Shown here: positions 1-64,000 of the stretch, one piece after another
Position numbering within the stretch: the first letter of the stretch is position 1
Layout of the letters: each line of letters opens with the position of its first letter
Notes under the pieces: generated by a model
The model's input: only the letters and a program-made list of their open reading frames with translations
Database searches by the model: none
Told to the model about the DNA's origin: nothing
Made by a program: the position numbers and the translations under genes
Source of the DNA: Liolophura sinensis
Lineage: Eukaryota > Mollusca > Polyplacophora > Chitonida > Chitonidae
Reading direction: 5' to 3'
DNA: 64,000 nucleotides
Assembly (NCBI RefSeq): GCF_032854445.1
Contig: NC_088295.1
Span: forward strand, 54,355,249-54,419,248

Positions 1-406
1 ATCAGTTTTGAAAGAATTTAATAAACATTTCATTTGTCAGTTTTATCTGAATTGGCAGATTGTCCCAAATTTATTATTTGAGGCTCTCAGAACTCAGCCA
101 TGGAAATCCGAGTCCATTCAGTTGGGCTTTAGTAATACAACGCTGAGGAATCATCTTTGGCACGTTGACAGCTGCTTGTCACAGAGCATTGGTTTCCTCC
201 AGCTGTTGGCGTCGCCTCATGAAGTTCAATGAACAGACCCACACGGTGTAGCACATGGATGTCATTTGAGTGAGGAATATCTGCTTGAAATTGGTCAACA
301 GAGATTATTGGCACGGTACCTAAAGCAAAAGTATAATAGGGTATTTGTCTCTGAAATAAATACTCTGATTTACTAGAACAGCATACATCTGGTTAGCTGG
401 AGAGAA

Positions 407-1164
407 ACAGAATGTAGCTGTTCATTCATGTCCAGAGCTCCTAGAGTACAGAATGCTAGCTGTTCATTCATGTCCAGAGCTCCTAGAGTACAGAATGCTA
501 GCTGTTCATTCATGTCCAGAGCTCCCAGAGAACAGAATGCTAGCTGTTCATTCATGTCCAGAGTTCCTAGAGTACAGAATGCTAGCTGTTCATTCATGTC
601 CAGAGCTCCCAGAGAACAGAATGCCAGCTGTTCATTCATGTCCAGTGCTCCCAGAGAACAGAATGTTGGCTGTTTATTCATGTCCAGTGCTCCCAGACAA
701 CAAAATGCTAGCTGTTCATTCATGTCCAGTGCTCCCAGAGAACAGAATGCCAGCTGTTCATTCATGTCCAGTGTTCCCAGAGAACAGATTGCCAGCTGTT
801 CATTCATGTCCAGTGTTCCCAGAGAACAGAATGTAGCTGTTCATTCATATCCAGTGCTCCTAGAGAACAGAATGCTAGCTGTTCATTCATGTCCAGAGCT
901 CCCAGAGGAACAGAATGTAGCTGTTCATTCATGTCCAGTGTTCCCAGAGAACAGAATGTAGCTGTTCATTCATATCCAGTGCTCCCAGGGAACAGAATGC
1001 CAGGTGTTCATTCATGTCCAGAGCTCCCAGAGTACAGATTGCTAGCTGTTCATTCACGTCCAGAGCTCCCAGAGAACAGAACCCCAGGTGTTCATTCATG
1101 TCCAGTGCTCCCAGAGAACAGAACCCCAGGTGTTTATCCATGTCCAGTGAATAAACAGAATACT
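407..1164. repeat. 42-bp minisatellite, about 18 copies
   Basis: Tandem array with a unit of about 42 bp, built around CTGTTCATTCATGTCC followed by an AGAGCTCC-like segment and ACAGAATG. Some copies have lost 3 bp (39 bp). Because unit lengths are multiples of three and lack stops, several frames stay open on both strands (for example a 14-residue periodic frame from 428). Copies differ mostly by substitutions (AGAGCTCC, AGTGCTCC, AGTGTTCC). There is no sign that it is translated. It lies about 2.6 kb upstream of the CHK1 start codon. Confidence 0.95.
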
Positions 1165-3414
1165 ATGTTACATATGGGAAAGTTTTTGAGTAAATTATCA
1201 AAAATGCTTGGTTTTTAACGGCCAAATTGGCAATGCCAGCAATTCATTTGTTTTTTTACTTATCTGATTGCTGTGATTTAAAGCTATATTGAACAACTTT
1301 TCACTCTGGTAATTAATGGTTTCGTTGTACCAAATATCCTTTCCAAATGCATGATTCATGCTCGTAATATACCCTCTCTGGAAAAAATCAGATATCAAGA
1401 TGTTGCTCAATATACTTGGAGCCAAGGGGACTTGATTTAAAAAAAAAAACAAGGTGTCAATACATATGTATTTGAGTACATACATGTATAAATACATGTG
1501 TACGAAGCACTGTGAAATGCACAGAATGGGTGTGTCGGGCTGGCCTACTACTGGCTGCAGAGTAAACCGAAGATGTGGTTCTTAAATTAAGTTATACAGA
1601 GTGGCAATGTGTTTTTCTTTTTATGTATGCCCGTGCATGACCCTCAGTGACAGTGTGATTACCAAAATTGTCATTATGACATCAAAACAAATGTACCAGC
1701 AACTCAGATGTATTGGTTGATGTAAATGGTCACACTGGGATTTGAACTCGAATCTACTGATCGGAAGTTCAGCTAAAGGAAAAACCCTCCCAATCACTGC
1801 ATACACTAAGCCGCACTGAAAAGGTGCTTCCACGATTGTTACATGTGGAGTACTTATTCATGGCAGTGATGTCGGCAGAGAAAGGACTGCTTCTCCAGTG
1901 AGGTGATGGCATCAGATTTATCGGTGGAGGAAAACGGAGTGCCCAAGGTAAACCACTACCATTTGTCAGGTACAACTATAGCGGCAGCTATAGATGCAAG
2001 CTGGATTTGAACCTTACACCTGTTCAAAAGACCTATAGCGTAGTAATTCTTTGTGACAATATAGATAAATGAATTGACACATGGAGCCAATGTGATACAC
2101 ACGTCTGGACATATCTTCCTGCATTTACGAACACAGTGTAATTTAATTCATTCTAAAAAAAATTCTTTCCCGCCATATTTCTGGCTCATGCACATTACAT
2201 TCAGTCCCTTCTGTTTGGAGGATGTACTTCCGGTCTTCAAGCAGCTGTAGGCTGTTGTCAAACTCTTCGGACAGTACTGAAAATGTTGTTGTTGTTTCAA
2301 GAATCCTCGGGTCGTTTAGACTTGTATTGAGTAATTTATAATTTCTTTCAAGACTTCAACAACTTGAGTGTGCAGTGTGTGTTGCGTTTTGATGCAAAAC
2401 AAGCATTAAAAACCACTGTTACGATCTACCCGCCTCTCTGACGTGGAGCAGTATCAAGGGTCAAAGGTTAAAGGCCAACAAAAAGCACTTGCTCAGGACA
2501 CCATTCAGCGCCACCAACTGACCGAGGACAACTCCATCAGCACTTGCAGTGGAACGTATCTTTCATGAGGGAAATGTAACAAAAGAGGCATATTCACGGA
2601 TCAGGCGTTTAATATGACCGTAAGTGTAACATTATAAGATTATGGCAAACGTGTTTTCCACTATTCAGGTGAAAACTGTACGTAATCAATATTTGGCGCC
2701 AATTATGAATCGCAACGTAGTTACACTGTACCTATCACTCTGAGCCTGACTATAACAGTCCGTGGCTTCAAGTTTAGTGTTCGTACAGGCTCAAACACGC
2801 GACAGATCCTCAGGCTGATCGCTGTTGGGATCCATATACATCAAAATTCAGCAAGCTGAAAATTTTTCCTCTGTATTTTTGATTATGATATTTACCTGGT
2901 GGTGGATGCAATTATCAGACTACATTTATCTAAGCCTACTAGATTTAAAGCATTTATAAACTTTTGACTCTTTGAACTAACATACATGTAGTGTGACATG
3001 CCAAATACCACAGTGGATAGCCAGGGAATGGTGTACCAGTACTGAGTAAGCTCCCTGCACTGCCCAAGCAGTCCTCGGTTATACATGCTTGGGAAAAACA
3101 CCATAATTAGGCTATGTCAGATTGTATCATCTGACTTCTTAAAACAGTGACACTTTATTCCTTGTTTCCCAGCAGTATATTGTGGAAAATTGGTGTGGAC
3201 AGGGGAACAATTTATTTTCGGCATTATTATTTTTGCAATCTTTTATGATAATCTCAGCTTTTGGTTGTGACAAAATAACTAAATATTTTGTTCAGATGAA
3301 AATGGCGTGTGAGCGAAGATGGGAATAGACTGGGAATTGCGTGAATGGCCTTATATCCACGTCGCTTGAAGTAAACATTACAAGCCACAAAAATGGTGAT
3401 GGGGGCTACCATTG
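1165..3414. other. Upstream region with no recognised gene
   Basis: No protein family is recognised. From 2400 to 2619 the sequence is richer in GC and ends in a donor-like ACC/GTAAGT at 2620, so it could hold a non-coding first exon of CHK1; only a transcript would show this. Two stretches (1735-1800 and 1995-2035) contain reversed tRNA B-box-like words (GGATTTGAAC) and may be old tRNA-derived repeats. Confidence 0.4.
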
Positions 3415-3663
3415 CCAAGGGGCTTAGCATGCCAGCGCAGCGCAATGACCCAGGAGCCCCTCAACAATGCAGTGGCTATAAGTTCAATTCCAGCTCATGC
3501 TGGCTTCCTCTCTGGCTTTCTGGCTGAAGGCCTGTCAGCAACCTGCGGATGGTCATGGGTTTTCCCAAGGCTCAGTCTGGTTTCCTCCCAACATAATGCT
3601 GGCCACCGTTCTCAACATTCTTGATTATGGCATAAAACATTAATCAAATAAATGAATAAATAA
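3415..3663 (+). mobile_element. tRNA-derived SINE, family A (diverged copy)
   Basis: Family A has a tRNA-like head (A box TGGCTCAGTTGG, B box GAGTTCAAGTCC), a body containing CCTGCGGATGGTCGTGGG and CATAATGCTGGCCGCC, then AGTGAAATATTCTTGAGTAC and a tail of AAAT repeats. This copy starts inside the head and keeps the body and the AATAAATGAATAAATAAA tail. It ends about 90 bp before the proposed acceptor of the first coding CHK1 exon. Confidence 0.85.
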
Positions 3664-3755
3664 AAGTGATGACTTTCATACAAATCACAAAAAACAAAAC
3701 ACAAAACAAACAGATCCAATATGCTGTGTTACTGTATCATATGTGTCTGTTGTAG

Positions 3756-3802
3756 ATGATCTTGTGGGGTCTAGATGCCTGGAGAGTGATTTGCCAATAA
3801 AG
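3756..3802 (+). promoter_or_regulatory. CHK1 leader with short upstream reading frame
   Basis: A splice acceptor (pyrimidine-rich stretch then GTTGTAG) ends at 3755. If it is used, the leader in this exon starts with ATG at 3756, opening a 14-codon out-of-frame upstream reading frame that stops with TAA at 3798-3800, two bases before the CHK1 ATG at 3803. Such a frame could lower translation or depend on re-initiation. The leader extent is inferred. Confidence 0.35.
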
Positions 3803-6800
3803 ATGGTGACAGCCTTTGTGGAAGGCTGGGATTTTGTCCAGACTCTAGGAGAAGGGGCCTACGGAGAGTATGTTCTTATCTTTCTCAGCTTCAGAATTCT
3901 CATAAGCAGTAAATATGGAAATCCGAGATTTAGATTCAGATTTATGGTGCAAAAAATTCTCACTGAAAACCAAGTAGAAATATGAATAGTTCTCTCAGGA
4001 TGTTTCAGATAGTTGCAGAGGTGGTTGAAAAGGTTGAAGAATTACAGTAATATGCTTTATGTTCTTCCGTTTTTTTGTCTTAAGTTGTTGACTTTTCATA
4101 GTTCTGAGTTAAATTTGAAAGTATCAAAATCATTTGTTCAATCCAGCTAGCACATGTATTTTGGTGTTCTAAAAATTGAAATAGATTCAGCATCATTGTT
4201 GTCAACAATGCTATTATTTATGGTTGAGGGTGAAGCTGGCGGTGAACACAGAGACACAGGAAGCTGTGGCCGTGAAGATCATCGATCTTGAGAGAACACC
4301 TGGAGCAATGGATAATGTCCGCAAAGAGGTTATTTTTTTTCAAAGTGTACCCTAAATGACCATAAATTTCGTCCTTGACTAACTTGCCCATTTTACCTCA
4401 TTCTGAGAGTTGTGTTGATTTTATATAGGGGTTTTGAGGTTTGCTTGGACCAGGGGATGATATTCTACTGGAAAATTCTCAAAATAATATTTTGTGATAT
4501 TTATTTGCCACTAAAAAATGCACTTTTGTGGGCGAAATTTTAGGTCGTTTAGGGTATTTCACATAAAGGAGTAGAACAAAGTACTTTCTGAGTGTTTACT
4601 TCTGCTACACAAATTTGTGTATGTTGGCCAATACTTAAGCAGTTACTGACTTGATATCAGCGACAGTGAAATTTATACTCCCCTCAACAATCAGACAATA
4701 GAATATTGCGAAATGAAAGCAAAACAGGCTAAACCAGATCACCCAAGTCAGGTCATGCAGCAAAATAAAAAAATAAAGTGTATTTTTTTTGTCTTCTGCT
4801 AAGTATTCATAGCGGTGAAAGTACTGTAAATAGTAATGTGTTGGGTTTTATTTTCGTCGAGATGCAGCACATTGAGGCACTAGAAATCTTATGAATATTC
4901 TTGAGGGAGACATTACATTTATCAAGAAGCAAGTGAACAAGTTCTTCAGATTTACTTTCATTCGTTTTACACTTTATCAATCATTTATTTTTGTTTATTT
5001 TTTTTTCTTACAGATTTGTGTTCATAAGCTTCTAAACCACGAACATATCATCAAGTTTTACGGCTGTCGTAAAGAGGGCAGTATACAGTACTTATTTCTA
5101 GAGTATGCCAGTGGTGGAGAGCTGTTTGACAGAATAGGTGAGTTTATGTATTAAACTATTCTTACAAGTTGCACAAAGTGATTGGGTGAAAGGCTTAGCC
5201 ACAAGAACAGATGATTTTGCACATGTTTTTTGAAGTTTGAATATAAATATTCATTCATTCAACTCCTACCTTACATTTGTGTACTGTACCTTGTCATGCA
5301 TGTGGATGCTATCAGTCCCCAGAACTCAGAATGTTTGCTTTGCTGTTTTCACAGAGCCTGATGTGGGAATGTCATTGCCTGATGCCAGCAAGTATTTCAA
5401 ACAGCTCATAGGTGGAGTAGTAAGTTTCTAGCCTGTTTGGAAGATATGGCCAACGGAGAATTTAAAGAAATATTTGAGTTTACTGATCACTGATTTTAGT
5501 CAAGTATGGCTTTATTAGACAGTGTACAATACTAAACTGAAGGCAGAAAATCTATTCTGGTTGAATGCAAATCGATTTGAATCAATATTCATTAAGAAAA
5601 TTGAGAAAAATTTAACGTTTGTTTTCATTTCTTTCAGGAATATTTACACTCACGGGGTGTAACCCATCGTGACCTGAAGCCTGAAAATGTCCTTCTGGAT
5701 GATTTTGGTAATTGTAGCTTTCATTGAATTCAGAATTTTGGTGCTAAGTGTATCATGCAGCTGTGTTATGTACATTGAATATTAAAGTCTGCTACATGTA
5801 ACTGATGTTTTACTGGTAATTGAAGACTTCATTGAATTGAGGTTTTCTCTGCAGAAATTTGGTACTAAATGTATCGCCCTGCCGTGTGATGTTTCATTAG
5901 ATATTAAAGACTGCTAGTGCATGCAGTGCCGCGGTTATGTTGGTAGATGATGTGACCCAGATATAAATTTGGCTTAGGCTCGGTGACAAATCTAAAGGGT
6001 TAGCCCACGCTGGATTAAATGATTAAAGCCCTGGCTTGCTGCAAAGGCCAGGGCCTTGATCAGCGAAGTTCAGATTTGTGTGTTTTTTGGCTGTGAGTTT
6101 TAGTCAGGCTGTCCAGTAATTAATTACAATTGGTTGTTTACTCCATTTCGGGTTTCATTCCCATAAAAACCTGGTCAGTTAGGACCGGCAGTGAAATGTC
6201 ATTATTAAAACATGTATCAAATAAATAAATGAATGAAAGCTAATTGGAACCTGCTGAATTTTCAGACAACCTGAAGATTTCCGACTTTGGACTGGCTACA
6301 GTGTTTCGTCACCAGGGTCGTCAGCGAATGATGGAGAAGTGCTGTGGAACAGTTCCATACCTGGCCCCCGAGGTTCTTGTCAGGAAGCCATACCATGCTC
6401 AGCCCGCAGACATATGGTCATGTGCCATCATACTGGTCGCTCTGCTGGCTGGAGGTTAGTTCATGCTGCACTGAGGTTTCAGTCTTGTTTAGCTGTTTCA
6501 CTGTTTCAGTTTATTACTGTACTCAAAATTACTGAGTGGAAAGACAATTATCAACTTGTTTCAAGGTCCAGAGGTCTTTGAACATAACAAGGAAGATCAC
6601 TGGGACAAGAAAGATTTGTGGGAATGTTTATGAATGACTTGCCTTAGGTTCACTAGGATAAGCTGTATTTTTCTACACACAAAACTGACTGCCGTCATTT
6701 AATTGGAAATATTTTCAAGTGTGGTGTTAAGACTCAACCCAATAGATACCAACTAAGTACTGTACGTAATATTTATAATCAACATGTTTTCTTCATCTTA

Positions 6801-9800
6801 AAACAGAACTACCGTGGGATGAGCCATCATATGCTTGTCAGGAATATTGCGACTGGAAGGAAGGGAAGATAACTCTCAATCCATGGAAGAAAATAGATAA
6901 TCTGGCCTTGTGTAAGATATGCATTGAAGAAGTTCGTGTTTATCTTACAAATGCCTTTTTTATTTTTATTTGTTTGCTGTTTTACTGTCATTCCAATGAG
7001 ACTTGCCACTTCAAATAAGATGATCGACAGTGGCTGACAGTTTTTGACCACAGTCACGTGATGCGTTGTGGATTTCTTTGCCATTGAAAATTACGTGTAG
7101 ATGTATATTTCAGATTGAAGCCTATAACATTGCATGGTTTGAAAGAATGTGTGTACGTTCTATGACTTACTTCATGCTGGCTTCCTTTCCGGCTGTATTT
7201 GGGAAGATCTGGCAACAACCTGCGGACGGGCGTGGGTCCCCCCACCGGGCTCTGCCCAGTTTCCACCCACCATAATGCTGGCCGCCGTTGTAAAAGTGAA
7301 ATATTCTTGAGTCAAATAAATACATAAATCTAAGACTTACTTCTAGCCATAGATTTTTGCAAGTATCCATTTCCAATATACTGTAGAAGACAGGTGGTAC
7401 TTAGCGTACACCCAGACATGATATAACTGTAGTATATACTTCAGTTACCCATCTATAGAAAACTGCAATAGTATAGGTGATAAGGCACAGTTACTGCCAT
7501 TCTTCAACCTTTTTGCATGTTTTCAAGTTGTTTATTAAAAAGGGGAAATAAATAAATAGGTCTGCATAACAGTTTTCAGTAAGCCTGTGTGTTCTGCTTT
7601 TTTTCCCACATTACATGTCTCATATCTTTCAGCTTTGATACGAAAGATCTTGGTAGAAAATGCTAGCAAAAGATATACTATTCCTGATATACAGAAGCAT
7701 CAGTGGTTTAAGAAGAATTTCAACAAGCAGAAGGGTGAGTTGTGCAGGACTCAGGATTTTGGAGAGCCTGTTGATCTATCTGTGGTTGACCATTGCAGTT
7801 GTTGTCTTTCTAAAGCTTTTTATATATGCTGCCTGATGTTAGCAAATGCATCATGATGCCGGTATTGTATCACACATACTTGTATATCATCTTATACTGT
7901 GGCTAGTACTGTCATTACAGATGTTCTGTTTATTATGGGGTCTTTGTAACAATAAATGGTTGACAGTGCTCATATGACTTGTTGCACAATCTAACTTTTA
8001 TTGAAAACCACTTTCCTTCGACCAGTGTGACCAACATACATGTACTTCACACGTGAAAAAGTTTGTCAGTAACTTACCAAAGGTATGTGGTTTACTTCTC
8101 TTTCCTCCGCCTATAAAACTAACCACAGTTGTACTGCTCAGGTGTACATGTGTCTGTAGGTCTGTTGCGACAACAACTCTGTTATTATGTGGACATGTGT
8201 TCATGATGTTACAGGGGCGTTTAGCAGGTTCCCGTCCAATTCCCCCTCCCAGTCACCCACATGTACTGCTCCGTTTAAACGTTTCTGCTCAAGACAAGAT
8301 TTATCGCCACCTGGAGCTGGGTACGTCATTATACATTAGTCTCAGAATAGCAGGTCTTTGTGGTTGGTTGCTAAGTTATGATAATGTAGCGTTCATGGGA
8401 ATGTCAGGGGACTGTGTGGTTACGTCATCGGTCTGTGAAAACGTGTCCCACGTTCACCTGGTATACATTGTAACAATAACTTGAAAATCTAATGAGTTTC
8501 TCATCTTTCCGAGTAATAAAATGCTGTACGAATTATGAAAGTGTGTTGAATATTGTGAACAGTTTCTCTCTCGTCATTGACAGCATAGTTTATGTAGTGA
8601 AATCTCAAAGAGAGAGTACGTGGTATTTTCTCGTCTTGTTGGCCTGAGAATAAGTTGGAAACTACTTTGTTTGCTTCAGGAATGGGAAGATCTCGTGTTC
8701 ACAGCCTGAGGCACGTCTGCTGGCTCCCCCTGGTGACAGCCTGGCAGAGAGAGTGGAGGACGGGGCAAACACAATCAGCTTCTCCCAGCCCCTCCACCCT
8801 GACCAAATGTTCCTGGGTAGCCAGTTTGTGGGCACACCTGGCTCCTCACAGGTTAGTCCCTTAATCTTTCACTCTTAGTTGTGTTAGTTACACTTAGGTA
8901 CTAGTGGATTTCAAGAACATAATTGTTCAAGTATTACAGTCAGGGTGTTTGTTAGGTAGTGGTCAGTGGTTTACTCTGTTTTCCTCCATCCATAAACCTC
9001 TCAGACTCCCATCATATAAGCTACAAGTTTGTGAACACAATGTTAATCACCAATCAAGTAAATAAATAAATGAATCCAGAAGATAATTTACAAATAAGAC
9101 AAGTTGGGCATTTATTAATATACTCTCAAATGAAGCAATTAATTTGTCCATATGTAAATGTTTTCATCAATAAATTGATGGAGAGAATACTGTGAGATCC
9201 TTTAAGGAGAATGACATTTGTACAGATTTCTCTCAGTAACATCATTTACCTTATTGTTTTTTGTTTTTGGAATTTTCTCAAGGGTCATTTATTTATTATT
9301 TCCCTTGTACCATTTTGAATGTGTGACTTTTATTTCAGATAATTTATCTGGTATGGTCTGTATTTCTTTTTAGACACCACTACAAAGACTAGTTAGGAGG
9401 TTGACTCGTTTCTTTGTTAAAACAAACAAAGATGACACAGTGCTACATCTGAGCAAGGCTTTTGATAGGCTGAACTACCTCTGGAAGAAAAACAACAGAT
9501 CTTTGGTAAGTAGCTGGTATTAATCTGATTGGACAGGGTAACTCTTTGAATCACCATGACCTGTTTCTGACATCCATCTTTCATTGATAAGTGACTAAAT
9601 GACTGACTGACTGACTGAAGGAGTCAAGGTCAAAACCACATCAGTGAGGGCCAGATTCAAACGATCGTGACCATCATTAAGCAAACGTAGAACAGGTTTA
9701 CCAAGAGGGCTTCAAGAGTAATAACACTCTCTAGCCTTTGCTTGAGGCTTCTTCTATTATGGAGTAGGACTTTGTACAGTTAAACTCAGTTTCAGTAAGT

Positions 9801-10886
9801 TATTAAAGTAAAATAAGTAATTTTTTGTGTGTTTTTAAGTATCATTTTTAGAGACGTATTTACAGATAAACTTGGTGTGATACCCTTGAATTCTGATTCT
9901 GACATCACACAGTGCTGTAAAGAGACTTGCAGTGTCTTGTTTCTTTTGAAGTCTCTTTGAAGTGGAACAAGCAGAAAATTTAATGTTAAAGTTTCATGTC
10001 CTGGGGCCACATTCACATAGCATTGCATGTCATGTTTCTTGTACATTTTTCCCACATCACCTTGCCTGTAGATTATAGCGCCATAAAGCAACATCATTTC
10101 CGAGAAAAATTCTGAAATATTGATCTAGTAAGTTTTAGTGAAAGCGGCTTAAAAGTATTGTGGTATTATATTCAAGGTGTTGGTAGGCTAACAGGGTCAC
10201 TGTGCATATGTTTCTGTTACAGCTAACAATGTCCACAACAGACAGGAGAAACATGCCCCTGGTGTTTAAGGCTAGTCTCTTGGAGATGGGAGAGAATCTC
10301 ATGGTTGACTTCAGATTGTCAAAGGTGAGCTCACTACCACATGGCAGAAATATCACTGAAATGGCATTGAACCTCAGTTATTTGTTCAGAATTAACCTAC
10401 TATTAGGCTGCTAACAAAATGCACTAGGAGTAACTTTCAAATGTGCGTGTTTTTTCTATGCTGCTTGTCATAATTTATCTGTCCTCTCTTCTAAAGGTCC
10501 CATGTGTATGTCATTAAAGATTCACTAGTTCAGTAGCTTCTTTAAAGAAGTTCTGTCAAGGTCTTGCAAAAGTAGAGCTGTTTCTCTTTTTCACCTGTGA
10601 CGTTAGGTTGGAATGTATGCACTCTCCAAAAGTGCATGTGTTAATATTCGTTTCCAAGGATTTTGTAGACATGTACATCTAATGCAACCAAAAGCTTTAA
10701 CATGTACATGTTAGGCATTTACCATGAGATGTCGCATATCAGTTCAGTTTTCATTGGACCTTTGGCATTTTTCAGGGGGATGGTCTGGAATTTAAGCGAC
10801 AGTTCATGAAGATAAAGGCTGAAATGAGCTCTGTTGTGTGCAAGGCAGCAGTGACTTGGCCCATGGCTCCCTCTCAGGCACGTTGA
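3803..10886 (+). CDS. CHEK1: Serine/threonine-protein kinase CHK1, complete, 13 coding exons
   Basis: Checkpoint effector kinase, activated by ATR after replication stress or DNA damage and acting on CDC25-type substrates in the nucleus. Coding exons: 3803-3867, 4229-4328, 5014-5137, 5355-5419, 5638-5707, 6266-6454, 6807-6911, 7633-7734, 8215-8320, 8680-8851, 9374-9505, 10223-10324, 10776-10886. All introns are GT-AG, phases agree throughout, and the sum is 1443 nt (480 residues plus TGA; human is 476). Visible landmarks: glycine loop LGEGAYGE (15-22), catalytic Lys38, HRD with Asp130, DFG at 148-150, APE-type segment, linker with SQ sites at Ser316 and Ser365 (matching human Ser317 and Ser345), the ISFSQP and GTPGSSQ motifs, and a C-terminal KA1 region ([19 protein letters not shown]). 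ATG 3803 aligns with the family start and has A at -3. No canonical AATAAA was seen in the first kilobase after the stop. The alignment was made from memory. Confidence 0.96.
4344..4562. mobile_element. Short inverted-repeat element (MITE-like) in CHK1 intron 2
   Basis: The left end GTGTACCCTAAATGACC with AAATTTCGTCC (4344-4375) matches the reverse complement of the right end GGGCGAAATTTTAGGTCG with TTTAGGGTATTTCAC (4529-4562), about 80 percent over some 30 bp. The interior is AT-rich and non-coding. The size (about 220 bp) and terminal repeats suggest a non-autonomous DNA transposon; no clear target duplication was found. Confidence 0.6.
5700..5945. repeat. Diverged tandem duplication across the exon 5 donor of CHK1
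   Basis: The sequence after the exon 5 donor (GGTAATTG, ATTGAATT, TTTGGTGCTAAGTG, ATATTAAAGTCTGCTA) recurs about 108-121 bp later as GGTAATTG, ATTGAATT, TTTGGTACTAAATG and ATATTAAAGACTGCTA. The second copy therefore has its own GGTAATTG donor-like site at 5815. The copies differ at many positions, so the duplication is not recent. Confidence 0.7.
6135..6237 (+). mobile_element. Decayed SINE family A 3' end in CHK1 intron 5
   Basis: A weak match to the family A 3' half: GGGTTTCATTCCCATAAAAACCTG resembles the GGTTTCCTCCCACCATAATGCTGG block, followed by GTGAAATGTCATT and a tail AAATAAATAAATGAATG. It lies just before the acceptor of exon 6 at 6265. Confidence 0.45.
7168..7330 (+). mobile_element. 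SINE family A, 5'-truncated, in CHK1 intron 7
   Basis: Starts in the body (TTCATGCTGGCTTCC), contains CAACCTGCGGACGGGCGTGG, CCACCATAATGCTGGCCGCC and AGTGAAATATTCTTGAGT, and ends with AAATAAATACATAAAT. The tRNA head is missing. Confidence 0.85.
8215..8851 (+). other. CHEK1: CHK1 exons 9-10: regulatory linker with SQ sites
   Basis: Exon 9 encodes a Ser/Pro-rich stretch ([11 protein letters not shown]) with no strong similarity to the vertebrate linker. Exon 10 contains ISCSQPEAR, whose Ser316 corresponds to the ATR site Ser317, and ends in GTPGSSQ, whose Ser365 corresponds to Ser345. The frame in exon 10 is fixed by the phase-2 end of exon 9 at 8320 (GCTGG/GTACGT); the longer open frames there are not the coding ones. 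Confidence 0.92.
8975..9075 (+). mobile_element. Decayed SINE family A 3' end in CHK1 intron 10
   Basis: TTTTCCTCCATCCATAAACC, CACCAATCAAGTAAATAAATAAATGAAT and the spacing between them match the last third of family A with heavy divergence. Confidence 0.5.
9374..10886 (+). other. CHEK1: CHK1 exons 11-13: KA1 autoregulatory region
   Basis: Three exons encode the C-terminal KA1-like region: [13 protein letters not shown] in exon 11, the strongly conserved STTDRRN and VDFRLSK words in exon 12, and [14 protein letters not shown] in exon 13. In the family this region folds back on the kinase domain and holds it inactive until Ser345 is phosphorylated. The last exon ends at TGA 10884-10886 with a short tail unlike the human one. 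Confidence 0.92.
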
Positions 10887-11920
10887 TCAAGGGCCCTGTT
10901 CTCACCCAAGATTATTTTCCTTCTTCTTGATGACTGGTTCATGGTCAAGCTGGGGAGGATACCCAAGAAGAGTCATCGGAAGTTGCCTCATTTATATTCT
11001 CATTTATATGGCATGTTATGTCTAGCTCTGCTTATTTAACTTAGGGAATGCGTTACAAACTAAGAAAGTTATCAGTAGAGAGAAGGCTCAGTTCAAACTT
11101 AGTAAAATCTAGAGGAAACAGGCTTTTCCCTTTGGATATTAGTGGGAAGGCTGAAGATCTGTATCTGTAGGGGTTGTTCTGTACCTGGGAGTTACATGTG
11201 AGTATTATGGAGTGTTCTTGTCAGGCCTCTGGTAGGTTCTTCATGTGTCCATGTCCATGTGGCATCTGTGTACTGAACAGTGTGTAAGGTTGAACATTGG
11301 TTGAAGTGAAAGAAGAAATCAGGACATTTTCTTTAATGTTTGCCGGCTCATCAGCAGTTTTCATTATTAACTTGGCCATACATTGCTCATTTCACACAAT
11401 GCAAGTAGTAGGCAATAAGTATGGGCAGAAATAGACTTACAAAAATAAGGACAAAAAGATAGATCTGAAGCAAGAGAAAGACATTGCAGTGCAATACAAA
11501 GACAATCTCATTGGGCACTAGTCAATTAGCTTACTTAGAATTATTCATATTCATTTGCTACATTAAGTTCCATACACATGTTAAATGCATATGTTTATAG
11601 AATTTTCAAAAGGAGGTTATCAACAGGAAGTGATTGTTATTGTAACTAAAATTAACTTGACTAAAAAAAAAAGTACAATAGACTCTCGAATTTGCAAATG
11701 AAGGCAGCAGAAGAGCTTAGCCGAATCTTTTAGCAATGAAACAAATCTTACAGTTCAGAGCAAATGAACCAAACATTTGCTTGCAGATTGGTTTCCTGAA
11801 AATCTTGAAAATTGAAAAAAAAAATTGGTTTATTATTTGCTGATGCACTCTTGTTTGATTAGTTCAGGTGTTCTTCCCAGTTTTGATTTTCCCAGATTAG
11901 AGCTCTTCCCAACATATTAT

Positions 11921-12150
11921 GTGACACTGTAGGGAAAACTTGTGAAAATGTCAGGAATACTTGTGACACCAGGGAATAACTTGTGAAGATGTTGGTAATA
12001 CTTGTGACACTAGGGAAAACTTGTGAAAATGTCAGAAACATTTGTGACACGGGGTGGGGGGACTTGTGAAAATGTCAGGAATACTTGTGACACTCTGGAA
12101 AACTTGTGAAAATGTCAGGTATACTTATTACATGGGGGGGGGGGGGGATA
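11921..12150. repeat. About 42-bp tandem repeat, five copies, ending in a G tract
   Basis: The unit is built on TGTGACACTAGGG plus AACTTGTGAAAATGTCAGGA, repeated about five times with substitutions. The last copy runs into an uninterrupted G run of 14 (12134-12147). It lies about 1 kb after the CHK1 stop codon. Confidence 0.85.
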
Positions 12151-12635
12151 GTATTATTCTGTTCATTGGAGAAACACTTTTGACCTAGATTGTGGTTTTT
12201 AATTATTTCTGGGAATACTCGTTTTATGCCCAGAAAATATTAATATGAAACCTCATGAACACACCTGTACTCATTGCACATGTATGTACTGGTATGTATG
12301 ATGCTATTTTAGAAAAAAAAAATAATATTACATAAATAAACGTACATGTATAACATGATTTCAAACAAGTGCTCCTTTTTTATTTGTCTCTTATTTCAGA
12401 AGTTTAGGGCATCCTTTCTGAACCTGAAATTGCAATAGTTCTAATCAGTTGTCTGGCTCTTGCAATTGCTACTCAATAGGTCTGGTAATCCTGGCCCTTG
12501 CCTTCAGTTTGTCCTGAGCAGAGAAAATATGTTGTGTTCTTCGCAATTGCTTAAGTGTACATGTGGTAAAAACGTCATGAAAAAATTGCAGAAATTTAAA
12601 CCCCGAAGCAAATGATGGGAGGAAGGGCTTTGTTA

Positions 12636-12730
12636 GCTCAGAAGTTTAAATGACTGTCTTACTCCGACTGTCAGGCCCGTTATCAATTAGGTTGCCTGTT
12701 CAAATCCACTTCTTTCTGGATCGGCTTTAA
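12636..12730 (+). mobile_element. tRNA-like fragment, probably an old SINE head
   Basis: TTGTTAGCTCAGAAGTTTAAATG resembles a tRNA A box and GGTTGCCTGTTCAAATCC a B box at roughly tRNA spacing, but no cloverleaf closes. It is read as a decayed tRNA-derived repeat, not a tRNA gene. Confidence 0.35.
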
Positions 12731-13319
12731 GTCAGGCGGTCTGCCTGGAACATGTTGCAGAAATGCAAACTCTTAAAGAAAGGATGCAAGAATTTTAATT
12801 ATAGGCTAGCTGGGCCGTATCAGAGATTTTAAAAATGTGTCTCAGATTCTTTGCTAGACGTAGGCTGAAAGGTAAAGGAACTGAATGGCCCTTTTGTGAA
12901 AAACACTGTGATTGATTTGGTCAAGTAAAGAGACAAGGAAACAAACCAATGCATAGGTATATCATGCTGGCAGTCTTGTGACGCAAATGTTTTAGTAAAT
13001 TTCCATGACTGATTTTAACACACAACATTCGGCGGGCACGAGAGTCGGTGGCATCTGGTGGGCCACGAAATCCATAAGCTATTTGCCAAGAATATCATAG
13101 GCTTTAATCTGGCTCCTATACGTGTCGTATTAGTTATAAGATTTGTCATGTCAATGGCTAGATATCTCTTCTTCCTTGTTCTGTTACCTTTACCCCACAT
13201 ATGGACTTGACTTTCATCGAATGAAGTGAAATGATCTCTGGTATGGCGTGCAACAAATTACATAGATAAATTAAGCGGTCCATATTGAGTTCTGATTCAA
13301 GGTGTATCTCAGTTTTTCC

Positions 13320-14010
13320 CAACCTGGAACTGCAATGGCCTATACACTGGGCTGTTTAAGCAACAGTGCCATATTTGTGTCTTGAAGTAAGTGCCTGATC
13401 GATGATGTAACCTGATTTGACATTTTGAGGGATCGCGAAGTTTACACGATCCTAAGAGTCCTTTGGGCTATTAATGTTTAGAATATTGTTTGTATTTTTC
13501 TAATTCCTTATGTTCCCCAAGGTTGCAAGCCATGGTGTGATCCCCAGGAGCAAGATGCTGTCTTTTCTTCCACCCGTAAACCTGACCGCTATCCTGAGGC
13601 AAAATGTCCTCGAGTACGGCATCAAGCAGACAAATACATAAATTTTTCTATTTGACATAAAGCAATGGCGACAGATAATTTCCAAATTTTCCTTGATTTT
13701 AAGAGTTAGTATACCAAAACGCAACATTTTACTATATCTTACTATATTTTATTGTCTTACTGTTTGCCTCAGAAACTTCGCTTTGTTCCAGTCTCTCTTA
13801 AGCGTTTATGAAATTGCAGAGAAACATGTCGCTACATTGATCTGTTATTAGACTGTTTCAGCATCAATGCGATATTCGTGTCTCGAAATCATGGACATAA
13901 GTGCGTGATCGATGGAATGTTTGTGACGTTTTCACGCATTTAGATAAGCTTGAGGCCCTAAGACTCACTTAGTTTATTACATTTTGGGAAGATAGTTGTG
14001 TTTTTCCTGG
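13320..14010. repeat. Ancient direct duplication flanking a SINE fragment
   Basis: A segment near 13349-13500 (CTGTTTAAGCAACAGTGCC, GTGTCTTGAA, AAGTGCCTGATCGATG) has a diverged partner near 13851-14010 (CTGTTTCAGCATCAATGCG, GTGTCTCGAA, AAGTGCGTGATCGATG), about 500 bp apart. A decayed family A SINE 3' end (13540-13645: CCCAGGAGCAAG, CTTCCACCCGTAAACCTGACCGC, TCGAGTACGGC, ACAAATACATAAAT) sits between them. Confidence 0.6.
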
Positions 14011-14669
14011 CCTTGGGGCATGGCCTACATGCATGGTGTAGGTGATCTTAAATGGTGCCTCATTTTGTTGTCACAAAAGGTTAGAGATAAATTTTAAACA
14101 CAGAAACTAAAGCTCCGGAATTGGTCTGATGATATGCTGTGGAAATGTTTAGCATCAAAGATCAATTAACCATAAGAAAGAAAGCGAATTATGTGCCAGT
14201 TTAATTTTTATACATTGCAAAATGGTGGCAGTAATGCATGAGTGGTGGCGTGTAAAGTTCTTATTGTGCGAAAAACAAAAAAAAAAGATCCATGTCTATG
14301 GCATTTGAAGTTGACAAGATAGAAACCTTTCTGCAAACATTCGTGTAGGGCTGCTCAGTGAATCCTGATGTCAGTGTGACCACATATATAAAAACCCTGA
14401 CCCTATATATATATAGAGAGAGAATGAAAGTGGTTAACACATACACAAAATGAAAATTACTACTTTCACGCAAGAATGATCGCATGTGAAGTTCATTCGA
14501 TTGTATTTAATACAACTAGGCTATTATTGTCGATAACTTATTCTTAGCAAACATGAACAAAGATATAACGTATTTAAAAGACCTTTTCGCCAGCATTTGT
14601 GTAGAGCGATGAGACTCTAAAGCGATGTCAAAGTGACATTATACATGTATTGTTGTAGTAATACTAAGT

Positions 14670-15003
14670 GAATGAGTGCCTAGGGTTTAACGTGGTACTT
14701 AACGATTTTGCAGTCATATGACGACGAAGAAGTCCTTAGAGTGCTTATAATGTGCCTCCTTGTTGCAGGACGGATTTCCATCGCTCTTTTATCCCGTGCT
14801 GCTTCACTGAGACGACCTACCGGAGGTAATTAAGCCGCCCCATCCGAGCCATTATACTAACACGGCTCCCCTTAATGCTGAACGCCAAGCAAGGAAGTTA
14901 CAACTTCCTCTTTTAAAGTCTTAGGTCTGACCTGACCCAGGATTGACCCTGGATTTACCGCTTTCGAAGCGGACGCTCTACCAACTAAGCCATCGGGGTC
15001 GGT
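14670..15003 (-). mobile_element. tRNA-derived SINE, family B
   Basis: On the - strand the element begins with a tRNA-like head (A box TGGCTTAGTTGGTAGAGCG, B box GGGTCAATCC), continues through a body with GAGGAAGTTGTAACTTCCTTGC-like and TCGTCGTCATATGACTG words, and ends with AACCCTAGGCACTCATTCAC. It resembles V-type SINEs described from molluscs, but the family assignment is from memory. No clean target duplication was found. Confidence 0.8.
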
Positions 15004-16148
15004 TTATTAATCCTGAAAACGGATCGGATACCAGGTGCACTATATAACATGGCCACCGTCGTACAGCTACCTGGGTACCGTTCAATGTGGAAGTCAGATC
15101 AAATGCATATAATTAAACAGTTCCAAAACCCTACAAATATTACAAAAGGTTTCCTTTAAATCTGAACAACCTGTTGGCTACATGTTGACATTTGTGATTT
15201 AAAGTAATGTATGATCATGGTTTTCCACCATGTTCAAATATTTTAAAGTGGGATTTTTTAAAAAGCTGTATGTAAAAGTATAACTTACAAGAAGTCCGTA
15301 GTTTACCTCGAGTGCTCCGCTTTCCACTATCCTTAAAACCCACCGGTATCATATATTTGTTTAAAACTCTTAACAATCATGTTAAGCAAAAATCAGACAA
15401 ATAAAAGGAATGGTTGAAAATTGAGAAGAATAAATAAAACTGCTCTTCTCCTTATATATCAAATTAACTCTTAGTCACTGTCGAGTAGGCTTGGAACTTA
15501 AACGGCTGCATGAGATTACAGTCTGTTGAACACAATGAGATACTGGTACTTTTTGCTTAGGACGTTACACGTCAAGCATACATCTATACATGCATTTCGT
15601 TAATTGTAAATGTTAAGTTTGTGAGTTGATTACAAGTACTGTTTAGCAGCACCATCTTCTCGATCATTTTGGCTTCCAAGACACCCTCACGAGCTATCCA
15701 TTGCTATGCATGGCAGGTGACCGGAAGACAGTGTCAGTAAGGATGTTAACCATGTGTATACATATACAATTAGTGCTATGTCAGTTTAAGTAAAATTCTT
15801 TGGATTTAGTTCATGTCTCCTATATATCACCTGGCACGTTTAACATGACTGTACCTTATACATGTACAGTACGGACATTTTTAGTAAAGAAATTAATCAC
15901 TTTTTGAAATAAAAAATGTATCTCCCATAGGTTTATAGGGACGGTTGCGTTCGAGGGAACATGTAAACTCTATTTGGGCTTCCATCAACAGTGGCCGCGT
16001 AGATTAAGATCGATCAGTATACGTGTATACATGGTCAATGTAAGCTTTGTCTGGGCTTGATGCATGGTCGGTGAATGTATCCAGCCGGTACATGCCGTCG
16101 GGCATGTGGGCAATTCCATGCAAGACCCCTATAGTAAAACAACACTTG

Positions 16149-16153
<5 letters not shown>
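15004..16153. other. Non-coding stretch, nothing recognised
   Basis: Neither strand shows an open frame with family features, a tRNA, or a repeat that I can place. It contains one TACATGTA palindrome near 15858, a word overrepresented across the window. Confidence 0.4.

Positions 16154-16228
<75 letters not shown>
16154..16228. repeat. (TA)n microsatellite, about 37 units
   Basis: Uninterrupted TA dinucleotides followed by a T run. The tract is self-complementary, can extrude hairpins, and its length is likely to vary between individuals. Confidence 0.97.
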
Positions 16229-16236
<8 letters not shown>

Positions 16237-17626
16237 TGTTTATAGAGTATGTAATGTAACCCATATCAAACGAAGGAATAATTTTGACACTGGTACACCA
16301 GCATATGGTGTATATAGAGCATGTTATGTACCCTAGTACACCGGCATGAGCAGTTACCCCTTTCAGAATTAAGTCAATGTGTTGTATACCTTGTAATTAT
16401 ATATCTGGTTTAATTGTTCCATCTGACGAACATATAGCTTGAGCTACATAAACAAAATTAAAGGCTTGTTGGGCTGTGTGTAAACGGATCCGGACCTGTA
16501 CAGTATGGGACATGTTTATAACATCTATGGATTAATCACGTAGGGATGCATTGTAATCAGGTAATTTAGTCTCACACTAAATTTAATTGGCCGTATACAA
16601 AAACAGTCCCAATCATCTGTTCACTAATTTACGTACGTTGCTGTATTCCGGCAGGGGTCGTGCCTTTAAAACCCACGTCTCGGTCTAGTATGCTTCGTCA
16701 AGATTTTATGTACGGGACAACCATACAATAGCTGAAGAAGAACTGAGACAAACTTTGTTACTGACGTTAGAGAAGACCCAAGTTGAAGAAATGGAAATAG
16801 CCTTGCATTAACAGTGACGTAGGGTCAGACTGATTAACCTATAAATAAATAAATGTGTTTTCTAGTCACGTCAAAGTTTGTGGGGTTGTTGTCTGGGCCC
16901 TGGCTATAGCATTTCGAATCATTCTACTGTATAAACCTATATAGAACAATGGCGTGTATTTGTAGGCCTATTTAAATGGAAGAAGCTGTATAAGATTGCA
17001 CATGGAACGAGAAGATCGTACCGCCTGATGTATTTGTTTTTCCCTTTGGGTGACCCGTATCTTAGAAGCATCTGTGCATATTATGTAGTTCATCTTCTAG
17101 GATTCCTGTATGGATTTAAGTGGATTTATCAAATCTTGACCTATAAAATGGCTCTAACATATAATAATAAATATTATACAAAATAAAAACTTACATGTAG
17201 AAACTTGACATATTTCCAATGACATCAATCAAAATTGTTTTATCAAATTCGCACTGTGCCACGGGTCTGTCATGTATCGATACAAGTATGTGTCAAGGAG
17301 CACTGAGTCGTTCAGATTCACGTCTGTTCATAAAATAACAATAGTGCTTTAGCTGCAGAAAACTACATGTAGTTAATAAACCATTATCCATTGCGTACAA
17401 GCCAATATCAATATATAAATCGTTCTAACATCTATAAATCACTCATGCATGCTTCCATACAACCTTTGTCCAGTTGATCACAATAGATGACACGAACGGG
17501 CATTAACATTACTGGTCATTCCTGGTCACGCCCGATTACTGGATTAAATAACTGCCAAGGTAACACTGTTTGTCAGTCACAACAGGAACAATAGTGTGCG
17601 CGAGGCCCCTTGACAACGCTTCACAA
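16229..17626. other. Upstream region of the arginine kinase gene
   Basis: No gene or placed repeat. The last 150 bp before the TATA box are richer in GC (CGATTACTGG, GTGCGCGAGGCCCC) and are the likely proximal promoter; no specific activator site can be supported from sequence alone. Confidence 0.4.
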
Positions 17627-17664
17627 TATATAAACACCATCTGACATATTGTACTTCAGTCAGT
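17627..17664 (+). promoter_or_regulatory. Core promoter of arginine kinase: TATA box and initiator
   Basis: TATATAAA at 17627-17634 is followed 31 bp later by an initiator match, TTCAGTC, with a predicted +1 A at 17658. The spacing is standard for a TATA promoter. The resulting leader of 95 nt to ATG 17753 contains no upstream ATG, consistent with high expression. Transcription itself is not shown. Confidence 0.65.
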
Positions 17665-17752
17665 GTGATCGGTTTGGTACTCTGACATTGTACCGATTCC
17701 ATAGAGGAATATACATATACTGTTGTTAGCTATTTTGCCTTGAAGACTCAAG

Positions 17753-18844
17753 ATGTCGTCCCTAGACGAACTTTGGGAAAAACTGTGCGCCGCCGAGGAC
17801 AGCAAGTCTCTGTTGAAGAAACATTGTACTGAGGACGTGTACAACAAATTGAAAGACAAGCAGACGAAATTCGGCGGAACCCTAGCGGAATGCATCAGGT
17901 CTGGGGCAGAGAACCCCGAAAGTGGGGTTGGGGTATACGCCTCTGACCCCGAGGCTTACACCGTTTTTGCGGACTTGTTAAACCCTGTTATCATGGACTA
18001 CCACAAGGTCAAACAACTAAAGCACCCAGCTTGTAATTTTGGCAAAGTAGACAAACTTGACTTTGGTGATCTGGACCCATCTGGTGAGCTCATTGTTTCG
18101 ACGCGCGTGCGGGTGGGACGCAGTCACGCTTCTTATGGATTTCCACCAACACTCACCAAAGAACAACGAATAGAGATGGAGAAGGTGACGAGGGAAGCCC
18201 TGGAGCAGTTGACTGGAGAGCTGAAGGGTACTTACCATTCTCTGGACGGAATGTCCCCAGAAACGCAAAAACAGCTTATGGAAGACCATTTTCTCTTCAA
18301 CGACAGCGACCGTTTCCTGAAGGCCGCCGGTGGTTACAACGATTGGCCTACCGGAAGAGGGATCTTCTTCAACGACAACAAGACTTTCTTGGTCTGGGTA
18401 AATGAAGAGGACCACATTCGTATCATTTCTATGCAACAGGGCGGAGACCTGGCCGCCGTCTACAAGAGGTTAGTCGAAGGTATCAAAGAATTGGAAAAGA
18501 AGTTGGACTTTGCTCGCCTGCCCACATTAGGCTATCTTACGTTTTGTCCCAGCAACCTTGGAACAGCGCTACGAGCCAGCGTCCATGTTAAGATCCCCAA
18601 AGTTGCGGCCATGCCAGACTTCAAAGAAATTTGTGATAAATATCACATTCAAGCCAGGGGAATTCATGGCGAGCACACGGAGAGTGTAGGTGGGGTTTAC
18701 GACATCTCCAACAAGCGCAGGTTAGGATTAACAGAGATTGAGGCTATCCAAGAAATGAGGCAAGGGGTGCAGGAATTGATACGACTGGAAAAGGGAGAGG
18801 AGAAAGCGCCTTCTCCGAAATCCAAAGGCTGCGTTATTCTATAG
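17753..18844 (+). CDS. AK: Arginine kinase, single exon, with C-terminal CaaX motif
   Basis: Phosphagen kinase that reversibly transfers phosphate between ATP and L-arginine, buffering ATP. The 363 residues are uninterrupted. The N-terminal helical domain includes the guanidino-specificity loop [13 protein letters not shown] (57-69). The catalytic domain has STRVRVGRS (nucleotide-phosphate arginines), NEEDHIR (catalytic Glu at 219), CPSNLGT with reactive Cys265, and the flexible loop [10 protein letters not shown] with the second substrate Glu at 307. Family members usually end close to the ELIRLEK helix; here a further 16 residues follow, [16 protein letters not shown]. The last four, Cys-Val-Ile-Leu, fit a CaaX box, and the final Leu favours geranylgeranylation; two nearby lysines could aid membrane contact. 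The lack of introns contrasts with both neighbours and may reflect retroposition or ancestral intron loss. ATG 17753 is the first in the leader. Function is well supported; membrane anchoring is inference. Confidence 0.97.
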
Positions 18845-19450
18845 ATGAACTCTTTTAATATTGTGAATCATCATGTGGGATCCATTTTAACAGCTACTGC
18901 ACATACAGTCAAGATGTGAGTGTGGCCCGTTTCACAGAGTAATCTTATGCTTACATCCAAAACTTCTTTAGTTTAGAGTTTTATCGACTTGATGCATATA
19001 TTTAAAACTTCAATTTAAGTTACAATTTTAGCCTGAAATGGCTTTGTTAAAGGGTCCCCTGGTACAAAGTGCATTATGGCCTGCATACATTTTCATTGCC
19101 AATAATTATACTTATAACGGCCTATATCTTACAAAAAGTACGGTGAAAAATGATTTAATTAGTTACTGTTATATGCCAGTTTAAAACTCTGCTTGCATAA
19201 AGATATGAACACTTAAAGAGCGTACACTGTGATATATATTTTGTCAGATATGCTGCAAATTTGTCAGACTATCAACCCTGGGGTTTGAACAATACCCCAC
19301 GTGAACGAGAACCGTTATAATTGGTGAAATTTCCAAGAACATATTCTTCTGCCAACTTTATATCCTCAATAGTAGCAATGTTTGTAGCCATATAATGTTC
19401 GGTCACACTAAATATATGCATTTTGTTGACGTCTGCATTATTAATGACGG
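18845..19450 (+). other. Probable arginine kinase 3' UTR
   Basis: AT-rich sequence with no open frame of interest, running from the stop codon to the first AATAAA motifs. Extent is inferred from those motifs only. Confidence 0.4.
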
Positions 19451-19467
19451 AATAAATCTGCAATAAA
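19451..19467 (+). terminator. Candidate polyadenylation signals of arginine kinase
   Basis: Two AATAAA hexamers (19451 and 19462), about 610 nt after the stop, are the first canonical signals downstream, followed by a T-rich stretch. Use is not demonstrated. Confidence 0.35.
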
Positions 19468-19784
19468 TTCACTTTTTTCCAAAACAAAGTTCCCACACGT
19501 TTATCCAGTTGTGTCTTATTTAATATGTGCGTATGTATATGTGTGTATATAACACGATTGCCAACTGCCGTCCTTGCGTTTACAATGTGACAATGTATAT
19601 GCTAATTACAAATGACTGGTAGGATCGTTTGGGACATTAAAAGGGGAGATGGAAGATCCAGATATTGCCTGCTTTGTGTATTATTTCATATTGGATGTCT
19701 AACTAGGATATAGCACAGCTTTGAGTAAATTGGGTTATATCTTTCACACAGCAGACATAAGAGCTGAGAAACTTAACATTTTTT

Positions 19785-19900
19785 CAGTCATGTGACGATG
19801 AGGAGTCCTTAGGGGTGTGTACATATATTGTCTTCTTGTGCCGCCGTTGAAGTATCATGCTTAAAGACCCCAGGCATTACAACCCACCCAGGACGCAAAT
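19785..19900 (-). mobile_element. Fragment of SINE family B
   Basis: TTTTTTCAGTCATGTGACGATG and AGGAGTCCTTAGGGGTG match the tail-proximal body of family B. The rest of the element, including the tRNA head, is missing or too diverged to see. Confidence 0.65.
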
Positions 19901-19921
19901 GAAAAGTTGGGGTCCATTATC

Positions 19922-20223
19922 CCAACCAATGATTTATTTATTCATTTATATCATTGGTGTTTTACGCCATACTCAAGAGTAGCTAACACTAAAAACAATA
20001 GAAAACACTTATACGACGGCGGGGAGCGGCGGTGGGAGAAAACCGGGAACAGCCTGGGAGGAAAACCGCTTCGCCATCCGCAGGTTGCTGACAGGCTTTC
20101 CCACGTACGGTCGGGGATGGACTTGAACTTACAGCGACGGCATTAGTGAGAGGTTTTTGGGTCATTAGGCTGCGCTATCGCGCTAACCATCTGAGCCACG
20201 GAGGTTCCTCCTGCCAACCAGTG
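19922..20223 (-). mobile_element. SINE family A, near full length, with target duplication
   Basis: Reverse-oriented family A: tail ATTTATTTATT, then GTGTTTTACGCCATACTCAAGAG, CCGCAGGTTGCTGAC, GGACTTGAACTTACAGCG (B box) and CGCTAACCATCTGAGCCACGGAGG (A box end). It is flanked by CCAACCAATG (19922-19931) and CCAACCAGTG (20214-20223), a 10-bp duplication with one difference. Confidence 0.9.
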
Positions 20224-21310
20224 AGGCGAGGGTCCATGGGCCCCGGAAGCTTATGGACCCTATATAGCAGCACGCGCGTTTGAACTTGTTCTAAGAATGA
20301 AAAAATAAACATTCATCTTCAAGGTTGTGATGAAGAAGGCCTATACTGCACATTGGGGCACAAATTTAAGTTTCGGATCGCTTCCATATTTCCCATGTAC
20401 ATACTTACTTTCCGTTGAAATACCGATACGCGCTATGTGAATCGTAAAATATTTACTCTAATAGCGCATGCGGTTAAAGTGAACAATATTTATTATGCAC
20501 TGACCGGAGTAATGAGGCCTGTAGAGGCAGAGAGGTGGTGGGGTAGTACATGTAGGCAAGCGGAACGACTAGCCCAGTCAATTATAGGCGGGCGTCCATG
20601 GGCCTTTAACTTGAAAATATTGAAAACTTGTGTGCTAAGACGAAGATCATCACAATAGGAAGCTACAGAAGTGTCCACAATATCACAAAGGGAATTCCTA
20701 TCCAGCATTACAATAAAAAACCTAGGTAAACTGGATATGTATATTCTTATGTTCTTTGTGATAGAAGACATGGATGCATGGCTTCATAAATATAATTAAT
20801 GACGTACGGCATGGAGAGTGTGATAGTTGGCAAATGGCCACACTTAGCCCGTGAAACATGACCTTTTTTCTGTTTAGCTCAGCCAGGGTTTTGTTCTAAC
20901 TGTTCATGCAAATGCATAAATAGTAGCAATTTACACGCCCCCTTTAGCATTAGCACCGTTTGTATCATCGCCTTGCCGGATGCTGGGTGCTGGAGGATAA
21001 GTGACCTTCCGGAGGAATTACTAGACGTTGGTTTTCACTTGGTTTGAATGCTGAGTTACATTGCCCAATTTTGCAAATTACAAAATTTCAGACACCATGA
21101 CAACATCAACGCTTTTCCCCGAAGTTAAAATATCTAAAATTACAAGGCGTTGAACAAAATAAAGAAATATTTTAACATCCAATTGAAACAGTGAAGAAAA
21201 CAATGAACATTAAATATTTTTTTTGTATGTTTGGGTAGAAAGGTGTTTTTGGGAGTGGGGGGGGGGGGGGGTAGGGGGTGAAGAACATGCTCCCCTACCA
21301 TTCCCCTACT
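20224..21310. other. Intergenic stretch, nothing recognised
   Basis: No gene signal. It includes a G run at 21257-21271 next to family A SINE remnants, and AT-rich sequence otherwise. Confidence 0.4.
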
Positions 21311-21443
21311 TCTGAGACTGCGGATGGTCGTGGGATTCACCCGGGCTCTTCCCGGTTTCGTCCCATCATAATGCTGACCGCCGTGGTATAAGTGAAAAAT
21401 TCTTGAGCACGGCGTAAAACACCAATCAAATAAATAAATAAAT
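21311..21443 (+). mobile_element. SINE family A, 3' half
   Basis: Begins at CTGCGGATGGTCGTGGG and runs through CATAATGCTGACCGCCGTGG, AAAAATTCTTGAGCACGGCG and CACCAATCAAATAAATAAAT. The head and the first half of the body are absent. Confidence 0.85.
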
Positions 21444-22498
21444 CAATTGACAGGTATTCTTTTCTAACTCATAGAAAATTTGCAATGCTATCCATGATGT
21501 TCAAAAGCTGTGGCTGGAAGACAAGGATGTAGAAAATTGAGAAGGTTTTCTTGTTTTTCTTAAACCTTTTCTCCACATCAAAAAATTCAACTTTTCACTG
21601 AGGTTTCCAACTCGCATATAGACTGCAGCTACTCGTGTATAACAATATCATATTCAGGACCTGGTAGAATGTCAATAATAGTTCAGATATTTTGAAAATT
21701 CAGGTCAAGTTGAAAGGTTATTACCTGTACCCGTGCAGAGAGCACAGTATGGTATACTTAGCTCAAGCTAAATGGGCTCGGGCATACTGCTTGTAGGCCC
21801 TCCAGTAGGAACATATGTGCGATACATCTTTTAAAGTTATGAGTCTGCGAATAACTTAGTACGATTGGTGCTTCATAAATCTAAAGAGAGAGTGTTTTAA
21901 TTGGTGATAAAGATTTTACTCATCATTGAGACATTTTTTGGACGAGTTGAAACACAATCGTCCGTTTCAATGCTCAAGGGAAGGAACTCTTGAATCTTGA
22001 CTCAGCAAGTGTTTACAATTAACTCCCTTTAGTTCTCCTCATATCCGGAAGCGGCAATCACAAAGATGCGCAGATGCTGCTGGTTGCTGTCAGATTTGAC
22101 GCGGGGATGAGGCTGCATTCGCACATGACTTACTGACTTTTGTGTCGCTCATCACTTTCCAGTTGTTAATGTAAATGTAAGAGGGCTTGAATGAAACCGT
22201 GATCGAGCTGGTTAATCATTCAGAGGTTAGCTACGCTGGGCCAAGTAAGTATAGCTTTTTGAGCGAGATAGATATCTGTCAAACATGACTGTGTGGTGTC
22301 ATAGGTTTGGGTCTTGGAACAGTTGTTCCTTTGGCTGCCTACATCAGAGCAGTGCAATGCTCTTAACGAACACAAGCATGTCTCGTTCTAAAGGAAAAAT
22401 TGTAACCTAAATGTACGATTGTCGTTGATTTTAAAAATATATATATACATATATCCCGTGCTAAGCCCCTTTAAAATTTGAGACGGGCCCATGTATAA
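21444..22498. other. Intergenic stretch, nothing recognised
   Basis: No coding family, RNA gene or placed repeat was found on either strand. Confidence 0.4.
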
Positions 22499-22769
22499 GG
22501 GCGCCTCCGTGGCTCAGTTGGTTAGCGCGCTAGCACAGCGTAATGACCCAGGAGTCTCTCACCAATGCGGTCGCTATGAGTTCAAGTCCAGCTCTTGCTG
22601 GCTTCCTCTCCAGCCATAGGTGGGAAGGTCTGCTAGCAACCTGCAGATGGTCGTGGGTTTCCCCCTGAGCTCTGCCTGGTTTCCACCCACCATAATGCTG
22701 GCCGCTGTCATATAAGTGAAATATTCTTGAGTACGGCGTAAAACGCCAATCAAATAAATAAATAAATCT
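22499..22769 (+). mobile_element. SINE family A, full length
   Basis: Complete copy: GCCTCCGTGGCTCAGTTGG head with A box, GAGTTCAAGTCC B box, body with CCTGCAGATGGTCGTGGG and CATAATGCTGGCCGCTG, GAGTACGGCGTAAAACGCC and the AAATAAATAAAT tail. A short possible target duplication, TATAAGG, lies at both ends. Confidence 0.93.
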
Positions 22770-23929
22770 TCCTATATAAGGCGAAGATACAGTAATTAGA
22801 TATGTTAGTTTTGAAAACAAAAACATGCATTTATGTCAATGTATTTTATATACAGTACCACTTTGCACTGAAGCAAGTAAGAACTCTGACCCGACCCTTT
22901 TACAGCTGCATGTTATTTGTTATTGTCACACTTACACAGACACAGTGCTGGTGTTGCAAATATATATTCTAGACATAGATGGCAGAAATGCCGTAACACT
23001 ATTTATATACTAACTATAAATAACAAGGTACATAACTTCAATGCCTGGGATAGAAGACCCATCATAAAACACGAAAAAGTAGTCCAATCTCAACCAAATA
23101 TCATGCCTTTGATAGCTGACACATTAAGCTTTACATTGATGTATGAATCAGGGAACAAACATGCTTTCGTTTGGCTACACAAAGCCGGAAACCTGTATAT
23201 TGGTAAGGTTTTCTATTTTAGTCTGACAATTCCGATAACAGGGAAACTACCGTCAGGTGACAGCTCTGGCTTGATTTCTCTGCTATGAAAGTCACTGGAG
23301 CCACTGTATTTTATCATTGACCAAGTGAAATGTTGTTTTAATAAAAAACTTGTAAACACCTTGATTGGTTACGCTCTATAAAAGTTATGCGGCTGTCTTT
23401 GTCTTTTACTCCATAAAGGTACAGCTGTCAGTTCAACTTGCATCCATAAAAGCTTTGCTCTGATTGGTCACTTATTTGTTTGCAAGGACTGTAAAAATTA
23501 CTTTCGTCATGAGCATATGAATGTGTTGAATATTCTGAAATATACAAAAATAATTTGCATATCCATATAGTATATTAATGTCTCAAAATGTGGTGGAGAT
23601 CATCCAGGTGTTGGCAGACATTTAAAGAATATACAGTTTGCATCAAGGTTGGTTTACACCTGGTTATTGTCAGTTTTCAATGAACGACTAGTATTCAAAG
23701 AATCTTAAACAGGCATTGAATATTTTTTTTGGATTTTTTTCAACCCAATGAAAGTTTAGTGAAACTTGATTTTGACAGGGCTTCAACACCAGCTAGGCAG
23801 TATATGACAGAAAAAAGTTGTGGATGTTGGCAATGAAAGTCAGAGTGACCAACAATTTATAGATGCTTTCCAGAAATTAGACACATCAGAACAATATTAC
23901 CTCTTATACTGCTTAAACTGTTGGTGCAG
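22770..23929. other. Intergenic stretch, nothing recognised
   Basis: A 123-codon open frame on the + strand (22917-23288) has no recognisable domain and is probably chance. No splice-framed exon with family similarity was found. Confidence 0.35.
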
Positions 23930-24083
23930 TTGTACTTTTGAACGCCTGTAGATCAGCAAACTGATGATGGTTGTGAGTTTCATCCTTGCCCTGCCTGGTT
24001 TCCTCCCACCATAATGTTGGCTGCATTGCAGTATTCTTTGGTAGTCCCAAACAAAGTAAAACTTGATCAAATAAATAAAATAA
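23930..24083 (+). mobile_element. Diverged SINE family A 3' half
   Basis: GATGATGGTTGTGAGTTTC, GGTTTCCTCCCACCATAATG and a closing GATCAAATAAATAAAATAA identify the element; many substitutions and gaps mark it as old. Confidence 0.7.
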
Positions 24084-26675
24084 CTGTTGATACAATAGGC
24101 CTACTATCATTTACGAGGATTGCCAGCTCAGTATCTGTGGGTTTGTCTCATGGGTGATTCCTCAGTTACAACGTGTGGCCACTGCCGACGGGTTGACCTG
24201 TGACCCAGTTCAGCTCGCTTGCTGATACAATAAGGGCTCCTGGCTCAGGTCACTGTCTCTGGATGGGTTATGCTGGCGACGTGACCGCCAGGTAGATGTT
24301 TTCAAAATTACAACAGCATTGTTATAGGCTGGGATTCATGCTAAGTTTTTAAAACTTTTCTTTCTGACCTAAAGATTGCATACGTCTGATAAAACCCATC
24401 AGCTCCAACACTACACTTGAATAATTGTACTGATTTTGATACGCCCTCACCAGTAGGCAGAGTGTATTAATACTGAACTCCATCATCCAAATAATTTGAT
24501 ACTACCGAGATGTGTTAGTCATGACATTAGCTACAGTTTTGTGGTGTATCGTTATTTGATAACATAATATCAGTTTGGACTGCAGATTGAACTGCTGTGT
24601 TAGATATCAATATCATATATCCAGTCAGTTTACAGCTGATAGATCACACGGTACTGGTATACTTACTTAAGTACATAGATAAAAGAAGGAGTAAAATTTG
24701 TATAGGATATGTGTTCAGTTACAGGTCAAGTTTGACTTCTATTCTATCCCAGCATCTTGTGTTGGAAATGATGTGAAATAGTGTTACATTTCCTTGTTGC
24801 TCCTCAACATATTCTGGGTAAATGTTTCTGTAAGTCAGCCACCAGTTTTCTGGCAGCCTTTGGTGTTTACCTTTTGAAATGTTTATCCTTGTTCATATAC
24901 ATGTATGAACTTATAGCAGTCTTTATTCCAATATGAAGTAAACCCCATCTGTCCACTCAGTGGTCAGCAAGCAGTTGAGATTGGCATTGAATGGTAATGT
25001 CATTGATTATGTGTAAAAAGCTTCTTCTTGGAGAATGCATGGGCGTGTGTTTGGTAATTAATTCATGTAAACTGGTGGACTGGATTACAGTGTCGGGTTG
25101 GTGACTCATTTCACAGAACTGCATGACTAAGTCGGTTCCAATGAGCTGTGGAATGGTCATTGTGCGTGTGGATGGATGTAAAGCTAGGCTAACCCACAAT
25201 CTATCAGACTCTCCATCTGGATGCGTTAGCCTACGGATGAGTATGTAATGATCCTAATTACACATATATATGTGTCATGTTTAACTAAACATCTGACACA
25301 ATTAGGCATAAGCATTGTAGATCATTCAAGATCAAAGTTATAATGTAGTGTAGTCTCTTCACATTTATTTTTTACTGCAAATATAGAAATGTCCTTATTC
25401 CCATCTCTACTCCATCATTCATGACCTCCAGCTGATGCTGTAACAGTGACCTTCAACCAATGTTATAATGTTGACCCCCAACCAGTAATAGTAATGCCCA
25501 AACATTGTTGTAACAGTGAGCTCCAACAAGTGTTGTAACAGTGAGCTCCAACAAGTGATGGAATAGTGACCTCCAAACAATGAATGACCGCCTTCAACTG
25601 ATGAGTGGTTTCAAAATAATACTGTTTTCCCAAGACTGTGAAGTACATATTATTCGTTGGAATTTATTTTCGTGGATTTACTTCAAAAATGGGTGAATGG
25701 AAATTAATTTTCGCATATTTAATCAAAGCAAAATCTTGAGAAATTGTCTTAGTTATGATATGGCCGAAATTACACAAGTTTGTCAAACAGGTATTATCAA
25801 GGGTGGCTTTGACCCTCTTTCATTTCCCGCGATGTCGCTAATCCTGGATTAGAGATTAAAACCATGGGGGATGTATTATAGATATGTAAGATTGCCTTGA
25901 ACCTACTGTGAGCAGTATTCAGAGAGTTGTCACTAAAATTCGCACCTTTGATGAGTCATTTTAATCAACAACCAGTATTTCAACCCCAGTCATCCATTCT
26001 TGACTAACACAATCAAGCAACACGATTAGTTCCATTCGAAAATTAAATACTTCACAGTATATTGTCACTAGATGTTGATTTTGGTGGAGTTGCATTTGAT
26101 TCCGAGCTAATCCTGGGCCTATATTTCCAAAAATGTCAGTTAAGAGAATTATAAGGGGAAATCCGTGGTCTAAACTGTGAAAATGAGGCAATTGCAAATA
26201 TTCCCACAATGCAGCATTCGTTTATGGATTGCTCACGTAAACATGATAGCGAATTATAAGTCAAGTAAACCAAATATGATCTTCCTTTCTGTCAAACTTT
26301 GTTCAGCTGATACATATCCCTGCATAAAAATAGAAAGTATATTTTTTTGATTTAATTTAAAAATTTTTTTTGGCATGAATTGTGTTTGAAGAACTTGTAC
26401 AATCATGTTAAAATCTGACTGATTTGTCATTTGGCATGTACATATTGAGAAGTTTATCAGATGCCATATGCTTGTGAAGTGGTTTGCCTTCCCTGGTTCC
26501 CTCCTCCGAAATTGTACAACTAACTAAAACAAAAACAAACATTAAAGCTGACAAAAATGTACTCTCTGACACTTTAATCCATAAGTAATATTGATGTTCA
26601 GCACCTGTTTGTGTATTAAAATGATGTGTTCATATCATGCTGTACATTGGATCATCCAGTGGCCTCTGTGCCTAT
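24084..26675. other. Intergenic stretch with a degenerate tandem repeat
   Basis: Mostly unrecognised AT-rich sequence. A loose tandem repeat of about 25-30 bp occupies 25425-25590 (GTGAGCTCCAACAAGTGTTG and variants such as GTGACCTTCAACCAATG), roughly six copies, two of them nearly identical. Confidence 0.5.
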
Positions 26676-27034
26676 GCATTCGCTGTGAGTTCCAAGTCCA
26701 GCTCATGTTGGCTTCGTCTCTAGTCGTATGTGGGAAGGTTTGGCAGCAACCTCAGTATGTTTCCGTGTTCCCCCTGGCTGCATCTGACGTATACCTTGTT
26801 TGCACGGCCAAAATTTAAACCGGGTCAAATCTGAAGTGGTTTAAATCGAAGCCAGTTGTAAAAGACTAAATGCCCCTACTTTGCGTTCACGTAGGTAACG
26901 TCAAACTGGCTCAAAGCCACTTTAGCAAGTTAAACCAGCTTAACTTTGCCCATGTGAATTGGGTATTATTTGCTGTATAAGTGAAATATCCTTGACTACA
27001 GCGTAACACACCAATCAAATAAATAAATAAATCT
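26676..27034 (+). mobile_element. SINE family A interrupted by a foreign segment
   Basis: The B box and body (GTGAGTTCCAAGTCCAGCTC, TATGTGGGAAGG) break off near 26786 and the 3' end resumes near 26970 (TATAAGTGAAATATCC, CACCAATCAAATAAAT). The roughly 180 bp between are unrelated and have weakly inverted ends (GCACGGCCAAAATTTAAACC against GGTTTAACTTGC and CATGGGCAAAGTTAAG on the other strand), suggesting a nested MITE-like insertion that also replaced some SINE bases. Confidence 0.65.
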
Positions 27035-28558
27035 CACGACACCCACACTGAGTTGTCTAGATAGTTCATTCCTGGTTGACCATGAGGTGTTGTGGCTTCT
27101 GTCATATATTTATTATCCAAACAAAGACTGATATGGCTGTAAATATGCTCAGGTGAAATTTTTGACATTTTGACAGACTTGCCTGGCTTCTGTGAGTTGT
27201 TGGCAGTTAACACAGGCCCTGTTTACCTGTTATGTTTACCTTGATATACATGTACCACACCTGTTACCGTGACTGTTCACACAGGATGTGTTAGCTGTCC
27301 CTTATAGTATTAAATAATACAACGATTTGCACAGCAACAAACAGCCCAGTTAGTCATTGATTGTAGATCTTTTTGTGGGTCAAACTTTTGACATCTTCTC
27401 TTTTAACATGGGCCATTCGATTAACAAAGCACCAAGTGCATCCACCGCTAGTTTTTTGGTTTTTTTTTTTAAATTCAAAAACTGATTTGTGATCCTGATA
27501 AGATTGTGGGTTTCTCCATGTAACTGGCATCAATTTGTTATAAAGTGACAGTAAAAATGTTCACCAGCTCATCTGACAGATGTGTTTTAACACATAAGCT
27601 GTTCATAGATATCTCGAGAATGTATTTACCGTCATAAAGACAAACAGCTTGTCAGTAAGTCCATATTCACACTTTTTGACTACAAAATGTCTACACATAT
27701 TAAAGATTACTGTTTAATTTTTACGTTTATCCATATCATATGTAACTGGAAGGAATCCCTGTCCTTTGATTTTCCCCACAGCCGTTCAACTGCATCATTG
27801 CCAGACCTCATACATTTCGGGTGCATTTCTGAAAACTCCAGGAAGTGCAGTGTCAAATTAAACGATAATGACATCACAAATTGGCAATGCACTGAATACT
27901 CAAGTAATATGGTTGCCAATGTTTTTTTCTGGCTTACAGAATGTACAGCTTTTAATACCACCAAGAAGACTGGCTCTTCAACGGCCAGAACTGACTTAAT
28001 GAGGTGTTCATCCCCTGATGCTCAGTGATGTAATTCTAACACATCTTGCTCTGCAGCTTAGCAACTGAAGGATATTCCCACTGCCAACTTTGCCTGGTGA
28101 CTCACTTTTTGCTTAGCTTTACTTCTACATGTATTTCTGAATTTAAAAAAAAAATAGGCCAAAATCAGGTGTTATTAAAAGCATTTTGCCATTACGACAA
28201 TCATCCTGCAGCACAGAACATATTACGCAGTCCTGAGGGATGGTTACAGAATTGTCTTATGACAGTGCTCAAGTCCCTTCTACTCTGACATCTGATGGTA
28301 ACCTGCAGCATGGAGCCTGCCATTTAGATCCTAGTTCCACTGCATGACTCCCTGTGGCATAAATGGTAGAATGTTGGTTATCCGTGTAAAGCGGTAATTA
28401 TGGCAAAATACAGTTATTTTTTATGTATAGATGTACATGCGAGTGGAGAAATTTTGGAGCAGATCAAGAAAAAGTGTCATGTTACACAGACAAGTAAAAA
28501 AAACAAAAACTATAGACAGGTAGCAACTGTGAATATGATTTTGTAGATCAAAGTACCT
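27035..28558. other. Intergenic stretch, nothing firm
   Basis: An open frame at 27687-28028 begins a stretch after an acceptor-like TTTTCCCCACAG (27769-27780), but its product matches no family that I know and no donor partner in frame was found, so no gene is called. Confidence 0.35.
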
Positions 28559-28952
28559 AACAAACTTAGAGCGAGTGAGTGAGTGAGTGCTTGGGGTTTA
28601 ACGTCGTACTCAACAATTTTTCAGTCATATGACGACGAAGGAATCTTTAGGGTGCATGTACGTGTAATGTGCCTCCTTGTAGCAAGACGGATTTCCACTG
28701 CTCTTTTATTTAGTGCTGCTTCACTGAGACGACTTAACGAAGGCAAGTAAGCCACCCCGCCCGAGCCATTATACTGATACAGGTCAACCAGTCGTTGCAC
28801 TATCCCCTTCATGCTGAACGCCAAGCGAGGAAGTTACAACTTCCTCTTTTAAAGTCTTAGGTGTGACTCGATCAAGGATTGATCCTGGATCTACTGGTCC
28901 TGAAGCGGACGCTTTACCAACTGTGCTATCCGGGCTGGTGAACAAAGTTAGA
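28559..28952 (-). mobile_element. SINE family B, full length, with target duplication
   Basis: The head on the - strand is at 28880-28940 (tRNA-like, ending at CGGGCTGGT on +), the body includes TTCAGTCATATGACGACGAAG and GAGGAAGTTACAACTTCCTC, and the tail is GAGTGAGTGAGTGAG on +. It is flanked by AACAAACTTAGA (28559-28570) and AACAAAGTTAGA (28941-28952), a 12-bp duplication with one change. Confidence 0.92.
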
Positions 28953-29695
28953 ATGGACATGTAAATTTTAGCCACAGACTTGCATTTGGGAGCTGAATAA
29001 AATGCATGAAGCCCCCAATTTTTTTTTTGTGTAAAGCAGTTTTAAAATTTGTCCACATCAGTCTGTATTAAATAACACATGTATGAAAATGACAGTTTTG
29101 ACATTTGTTTTCTTATGAGAGGACTTTAAGAAAAGCACCCTGATTATGAAGACAAAACTATTTTGGATTGGTTGTCAAACTTCAGGGTTTCAAAATGTCT
29201 AATTAAGGCTGTTATCCAGCAGCGTTGCTTGGGTCCATGTCACTAGTCCTTTACCACTTCTGGTAGTTGTTTATCAATTTCATGATAATGGAAAAGAAAA
29301 AAAACATTGAAAAAATGGAAAGGAATGTACTGGATTTGAACCCTAGACTGCCAGATATCATTTACAATTTGCCAAGGACTGAAGACTAGCACAGAGATAA
29401 GGCGGCTTTGATCATTTGCTGAAAGCCCAGGACAAAAGACAGAAGGTCAGTATGTTGTTGCAAAGTTGTTACCTAGAGCAAAAGACAGAAAGAATACATT
29501 TTTGCAAAGCTGATGCCCCTTCCTACCTTAAACAGCAGTCAGTGGTTTCATGCAGTCAAGCTCAAAGCTCCCATGTTGTTTACAAAGGGTAGTTTTGTCA
29601 AATTGGTGATAATATGAAAACAACACAGTACAAAAATAATTTTTGCAGATTTGTAATTGTGACGTCAAGGGGCGTCGGATAGTGTGTTTAATGAT
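28953..29695. other. Intergenic stretch, nothing recognised
   Basis: AT-rich sequence with A and T runs; no gene or placed repeat. Confidence 0.35.
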
Positions 29696-30187
29696 TTTAA
29701 AGGAAAAGACCTCTAAAAGTCAAAGTAGGCATCACTAAATAGACCACTTAAGACTATGCACAAATATACTTTCATTTATTTTTTAGATTTTTGTGAAGAG
29801 AGTTCAAACCTTTGAATTCTGAGGTGGAATTTATGGACCATTATAACTATCAGAGTTCAGGAACACAGACTTCACAGGAAATTTTTCCAACTCTAATCAT
29901 GACACTGAATGTTCGATTAACTCTTTCTACACGAGTAAAAGATTACTGTTAAAAGATTCCCAAAAGTTCCTGCCTTCTGGTGAACATCAGGAAAAAGGTG
30001 ATGTGATGTCAGAGTTCCTAGATAATGTCAGTATAGCTCATAAAGCCCACCTTATTATTAAAATATTTCAAACTTTCAACACCTTAAAAAAATCTAAAAA
30101 AAGTAAATGAAAGTATTTTTATGCATAGTTTTCAGTTGTCTGTATGATGAACCTTACTTCGCATTTTAGCTTTCTTTTACTTTAAGC
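29696..30187. mobile_element. Long inverted-repeat (foldback) element
   Basis: Two arms of about 200 bp, 29696-29895 and about 29985-30187, are reverse complements at moderate identity around a 90-bp centre. Matching words include ACTATGCACAAATATACTTTCATT against AATGAAAGTATTTTTATGCATAGT, and TTCAGGAACACAGACTTCACA against TGTGATGTCAGAGTTCCTA. The outer end TTTTAAAGGAAAAGA resembles the terminal repeat of the element at 38152. It is read as a decayed non-autonomous DNA transposon. Confidence 0.65.
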
Positions 30188-30631
30188 AATTTTACAAATT
30201 GACGTACTTTTGAGCCAAGTTTATTGGTCAGTTTTGGCGTTATTTGCATACCAAACTAAAACTTAATATGGGTATTGTGATCCACCCAAAAACTGAAAAC
30301 AAAAAGTTAATCTTGACAGGTTTAGCTGTTTTGGAGAATAAGATTTCTTTAGCTTATCAATAAAATTCAAAACGACTGCTAAATCATGTGACTGGTAAAA
30401 CAGCACAAAACGTCAAAAGTTGCTTCATATGTTCCTCATTTGGTTTTTCTGCCTTCACCAGTTTTCAAGATTTTTGCAGTTTTACGAGTTGACCAAGAAT
30501 AATAAAAATAATAATCTGAACGATTGCAAGAGGTATCTCACTAAGATACTAGTTTGGACCCCTAATCATACCCCCCTTCAGCCAAGTTAGGGTGGGTGAG
30601 GGTAGGGGGTGGTATACTGGAATCACCCCAA

Positions 30632-31020
30632 TTGTCTTGTCCGTAGATATGATTTTGTCCATGCATCTCTTCCCAAACTACTGCATTGATTTTGATAAAA
30701 CTTATCATACATCTTGCCTATCATCTGAACTTGTATTTGCTTCAGTGTAAAGGCAAATCGGTAATTATTTTCATACTTATGACCATGTACATGTAAGACT
30801 TTGCATAAGGGTGCTCTCCATGCATTAAGATTTTGTCAATGCACGTCCTCCCAAACAACTTTGCTTGTCCGTCGATATGATTTTGTCCATGCATCTCTTC
30901 CCAAACAACTTTGCTGATGTTGATGAAACCTACCATACATGTTGCCTATAATCTGAACTTGTGCATGCTTAAGTTTAATGGCAATCAGGTAATTATTTTC
31001 ATAATTATTTTCATAATTAC
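30632..31020. repeat. Direct duplication, about 228-bp period
   Basis: A block starting GTCCGTAGATATGATTTTGT (30639) with CATGCATCTCTTCCCAAAC and CTGAACTTGTATTTGCTT recurs from 30867 with few changes (GTCCGTCGATATGATTTTGT). Both copies end in GGTAATTATTTTCAT. A partial third match (GATTTTGTCAATGCACGTCC) lies between them. Confidence 0.75.
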
Positions 31021-33679
31021 CCCCATTTAATAGTACATATGGATTCTAGATTAATCTTAATCAGTCTGCGCAAATGCAAACATGCCAAAAGGTTGAAAAA
31101 TTACAGTATATAGAGGATTATAAATTCTGTGAACAGGACATAAATACCTTACATGTAAATCCATCAACTTTAATTTGCTTGGAATTCTACTTGTTCAAAC
31201 TTCTTTAATTTTAAGAGAAGAAATAAAAGAAATAGAAAGTAAATTATTCATGTACATGTTTCCCTGAAGTAATAATAATGTGCTCTGTATGAAGAAAATA
31301 TTTGTTATAAAAACAAATATAAAATATAAATGATGGCAATTGAAAGAAGAAAAAAATCCATCACCACTTCTAAATGGACATTGATCTTGCATTTTTAGGG
31401 TACAATTTGATGCTAATCCTCATTCTTATCTGTGTCAAAGACAGCATGAATTTCACATTTGACAATTGACATTTCACAAATAATTCATATCACACAAATA
31501 TGAATGAGGATACGTGTGAAATTCAGGGAGACTTTGACACTGGCCTAACCGTGTCTGTATCTTAAGCTGCTTTGTACACATCCCACTACATGAAATGAAA
31601 TAAAATGGATCTTGATGTGAAATTATTGAATTGCTAAGTACATGTATACTTTGGAATCAAAAATTCCCAAAGAACAGCTTTGGAACAACTATCATTTTTA
31701 AGTGATAGTCCTCAAAAAGACAAAAACGTGTCGTGTGTACAGTGTTTCTGGAGTTGACAATCATGTTTGAAGATTCTTAGCATTTGTTGCTGAGATACTG
31801 AGGGGATTTTTGCTCAGTGTACGTGCTCATGTTATTGTAGCGTGCCAAATTAATACAAGTGAAACGGTTTTGACTTTCATTACGAAGCAAACATGGAGCA
31901 AATATAAAATTATGATCAATCATTCAGCGTCTGGGTTACATTCGGCCATGAAAGTACAATTCCGGGAAGCTACATGCGTTCTGTCCCACCATCATATTAA
32001 GGTGATGGTTTGGCTGATTATATGGTGGCTATAGCAATGTGCATGGCTTGCCGTCAGAAGAGGCACAAAAGACTCCAAAACATTGAATTTGTTTTGCCGG
32101 CTGGCACCTAGCCACATAGTATGAAAGTAATAAGACTGGCTGGATTTGCCAATTGGTCGGGGTGTTTTGTTCAGTTAGAATGTACGTATTGGTGATTGCT
32201 GGAGCCTGATGACCATTAGAGTAATCCTTCCATTGTCAGAAGACTTCAACGCATTCTTTTTAATATCTCTAAGCTCTTGTGTTGTCACATGGCTCAGATG
32301 ATAGAGAATTCTCTGTATCTGTTTTATTAGCTGAATAAGGAGATTTAAGGAGATTTTCTAGAGTGTGGAGAACAGGTATAACATAAAGGAAATACAAAAT
32401 AATCTTAAGTTCTATGTTGTTTTATTGCAACTGTTTTATTTCACGTAAGCTCTGTTTACATGAAAAACACCCACTGTTTAAATTCCTCAAAAATTGTTTG
32501 AAGTGAAACTCTACTTACGATCGCTATAAGAACTTGAGGTGGTAGGACTTCAAAATTGTTTTGAATAATTGATAGTCGGTTTTCAGGTTTACCATCTTGA
32601 CTTTCAAAAAAAAATTAGATGCTTGGTTAACAGCCAGCTTAAGGAGCTTGGGACCACTTCACATTATCATTTATGGTGGCCAAAAAACCAAGAAAGACAA
32701 CCACTATCTCGGTGCTTTTGTACTTTTTTGGCAATGATCAGAATTTTTCAAGACTAAAGAGTTATAGGTTGTTTTTGTAAATACTCTCTACTGCTTCACT
32801 GTTTCAAAAAAAAAGGCACAAAAACATAAACAAGTATACGTATATTTTTAGTGAAAATGAAAATTTCAACCTCAATATACATGTATACTTAACTACCATG
32901 GCAACATAGTACGGTTACATTTACCTGCAGTACTAATGAATGTGAAGGTTACATCATGTCCACTTTTTGGAATATTCCCCGTGAATGATAATATGGATAT
33001 ATAGCTTAAATATGTGCATGTAAGTATTAATCCATCACTCAAGCTCTGCTTGTCAGGTAGCCCGCTATGTATAATTGATCAGTTAATCAATGTAATGGTT
33101 TACTGTAGTCTACCTCTTGCAGACAGCGACCAGCTTTGACTACAGTGCCTGGCAGTTTCTCGAGAGTCTGGAGCTGGATTACACCACTGCTGTGTGTATA
33201 ACACTGAACAGCATCAAACAATACTGAACTGACAAGACTATTCTCTTGGAATAAGCTAGGGGTGTTAACCTGATTCTGAATGTCAGTCGCTGCCAGGGAC
33301 ATATGCTGCCAGGTTCAACAAGCCTTAAGTGATGTTATATCAAATTTAATCAATAAAAGGCTTGCTCAGAGGAAGGGTTTCTGCAGACCTTTTAAGAATT
33401 CTCCATCCTCCACAAAGCCTGAAATGTAATAGTTTAACAGCAACAACTTACAAATCTCTGGTATGCTGCGAAAGCAAGGTCATCTGAAAGCCATGAAAAG
33501 GTAGTATGATGATTTTAGGTACAGGTAGATTCTGTGGTATGTTCGTCTTGGGTTAATCTTGTAATAGGTAGTGTTGAGTGCCCTTATATCAGAGCATAAC
33601 AGGTATAGAGAATTTATCCTCAAGATGATGTAGAGTGGTCACAATACTGTGAAGACGCATACGTACACATGTTGATATT
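31021..33679. other. Intergenic stretch, nothing recognised
   Basis: No gene. A short interval at 31410-31545 contains two pairs of inverted words (CCTCATTC with GAATGAGG; GTGTCAAAG with CTTTGACAC) whose order does not form one simple hairpin. Confidence 0.35.
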
Positions 33680-33884
33680 GTCAGTGCGGTCGCTGTGAGT
33701 TCAAGTCCAGCTCATGCTGGCTTCCTCTCCGCCCGTAAGTGGGAAGGTCTGTCAGCAATCTGCGGATGGCCGTGGGATTCCCCCGGGCTCTGCCCGGTTT
33801 CCTCCCACTGTAGTGCTGGTCGCCGTCGTATAAGTGAAATATTCTTGAGTATGGTGTAAAACACCAATCAGATAAATAAATAAA
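33680..33884 (+). mobile_element. SINE family A, lacking the first part of the head
   Basis: Starts just before the B box (GCGGTCGCTGTGAGTTC), then GTAAGTGGGAAGGTCTGTC, GCGGATGGCCGTGGG, TAGTGCTGGTCGCCGTCG and CACCAATCAGATAAATAAAT. Well preserved. Confidence 0.9.
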
Positions 33885-34329
33885 TATTGATAATGTACAC
33901 AAGATAAAACAAGAATTTTGTCAGATGTTCATGTCTGCATAATAACCTCCTTGACCACCACTTGCTCAGTGGCTTGCCAGGTTGTCTGTTGGTCTACCTT
34001 ATATAGTGCTGCTAAGATGGATAAGCCAGCAGTACTACACATGATGTATTGGTACGTCAGGTGTACTGGTGAGGGCATGCAGGCCTTAATGTGGTCACTG
34101 CCTGGTTGATAAAGCCAATGATCCGATTGCTACAGACCAATTAGTCTCAGCTCTTGCTTTACGAATTAAAGACAGATCGTCAGTAGGAGTGGACTCCCTG
34201 CTGTAGCCCGCAGACATATGCTGAGTTTGTCTGCCACCTTAACCATTGCTTCCAACAACTGTAAAGCTACTTCAGTTAGCTTATCCCTCCATCCACGTTT
34301 CTCAGACGTTGCTTTTATCCTCTTTGCAG
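33885..34329. other. Probable promoter side of TULP4, no feature resolved
   Basis: Sequence composition rises in GC towards 34330. No TATA box or clear first exon can be assigned. Confidence 0.3.
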
Positions 34330-34585
34330 TTGGCCGAACCAATGCAGAATATTCATTGGAGGTAATCCAGAGCCAGGATGGTACTGTGCTGGCACATACA
34401 AGACAGCACGGCTGGGATGTGTAGAACATGGCTCCATGGATACAACACAGGCCTTGCACAGCCGTAGACCGGCACATAGCAGGGTGAGCGAGCCAGAGCT
34501 CTGGGACAGGATCACAGTGTCGTCATGTAACTCTTCTGCTTGTCCTCACTGGTAGCCTGGCCGGATCAGGCCTGGACTAGCAGTC
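34330..34585 (+). other. TULP4: Probable 5' UTR portion of TULP4 coding exon 1
   Basis: A strong acceptor, TTTTATCCTCTTTGCAG, ends at 34329, and the sequence to ATG 34586 is GC-richer than the surroundings. An in-frame TAG at 34553-34555 shows that translation cannot start further upstream in this exon. It is a leader exon by inference; transcript evidence would be needed to place the first exon. Confidence 0.4.
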
Positions 34586-37500
34586 ATGCATGTCCACTTT
34601 GAGGAGAACAGTTCGTCGCGCTGTGACTGCACCATTCATTGCCTCTCCTGGATGGGCAAGGTGCCCGACACCCTGCCCGATGAGGAGGGCTGGAAGCTGA
34701 ATCGCACCCAGTACTACCAGGAGGGCTGGCTGGCTGGAGGCAATAGCAAGGGCGTAGTGGGAGTCACCTTTACCACCAGCCACTGCAAGAAGTATGACCC
34801 ACCTGCCAGATCCAACTTTAACCTGCGAGGTCATCGCAGTGAAGTAAGTATAAATCACCGTATTTTGCCTAAAATTTGGTGCTGGTATGTAAAAGTGAAC
34901 GTAAATGGCTGAAAATAATACTTTTGAAAACAATGCTTTAAGTTTTTGTGCTAGGAATTACAAGAGAAAAAAACCCTTTAAATGTAGGCAAAAGTTGGAT
35001 AAATCAATCAGAATCAGTCAAAATGAATTACTTGAAATGTGGTGAACTTTATGTGAATATGGTTTCTTGAGTTTGTTTTTAAAATATGAAGTAATTTTGG
35101 TAGAATTTCATTACCTCTTCAGATGATCCCCAAAAGACTATATGCACTGAATTAATGCTGGCAGATTTTGTACATTCACTTTAATTGCCAAGTAAGGTTA
35201 CACTTGGTTTTTAGAGATTTTCACGAATTGTTTTTCAATATTATATAGTCTACGGTCACTCCTTTAAGAAGGGATTTTGTAGTTTGTTTGTAAAATTTTG
35301 ATGCCAACGCTTAAGCTTTTGTTACAGAAATTAATCAAGTTGCACACACGAAAAAAAACTCTTTAAATGGCCGTAAATGGTGGACGAGCCAATCAGAACC
35401 AAACTAAATGTATTACTTGAAAAATGCTGAACTTTATTTGAAATATTGAATATGGTTTCTTGAGTTTTTGTTTTTTAATTTTAATTTAATGAAATTTTGG
35501 TAGAATTTCATTACTTCCAGTGATCCCCACAAAACTGTATGCACTGAATTAATGCGGACAAATTTTGTTCATTCACTTTAATTACCAGATAAGGTTATTC
35601 TTGGTATTTAGAAATTTTCTACAGTGTTTTGTTAAAGAAGGGATCTTTGTTTCTTGTTTGTGAGCCCACTTTTTTTTCTGCTTTGATGAACTTCTAGTGT
35701 AGTGAACTAGATGTCTTTCTGGTGTAAATGCTTTTCCAAGAAGTCAGTCTTGCATTTGCATGTCATATAAACATGTATGACAGCCCGGTGACCAGAACCA
35801 AGAAATGATCTTTGTGCTCTTTTGCGCTACTGCCATGTAATGACCCAGTAGTTTATTACCAATGCAGTCGCTGTGAGTTCAAGTCCAGCTTATGCTGGCT
35901 TCCTCTCAGGCTGTATGTGGGAAGCTCTGCCAGTAACCTGAGGATGGTTGTGGGTTTCCCCTGCGCTCTGCCTGGTTTCTTCCCACCATAATGCTGGCCA
36001 CCATCGTATAAGTGAAATATTCTTGAGTACGGTGTAAAACACCAATCAAATAAATACATAAATAAATAAATAAATGATTTCAAATTTCAACCGCAATATA
36101 CAGTGGAGGGCCCATATGTAGGATGTGAATATGTATGTACTTGTATGGGTGTATGTCTTGGTCACATGCAATACGCATGGGATATCATTCCTCAAATATA
36201 TATATGTATTTCTCTTGGTCATATCTACATGAAGTGGATCACAAGGTTGGTTGCCGTACATAAAAGTACACATACCTTGTAGTTTATCAAATTTTAATTT
36301 AGAGGCTTAATGAATAGGGATGACTAAAAATGGACCCGAGCTCATTGAATATCCCGTCTTTTTTAGATGCCTCATTCATTGATATTGGAATGTGCCCACT
36401 ATATCCAGAGGGTTATTAACGAGTGTTGATCGACTTGCACATTATTATTTGAATATTTAGATAGAAAAAGGATTAATTACTACTATCTGTTGCAGTCCTT
36501 AAAAACAACATTGTCAAATCTTGATGGAAAGGCATTTGTTACAACTTCAAAAATGAAGTTAAAAGCTTAGCACTAATACTCTGCATGATACAGACCAGTA
36601 TCACAGCTTACATCTCTATGTGGTTTGATGTTATCAGTATAAACTTCACATGTAAGTGTTCTGATGTATTGTTTGTGTTACACAGTGAACATCATTAACT
36701 GAAATAAAAAAAAATTGATAATCGATTGCCTTTGTCAAGGCCCTACCTGGCTAAGACCTGCAGTCGTTTTTGCTTGAACATTCTATTTTACTTTTATACC
36801 TTATAAAGCTGACTGCCATCATATCAGTGAAAAAATCTGGACTACAGCATTAAACAGCAATCAGATGAATTAAATACTGTATTTGATCTAAAATTTTGCC
36901 TCTTCTCAGAGTACTGGTCATAGAAATATGGTTTGATTTTTATTTAGAAGGTTGGATTATATTCTATTGGACAATTGCACCAAAAGTAAGCCTTTTTGAC
37001 CTTTATTTAGCTCAAAAAATGGACTCAAATTTTTAGGGAAAATACAGTAAACAAACATTCCTTGCCTTGTTGAAAAGTAAACCGTCGAACGGTTAATTGT
37101 CGTCATATGACTGAAAAATTGTTAAGTACCACGTTAAACCTCAAGCATGCACTCACTCCGAATGGTTAATGCAGAAAGACAATGTTAGTATGTCCTTGCT
37201 GGCCATGAAAATTTAATACAGTGTTTACCATAGTACACAAAGGAAATTAGTGTTGGAAGAACTGTGTACCATGGTGACTGTAACCAGTGCAGCCAGGGTG
37301 GTGGTGTACTCTTGGTTTCCTCCAGTCATAATTTGTCCTGTCCGATGTTGTATAAGTGAAAAATGTTCGATACAAACACCAAGCAAATAAGAAAATAAAT
37401 ATTAGGATCTTCAAATTGGTTTGAAAGTTTCACAAACAATTCTATGTTATTAATAGCAGTTTACTGTATGCTTTAAGGACATGATCTGAATAATGGAGCT

Positions 37501-40500
37501 TGTGTTCTGTAGTTTAATGGCATGTTTGAGGGCACTGGAGTGAAGTTGTGAGTCAACAATTTCAAGGCTACATAGTGTCATGAATATACACAATGGTTAA
37601 TCCAACATGTTGTTGAAACAAGAAAGTATATTTGTACAGGGAATTATCGATCGTCAAAAGCGGCTATGGTCGGGAAGACAGTGTTATTGTATCCAGCCAT
37701 AATACAGTATTTATGATTGCCAACCTCTTTACAGTGCTTGTCACTGTCAATATTTGATAACTTTCTGCTCTAATTACCCCTCTCAATCAGGCCACTCATC
37801 ACTTGTGAAATGGGTTATTTGCTTGTAACCTGCTTGTTGAATGGTTTACATGGCTGTGAGCACCTGGATGTATTGCATGTGTGTGTGAGTATGTGGAGTT
37901 AATACTGTGGTCAGTTTCTTAATATTCCAAGCCACACATGTACGCTGTATGTAACTTGTAGATGGGTGTTTACCCTAAAACTTCAGCTCTAAAAGTACAT
38001 TTTGAGAGGCAGGTGCTGAGGCTTACATCTTTCAATATAAGCTTCGACCCTAGCTATCGAGCAAACCTAAAAACACCTTTCTAAGGTCAATAGAAAGTTC
38101 TCCCAGAATCAGGCAAAATGAATCACTTAGTTAAGGGGCAAACTTTAGGTCTTTAAAGGAGAAGAAAATTTAAATATCAATCAGATACCATTGAAGAGAG
38201 TATGAATTTCCTTGCAGGTGCATACCATAAACAATATTCTAAAAAGTAACCAAATTGATAAATTATAAATAAAGTCAGCCCCAACCTCCGCTGTGGGTGA
38301 CTCCATTTTGCCGAAGAACTATTCCTGAAGTCTTCTGTGTTAGGAGGAGAATTGCCGTCGAAAACCGCCGAAGTGCAGTTTGTACATTTCCTGTAGAACT
38401 CTTCTTCCCAGAAGGTAGCGGACAGTACAGTTCGTTTTCCGCTTGACGATCGGGAAACCGGAATGTTGGATGTAGGTTCCAAGTTTACACGAACCAGCCA
38501 GCAGTTTTAACGACTCTCATTGGCTGAGAGGCAAGACACCCCCAGCATAAATTACAGGGTGTTAAAGATGGAGGACGCGATGGACTCAGTGATTTATGCC
38601 AGCTTTGCTGTTTTCGGGCTTTACATGTATGATGAAGAAAAACTGCAAAATTATGCAGCAGGCACCACCAGATAGAATAAAATGTGCTCTTTTCAGCCTA
38701 TAGTGTCGTTTTTTAAAGTTTTCTTCCCCTTTAATATACAGTAAATGCTATATTACCAGGTTTAAGACATAATTATGTTCCAGTTGCTAACTGTTACTGG
38801 ATGTGAGGGTTGCACTGTGTGTGATGTGAGGGTTACAATGGGTGGTAAGGTTCTAATCTCTAACTAAGGGACTGACAGGTGACTGGCTGTAAGTTACCTG
38901 TGGCGGTGGCTGATGATGAGGGTTACAATGGATGATGAGGTTCTGGTCCCAAACTGAGGGACTGACAAATGAATGGCTGTGTGTTACTTGTGGTGGTGGC
39001 TGATGATGAGGGTTACAATGGATGATGAGGTTCTGGTCCCAAACTGAGGGACTGACAAGTTACTGTCTGTGTGTTACCTGTGGCTGATGTGAGGGTTGCG
39101 ATGGATGATTAATCAATCTTGCTTGTATTTGTACTCAACATGGGTTATGAAACAGTTAAAAATATTTACAGGGGGCCTCCGTGGCTCAGTTGGTTAGCGT
39201 GGTAGCGCAGCGTAATGACTCAGGAGCCTTTCAGCAATGTGGTCGCTGTGAGTTTAAGTCCATCTCATGCTGGCTTCCTCTCCGGCCGTAAGTGGGAAGG
39301 TCTGCAGCAACCTGCGGATGGTCGTGGATTTCCCCCAGACTGTGCCCAGTTTCCACCCACCATAATGCTGGCCGCCGTTGTATAAGTGAAATATTCTTGA
39401 GTACGGCGTAAAACACCAATCAAATAAATAAATAAATAAAAATATTTACAACAGGGACTAGCCAACTAGTTTTTAATTGTAAGTGTTAAACAACAGTTAT
39501 AGTTTACTATCACTTAGTGCAAGATGGTGTGAGTTGTAAAGTGACTGATTTGTTGTCAGCTACAATCCCTTTGGCCTCTTGTCCTAAACTCAATTGCCGA
39601 CAGTTAATGGTATAGTAATGGTTACGTGCATATGGATAATGAGGTACTGATCCAAAACCCGTCTGACACATGTATTATAATTGGCAGATTTTACATTATG
39701 GTGCTAATCAAGAGAATTTGCTAATGGTTTGGCCAGCATGCTTCCTGTACTAACTGGAGGCTGTATAGCTGACCAGAAGATTTTGAGTAGCTGAAGATTT
39801 GTATACCTGTTTTTCTGTGCATATTGTTATTTTACACAGTTGACTAACTCATGGGATATAGGAGAACGGAAACTGCTCTCTTATTTTTTTCTATTCTTGG
39901 TTGAGTTTGGTTGTGTGAAGGTACACAGCGTGTGGTCAAATCACAGGCAGGTTTTGTGTTGTTGTTGTGTTGCTCTAATTGTTTTACACATGACCATCTC
40001 TCTGCATGCCTACTCATCGTTTTGTCTCCTATTGATTTTCTTTCCTTCTCCCAGCAGATAACTAGCCTGAGTGTACGGATAGTCAGATTCTTTGGAGCTT
40101 GTCTTCACTTCAGCCTGTCAATGCTGACGACCTAGCTTCACTGCCTTTCATTTATATGCTAATCTCGCTGTTCTTTTGCAAGCACCTTGCAGGTCTTTGT
40201 TACCAGGTAGCGGCAAGTAATTGGCCAAATTGTTCAACATTCACCGGGGTGATTTTAAAATGTTGGTCCCCGAAATGCATTTAATCTAGATAATTTGATT
40301 GATTTTCCGTAGTTCAATAGCAGGCTTTGTGGTATCTCTCAGAATCACTTGGATCAGCATTTCTGTGACTGGGAGGGTATGGGGATAGCATGATGGAGGT
40401 ATGTACATCATGAAATAGAAATTGATGGCGTAGCTAAATTCACGAGTCTTCGTTACAAATAGTTTAAGTGTGTATGAATCATCTCATGGCAAACAAGATA

Positions 40501-43500
40501 TATAGTTACAAAAATCTGGCTCGGAATTAACAGTGAGCATGGTGTGAAATTGAAACATTAAGCAATCCTATCGGAAGAAATAGTCTTAGGGTAGGTCAGT
40601 TATGAATTTTTAAAAAAATTTTTGTAATGAAAATTCAAGATAAGGATTTAAAGGTAATAAATATTGAGAGGAAAAAAACAGTTATGTGTAGTACCTGATT
40701 TTGGAGGGTCAGTTGGGTTACTCCCATGAACATATTTAATAATGGCTTTTATAATGAATAGTATTCATGTGCATTTAAGTATACATACATGTGCATTTAA
40801 GTACACATGCATATGCATTTAAGTATACACACATGTACATTTAAGTATACACACATGTGCATTTAAGTATGTACACATGTACATGTAAGTAGAAGAATTT
40901 TAGCAAGGGCATAATTGCATCTTTCATGGTAAGTTTTCTATTGTGGATACAAATATTCATCTGTTTAGAGACATGTACTCTCATCTTCGTTGGTCAGTGT
41001 ATTGGGAAACGTTATTATTTTGGTGTGAGCCCATCTTAACGATATATATATAGTTAGGGCTTGGTAGCTTCGAACAGTTATATATCCTGTACAAGTATAC
41101 ACAGATGTAGGCTACGACAATACTGCTAAATAATATCCCGTTCTACGGCTATCAGTCACAAAATTGTGATATGCGGTACCTGTGGGAGTAAATAATAATA
41201 AATAATAAATAGTAAATAAAAGGTGTTTTCTGTGAGTTATACATGTAGGTGCTGACCTTCTAGTGGAGCTAATTCATTTTGAAAAATCCCAAACACATTT
41301 ATCTCTAATTCATCACATCTAATTCATCATTCATTTCCCTGGCCTTTACCCTCCAGTGAGCCGTGGACATTTGCTTTCAGCCAGGGGTTTCGCTTTTATG
41401 GGATTTGTTGACATAGGGCATTTTGTTGAATAATGTGAATAAGCATGAAATCCAAGTCAAAGACATCTATACATGTATATACATTGGTGTCCCTGATGGT
41501 ATTGTAAAAAAAGCGCAATATTGTTATAATCATATTTAATATGATATGTCTTGCTTTGAAAATCACTGTGATTTTCCTGTGAAGCAATATAGATTCTTTC
41601 CTAACTCTGATATCGATACACAGAATGTCCTTTATCCCCATCAGTAGATAACTATTATTTATAGGGACGATCCTGTTGGAAGGCGAATGAGGATAGTAAT
41701 GGAAGCCCCATTGTCCTGACAACTAAGGTCAGTTGTCTCAGTTGTTCTGTGGTTAAACCTAATGAATTGATCTAATAACGACTCTGGCCACTCACTGACT
41801 TGTCTGATAGATTTGATCCTTTGCGAATGATGGTCGACCGTGGTGTGTCAAGTAAACGTCAGTATATTCCATCGAGCGAGTGATGATATGAAGTGGTTGA
41901 CTAATTTGCCTGCGTATGGCTGTTGTTGCACATGAACATGACCAGAGTTTCCTGTCCATGTCACAGTAACCGGGCACCGCCGGACTGAAGATCATCTCAC
42001 CTTTATAGATTAGTTTGGCTGCTTTCCAAATAATATTCCCACTGGTCATTTATTTTTTGTGCTTGTATTGTGGATGTCTTGGTTTTAGCGGTATTAGAGG
42101 CATTGTTGAAATTATTAAAATACAGTGTTCATGTGATAAGTTCTTTGGTACTGTACATACATCTAGCAGAAATGCTTTGAGAAATGTCCTTATAGAGCTT
42201 GTAATGCATTATGTAGTTGTAGAACATTTTTTTTGCCTTATTAGCTATTTATTTATTTATTTATGTATTTGATTGATGTTTTACGCCACACTTGAGAATA
42301 TTTCACTTATACAACGGCGGCAAGCTTTATGGTGGGAGGAAACCGGGCAGAGCCTGAGTGTGGCTTATTGGAATGATGAAAGTTAGTAAGTTACGTTAAA
42401 TAATAATTTTTATTAACCAAAATGGGAAAAGACAGTGCGGTTACATGATATCAGTACATTTGTACATGCCAGAAGTTGTTTTCCTCATTTGAAGTGAAAC
42501 AAAATTACTAATAGTGACAGTTATCTTCATTAAATATGGCTGAGTCATTTTCCCACCAAACTTTGTATTGAATTGTAACAATTTTGTGTTTCTTTGATTG
42601 GTGTGTTTCTTGTTCCATATTCCAAAATATTTCACTCCTACAACTGGAGGAAACTGGGCAGAACCTGAAAGAAACCAAAGGCCATCTGTAGATTGCTGGA
42701 AAGACCTTCCTATGTACATGTAGGACATGAGAAGAAACAATGTTGTAAGACATGGGTCTTACTGTATAATCACTGCCATACACTGGCAGCAGGACTGTTT
42801 TTTAAGCATGGAAAAGCAATCTGATGTTTCGTGGCTATGAAGTGTTTTTCAGAGATACATAAACACATTGCAGCTTTAAAAATGATGCTGTTCTAAATTT
42901 CACAAACATGTGGTAAAGTGTTTATCAAACGTTTTGGTGACATTACATACATGCAATTTCACAGGAAACTTTCATCTATGCCGGCTTCAATTATTGTGTC
43001 TAATATTACAGAGACTGTATATATGACTTATGTAGTTTAATTTAGCTGGTAATATACTTTATATCATCTATTAAGGTTTAGTATTTTCCAGTTTTCACTT
43101 TTTTACTTCTGTATCACAGCTCCATCAACATTGTATGGCCACTTTAATAAAAGTAATTGTGCAGTGATTAAATTCTTACAAGAAATACGTGAAATTTTGG
43201 CATTAAAAGTATCATTATAAGGCATTCTGGTGGTCCTGAAAGTGCATTTTGACATCCCAAACTTTGGGTGAAGTACAGTAGCTATAGTCTGTCATTGGGA
43301 GACCCTAGCTAATTGCACAATTCAGCACATGATATAAATCATAAATGTAAAGTGAAAGATAGAAAAATAAATTAACACAAAATATACCCATACTCAGCTA
43401 TCCAAGCTCATGGTGTACTTTAAAGTATTGATCATGAAAGTACAGTGTAAATCAGATTTTCAGGACTAGACAGACTATAGTCTCATTGTTGTTGAAAAAC

Positions 43501-46500
43501 TCAAATGGTATTGCTCTACTTTGGCATTGGAAATCAGTTGTATTGAGGTATTGCACTGGCAGAAGTGCATATTGATGTGTGAAAGCTCATATATGTGCAC
43601 ATTTATTATACATGTGTTTTCATACAATGTACTAGCATTTTGTCAGTGTGTTGGAATTCTGAGAGATGTGGGCATGTGGTTGTCTGGGTTATGATACCTG
43701 CCTGTCACAGTATGGGGCTGCGTCATCATTTTAACATACCCTTACCTCTATTCACAATGTTAAGAATTAAAAATTTATTTATTTATTTGATTTGTGTTTT
43801 ACGTCGTCCTCAAGAATATTACACTTATTCGATGACGACCAGTGGTATGGTGGGAGGAGGAACCAGCCTGAGCTGGACTTGAACTCACAGAGACGATATT
43901 GGTGAGAGGCCCTGGGTCATTGGACTCATTGGCATTCCAACCACCTTGGCCATAGAGGTCCCCAGAATATGATAGAATGTTTCCACGTAATAAAGACGAG
44001 GAAATGAGAAGACACAGTATACCTACGCATACCTAGATGTAATGACTCGTCATCATTAAAGAACTGAAAAATTATTAAGTATGGTGTAAAACCCCAAGAA
44101 TACATACATATACACATATACATCTATATTGGTGTCTTAATTCACTTAACTGTTGTTTGTATGAAATTGGCTATAAATGTACATGCATAAGCTCTGAATC
44201 AAGGTACCAATTAATACCAGTATGTTAGTTTAAATGAAATGTTAAAGTGTATAGATGAAAACACAAAGACGTCCATGCACTCTAATAGAAATGCCAACAT
44301 TTACAACTGAGCATTCAGAGTCAAATAATAATGATTTGTGGACATTACATAATCTTAGTATAAAAACTATATTCAATAATATTTGATGTACACAACAGTT
44401 AAATGAAGTATTTAAGGCATTTAGCTACTCATTTTTATACAGTGAACCTCTCAGCCAGACCCCATGTTGGCTTAACAGACTAAGAAATAAATATTTCATA
44501 GTTGGGCACACTAGTGGTTGAAAAATTAAAAAAGAAATTCAGATGAGACAAAGGCTGTTAATATTCAACTGTACATTGTTGCAAAAAAGTTGAATATGCT
44601 TCAATGAAGCTCTGAAACACCAGTGTACAATGTATTACAAAGTTACAATCAGAAATCAGGAGGAGTCATTTGGGGAAATAAAATCACACACTGGAGAGCA
44701 GTGGTATACGAATTCATAAACAGATGGTTGCTGTATTCTTAAATTTCATTTTCCAGGTCCCGGGATTATAAAGCAATCCTAGACTTAAGCCAGAATTTTT
44801 CTTGGTAACATAAAGCACGTTATTCTCTTGTATTATTTCTTTGAAATTTATTTGATAATGACATACACAGAATTTACGATGTCAAGCAATATTTTGACTT
44901 TGTTGCGTAAGAAATAACAGTTTTAAAGTGATGTGAAATTTTGACATAAGTCTAAAATTGCTTGGTAATTCGGGGCCAGGAAAGAAAGAAAACATTGCTA
45001 ATAATTCTTACACATTGAATGTGTCAAAAGTGAGGTTGAACAGCCTTGTTAATTATTTGCCCAGGTTACATTGTAGAAGGTGATCCTGCTACATACACGT
45101 ATTGCAGCTTCAGTTTTTGATGGTTTGAGTTGTTGGCTTGTATATGTTGGGACTACCGTTGTATTGATCAGAACTTGCTTCCACACCTTAGTTCATGACT
45201 ATTAATATAATATGTTTTTATTATCAGAGAAGCTGTCTGTTGTATGTGTTTGTCCGTCTCCAGTTATTCAAACTCCACAGTGTCCTGTCCATTGTGTGAG
45301 TGTCAAGTTTTTTACGTTGGTTACACAATGCGAATTTTGTGGACATATCATTAGCCACACAAGGTTGCCTTGTGTGTGTGTTTTGCAATTCTTCTGGGAA
45401 GCTTGGCCTCCCATAATCGGTTTCTAACCCCCAGTAATTACCCCGTTGCAGTTTGTTTGGCATGTAAGTGGATAATTGCTTTTTAGATAGGCTGATTTTC
45501 TGTGGCAGTTAGGATGAAGCTGTTCGCCTGGAAACCAATGCATGCGGATAGTGCCTGAGGGCATACATCCATAGTGGTCACCAACAAAAACGCTGAGGGA
45601 CTGAACAGAGCTCGTGAGGATGTGGCAGGCTACATTACTTGTACATTAATGCAATCCCAGAGACTTAGTCCTGAAAGGAAACCTGCTCAGATTTGCTGGC
45701 TTTCTGCTGACAAAGGCTTGTTCTTCTTCTAGAGTGTCAGCAGAAATAAATGTAGGCTTTGTTTGTGGTTTATTGGCTATGCATAGAATTGTCAGGCTAA
45801 CATTCCATGGTGTGTAAGGCACTACCCTGTTGGGAATTATAGTGCTGATGTGATACAACATATGTGATTTAATTAGACAGGATTCCTGTCAGTTAAATTT
45901 CCTCACCTAGACTTTGTGCATCGCTTTTGTATGTAGGCTTTGCTACGAAGTCCACCAGATTGTCTGTAGGATCAAAATTCTTTGTGAAAAGGTTAACATT
46001 TGTCATTACTTACAGCAATAGGGTGTAAAATGTCTTTTAAGACCTAGATTTCTATAAAAGCAAGAATATAAACTTATATAACGTTACATTGGGCCATCAT
46101 TGAAAATATGTTTGTTTTATGTAACCCTACCTACCCAGCAGAAAAAAGGCTGTAGGTAAATGCATTTATAACTTTTTTTCCAGATAATCCCAGAGCCATT
46201 TGTCATTAAATTCAAAAGTTTATTGAAGTAGTAAGAAAAAGAAAATACAAACATACCAACCATAATTTTCTGAAGATCAGTGAAACAAGCATATTTTGAA
46301 GGTTGGCCTTGTCCATTTATGCTTCACCTAGCTTTATACCAGGTTTTTATGGTTGAGTAATCATAAATGTCTGTACTTCTGGCCCTTGTTGTTGGCATTG
46401 ATCTGGTGAAAAAGAGATATTTCCTCCACTATCATTTTCTCCCTTTCCCCTAACATTTTCCTCACCTTGTTATCTTTATGCATCGATGTACGTGAACTAG

Positions 46501-49500
46501 CTGTGTTTACCGGTAGTATATGCTTCGTATAAAATGCGCTTTGCAGTTTTGTATTAGGATATCATTTATCATACATTTGCAGTGGTACACAATAAAAGCA
46601 TGTCAAATGTGATGGATGTTTTTTTATCATGCCATAGCAATGGATGGGATTGGCCTAAATGGATTGGAATAAACTGAGAAGCCAATCTATGCAAATTACT
46701 ACCTGTGACAAGAAGTAAAAAAATGCTTTCCATCAAAGGAACCTGTTGCAATTTGTTGAAATCAAAAAAAAATCTTTTAAAACTGGGTGTCTGCACAACC
46801 TAATTGTTGTTCACTGTGTAATTAACATTTATTGTATACTGTTGACATGTCCACTCTATGTATGGGACTGTTATGCCCAAAATACATATTTGTAGAGATG
46901 ACTATCGTTTTACTCATACTTTGATCTATGCATTTGATTAAATGATTCTTATCTGCATTATCTGTATGTCAGTGGTATTGTCAGGTACCTATTTAATTTT
47001 TCGGTCATGAGATCTAGGTTTCCACAACACATAAACCTGATTTTTTTAGGGCTTGTGTAAATGTGTCCTTACCCACCAATAAAGTCTAAATCTGAAAACA
47101 TTATGACAGAGGTTATTTTCTAAAACAAAAAGATGTATTATGTCAAGATTTGGCTATATTTTCTATTTTAAAAGTGTTTGATAGAATGGAAGGTAAAATT
47201 GTCAGATGATAGAAAACAGAATTAAACGTAGAATTTGGTAAAAGGGTGTCCATCCATGATGGAAGATTTTTAGTCTCTTTAACTATGTTTTGTTTTGGTG
47301 ACTGCAGTTTGTACGTATAATTTTCTTGTCCTGTCTCAAAGACAATGCTGAAAGTGCATGGTGAAAAGGTGGGATTACTGAGGGTGTAACAGGGCAGTAG
47401 ACTGTGTTCTGTTGCAATGACAAATCCGACTGGGTATAGCTGGTAGGATTCCTGCCTGGGAATCGATACTGTACTGAACCAGGGCATGGATCGAGTAGCA
47501 GTGATCAATGAGATTTTCTGGAGAATCCCATATAAACCTTGCTGAATTGGCTGGCAGCCCTGACAGGGTTGTGGTGGGATAGTAGTGTCCCGGCCATGCT
47601 GGGGATCAATTCACCCATTGCCCTTCCATGGACCTGTAAACCTGACAATGTTTAAAAAGCCCCTGTTTACACATTGATTGGGTACGTAAGAAAACCCCAG
47701 CCGATGCCAGATTGACTTGAGATGCAATGTTGTTGAAATTGCCAGTTTTATTACATGCCCACCGAGAAGGCAGATTATATTACTTGTGTGTGGCGGTGAT
47801 TTTGTCGTTCTGTCTTTCCATGTCTTTGTCTGTCTGTCCATGTCTTTGTCTGTTGACGTCTTTGTCTGTCTGTCCATGCCTTTGTCTGTCTGTCCATGCC
47901 TTTGTCTGTCTGTCCATGTCTGTGTCTGTCTGTCCATGTCTTTGTCTGTCTGTCCATGTTTTTGTCTGTCTGTCCATGTCTTTGTCTGTCTGTCCATGTC
48001 TTTGTCTGTCTGTCCATGCCTTTGCCTGTCTGTCGACGTCTTTGTCTGTCTGTCTGTCCATGCCTTTGCCTGTCTGTCCATGTCTTTGTCTGTCTGTCTG
48101 TTCCTCCCTCTGTGTGTTTTGTCAAGTCAAGTCAAGTCATAAGCAATTCTTGTTAACGGAACTCCTAAAGTTTTGTCTGGATTATGTTTTAAGGGGACTA
48201 TTTGAAGATGCACAAGTGACTTTTTGCAATCTGGACATGGAAAACATGAAAGCACATCAAAGCAGTTCATGAAGTTTTGATGGCTTTTGTAAAATTTCGA
48301 TGATGTGTTTAAGTGGGATAATATATAAATGTGCACATGTTTTTTGGTTAGCATTCATTGAATTATACTTCAGGTTATCACTTGGAATGAAGTCTGGACT
48401 GGATTCTGTACAAAACTCATACAACTTTCAACAGGTTTACATAAAACTTTTGTAAGTGTTAATTATGGTGACAATTATCTGAAGATGTGCATGTAGTTTG
48501 TTGGTTACAGTACATCATTTGAGTTTAAAGAGTAATGAAATTGTCATTATCCATGATGTATGTAACGTGGGGTGCGTGTGAAGCCAGGGGATATTTCATC
48601 TTCTGACTTTTGATATGATTCTTGTTTAGTTTTTGGTGATATCAGATATTTTTGTCTGATAAAGTGTCATGAACTACACTTATTCACTTCAGAAGTTACC
48701 ATGGTAACCAAATTGCTATTAACCTTAAAACAACTCCACTACAATTTTATGTTCTGATTAAACTCTGAGACTGTTAGAATCCAATTTGTAGGCTACTATC
48801 TTGACCACATTGCCAGTAGCCTGTCTTATTAGCTGAAGAGTTATTCTGGTCACCGTTGATTGGGTCGTGACCGAGGTCATAGGCTTGAATCCAACTCTTT
48901 GCAGCTTCGATTGCAGGGTGTAAATCTGAAAGTTTTTTAGGTACTGTACCTGGTAAAGAATGTTTTCTTCCCTGAACTTTGCAATTGGAAAGTTCTTGAG
49001 TGTGAATTAAAAAAAAAATATTAAATACCTTTATTTATCAACCTTGGGGAAGCTGGACATCACCAAAAGTATCATTTTGCTCTCAGAATATGCTTGAATA
49101 AAGATTTTAGAACATGTGAAAAGAATTACAGTATGTAAACAAGTTAATTTTTATGAACTCTGATTCAGGTAAATATCATTACAAAATTGCCTGTAGATTC
49201 AGACCTACAAGTGTAATAAGTGGGGGATAATGTATTTATAAGCTGATGTGTTGCAACCTTCTTGTTCAGATGTTACCATATTAACCAGTTTGTCCTTACC
49301 GTTTATTATTTGTTTTATTTCATTGGTCAAGAATCTATAAGTTAAAGGAAAACAAATGTAAACCACGACAATTCTTTGCCAGGTACATGTGTAGACTGCA
49401 ACCTGACTGCTGGATTCGAGGTGAAGCTTACAATGAGAGAGATGAGGACGTTGCACGTTGCAGTGCTTGTGTACTTCCTATGTATTGTGAGCACACATAC

Positions 49501-52500
49501 ACTGATAATTGTGACGTAACATAGGAAAGAACAAAATGATTTCACAGTTTTGGACACGGACGAGAAAGAGTTTTACGAGTTCCTCATTGTGACGTAGTAA
49601 AGAAAAAACAAACAAATGAGCCCACAGCTTTGAACCGTCTTGATACAGGCGGAAGGAGTTATACCATTTCATTGGTCATGATAAAACAAGTTTTAGTCCA
49701 ACCGTTATTACCTATTGGCAGTTCCACATTAGGTATTTAATTGTTGTCCAGGTTACATGTACTTGTACATGTATGTGTATAACTGGTGTTTTATTTAGAG
49801 CAAGAATAAAATTGGAATTTTTAAAAAATTTTAATCTTTGCTTTCAAACATACATGTGCCAGTTTTCCTCCTACCATAATGCTGGCAGTTCTGAGGTAAC
49901 CATCAACACCAGATTTTCATGGCCTGCTTAAATAAATAGGGTTTTCTTTTGGCGAATTGTCCATTTTGCTTGAATTATGATTACCTTGTTGTTTTCGAAT
50001 TTACCAAATGCAATTCCATTGTTTTTTTTTTAAACAAGATCCTCTCTCTATGCTATAAAGCTGAATTCATTTGCCATTTCCATTCTTCCAGTGATCTGTC
50101 ATGTGCAGACTGTAAACAGATCATCAGAATTTGCATTTCATGTTGTACATGGATGTATTTTGAGGTGTAAAAACTTGAAAAAAAAAAAGATGAAACTCTT
50201 TTATGATGTGATTTCCTATATTCATTCATCATCACACTGTGCAGTTGTCGATTTCTACTGAAACCATCATCACTTTAAAATTTCATGTTAGGCTTCATGT
50301 TGCTCTGACAGTGGGAATAATGGAATTTTGTAATTCCTCATGCGAATGTTTTAGATGGAAATTTGAAAAGAAGTATGATGAAAAAGACTTAATGAGAGCG
50401 TGTCATTGAATTAATGCATGGCTTCTCACCTATGACAAATATGGGTAAAAAAATGACGATACGTGTTCATGTAATTTGTATTACCATTAAATACATGACA
50501 TGTTTCAAGGAAGTTTGTTAGCGCAGCTAAATTATCCATAAAAGAATTGAATAATTCATAGGTTAGCATCTGTCCTCAGATGTGCCGAGTTTTCTACTCA
50601 CTACATTGCATTCTAGTATTCTGCGTCTGACGAAACAAACTCCTGTATCAAATTCTTGGTGTGGTGTCTGACTAATGGAAAAATGATGGTTTCATCAGTT
50701 ATCGAGGTACACTGTAATCGCTGGACTGTTTTATTCACTGTACACTTGTTTTAATCATGCGGTGTACTTTTAGAAGAAATTGCGTGTTTGGTTCTCAGAC
50801 CAGATTTGCTAACACTAGCTAGCTAGTGTTATCCAATAACAGGGCTTTAACACCTGACCTGCCTGAACCGGATGCAACCATTTTGGCCAGTGGTTTGGAG
50901 TTCAGTCATATTTATAGTCCCAGAGGATGTAAATTATACAAAATATAAAGTTACAGTTAAGGCCGCATGTTTTTTTTTTATGCTCATTTTTTTCTGCGCA
51001 GTGCTGGCTGAGTATGATTTATTCTAAAGAACTTTTGTCTCTTCATCAGAACTTTTTCACATGTTCCTTCTAAACTTTGTTTCGATGTTGAGAACAACCA
51101 AAAGGCTTTGAATAATAACTGACAGTGAGACGAAAACTTTTTATATTGAACAAACCAACCTGGCAGTGGTGTGATGTACAAAGGGAGTATGAAAAGCCAT
51201 CAGAATATCTGAGGCAGAAACATTTAAGGCATGTAATTATCTCCCTTTTGCAACTGGTGCTGAATTAAAATTTCCCTGCCCCAAAACGCTATGTTTGTGC
51301 GTCTTTTAAATTAGGTTTTGTTTTAAAAAGTTGTGTTACTGTCCAATACATGTAGCAGCAATCTAATATTTATTTGCGTCAGGCAGCCCCTGCGAATCTG
51401 ATCGATCAGGGGCAGGGATCCATTTGACAAAGTTCTGACAATGCTATGCCAAGCACATTTACTGTGGTGATGTATCTCTTCAGTAATATGGATTTCACGT
51501 CACACAAATGTTGCGACAGCTTTAAAAAGGCAGACTCCTGAACAGTACTCTGTCAACTAAAGCTTGAATTTCTGTGATAACTACTAGCTGTGTTTGCTGA
51601 TCAAGTGAACAACCATTGTGACTTTCTGACCATTGTGTCTTTCGAGAAGTTAAACAAGCTTTACTTTATTTAATTGATTCTTGTTTAAGATCATAGTTGA
51701 AACTTTTGCAAGTGTACATTGTCAGTCATTTTTATGGAATGAGGAAAAGAGAGTGCTTTAGGTAATAAACCACACACCATTGGAAAGTTAACGATTAATT
51801 TTCTTATGTGTGACCTAGCTACTCACCATATTGATAGATTTATTTATTTATTTATTTATTTATTTATTTGATTGGTGTTTTACGTGGTACTCAAGAATAT
51901 TTCACTTATACAACGGCGGCCAGCATTATGGTGGGTGGAAACTGGGCAGAGCCCGGGGGAAACCCACAACCATCCGCAGGTTGCAGGTCCCTCTCCGGCC
52001 ATACGTGGCCGGAGAGCCAGCATGAGCTGGACTTGAACTCACAGCGCTGCATTGGTGAGAGACTCATCGGTCATTACGCTGCGCTAGCGCGCTAACCATA
52101 TTGATAGAAGGCAAGTGGTCACCATTGAACTAAAGACTGAACAAATTGCCCCCTAAGAGCACCATTTAATTTAACGAAGCCCTCCTAGGAAATGATGCTT
52201 GGGGATTAAGGAACCCTGTCCACGGCTGTGATTGAACCAACGACTCACCTGCAGAGTGGTTGGACTAACCTGCAGAGTGGTTGGAGTTACCTGCAGAGTG
52301 GTTGGACTCACCTGCAAAGTGGTTGGGCGCACACACCTTTCCCTTTTACCATTGAGTAGTTACATTCTGTAGACTTAGTTTGTGATGCATGTGGACTGTG
52401 TAGAAGAAATAGATCTGTGATACATGTAAACTGTGTTGAAGAAATAAAGTTGTTATTATTAAGTTATGTATTTAGTTGACTACAATACCGTTTGTTTGAA

Positions 52501-53006
52501 AGCCATTGTAATGAAAATCTTGTCTGGAATCTTGTGAATTGTTTATTTTTTTGTTGTTTTGGACAAAAAACATGCCAGTGAAGGAAATGCACCAGAAGCA
52601 ATGTTTCATTCACTTTGATTTTATTTTCCGAGAGCTAGATTGGCCCAAGGCATGCATATTTTCTTTTCCTGTAGCTTCAAAGGATTGAAACGGGATCCCA
52701 TAGGCATAGAGGCTTCATATTACACTTATGAAAATCAATGAGTCTTCAGACAGTGCCTTGTGGGACTAAGGCAAGAGAGAAGGCTCAGTAATGAAAACAT
52801 GACAGTGACAGGAGATAGTCATGCTGATTATCTCACCATTGAAGCATGTGCATACCAGCCGTCATAATGACATGATATTGTTTTAGAGGACAGCCGGCGA
52901 TCATGTATGTGATGAAGATGTATGGGAATACTCACTATGGTTAAACTTTTATCTTTATCGTTGTGAATGTTAGAGGCATTGTGTGTTTTTATCTTTGTAA
53001 CAGAGA

Positions 53007-53065
<59 letters not shown>

Positions 53066-56000
53066 TGGGCCTATCCTTCCATCTCTCCATCTGTCTCTAG
53101 GTCTATCTGTAGTCATTTCAAAAACTTCTGGAGAGGCACTTTCATGTGAGTTTTTGATGGACTTTCACTGAATTCACTGAAGTCTCACTCAAAGTTCCAA
53201 GTGGGATGCTATGAGCAATCCCAAATGAATTTCCATAGGCTTGATATACATACATTGATTATACATACAAAGTTAAAGACCTCTCTTAATAATGTCAGCT
53301 TTGATCACTCTTCCAAGGCTGATAGCGAAGTCTTAGCTTGTCATAAGAAGCCAGACTTCGTACATTAAGATAAGTCTCATAATTTCAGCTGGTCTTCCTT
53401 TAGTTTCTGGACACACACATACGTACATGGTGTAAATGTACAGGTAACATGATGTAAATGTACAGGTAACATGATGTAAATGTACAGGTAACATGGTGTA
53501 AATGTGCAGGTAACATGGTGTAAATGTACAGGTAACATGATGGCACTTGATGATGGCTGTGAAATACTGCAGTACATGTGCTTAGAGAAAACATCGGAAA
53601 CTTACTGCTGGACGGGTGATCAATTTCAATCTATATTTGTAATTTAGAATTTGTACTAATCGATACGTGTGACGATACTCAGTCAATATGGATTGATGTG
53701 ATTTAGAAAATGGTTTAAATGAATGTATAAACGACTTTGGCGTTAATAACTCAGCTTCAACAGTATTTCAGTCATATCATGGCGATTAAATGGTTATGCA
53801 ACAGCATTATCATTATTTGATTTATTTATTTATTTGATTGGTGTTTTACGCCGTACTCAGGAATATTTCACTTATATGACAGTGGCCAGCATTATGGTGG
53901 GAGGAAACCGGGCAGAGCCCGGGGGAAACCCGAGACCATCCGCAGGTTGCTGGCAGACCTTCCCACATACGGCCAGAGAGAAAGCCAGCATGAGCTGGAC
54001 TTGAACTCACAGCGACTGCATTGGTGAGAGGCTCCCAGGTCATAACGCTGCGCTTGCGCGCTAACCAACTGAGCCACGGATGCCCGTATCATTATTTGGG
54101 ATCAGGCTTTATAAATTAATGTAGTATTCAATATGGACTGACGGATACACATAGATGTGAATAAGGTATGACATGGTTTAAGCAACAGCATTATCATTAT
54201 GTGGAATAAGGATTTATTAATTAATATAGAATCCAATATGTAGTGACGGATACCCATAGATGTGAATAAGAAATGACATGGTTTAAGCAATAGCATGATC
54301 ACTGTTTGGGATAAGACTTATTATTATAGATACACTGCGTTCCAGTATGGGTTGATGGATAGGGGTTAATTAGAAAATGGCTTAACCATCAGTATTAGTT
54401 AGATGCATTATTATTTGGATAACACTTTCTGGGTAAGAATTGTAATACTGAAAATTAGCTGCGACCAGCGAGGGGCTGGGACCATGCAGTGATCTCAGAA
54501 CCTGGGACCATGCAGTGATCTCAGAGCCTGGGACCATGCAGTGATCTCAGAGCCTGTGACCATGCAGTGATCTCAGAGCCTGGGACCATGCAGTGATCTC
54601 AGAGCCTGTGACCATGCAGTGATCTCAGAGCCTGGGACAACTTTCCACACCATTCAACCTACAGGCTTCATACAAAGATACAAGTACATTTTGGGGGTTT
54701 GGCCAAATAGATAGATTTATAGTGATCATGCTTTACTCATCTGATGATCAGAGAGACGATACAATTTCCATAGGCTAGAACAGGTACCAATAAACAAAAA
54801 TTCACCACTTTGTTTGAACCGAGTGAGCATTCTGTTTTCTGAATGTTGTTCAGAATATTTTGTATTCACTGCATTTTTTTTTTATTCTGAATACTTTTTA
54901 AGTCACTGAAATAACCTTATTCACTTGATTCTAGCAGTTAAATTCTGATCGTAGGAAGGTGTTTTGATGCTTGTTTGAAAGGGAAGGCGATATCCCCTCT
55001 GGAAAAATGAGTAAGTGTGAACACGAAAATAATGGTTTTGTTTGCCTCTAAAAATGCACTAAGGAGTGGGTTGGGCTTTATGGGAGGGGGTGGGGAAGAG
55101 TTGAGGGGCAGAGAGGGCAATTTTTAAGTCATGTATACTAAGAAATTGATCCCCATATTGTTCATTTGTTATACAATCATTCCATTTATTCTCCTATTTC
55201 GTTTTAAGAGTTGTAATTTTGGACAGGAATCTGCAGATTCCTTCACTTTGACAGCCTCTTCTGGTCTTGATGTCAGAACATGTATGTAGCCATCAGTGCT
55301 TGTGTGGGTGTTTGTGCAATTGTTGAAGAACTTTTGTCTCTGATAGGCCAGAGGTTGGTGGTTTATCCCAAGCAGTCAAAACTTACGGTATTCAAGCCAA
55401 AGTACACTGTATACTGTAGGGTAGGACTTCCCTGTAGTATCAGTTGTAAAAAGTTAAATTAAATGTAGGTCTTGCTAACACTGCCTTTTAAAGTTTATGC
55501 CCAAATTTAACAAAATCCTAACAAATGGCATGTGAGGAGTTCCAGATTGAAAGTCTCTGACCTTTCAGACATACTTCACTTTAAAAAATCATTTTGTGTT
55601 TGTGCCAATGTATCAGAGAGGTTTTTTGCATCCAGTATATTAAATGCTATTGACAGAAGTTCACTCCGTGTACTTCTATACAAAAGAGAGGCTGTTTTTC
55701 TTTTCTTACAAAGAGAAAAAAACCCAGACTCTTTGAAACCCCAAGGCTTCTAGCCCTTGTTGTCACACACTTCTGCACAAAGGGAAAGGATATTATATTA
55801 ATTTAGGTTTGTCTGTCATGGATTTGCTTTTGTGCAACACCTCCTCAAACGTTGTCTGATTTGGATAACGTTTTGCGTGCAATTTCTTGAATAGATGATC
55901 AGGTTTGAAAACCAGCCCAATCTGTTCATAAATTTTGCATATTTAATGAATTCCATGATTCTCATTGGTTGTTTTCTGTGCAACATATGTAACGGTTCCA

Positions 56001-59000
56001 AATATTTTCCAAATTTGATAACATTTGTGAGTGAGTGAGTGAGTGATTGAGTGAGTGAGTGCTTGGGGTTTAACGTCGTGCTCAACAATTTTTCAGTCAT
56101 ATGGCGACGAAGGAATCCTTAGGATGTATGTGATGTGCCTCCTTGTTTCAGGCACGCTCTTTTATCTAGTGCTGCTTCACTGAGACGACTTACCAAAGCC
56201 ATTATACTGATACGGGTCAACCAGTCGTTGCACTATCCCTTTCGTGCTGAACACCAAGTGAGGAAGTTACAAACTTCCTCTTTTAAAGTCTTAGGTGTGA
56301 CTCGACCCAGGATTGATCCTGGATCTACCACTCCCGAAGCGGACGCTCTACCAACTCTGCTATCAGGGCCGGTCGATAACACTTGTGTGTGGGTTCATTT
56401 TGTGTGGGTTCATTTTGTGTATAGCTCATATCAAATTCAAAACCCAGCCTGATCAGTTGTCGTTTTAGTGTGAGTTAAATATTGTCTGATTTTGATCAAT
56501 TTTTGAGTTCAGATCCATTTTGTGGCCCCCGGCAGATCACGTAGTTAGCAGACCAGCTTCATCTGTGCTTAACTTTTGAATCTTTAATGGCAGATATAAA
56601 TTCTGCTACTAATAGGCTACTGATGATGTTTTTCTTATTATTGGTACATGTATACTGATGTGAACTCAAACGGAAAATGGTGTACAACCTTTTTCACTTT
56701 TAATACTTTCTTGTAAAATGGGTCAGTCATTAACATGTGATATACTCTAGTTTTGTTAAGGTTAAACAAATTTAAGTCTGAAATGCACATTCACGTTGTT
56801 GCAAAGTATATGACTGGGCGTATATTCCTGAAGGAATATGTTGTGTTATCAGCTGCAGCAAGCTCTTTGTATTGTATAGAAAACTAGGTAGGCAAGCCAA
56901 AAGCTTGGGCAAAAAAGAAGTAATTTGACAAATAGCCTGAAGAAGGGTTCATCTAATATTGAACTGAGTGCTGACTGTCAGTGTATCTCTGATTAAGGCT
57001 CCATCGATTAAACTGTTTGTGTGGCTGGCAAAGTCATAGATCAGCAGGGAGTTGTTTAAGCTGAATTCAGTCAGGATACACAACACCTTTGTCTATGGAA
57101 ACACCACAACACCTTTGTCTGTGGAAACTCCACAACACCTGTGTCTGTTGAAACACCACAACACCTATGTCTATGGAAACACCACAACACCTTTGTCTGT
57201 GAAAACACCACAACACTTTTGTCTATGGAAACACAACACCTCTGTCGATGGAAACACCACAACACCTTTGTCTATGGAAACACCACAACACCTATGTCTG
57301 TGGAAACTCCACAGCACCTATGTCTATTGAAACACCACAACACCTTTGTCTATGAAAACACCACAACACTTTTGACTATGGAAACACAACACCTCTGTCT
57401 ATGGAAACACCACAACACCTTTGTCTATGAAAACACCACAACACTTTTGTCTATGGAAACACAACACCTCTGTCTATGGAAACACCACAACACCTTTGTC
57501 TATGGAAACACCACTACACCTATGTCTGTGGAAACTCCACAACACCTATGTCTGTGGAAACACCACAACATCTTTGTCTATGAAAACACCACAACACTTT
57601 TGTCTATGGAAACACAACACCTCTGTCTATGGTAACACAACACCTCTGTCTATGGAAACACCACAACACCTATGTCTGTGGAAACTCCACACCACCTATG
57701 TCTATTGAAACACCACACCACCTATGTCTATTGAAACACCACAACACCTTTGTCTATGAAAACTCCACAACACTTTTGTCTATGGAAACAAAACACCTCT
57801 GTCTATGGAAACACCACAACACCTTTGTCTATGGAAACACCACAACACCTATGTCTATGGAAACACCACAACACCTTTGTCTATGGAAATACCACAACAC
57901 CTTTGTCTATGAAAACACCACAACACCTATGTCTGTGGAAACACCACAACAGCTTTGTCTATGGAAACACAACTCCTCTGTCTATGGAAATACTACAACA
58001 CCTTCATCTATGGACATACCACAATGCCTTGGTCTATGGAAACACCACCACACCTTCGGTTATGCAAACACCAGCACTCCAGTCTCTATGGAAACACCTC
58101 AACTTCTTTGTCTATGGAAACACCACAACACCCTTGTCTATGGAAACACCACCACAACTTCGTCTATGGAAATACCACAACACATTTGTCTATGGAAATA
58201 CCACAACACCTTTGTCTATGGAAATACCACATCACATGTGTCTGTGGAAACACCACAACACCTTTGTGTATGGAAACACCACAACACCTTTGTCTATGGA
58301 AACACCACAACACCTTTATCTATGGAAACACAACACCTCTGTCTATGGAAGCACCACAACACTTGTCTGTGGAAACACTACCACACCTTTGGTTATGGAA
58401 ACACCACAACACCTTTGGTTATGGAAACACCACAACACCTTTGTCTGTGGAAACGCCACAACACTTTTGTCTATGGAACACAACACCGTGCTCTATGGAA
58501 AACCACAACACCTTTTTTCTATGGCCATACCACAACACCTTGGTCTATGTAAACACCACAACACCTTGGTCTATGGAAACACCACAACACCTTTGTCTTT
58601 GGAAACACCACAACATCTTTGTCTTTAGAAACACCACCACACTTTTGTCTGTGGACACACAACACCTTGGTCTATGGAAAATCCACAACACCTTGGTCTA
58701 TGGAAAACCACAACACCTTTTTTCTATGGCCATACCACAACACCTTGGTCTATGGAAAATCCACAACACCTTGGTCTATGGAAACACCACAACACCTTGG
58801 TCTATGGAAGCACCACAACACCTTTGTCTATGGAAACACCACTACACTTTTGTCTATGGAAACACCACTACACTTTTGTCTATGGAAACACCACAACACC
58901 TTTGTCTTTGGAAACTCCACCACACTTTTGTCTGTGGACACACAACACCTTGGTCTATGGAAACACCACAACACCTTGGTCTATGGAAAATCCACATCAC

Positions 59001-60528
59001 CTTGGTCTATGGAAAATCCACATCACCTTGGTCTATGGAAAATCCACATCACCTTGGTCTATGGACATACCACAACACCTTGGTCTATGGAAACACCACT
59101 ACACTTCTGTCTATGGAAACACCACAACACCTTTGTCTTTGGACATACCACAACACCTTTGTCTATGGAAACACCACCACACTTTTTTCTGTGGACACAC
59201 AACACCTTGGTCTATGGAAACACCACAACACCTCGGTCTGTGGAAACACCACCAAACACTGCTTACGTCTGTCTAATTCTTGTTACAAGTTGCACCATAT
59301 TAGACACCAAACACAACTATATAATATCACCAAGTTGATCTTTATAACATTTTATTATAGTTTCAAAAGCCCATGAAGGACTCCTTTGCTTAAAGAAAAC
59401 AGGAATGTAAGTTTAAGAATATATATGTTCAATATATTTCATTCATTAGCATTAAAAACCTGTAGAAATTTTCTGAAGATAACCATTAACTATATGTATG
59501 TGCATGCACCTCAAGCTTTATTAGCTTTCAATCCTTTGAAAGATATTTTCTAAAAGCTCTACACCATTGACGGTGCGTTCAAAGTGAGTTTGTCAGTTTA
59601 TCTGACATAATGGAGTGCATTGGCTAACATATTGTGTTTCCTCTGGGTGGACAGATTAGGGATGCCATACTTAGCACATCACATAATTCCTTCCCCCAGG
59701 GACTGAGCTTAAAGGCCTCAGTTCTGCAGGTAATCACACTAAAAAATCAATAAACTCATCTCTTATGTGTATACGTGTATGTAAGTGTGGGAAAAGCAGT
59801 TGATTTCTGACAGCGTGAAATGCATTTGGGAAAAAAAAACTCAATAGCAGACTTTTGCATGATCTCTGACTGAAGTACACCTGTGTAAAAAAAAAACAAA
59901 CTCAAATTTGGGTGTGATGTAAAGAAGCATGAATTCTGAGTGAAGTAATTTTGGGTGAAAAGCTTAAGACCAGACTTGTGCATGATTCTTGACTTTTGGA
60001 TGAAAATCTTAAAATCAGATACGATATATGTCTGACTCAGGTATATTTGGGTAGGAAAAGCTCAAGGGCTGTGTGTGTAAGATTTCTGACACGTTCATGT
60101 GAGTAAAAATATCAAAAATCAGAATCATGCACGATGCAGTATTTTTATGTAAAGCTAAAACAAGAACACCATAGATGAGATTGTGTATTTGGAATCCAGT
60201 TCCGCTCTACGTATGCAGACAGTTTGCACAGCGGTTTTTTTTCTTTATACCCCGATAAACTGTAAAAAATAGTACAGTTAATTCTTAAGAAATATAAACA
60301 CATATTCATAACTGGACATGTCCATGAATAACAGTGTCCATAATTGTGTACACGTAGGGTTGTGCATACAAGGTATTTGCAGTGCTTTTAGCATTGTTTT
60401 TTTTTCATATGCTCTATCAACTGAGCTAAAGGGTAATTCCCACTAGCTTCTGCTAGTATAAGCACTGGAAAGCTGGTCCAGTTACACTCCTCCCCACTTA
60501 AATCCACCCCCCCCCCCCCCCCCCCCCC

Positions 60529-60563
<35 letters not shown>

Positions 60564-62886
60564 ATAGGCCCAGAGCCCCACGCTTCTTGGAACCTGGTGT
60601 GTCACCCCAGAATTCCAACTTGGGTCTCAGCAACCCACATCCAGCGCTCCAAACTTATCTATAGGGAAATTCTCACTGTCACAGTACTATACACAATGCA
60701 TGAAGAGGGCTTGTCTATTTTTGGTGTGAAACTGAAAATACTCAAAACAAAACCAGATACATCTGTAAGGTAAAAATATAAGATCTCTCATTGAACATTG
60801 AATGGAAAACCATGTTCAGGGTGACTATACATGTACCTGAAAACACAATCAGGCGTCCTGTTGCCCTTGGCACATCATTAGCTGTCAGGAAAGTTGCACT
60901 GGGCTCTTAAGAGTGAATGGATATTTTAGTCACTCCTTAAGATGTGTGAAGACTTGGCTCTTGGTCAAAGAAACTACTTTGTCTTCTGTGAATATAGCTA
61001 TAAAAGAAAAAACAGCTGACAGGTGCTACAATTAAGTAACTGAAATATTGTGGATACAGCATGGGTTGATCATGCAATTGGACCCCAGTGCAAGAAGGGG
61101 ATCATGCCAGTGGAGGAAACTGAACTGTTGTAGAAAATCTTATTGTCATGTATTGTTGTGATAACCCCCTGGATTACAACCCTTGGGTCACATCTTTACT
61201 ACATGCATTGTTTTTACTGGCATTTTTTCCACCAGAATTAGATAGGCTTGTTTGAATTTCCCAGCCTCTATAGGCTGAAGATGCTGTTCAAAATTGTTGA
61301 CAAGTTTTCTACGAGTGTAGATCTGTTTTGTTTACAGTTGCTGGGTTACCCACTCTTCCAAGAAAGTTAGTCAGTACAAGAGGGGGCCTCTGTGGCCTAG
61401 TGATTAAGGTGCTAGGATTGTTCAATGACTCAGGAACCTTTTACCTATGTGGTCACTATGAGTTCAAGTCCAGCTCATGCAGGGTTCTTCTCCGGTCATT
61501 TGTAGGATGGTCTTTTAGCAACCTGGGGATGGTCATGGGTTTTCCCTCAGTCTATGCCCGGTTTCCTCCCACCACAATGCTGTATGCCTCCGTTGTAAAA
61601 GTGAAATATTCTTGAGTACAGCATAAAACACTATTCAGATAATAAATAAATAAATAAGCATATGGAACAGTGGCTTTTGACCATTGAAGTTATATCCCAG
61701 GTCACATGGCCTGTTTTAAGAATTCAGCAACAGTAGTGTAATAAAGTAAATAAGAAAATCATCCATATGTATTTTGAAAGTGCAGACGCGACAGTCTTGA
61801 TGATATGTATTTAAACAAGTATGAAATCAAACCCTGCAAACACTGATCCTCTCTTATCATATCGAAGAAGATTTTGTCTGACTTACACATCAGGAAAGAG
61901 AACTGTCTTCACATTTGATGCAATATATTTTTCCTGTCTTCACTCGGCAGTCCTGTGATCTACATTACAGTCCCCTGCAATTCAAGGCTTCAGGTCTGAT
62001 CACATATGACACTTTCTTTCAGTTTATTGTATGGAAATTTTTACAGTATCCTGACTCTTTGTCTTTACAACAACAGTTTGCTATGATGATATAGCTAGGC
62101 GCAGGTACAGCAGAGTTTCTATAATTTTAGGATTTTCTTGATTCATCCTGTGCGTTTAACATTGTCACATAGCCCAGTATACAGTGTATGATGCCTTGTT
62201 GTCATGTGATAGTCGAATGTTGTGAGATATTGTGATGATGGTAATTCACATTATGATGGTGGTAATTCACATTGTGATGGTGGTAATTCTCATTGTGATG
62301 GTGGTAATTCACATTATGATGGTGGTAATTCACATTGTGATGGTGGTAATTCACATTGTGATGGTAGTAGTTCATATTGTGATGCTAGTAATTCATATTG
62401 TGATGCTAGTAATTCACATTATGATGGTGGTAATTCTCATTGTGATGGTGGTAATTCACATTATGATGGTGGTAATTCACATTGTGATTGTGGTAATTCA
62501 CATTGTGATGGTGGTAATTCACATTGTGATGGTAGTAGTTCATATTGTGATGCTAGTAATTCATATTGTGATGGCAGTAATTCACATTGTGATGGTGGTA
62601 ATTCATCTTGTGATGGTGGTAATTCACATTGTGATGGTAGTAATTCATATTGTGATGGTGGTAATTCACATTGTGATGGTGGTAATTCTGGTGGATTTTA
62701 AGTGATGTGGGATCCTACATGACCAAATGTATCTACAATGTGATCTTGTCTCGGCAGGTTGTTTTGGTGCGCTGGAATGAGCCCTACCAGAAGCTGGCCA
62801 CCTGTGATGACCATGGTATCATCTTTGTCTGGATCAAACATGAGGGGCGCTGGTCTATAGAATTGATCAATGATCGTAATAGCCAG
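34586..62886 (+). CDS. TULP4: Tubby-like protein 4, first two coding exons (partial gene)
   Basis: TULP4 (tubby superfamily protein) has N-terminal WD40 repeats, a SOCS box and a C-terminal tubby domain, and is thought to act as a substrate adaptor for a cullin ubiquitin ligase. Exon 34586-34843 encodes 86 residues including [33 protein letters not shown] and FNLRGHRSE. Exon 62758-62886 encodes 43 residues including [30 protein letters not shown] and ELINDR. Donor GAA/GTAAGT and acceptor CGGCAG/GTT join at phase 0 to give [18 protein letters not shown], which continues the family sequence without a gap. The next donor is CAG/GTAAGT at 62887. The intron is 27,914 bp. Exon 3 and the rest, including the SOCS box and tubby domain, lie beyond the window. 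The start matches the human start region in position. Similarity was judged from memory. Confidence 0.93.
34931..35670. repeat. Tandem duplication of about 375 bp at the start of TULP4 intron 1
   Basis: Unit one (34931-35305) and unit two (35306-35670) share, in order, TTTAAATG, AATCAGAA, ATATGGTTTCTTGAGTTT, TTTTGGTAGAATTTCATTAC, ATGCACTGAATTAATGC, ATTTTGT/CATTCACTTTAATT and AAGAAGGGAT. Divergence is moderate, with small indels. It begins about 90 bp after the exon 1 donor. Confidence 0.85.
35833..36074 (+). mobile_element. SINE family A, nearly complete
   Basis: Begins in the head (GTAATGACCCAGTAG), with GTGAGTTCAAGTCCAGC, GGATGGTTGTGGGTTTCCCC, CATAATGCTGGCCACC, GAGTACGGTGTAAAACACC and an extended AAATAAATACATAAATAAAT tail. 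Confidence 0.9.
36808..37401. mobile_element. Cluster of three decayed SINE pieces
   Basis: 36808-36875 (+): a family A 3' end, CTGCCATCATATCAGTG and AACAGCAATCAGATGAAT. 37091-37155 (+): a family B tail, TCGTCATATGACTGAAAAAT and AAGCATGCACTCACTC. 37290-37401 (+): a diverged family A 3' half, GGTTTCCTCCAGTCATAAT and CACCAAGCAAATAAG. Confidence 0.55.
37402..38151. other. TULP4 intron 1, nothing recognised
   Basis: No exon, RNA gene or placed repeat. Confidence 0.35.
38152..38733. mobile_element. 582-bp terminal-inverted-repeat element (MITE-like)
   Basis: The left end TTTAAAGGAGAAGAAAA (38152 onward) is the inverse of the right end TTTTCTTCCCCTTTAA (ending 38733), about 23 bp of terminal repeat. 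The interior is distinctly richer in GC and CpG than the intron (CCGCCGAAGTGCAG, GCGGACAGTACAG, TTCCGCTTGACGATCGG) and non-coding, so it stands out as a foreign insertion. The flanking TTTAA is ambiguous with the terminus. Confidence 0.7.
38815..39115. repeat. 90-bp tandem repeat, about 3.3 copies
   Basis: TGATGATGAGGGTTACAATGG recurs exactly 90 bp apart (38911 and 39001) with degenerate copies on both sides; each unit also contains GGTCCCAAACTGAGGGACTG. Confidence 0.9.
39158..39450 (+). mobile_element. SINE family A, full length, with perfect 13-bp target duplication
   Basis: Body at 39171-39437: GGCCTCCGTGGCTCAGTTGG, GTGAGTTTAAGTCC, CCTGCGGATGGTCGTGG, CATAATGCTGGCCGCC, GAGTACGGCGTAAAACACC, AAATAAATAAAT. 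Flanked by AAAAATATTTACA at 39158-39170 and 39438-39450, identical in both copies, so the insertion looks recent. Confidence 0.96.
39451..40764. other. TULP4 intron 1, nothing recognised
   Basis: No exon or repeat placed; open frames around 39840-40284 show no family features. Confidence 0.35.
40765..40890. repeat. About 24-bp tandem repeat, five to six copies
   Basis: Unit of the form CATGTGCATTTAAGTATACA; units differ at a few bases and end in the palindromic run ACATGTACATGTAAG. Confidence 0.9.
40891..42240. other. TULP4 intron 1, nothing recognised
   Basis: No exon, RNA gene or placed repeat. The stretch 41740-42030 is less AT-rich than its surroundings and could be worth comparing between species as non-coding conservation. 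Confidence 0.35.
42241..42358 (-). mobile_element. SINE family A, 3' end only
   Basis: Reverse orientation: ATTTATTTATTTATGTATTTG, TTTTACGCCACACTTGAG, TATACAACGGCGGC, GGTGGGAGGAAACCGGGCAG; it stops within the body. Confidence 0.85.
42359..43771. other. TULP4 intron 1, nothing firm
   Basis: Mostly unrecognised. At 42600-42720 a very decayed reversed family A body may be present (TTTCACTCCTACAACTGGAGG, AAACTGGGCAGAACCTG). Confidence 0.35.
43772..43963 (-). mobile_element. SINE family A, internally shortened
   Basis: Reverse orientation: TTTATTTATTTATTTGATTTG, TTTTACGTCGTCCTCAAG, GGTATGGTGGGAGGAGGAACC, CTGGACTTGAACTCACAG (B box) and a decayed head ending CATAGAGGTCCCC. The block with CCGCAGGTTGCTG is missing. 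A family B tail fragment follows at 44040-44100 (+). Confidence 0.8.
44101..47811. other. TULP4 intron 1, nothing recognised
   Basis: AT-rich intronic sequence with no exon, RNA gene or placed repeat that I can support. Minus-strand open frames (for example 47143-47508) show no family features. Confidence 0.35.
47812..48105. repeat. 20-bp minisatellite, about 14 copies
   Basis: Unit TGTCTTTGTCTGTCTGTCCA with small variants (GTCCATGCC, TCGACGTC, one or two extra TCTG). No stops in several frames, giving open reading frames on both strands that I do not regard as genes. Confidence 0.95.
48106..51824. other. TULP4 intron 1, nothing recognised
   Basis: No exon or RNA gene. A short SINE family A scrap (TCCTCCTACCATAATGCTGGC) is at 49867-49890. 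CAAGT is repeated three times at 48123. Confidence 0.35.
51825..52108 (-). mobile_element. SINE family A with perfect 14-bp target duplication
   Basis: Reverse copy at about 51839-52094: ATTTATTTATTTATT, GATTGGTGTTTTACGTGG, CAACGGCGGCCAGCATTATG, ACTTGAACTCACAGCG. It ends at GCGCTA, lacking the first roughly 20 bp of the head. ACCATATTGATAGA flanks both sides (51825-51838, 52095-52108). The 5' truncation with intact duplication fits target-primed reverse transcription. Confidence 0.95.
52247..52330. repeat. About 24-bp tandem repeat, four copies
   Basis: Unit CACCTGCAGAGTGGTTGG plus a few bases, repeated four times with minor changes. Confidence 0.9.
53014..53063. repeat. (TA)n microsatellite, about 25 units
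   Basis: Uninterrupted AT/TA dinucleotides, the second such tract in the window. Confidence 0.97.
53428..53542. repeat. 22-bp tandem repeat, five copies
   Basis: Unit TGTAAATGTACAGGTAACATG plus one base, nearly identical between copies. Confidence 0.95.
53690..54430. repeat. About 105-bp tandem repeat split by a SINE
   Basis: Words AATATGGACTGACGG, ACACATAGATGTGAATAAG, ATGACATGGTTTAAGCAACAG and GCATTATCATTAT recur at about 105-bp spacing (anchors near 53798, 54182 and 54287 once the SINE is subtracted), with more decayed units at both ends. Confidence 0.75.
53808..54098 (-). mobile_element. SINE family A, full length, perfect 12-bp target duplication
   Basis: Body at 53820-54086 in reverse: GATTTATTTATTTATTTG, TTTTACGCCGTACTCAGG, CCGCAGGTTGCTGGCAG, ACTTGAACTCACAGCG, CTAACCAACTGAGCCACGG. 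TATCATTATTTG at 53808-53819 and 54087-54098 is the duplicated target, itself part of a 105-bp tandem unit. Confidence 0.96.
54474..54640. repeat. 26-bp tandem repeat, about six to seven copies
   Basis: Unit CTGGGACCATGCAGTGATCT plus CAGAGC, nearly identical in all copies; GGGACC and GTGACC variants alternate in part of the array. Confidence 0.95.
54641..56016. other. TULP4 intron 1, nothing recognised
   Basis: No exon, RNA gene or placed repeat. Confidence 0.35.
56017..56387 (-). mobile_element. SINE family B, full length, with target duplication
   Basis: Body at 56030-56374: tail GTGAGTGAGTGAGTGAT on +, GCTTGGGGTTTAACGTCG, TTTTTCAGTCATATGGCGACG, a shortened middle, AACTTCCTCTTTTAAAGTC, and the tRNA-like head ending TATCAGGGCCGGTC. 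Flanks GATAACATTTGTG (56017-56029) and GATAACACTTGTG (56375-56387) differ at one base. Confidence 0.93.
56388..57074. other. TULP4 intron 1, nothing recognised
   Basis: Contains a short duplicated GTGTGGGTTCATTTT near 56388-56420 and otherwise unrecognised sequence. Confidence 0.35.
57075..59262. repeat. 2.2-kb minisatellite, 26-bp unit, about 84 copies
   Basis: Unit ACACCTTTGTCTATGGAAAC plus ACCACA, with 23-bp variants lacking one triplet (ACACAACACC) and many point variants (TTTGTCTGTGG, TTGGTCTATGG, CTTTGGACATACC). The left half shows a higher-order pattern: a CTATGAAAAC variant near 57192, 57344, 57419, 57571, 57747 and 57901, with spacings near 75, 152-154 and 176. In the right half an identical complex segment (CCTTTTTTCTATGGCCATAC) recurs 206 bp apart (58511, 58717). 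The + strand has few stops in any frame, giving open frames up to 473 codons; since 26 is not divisible by three these frames shift through the same repeat and are not credible proteins. Confidence 0.96.
59263..61382. other. TULP4 intron 1, mostly unrecognised, with tRNA-like scrap and a C/CA tract
   Basis: At 60405-60440 the - strand reads TACCCTTTAGCTCAGTTGAT, like a tRNA A-box region; no complete tRNA folds around it, so it is taken as a SINE remnant. A run of 22 C (60507-60528) is followed directly by a CA repeat (60530-60562). Confidence 0.5.
61383..61660 (+). mobile_element. SINE family A, full length, diverged
   Basis: GGGGCCTCTGTGGCCTAGTG head, ATGAGTTCAAGTCCAGCTC, ACCTGGGGATGGTCATGGG, CCACCACAATGCTG, TGAAATATTCTTGAGTAC, tail ATAAATAAATAAATAAG. 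No convincing target duplication. Confidence 0.88.
61661..62227. other. TULP4 intron 1, nothing recognised
   Basis: No exon or placed repeat between the SINE and the 21-bp array. Confidence 0.35.
62228..62700. repeat. 21-bp minisatellite just upstream of TULP4 exon 2, about 22 copies
   Basis: Unit GTAATTCACATTGTGATGGTG with TTCATATTGTGATGCTAGTA-type variants. A block of variant units (about 62360-62410) reappears at about 62527-62575, so the array has grown partly by copying several units at once. The 21-bp period keeps frames open (a seven-residue NSHCDGG period in one), but there is no reason to think it is translated. It ends about 57 bp before the exon 2 acceptor AG at 62756-62757. Confidence 0.96.
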
Positions 62887-64000
62887 GTAAGTTTATGAAC
62901 CTCTTATAAGTAAAGAACGTTCATACTAAACCTGTCTTGAATGACAAGTTATCAGAGATTGGTAGGTTTCATTACTGATACTTCTTATTAACCCGGGGCC
63001 ATAATTAGGAGTGACATGAGTTCATTCCTTTGCTGATATAAACTGTCAAGTAAACATGGGGTGTCCAGAACTGTTTATCAAACTTTAACAACATGTGTAC
63101 CTTGCCATATATGGAGACTTATGACAATATCTCAATTTTATGTAAAGTACACTCTGTCTGTTGAACTATTTAAAATAAAGAAAACTCCCAAACAAAGATG
63201 ATTTTCAAATAATTAGAAATGTAAGATCTAGTTCTAGTGACTTCATATATTTTTATTTTTCACTAAATAATTGTTCACTAAACGTAATATACGTAAAAAT
63301 ACATCATGTTCATCTCAAATACACCAGCCATCCAGTTGAACCCTGTAGCTCTTTACAAACTGCTTGGAGTTAGATTGAATAGCTTTCAATACATTCGTGT
63401 GTTCACTTTGCTGTCGGTGTCTAACGCCACATATCAGCCAACAGACCGTTCTGTGTGCAGACAACCAGATCAATGACTTAAAGTCTTTCGGATCATAGAT
63501 TTAATTTATACATTCAGGTTCACAATATGGCTACCTTGCACAAAGGAGAACTTTTGCATGTTTTTCTTATCATTCAGGAAAAGGATCCAAAAAATGAATT
63601 GATAAGAGTATTTGGACTAACCTTCACTATCTTTTTATTTTTTTGGGAGTTACTGTTTTATTGAAGTACATGTATCACTTCTCGTTGTATAAACTTACTT
63701 AAATGTGGCCATTTAATTGAATTAACCCATACTTTGTATTGTAGGCATCTAGCAGTAACTACAATTTTACATTATGTACATACATGTATATACTGTAAAC
63801 TGTTTGACTGCAGTGAATAAATTCAGTAACTAGCATATGTAATCAGAATAATGGTCTATTAAAAATATTGTACTTACACTTGTGTAGTTTAACACTGGTT
63901 ACAAATTTTCCAAAATTCACAACATATTTGTATGGCTTTGATTTAACGTCTTGATATTGAAGTTACAGTTGAGTTGTAACTACAGCTATGAGGAATCTTC
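62887..64000 (+). other. Start of TULP4 intron 2, nothing further recognised
   Basis: After the CAG/GTAAGT donor no further TULP4 exon is visible to the window edge, so the intron is at least 1.1 kb. Confidence 0.6.

Follow-up and report, generated by a model that had tools for sequence, protein, structure and literature searches.

Why should an arginine kinase end in a CaaX box, and is such an end a signal or an accident? Phosphagen kinases are usually regarded as soluble, local supplies of ATP being ascribed to binding partners or to mitochondrial isoforms. The question is raised by a gene in a 64,000-nucleotide stretch of DNA (the window) from the chiton Liolophura sinensis, described in an earlier note, made from the letters alone, as encoding an arginine kinase with a 16-residue tail that ends Lys-Gly-Cys-Val-Ile-Leu, the cysteine being residue 360. 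The reading frame, the protein domains and alignment to solved chains all bear out that description (Table 1). From the evidence of sequence set out below, we consider it likely that the product is a geranylgeranylated, membrane-tethered arginine kinase, that the same type of enzyme exists in this chiton in a two-domain form, and that a second phylum is thus represented.

The frame is open from ATG to TAG, and its protein scores over the cut-off for both Pfam ATP:guanido phosphotransferase domains (PF02807, N-terminal, 5.5e-29; PF00217, C-terminal, 4.1e-79). Among solved single-domain relatives, the best arginine kinase scores 6.8e-128 and the best creatine kinase 2.1e-82; 7ews, a distant chain named arginine kinase, falls below the creatine kinases. 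The full list of solved structures is topped by a two-domain taurocyamine kinase, because both of its domains match the window protein (its domain 1, taken singly, reaches 418 bits; the best arginine kinase has 430). The gene would specify a catalytically ordinary arginine kinase. An AlphaFold model of the protein, made with seven sequences from the chiton's own genome as input, had a mean pLDDT of 41.7 and was unusable. Around the frame, the TATA-like and initiator-like motifs were recognized by eye from their consensus sequences and, like the two AATAAA sites, would lie at ordinary distances from the gene.

Other features of the window and genome may be mentioned here. Exons of a Chk1 checkpoint kinase lie upstream of the arginine kinase gene (window 3656-7853, plus strand). 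Minisatellites occupy 57079-59252 (26 bases), 401-1149 (42), 62229-62688 (21) and 47809-48098 (20), and overlap long open frames whose appearance is that of repeats, not of genes. A weak match to the tRNA family at 14937-14992 on the minus strand (34.1 bits, E 0.0024), not reported by ARAGORN, is perhaps a tRNA-derived repeat. Recurring frames were seen by eye on the minus strand (21143-21442, 22533-22835, 33684-33920 and 35859-36086) and on the plus strand (51838-52092 and 53750-54001); they are probably copies of a single dispersed repeat seen in its two orientations. Outside the window, eight haemocyanin beta-sandwich domains stand in tandem at C8:37880506-37891931, haemocyanin of this type being molluscan.

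Table 1. Features of the arginine kinase gene (window coordinates) and of its relatives elsewhere in the genome (C-numbered coordinates)
Feature	Location	Strand	Basis or remarks
TATA box-like TATATAAA	17627..17634	+	by eye; putative
TCAGT initiator-like site, about 30 bases past the TATA-like box	17656-17660	+	by eye; putative
Arginine kinase coding sequence, single exon, 363 residues	17753..18844	+	frame, Pfam domains, solved relatives
16-residue C-terminal tail, extending farther than solved arginine kinases	18794..18841	+	alignment to solved chains
CaaX box Cys-Val-Ile-Leu (TGC GTT ATT CTA), then TAG	18830..18841	+	sequence; CVIL is a GGTase-I substrate in print
Two AATAAA polyadenylation-like signals (19451, 19462), about 610 bases 3' of the stop	19451..19467	+	putative
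Fused two-domain gene, 731 residues, intronless coding sequence	C4, matches 1548857-1550983		two of the 13 matches
Neighbour of the fused gene, about 7.5 kb away, on the opposite (minus) strand	C4:1558520-1559569		
Three arginine kinase genes	C6		end ...KLEKSA
Intron-bearing gene, five exons	C1:50088489-50096569		ends ...KLEKAA
Broken phosphagen kinase-like stretch, 43% identity, five in-frame stops	C8:27790322-27790822		not among the seven complete genes

How much of the end is truly additional? Alignment with solved single-domain arginine kinases (about 356-362 residues) reaches residue 347/348 of the window protein, and the solved chains stop 1-3 residues past that point, so that some 13-15 residues are extra. 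The codon for Cys360 occupies 18830-18832, and CVIL has the make-up of a GGTase-I CaaX box: a cysteine fourth from the end, an aliphatic residue at a2 and a terminal leucine, with the stop codon next. The refined motif described in the available portion of PMC1175975 also calls for 11 residues of flexible, hydrophilic linker, richer in lysine where GGTase-I is the enzyme. The linker of the window gene is largely of this kind, its 11 residues including none that are hydrophobic, three lysines and two acidic residues; in the fused two-domain gene the corresponding 11 residues include no hydrophobic residue, three Lys/Arg and one acidic residue. Neither protein has glycine at position 2 (they begin MSSLDEL and MADLGQL, respectively), so there is no myristoylation signal to compete.

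How do the other arginine kinases of this chiton end? A search of its own genome with the window protein (609 Mb assembly, 632 contigs, only the best candidates being scored) gave 13 matches, which include seven complete arginine kinase genes; the window gene was the sole 100% match (C1:54373001-54374089). Two of the seven end in C-x-Ile-Leu, the window gene with CVIL and the fused gene on C4 with CSIL (...RLEKGGELKDDKQSETKKHSDKPTTTRSCSIL); the box of the fused protein follows the second domain, the sole place where it could work. No box is present in the other five, all of which stop soon after the last helix (the neighbour of the fused gene ends ...RLEKGGELK). Coding-region introns were found in only one of the seven, and their absence from the remaining six suggests that these arose via retroposition. 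Searches for relatives gave 3 pattern matches in IMG/VR and 14 in contigs of prokaryote genomes, none of which was confirmed.

The significance of a second box depends on how often such ends occur by chance. The last four residues were counted before 4139 stops, each preceded by at least 16 open codons, the count covering the window and five loci in the six possible frames. With the two arginine kinase genes included, C-x-[VILTFMA]-L stood at 13 of the 4139 frame ends and a stricter form at five; with these genes removed, the counts were 11/4137 (loose), 3/4137 (strict) and 2/4137 (C-x-I-L). If the gene number is of the order of 20,000-30,000, which is our assumption, tens of such ends are expected genome-wide by chance, and a lone case would be unremarkable. 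What raises the box above chance is its recurrence among the six remaining arginine kinase proteins: the probability of at least one such end among them is 1.6% (loose), 0.4% (strict) or 0.3% (C-x-I-L), the loose figure being the safer because the patterns were drawn up after both ends were known, which flatters the strict ones. The CSIL box of the paralogue is the strongest new evidence for a signal.

These counts bear directly on the idea that the box is accidental, a stop having been lost and the frame having run into random sequence that happened to finish CVIL, with the lipid never added or idle. Ends of this kind are frequent enough for some to be expected in a genome, and five of the seven arginine kinase genes manage without one. 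On the other hand, chance would have had to supply an equivalent box in a second arginine kinase gene, together with two 11-residue linkers free of hydrophobic residues, which random read-through seldom gives; moreover, an exposed C-terminal CVIL would be a likely substrate whatever its origin. We therefore regard an accident as unlikely, and a functional signal as the better account of the two ends.

The two boxed genes are not recent copies of one another. The window protein shares 85-87% of its amino acids with the two domains of the fused protein (dN about 0.10), and dS is beyond estimation (NG86 returned -1 and YN00 no value), the silent sites being saturated; a dN so low at saturated dS indicates that both genes are old and under strong constraint. 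The same comparison, along with 363 intact codons and the existence of five other arginine kinase genes that are likewise intact without coding-region introns, makes it hardly credible that the window gene is a pseudogene or an assembly artefact, as might be supposed from an intronless coding sequence (such as retroposition leaves) in DNA known from one assembly. The linkers before the cysteine differ in length (12 residues in the window gene, 24 in the fused gene) and barely align; despite this, both genes finish with the same Cys, Ile, Leu and stop. The box would have been either inherited and kept or gained twice, and either history would favour a function.

Trees of the family are weakly resolved and do not tell the two histories apart. 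In the full-length tree the window gene falls with the box-less clade of C6 and intron-bearing genes (support 73), as it does in the tree of the C-terminal part (support 59), whereas the N-terminal part places it with the fused gene at a support of only 47. On these trees the two boxed genes need not be sisters, and we do not claim a single shared gain of their tails. One reason for this weakness is that the neighbour and both domains of the fused gene have exchanged sequence, which makes single trees unsafe. In DNA compared by blocks of 30 codons, the two fused domains are 100% identical in seven blocks running (about codons 121-330), which points to recent gene conversion. The neighbour shows 92-98% identity with the second domain in the final five blocks, which run from about codon 210 as far as GGELK. 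Directly after GGELK the neighbour has its own stop, so that it has the beginning of the tail but lacks the box.

Could the terminal residues instead, or in addition, form a ligand for PDZ domains? Ligands of the Val-Ile-Leu type belong to class II and those of the Ser-Ile-Leu type to class I, so each of the two ends would suit a recognized class. The P-2 residue, however, which sets the class, is valine in one protein and serine in the other, and the residues that they have in common, Cys, Ile and Leu, are those that a CaaX box would be expected to keep, as far as two sequences can tell, since its a1 position is said to face the solvent and to be free of constraint (PMC3017772; but see the a1 effect given below). 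A PDZ ligand seems a very improbable reading, and prenylation remains the preferred one.

Would the box be prenylated? In the available portions of the papers cited here, human GGTase-I gave a full shift of CVIL in an assay in yeast, which was read as complete geranylgeranylation, and CVIL was shifted without human FTase (PMC11152559); among four boxes with tabulated values for Arabidopsis PGGT1, it had the top kcat/Km (PMC3017772); and it is the natural C-terminus of yeast Rho5, and was de-enriched in a yeast Ydj1 screen although gel-shifted (PMC11304957). The available text of these three papers contains no occurrence of CSIL. Human GGTase-I did respond to the identity of residue a1 in a CxIM series of which CSIM was a member (PMC11152559). 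As to the enzymes, exons at C8:47863241-47870711 match solved GGTase-I beta at 1.5e-80 and FTase beta at 1.1e-17, while FTase beta-like exons, classified by eye only, lie at C6:2034605-2043269. The genome also gave six matches to prenyltransferase alpha-type repeats and one to ICMT. The Rce1-like family model, which detected its target in 11 of the 14 prokaryote controls, gave no match in this genome, where genes match only one exon at a time. A geranylgeranylation signal, as the earlier note proposed, is still the best reading of the tail: CVIL is used by GGTase-I elsewhere, the linker largely fits, a paralogue has a box of its own, and GGTase-I beta is encoded.

It might nevertheless be that the lipid on the protein is mainly farnesyl, or that FTase and GGTase-I both use it as a substrate, or that the lipid serves protein-protein contact or ciliary carriage and not stable residence in a membrane. 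CVIL is also a substrate of FTase in vitro, and an a-factor form ending in CVIL bore both lipids in vivo (PMC1175975, in the portion available); the kcat/Km values given for CVIL in Arabidopsis (0.5 for FTase, 0.029 for PGGT1) would lead one to expect farnesylation from kinetics alone (PMC3017772), and the chiton has the FTase beta-like exons noted above. Against this, the same source notes that most boxes ending in Leu receive geranylgeranyl in planta, and there is the behaviour of CVIL in the yeast assay, where human FTase was dispensable and human GGTase-I sufficed for a full shift. Variants of this kind seem to us quite improbable, and we continue with geranylgeranylation.

The following sequence of events can be envisaged. 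The arginine kinase would be made in the cytosol, where GGTase-I would add a geranylgeranyl group to Cys360; the terminal Val-Ile-Leu would then be trimmed and methylation would follow, as is usual. The lipid and the nearby lysines would hold the enzyme on the cytoplasmic face of a membrane, so placed that phosphoarginine could regenerate ATP beside membrane users of ATP, for instance ion pumps or proteins of the ciliary membrane; cilia, synapse and plasma membrane are the candidate sites put forward in the earlier note. The two-domain paralogue may act likewise through its own CSIL box. Modification in vivo, membrane binding, enzyme activity and the role and site of ATP supply are all features that we infer for the two proteins.

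Several proteins unrelated to arginine kinase (yeast Rho5, a rice CaM61 tail reporter and MIEN1, whose box we take to be CVIL) have the same box and are described as geranylgeranylated in the portions of the literature available. Closer to the present case, the title of Chouno et al. (2015; reference 182 of PMC6429109) reports a prenylation signal in arginine kinases of the feather star Tropiometra afra macrodiscus, so the statement in the earlier note that no prenylated arginine kinase had been described has to be given up. The feather star enzyme is likewise an animal arginine kinase with a prenylation signal; it belongs to another phylum, and the title names no two-domain form. No prenylated arginine kinase of a mollusc was found in the literature searched, most subscription papers being outside its reach. 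Within that literature, such enzymes are already known from one other animal, and the molluscan phylum and the two-domain form appear to be new. A bolder notion, which we offer tentatively and would not ourselves expect to hold, is that prenylated arginine kinases constitute an old branch of the phosphagen system that is bound to membranes and has been overlooked, with members in echinoderms and in molluscs, among the latter a fused two-domain enzyme held by one lipid; such a branch, if real, would be a membrane-facing counterpart to the soluble enzyme.

Two further comparisons are instructive. The two-domain arginine kinases of clams (Solen, Corbicula and Calyptogena), as far as the sources available describe them, have the fused form of the C4 paralogue, whereas the window gene is single-domain. 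In Trypanosoma brucei, the AK3 paralogue of arginine kinase is sent to one compartment, the flagellum, by a terminal extension, much as the tail of the window protein may direct it to a membrane, the difference being that the extension of AK3 is an N-terminal insertion and that of the window gene a CaaX box (PMC4517888, in the portion available). The presence of a box in two diverged paralogues of a mollusc, taken with the feather star report, suggests that some animals may site ATP regeneration on membranes through prenylation.
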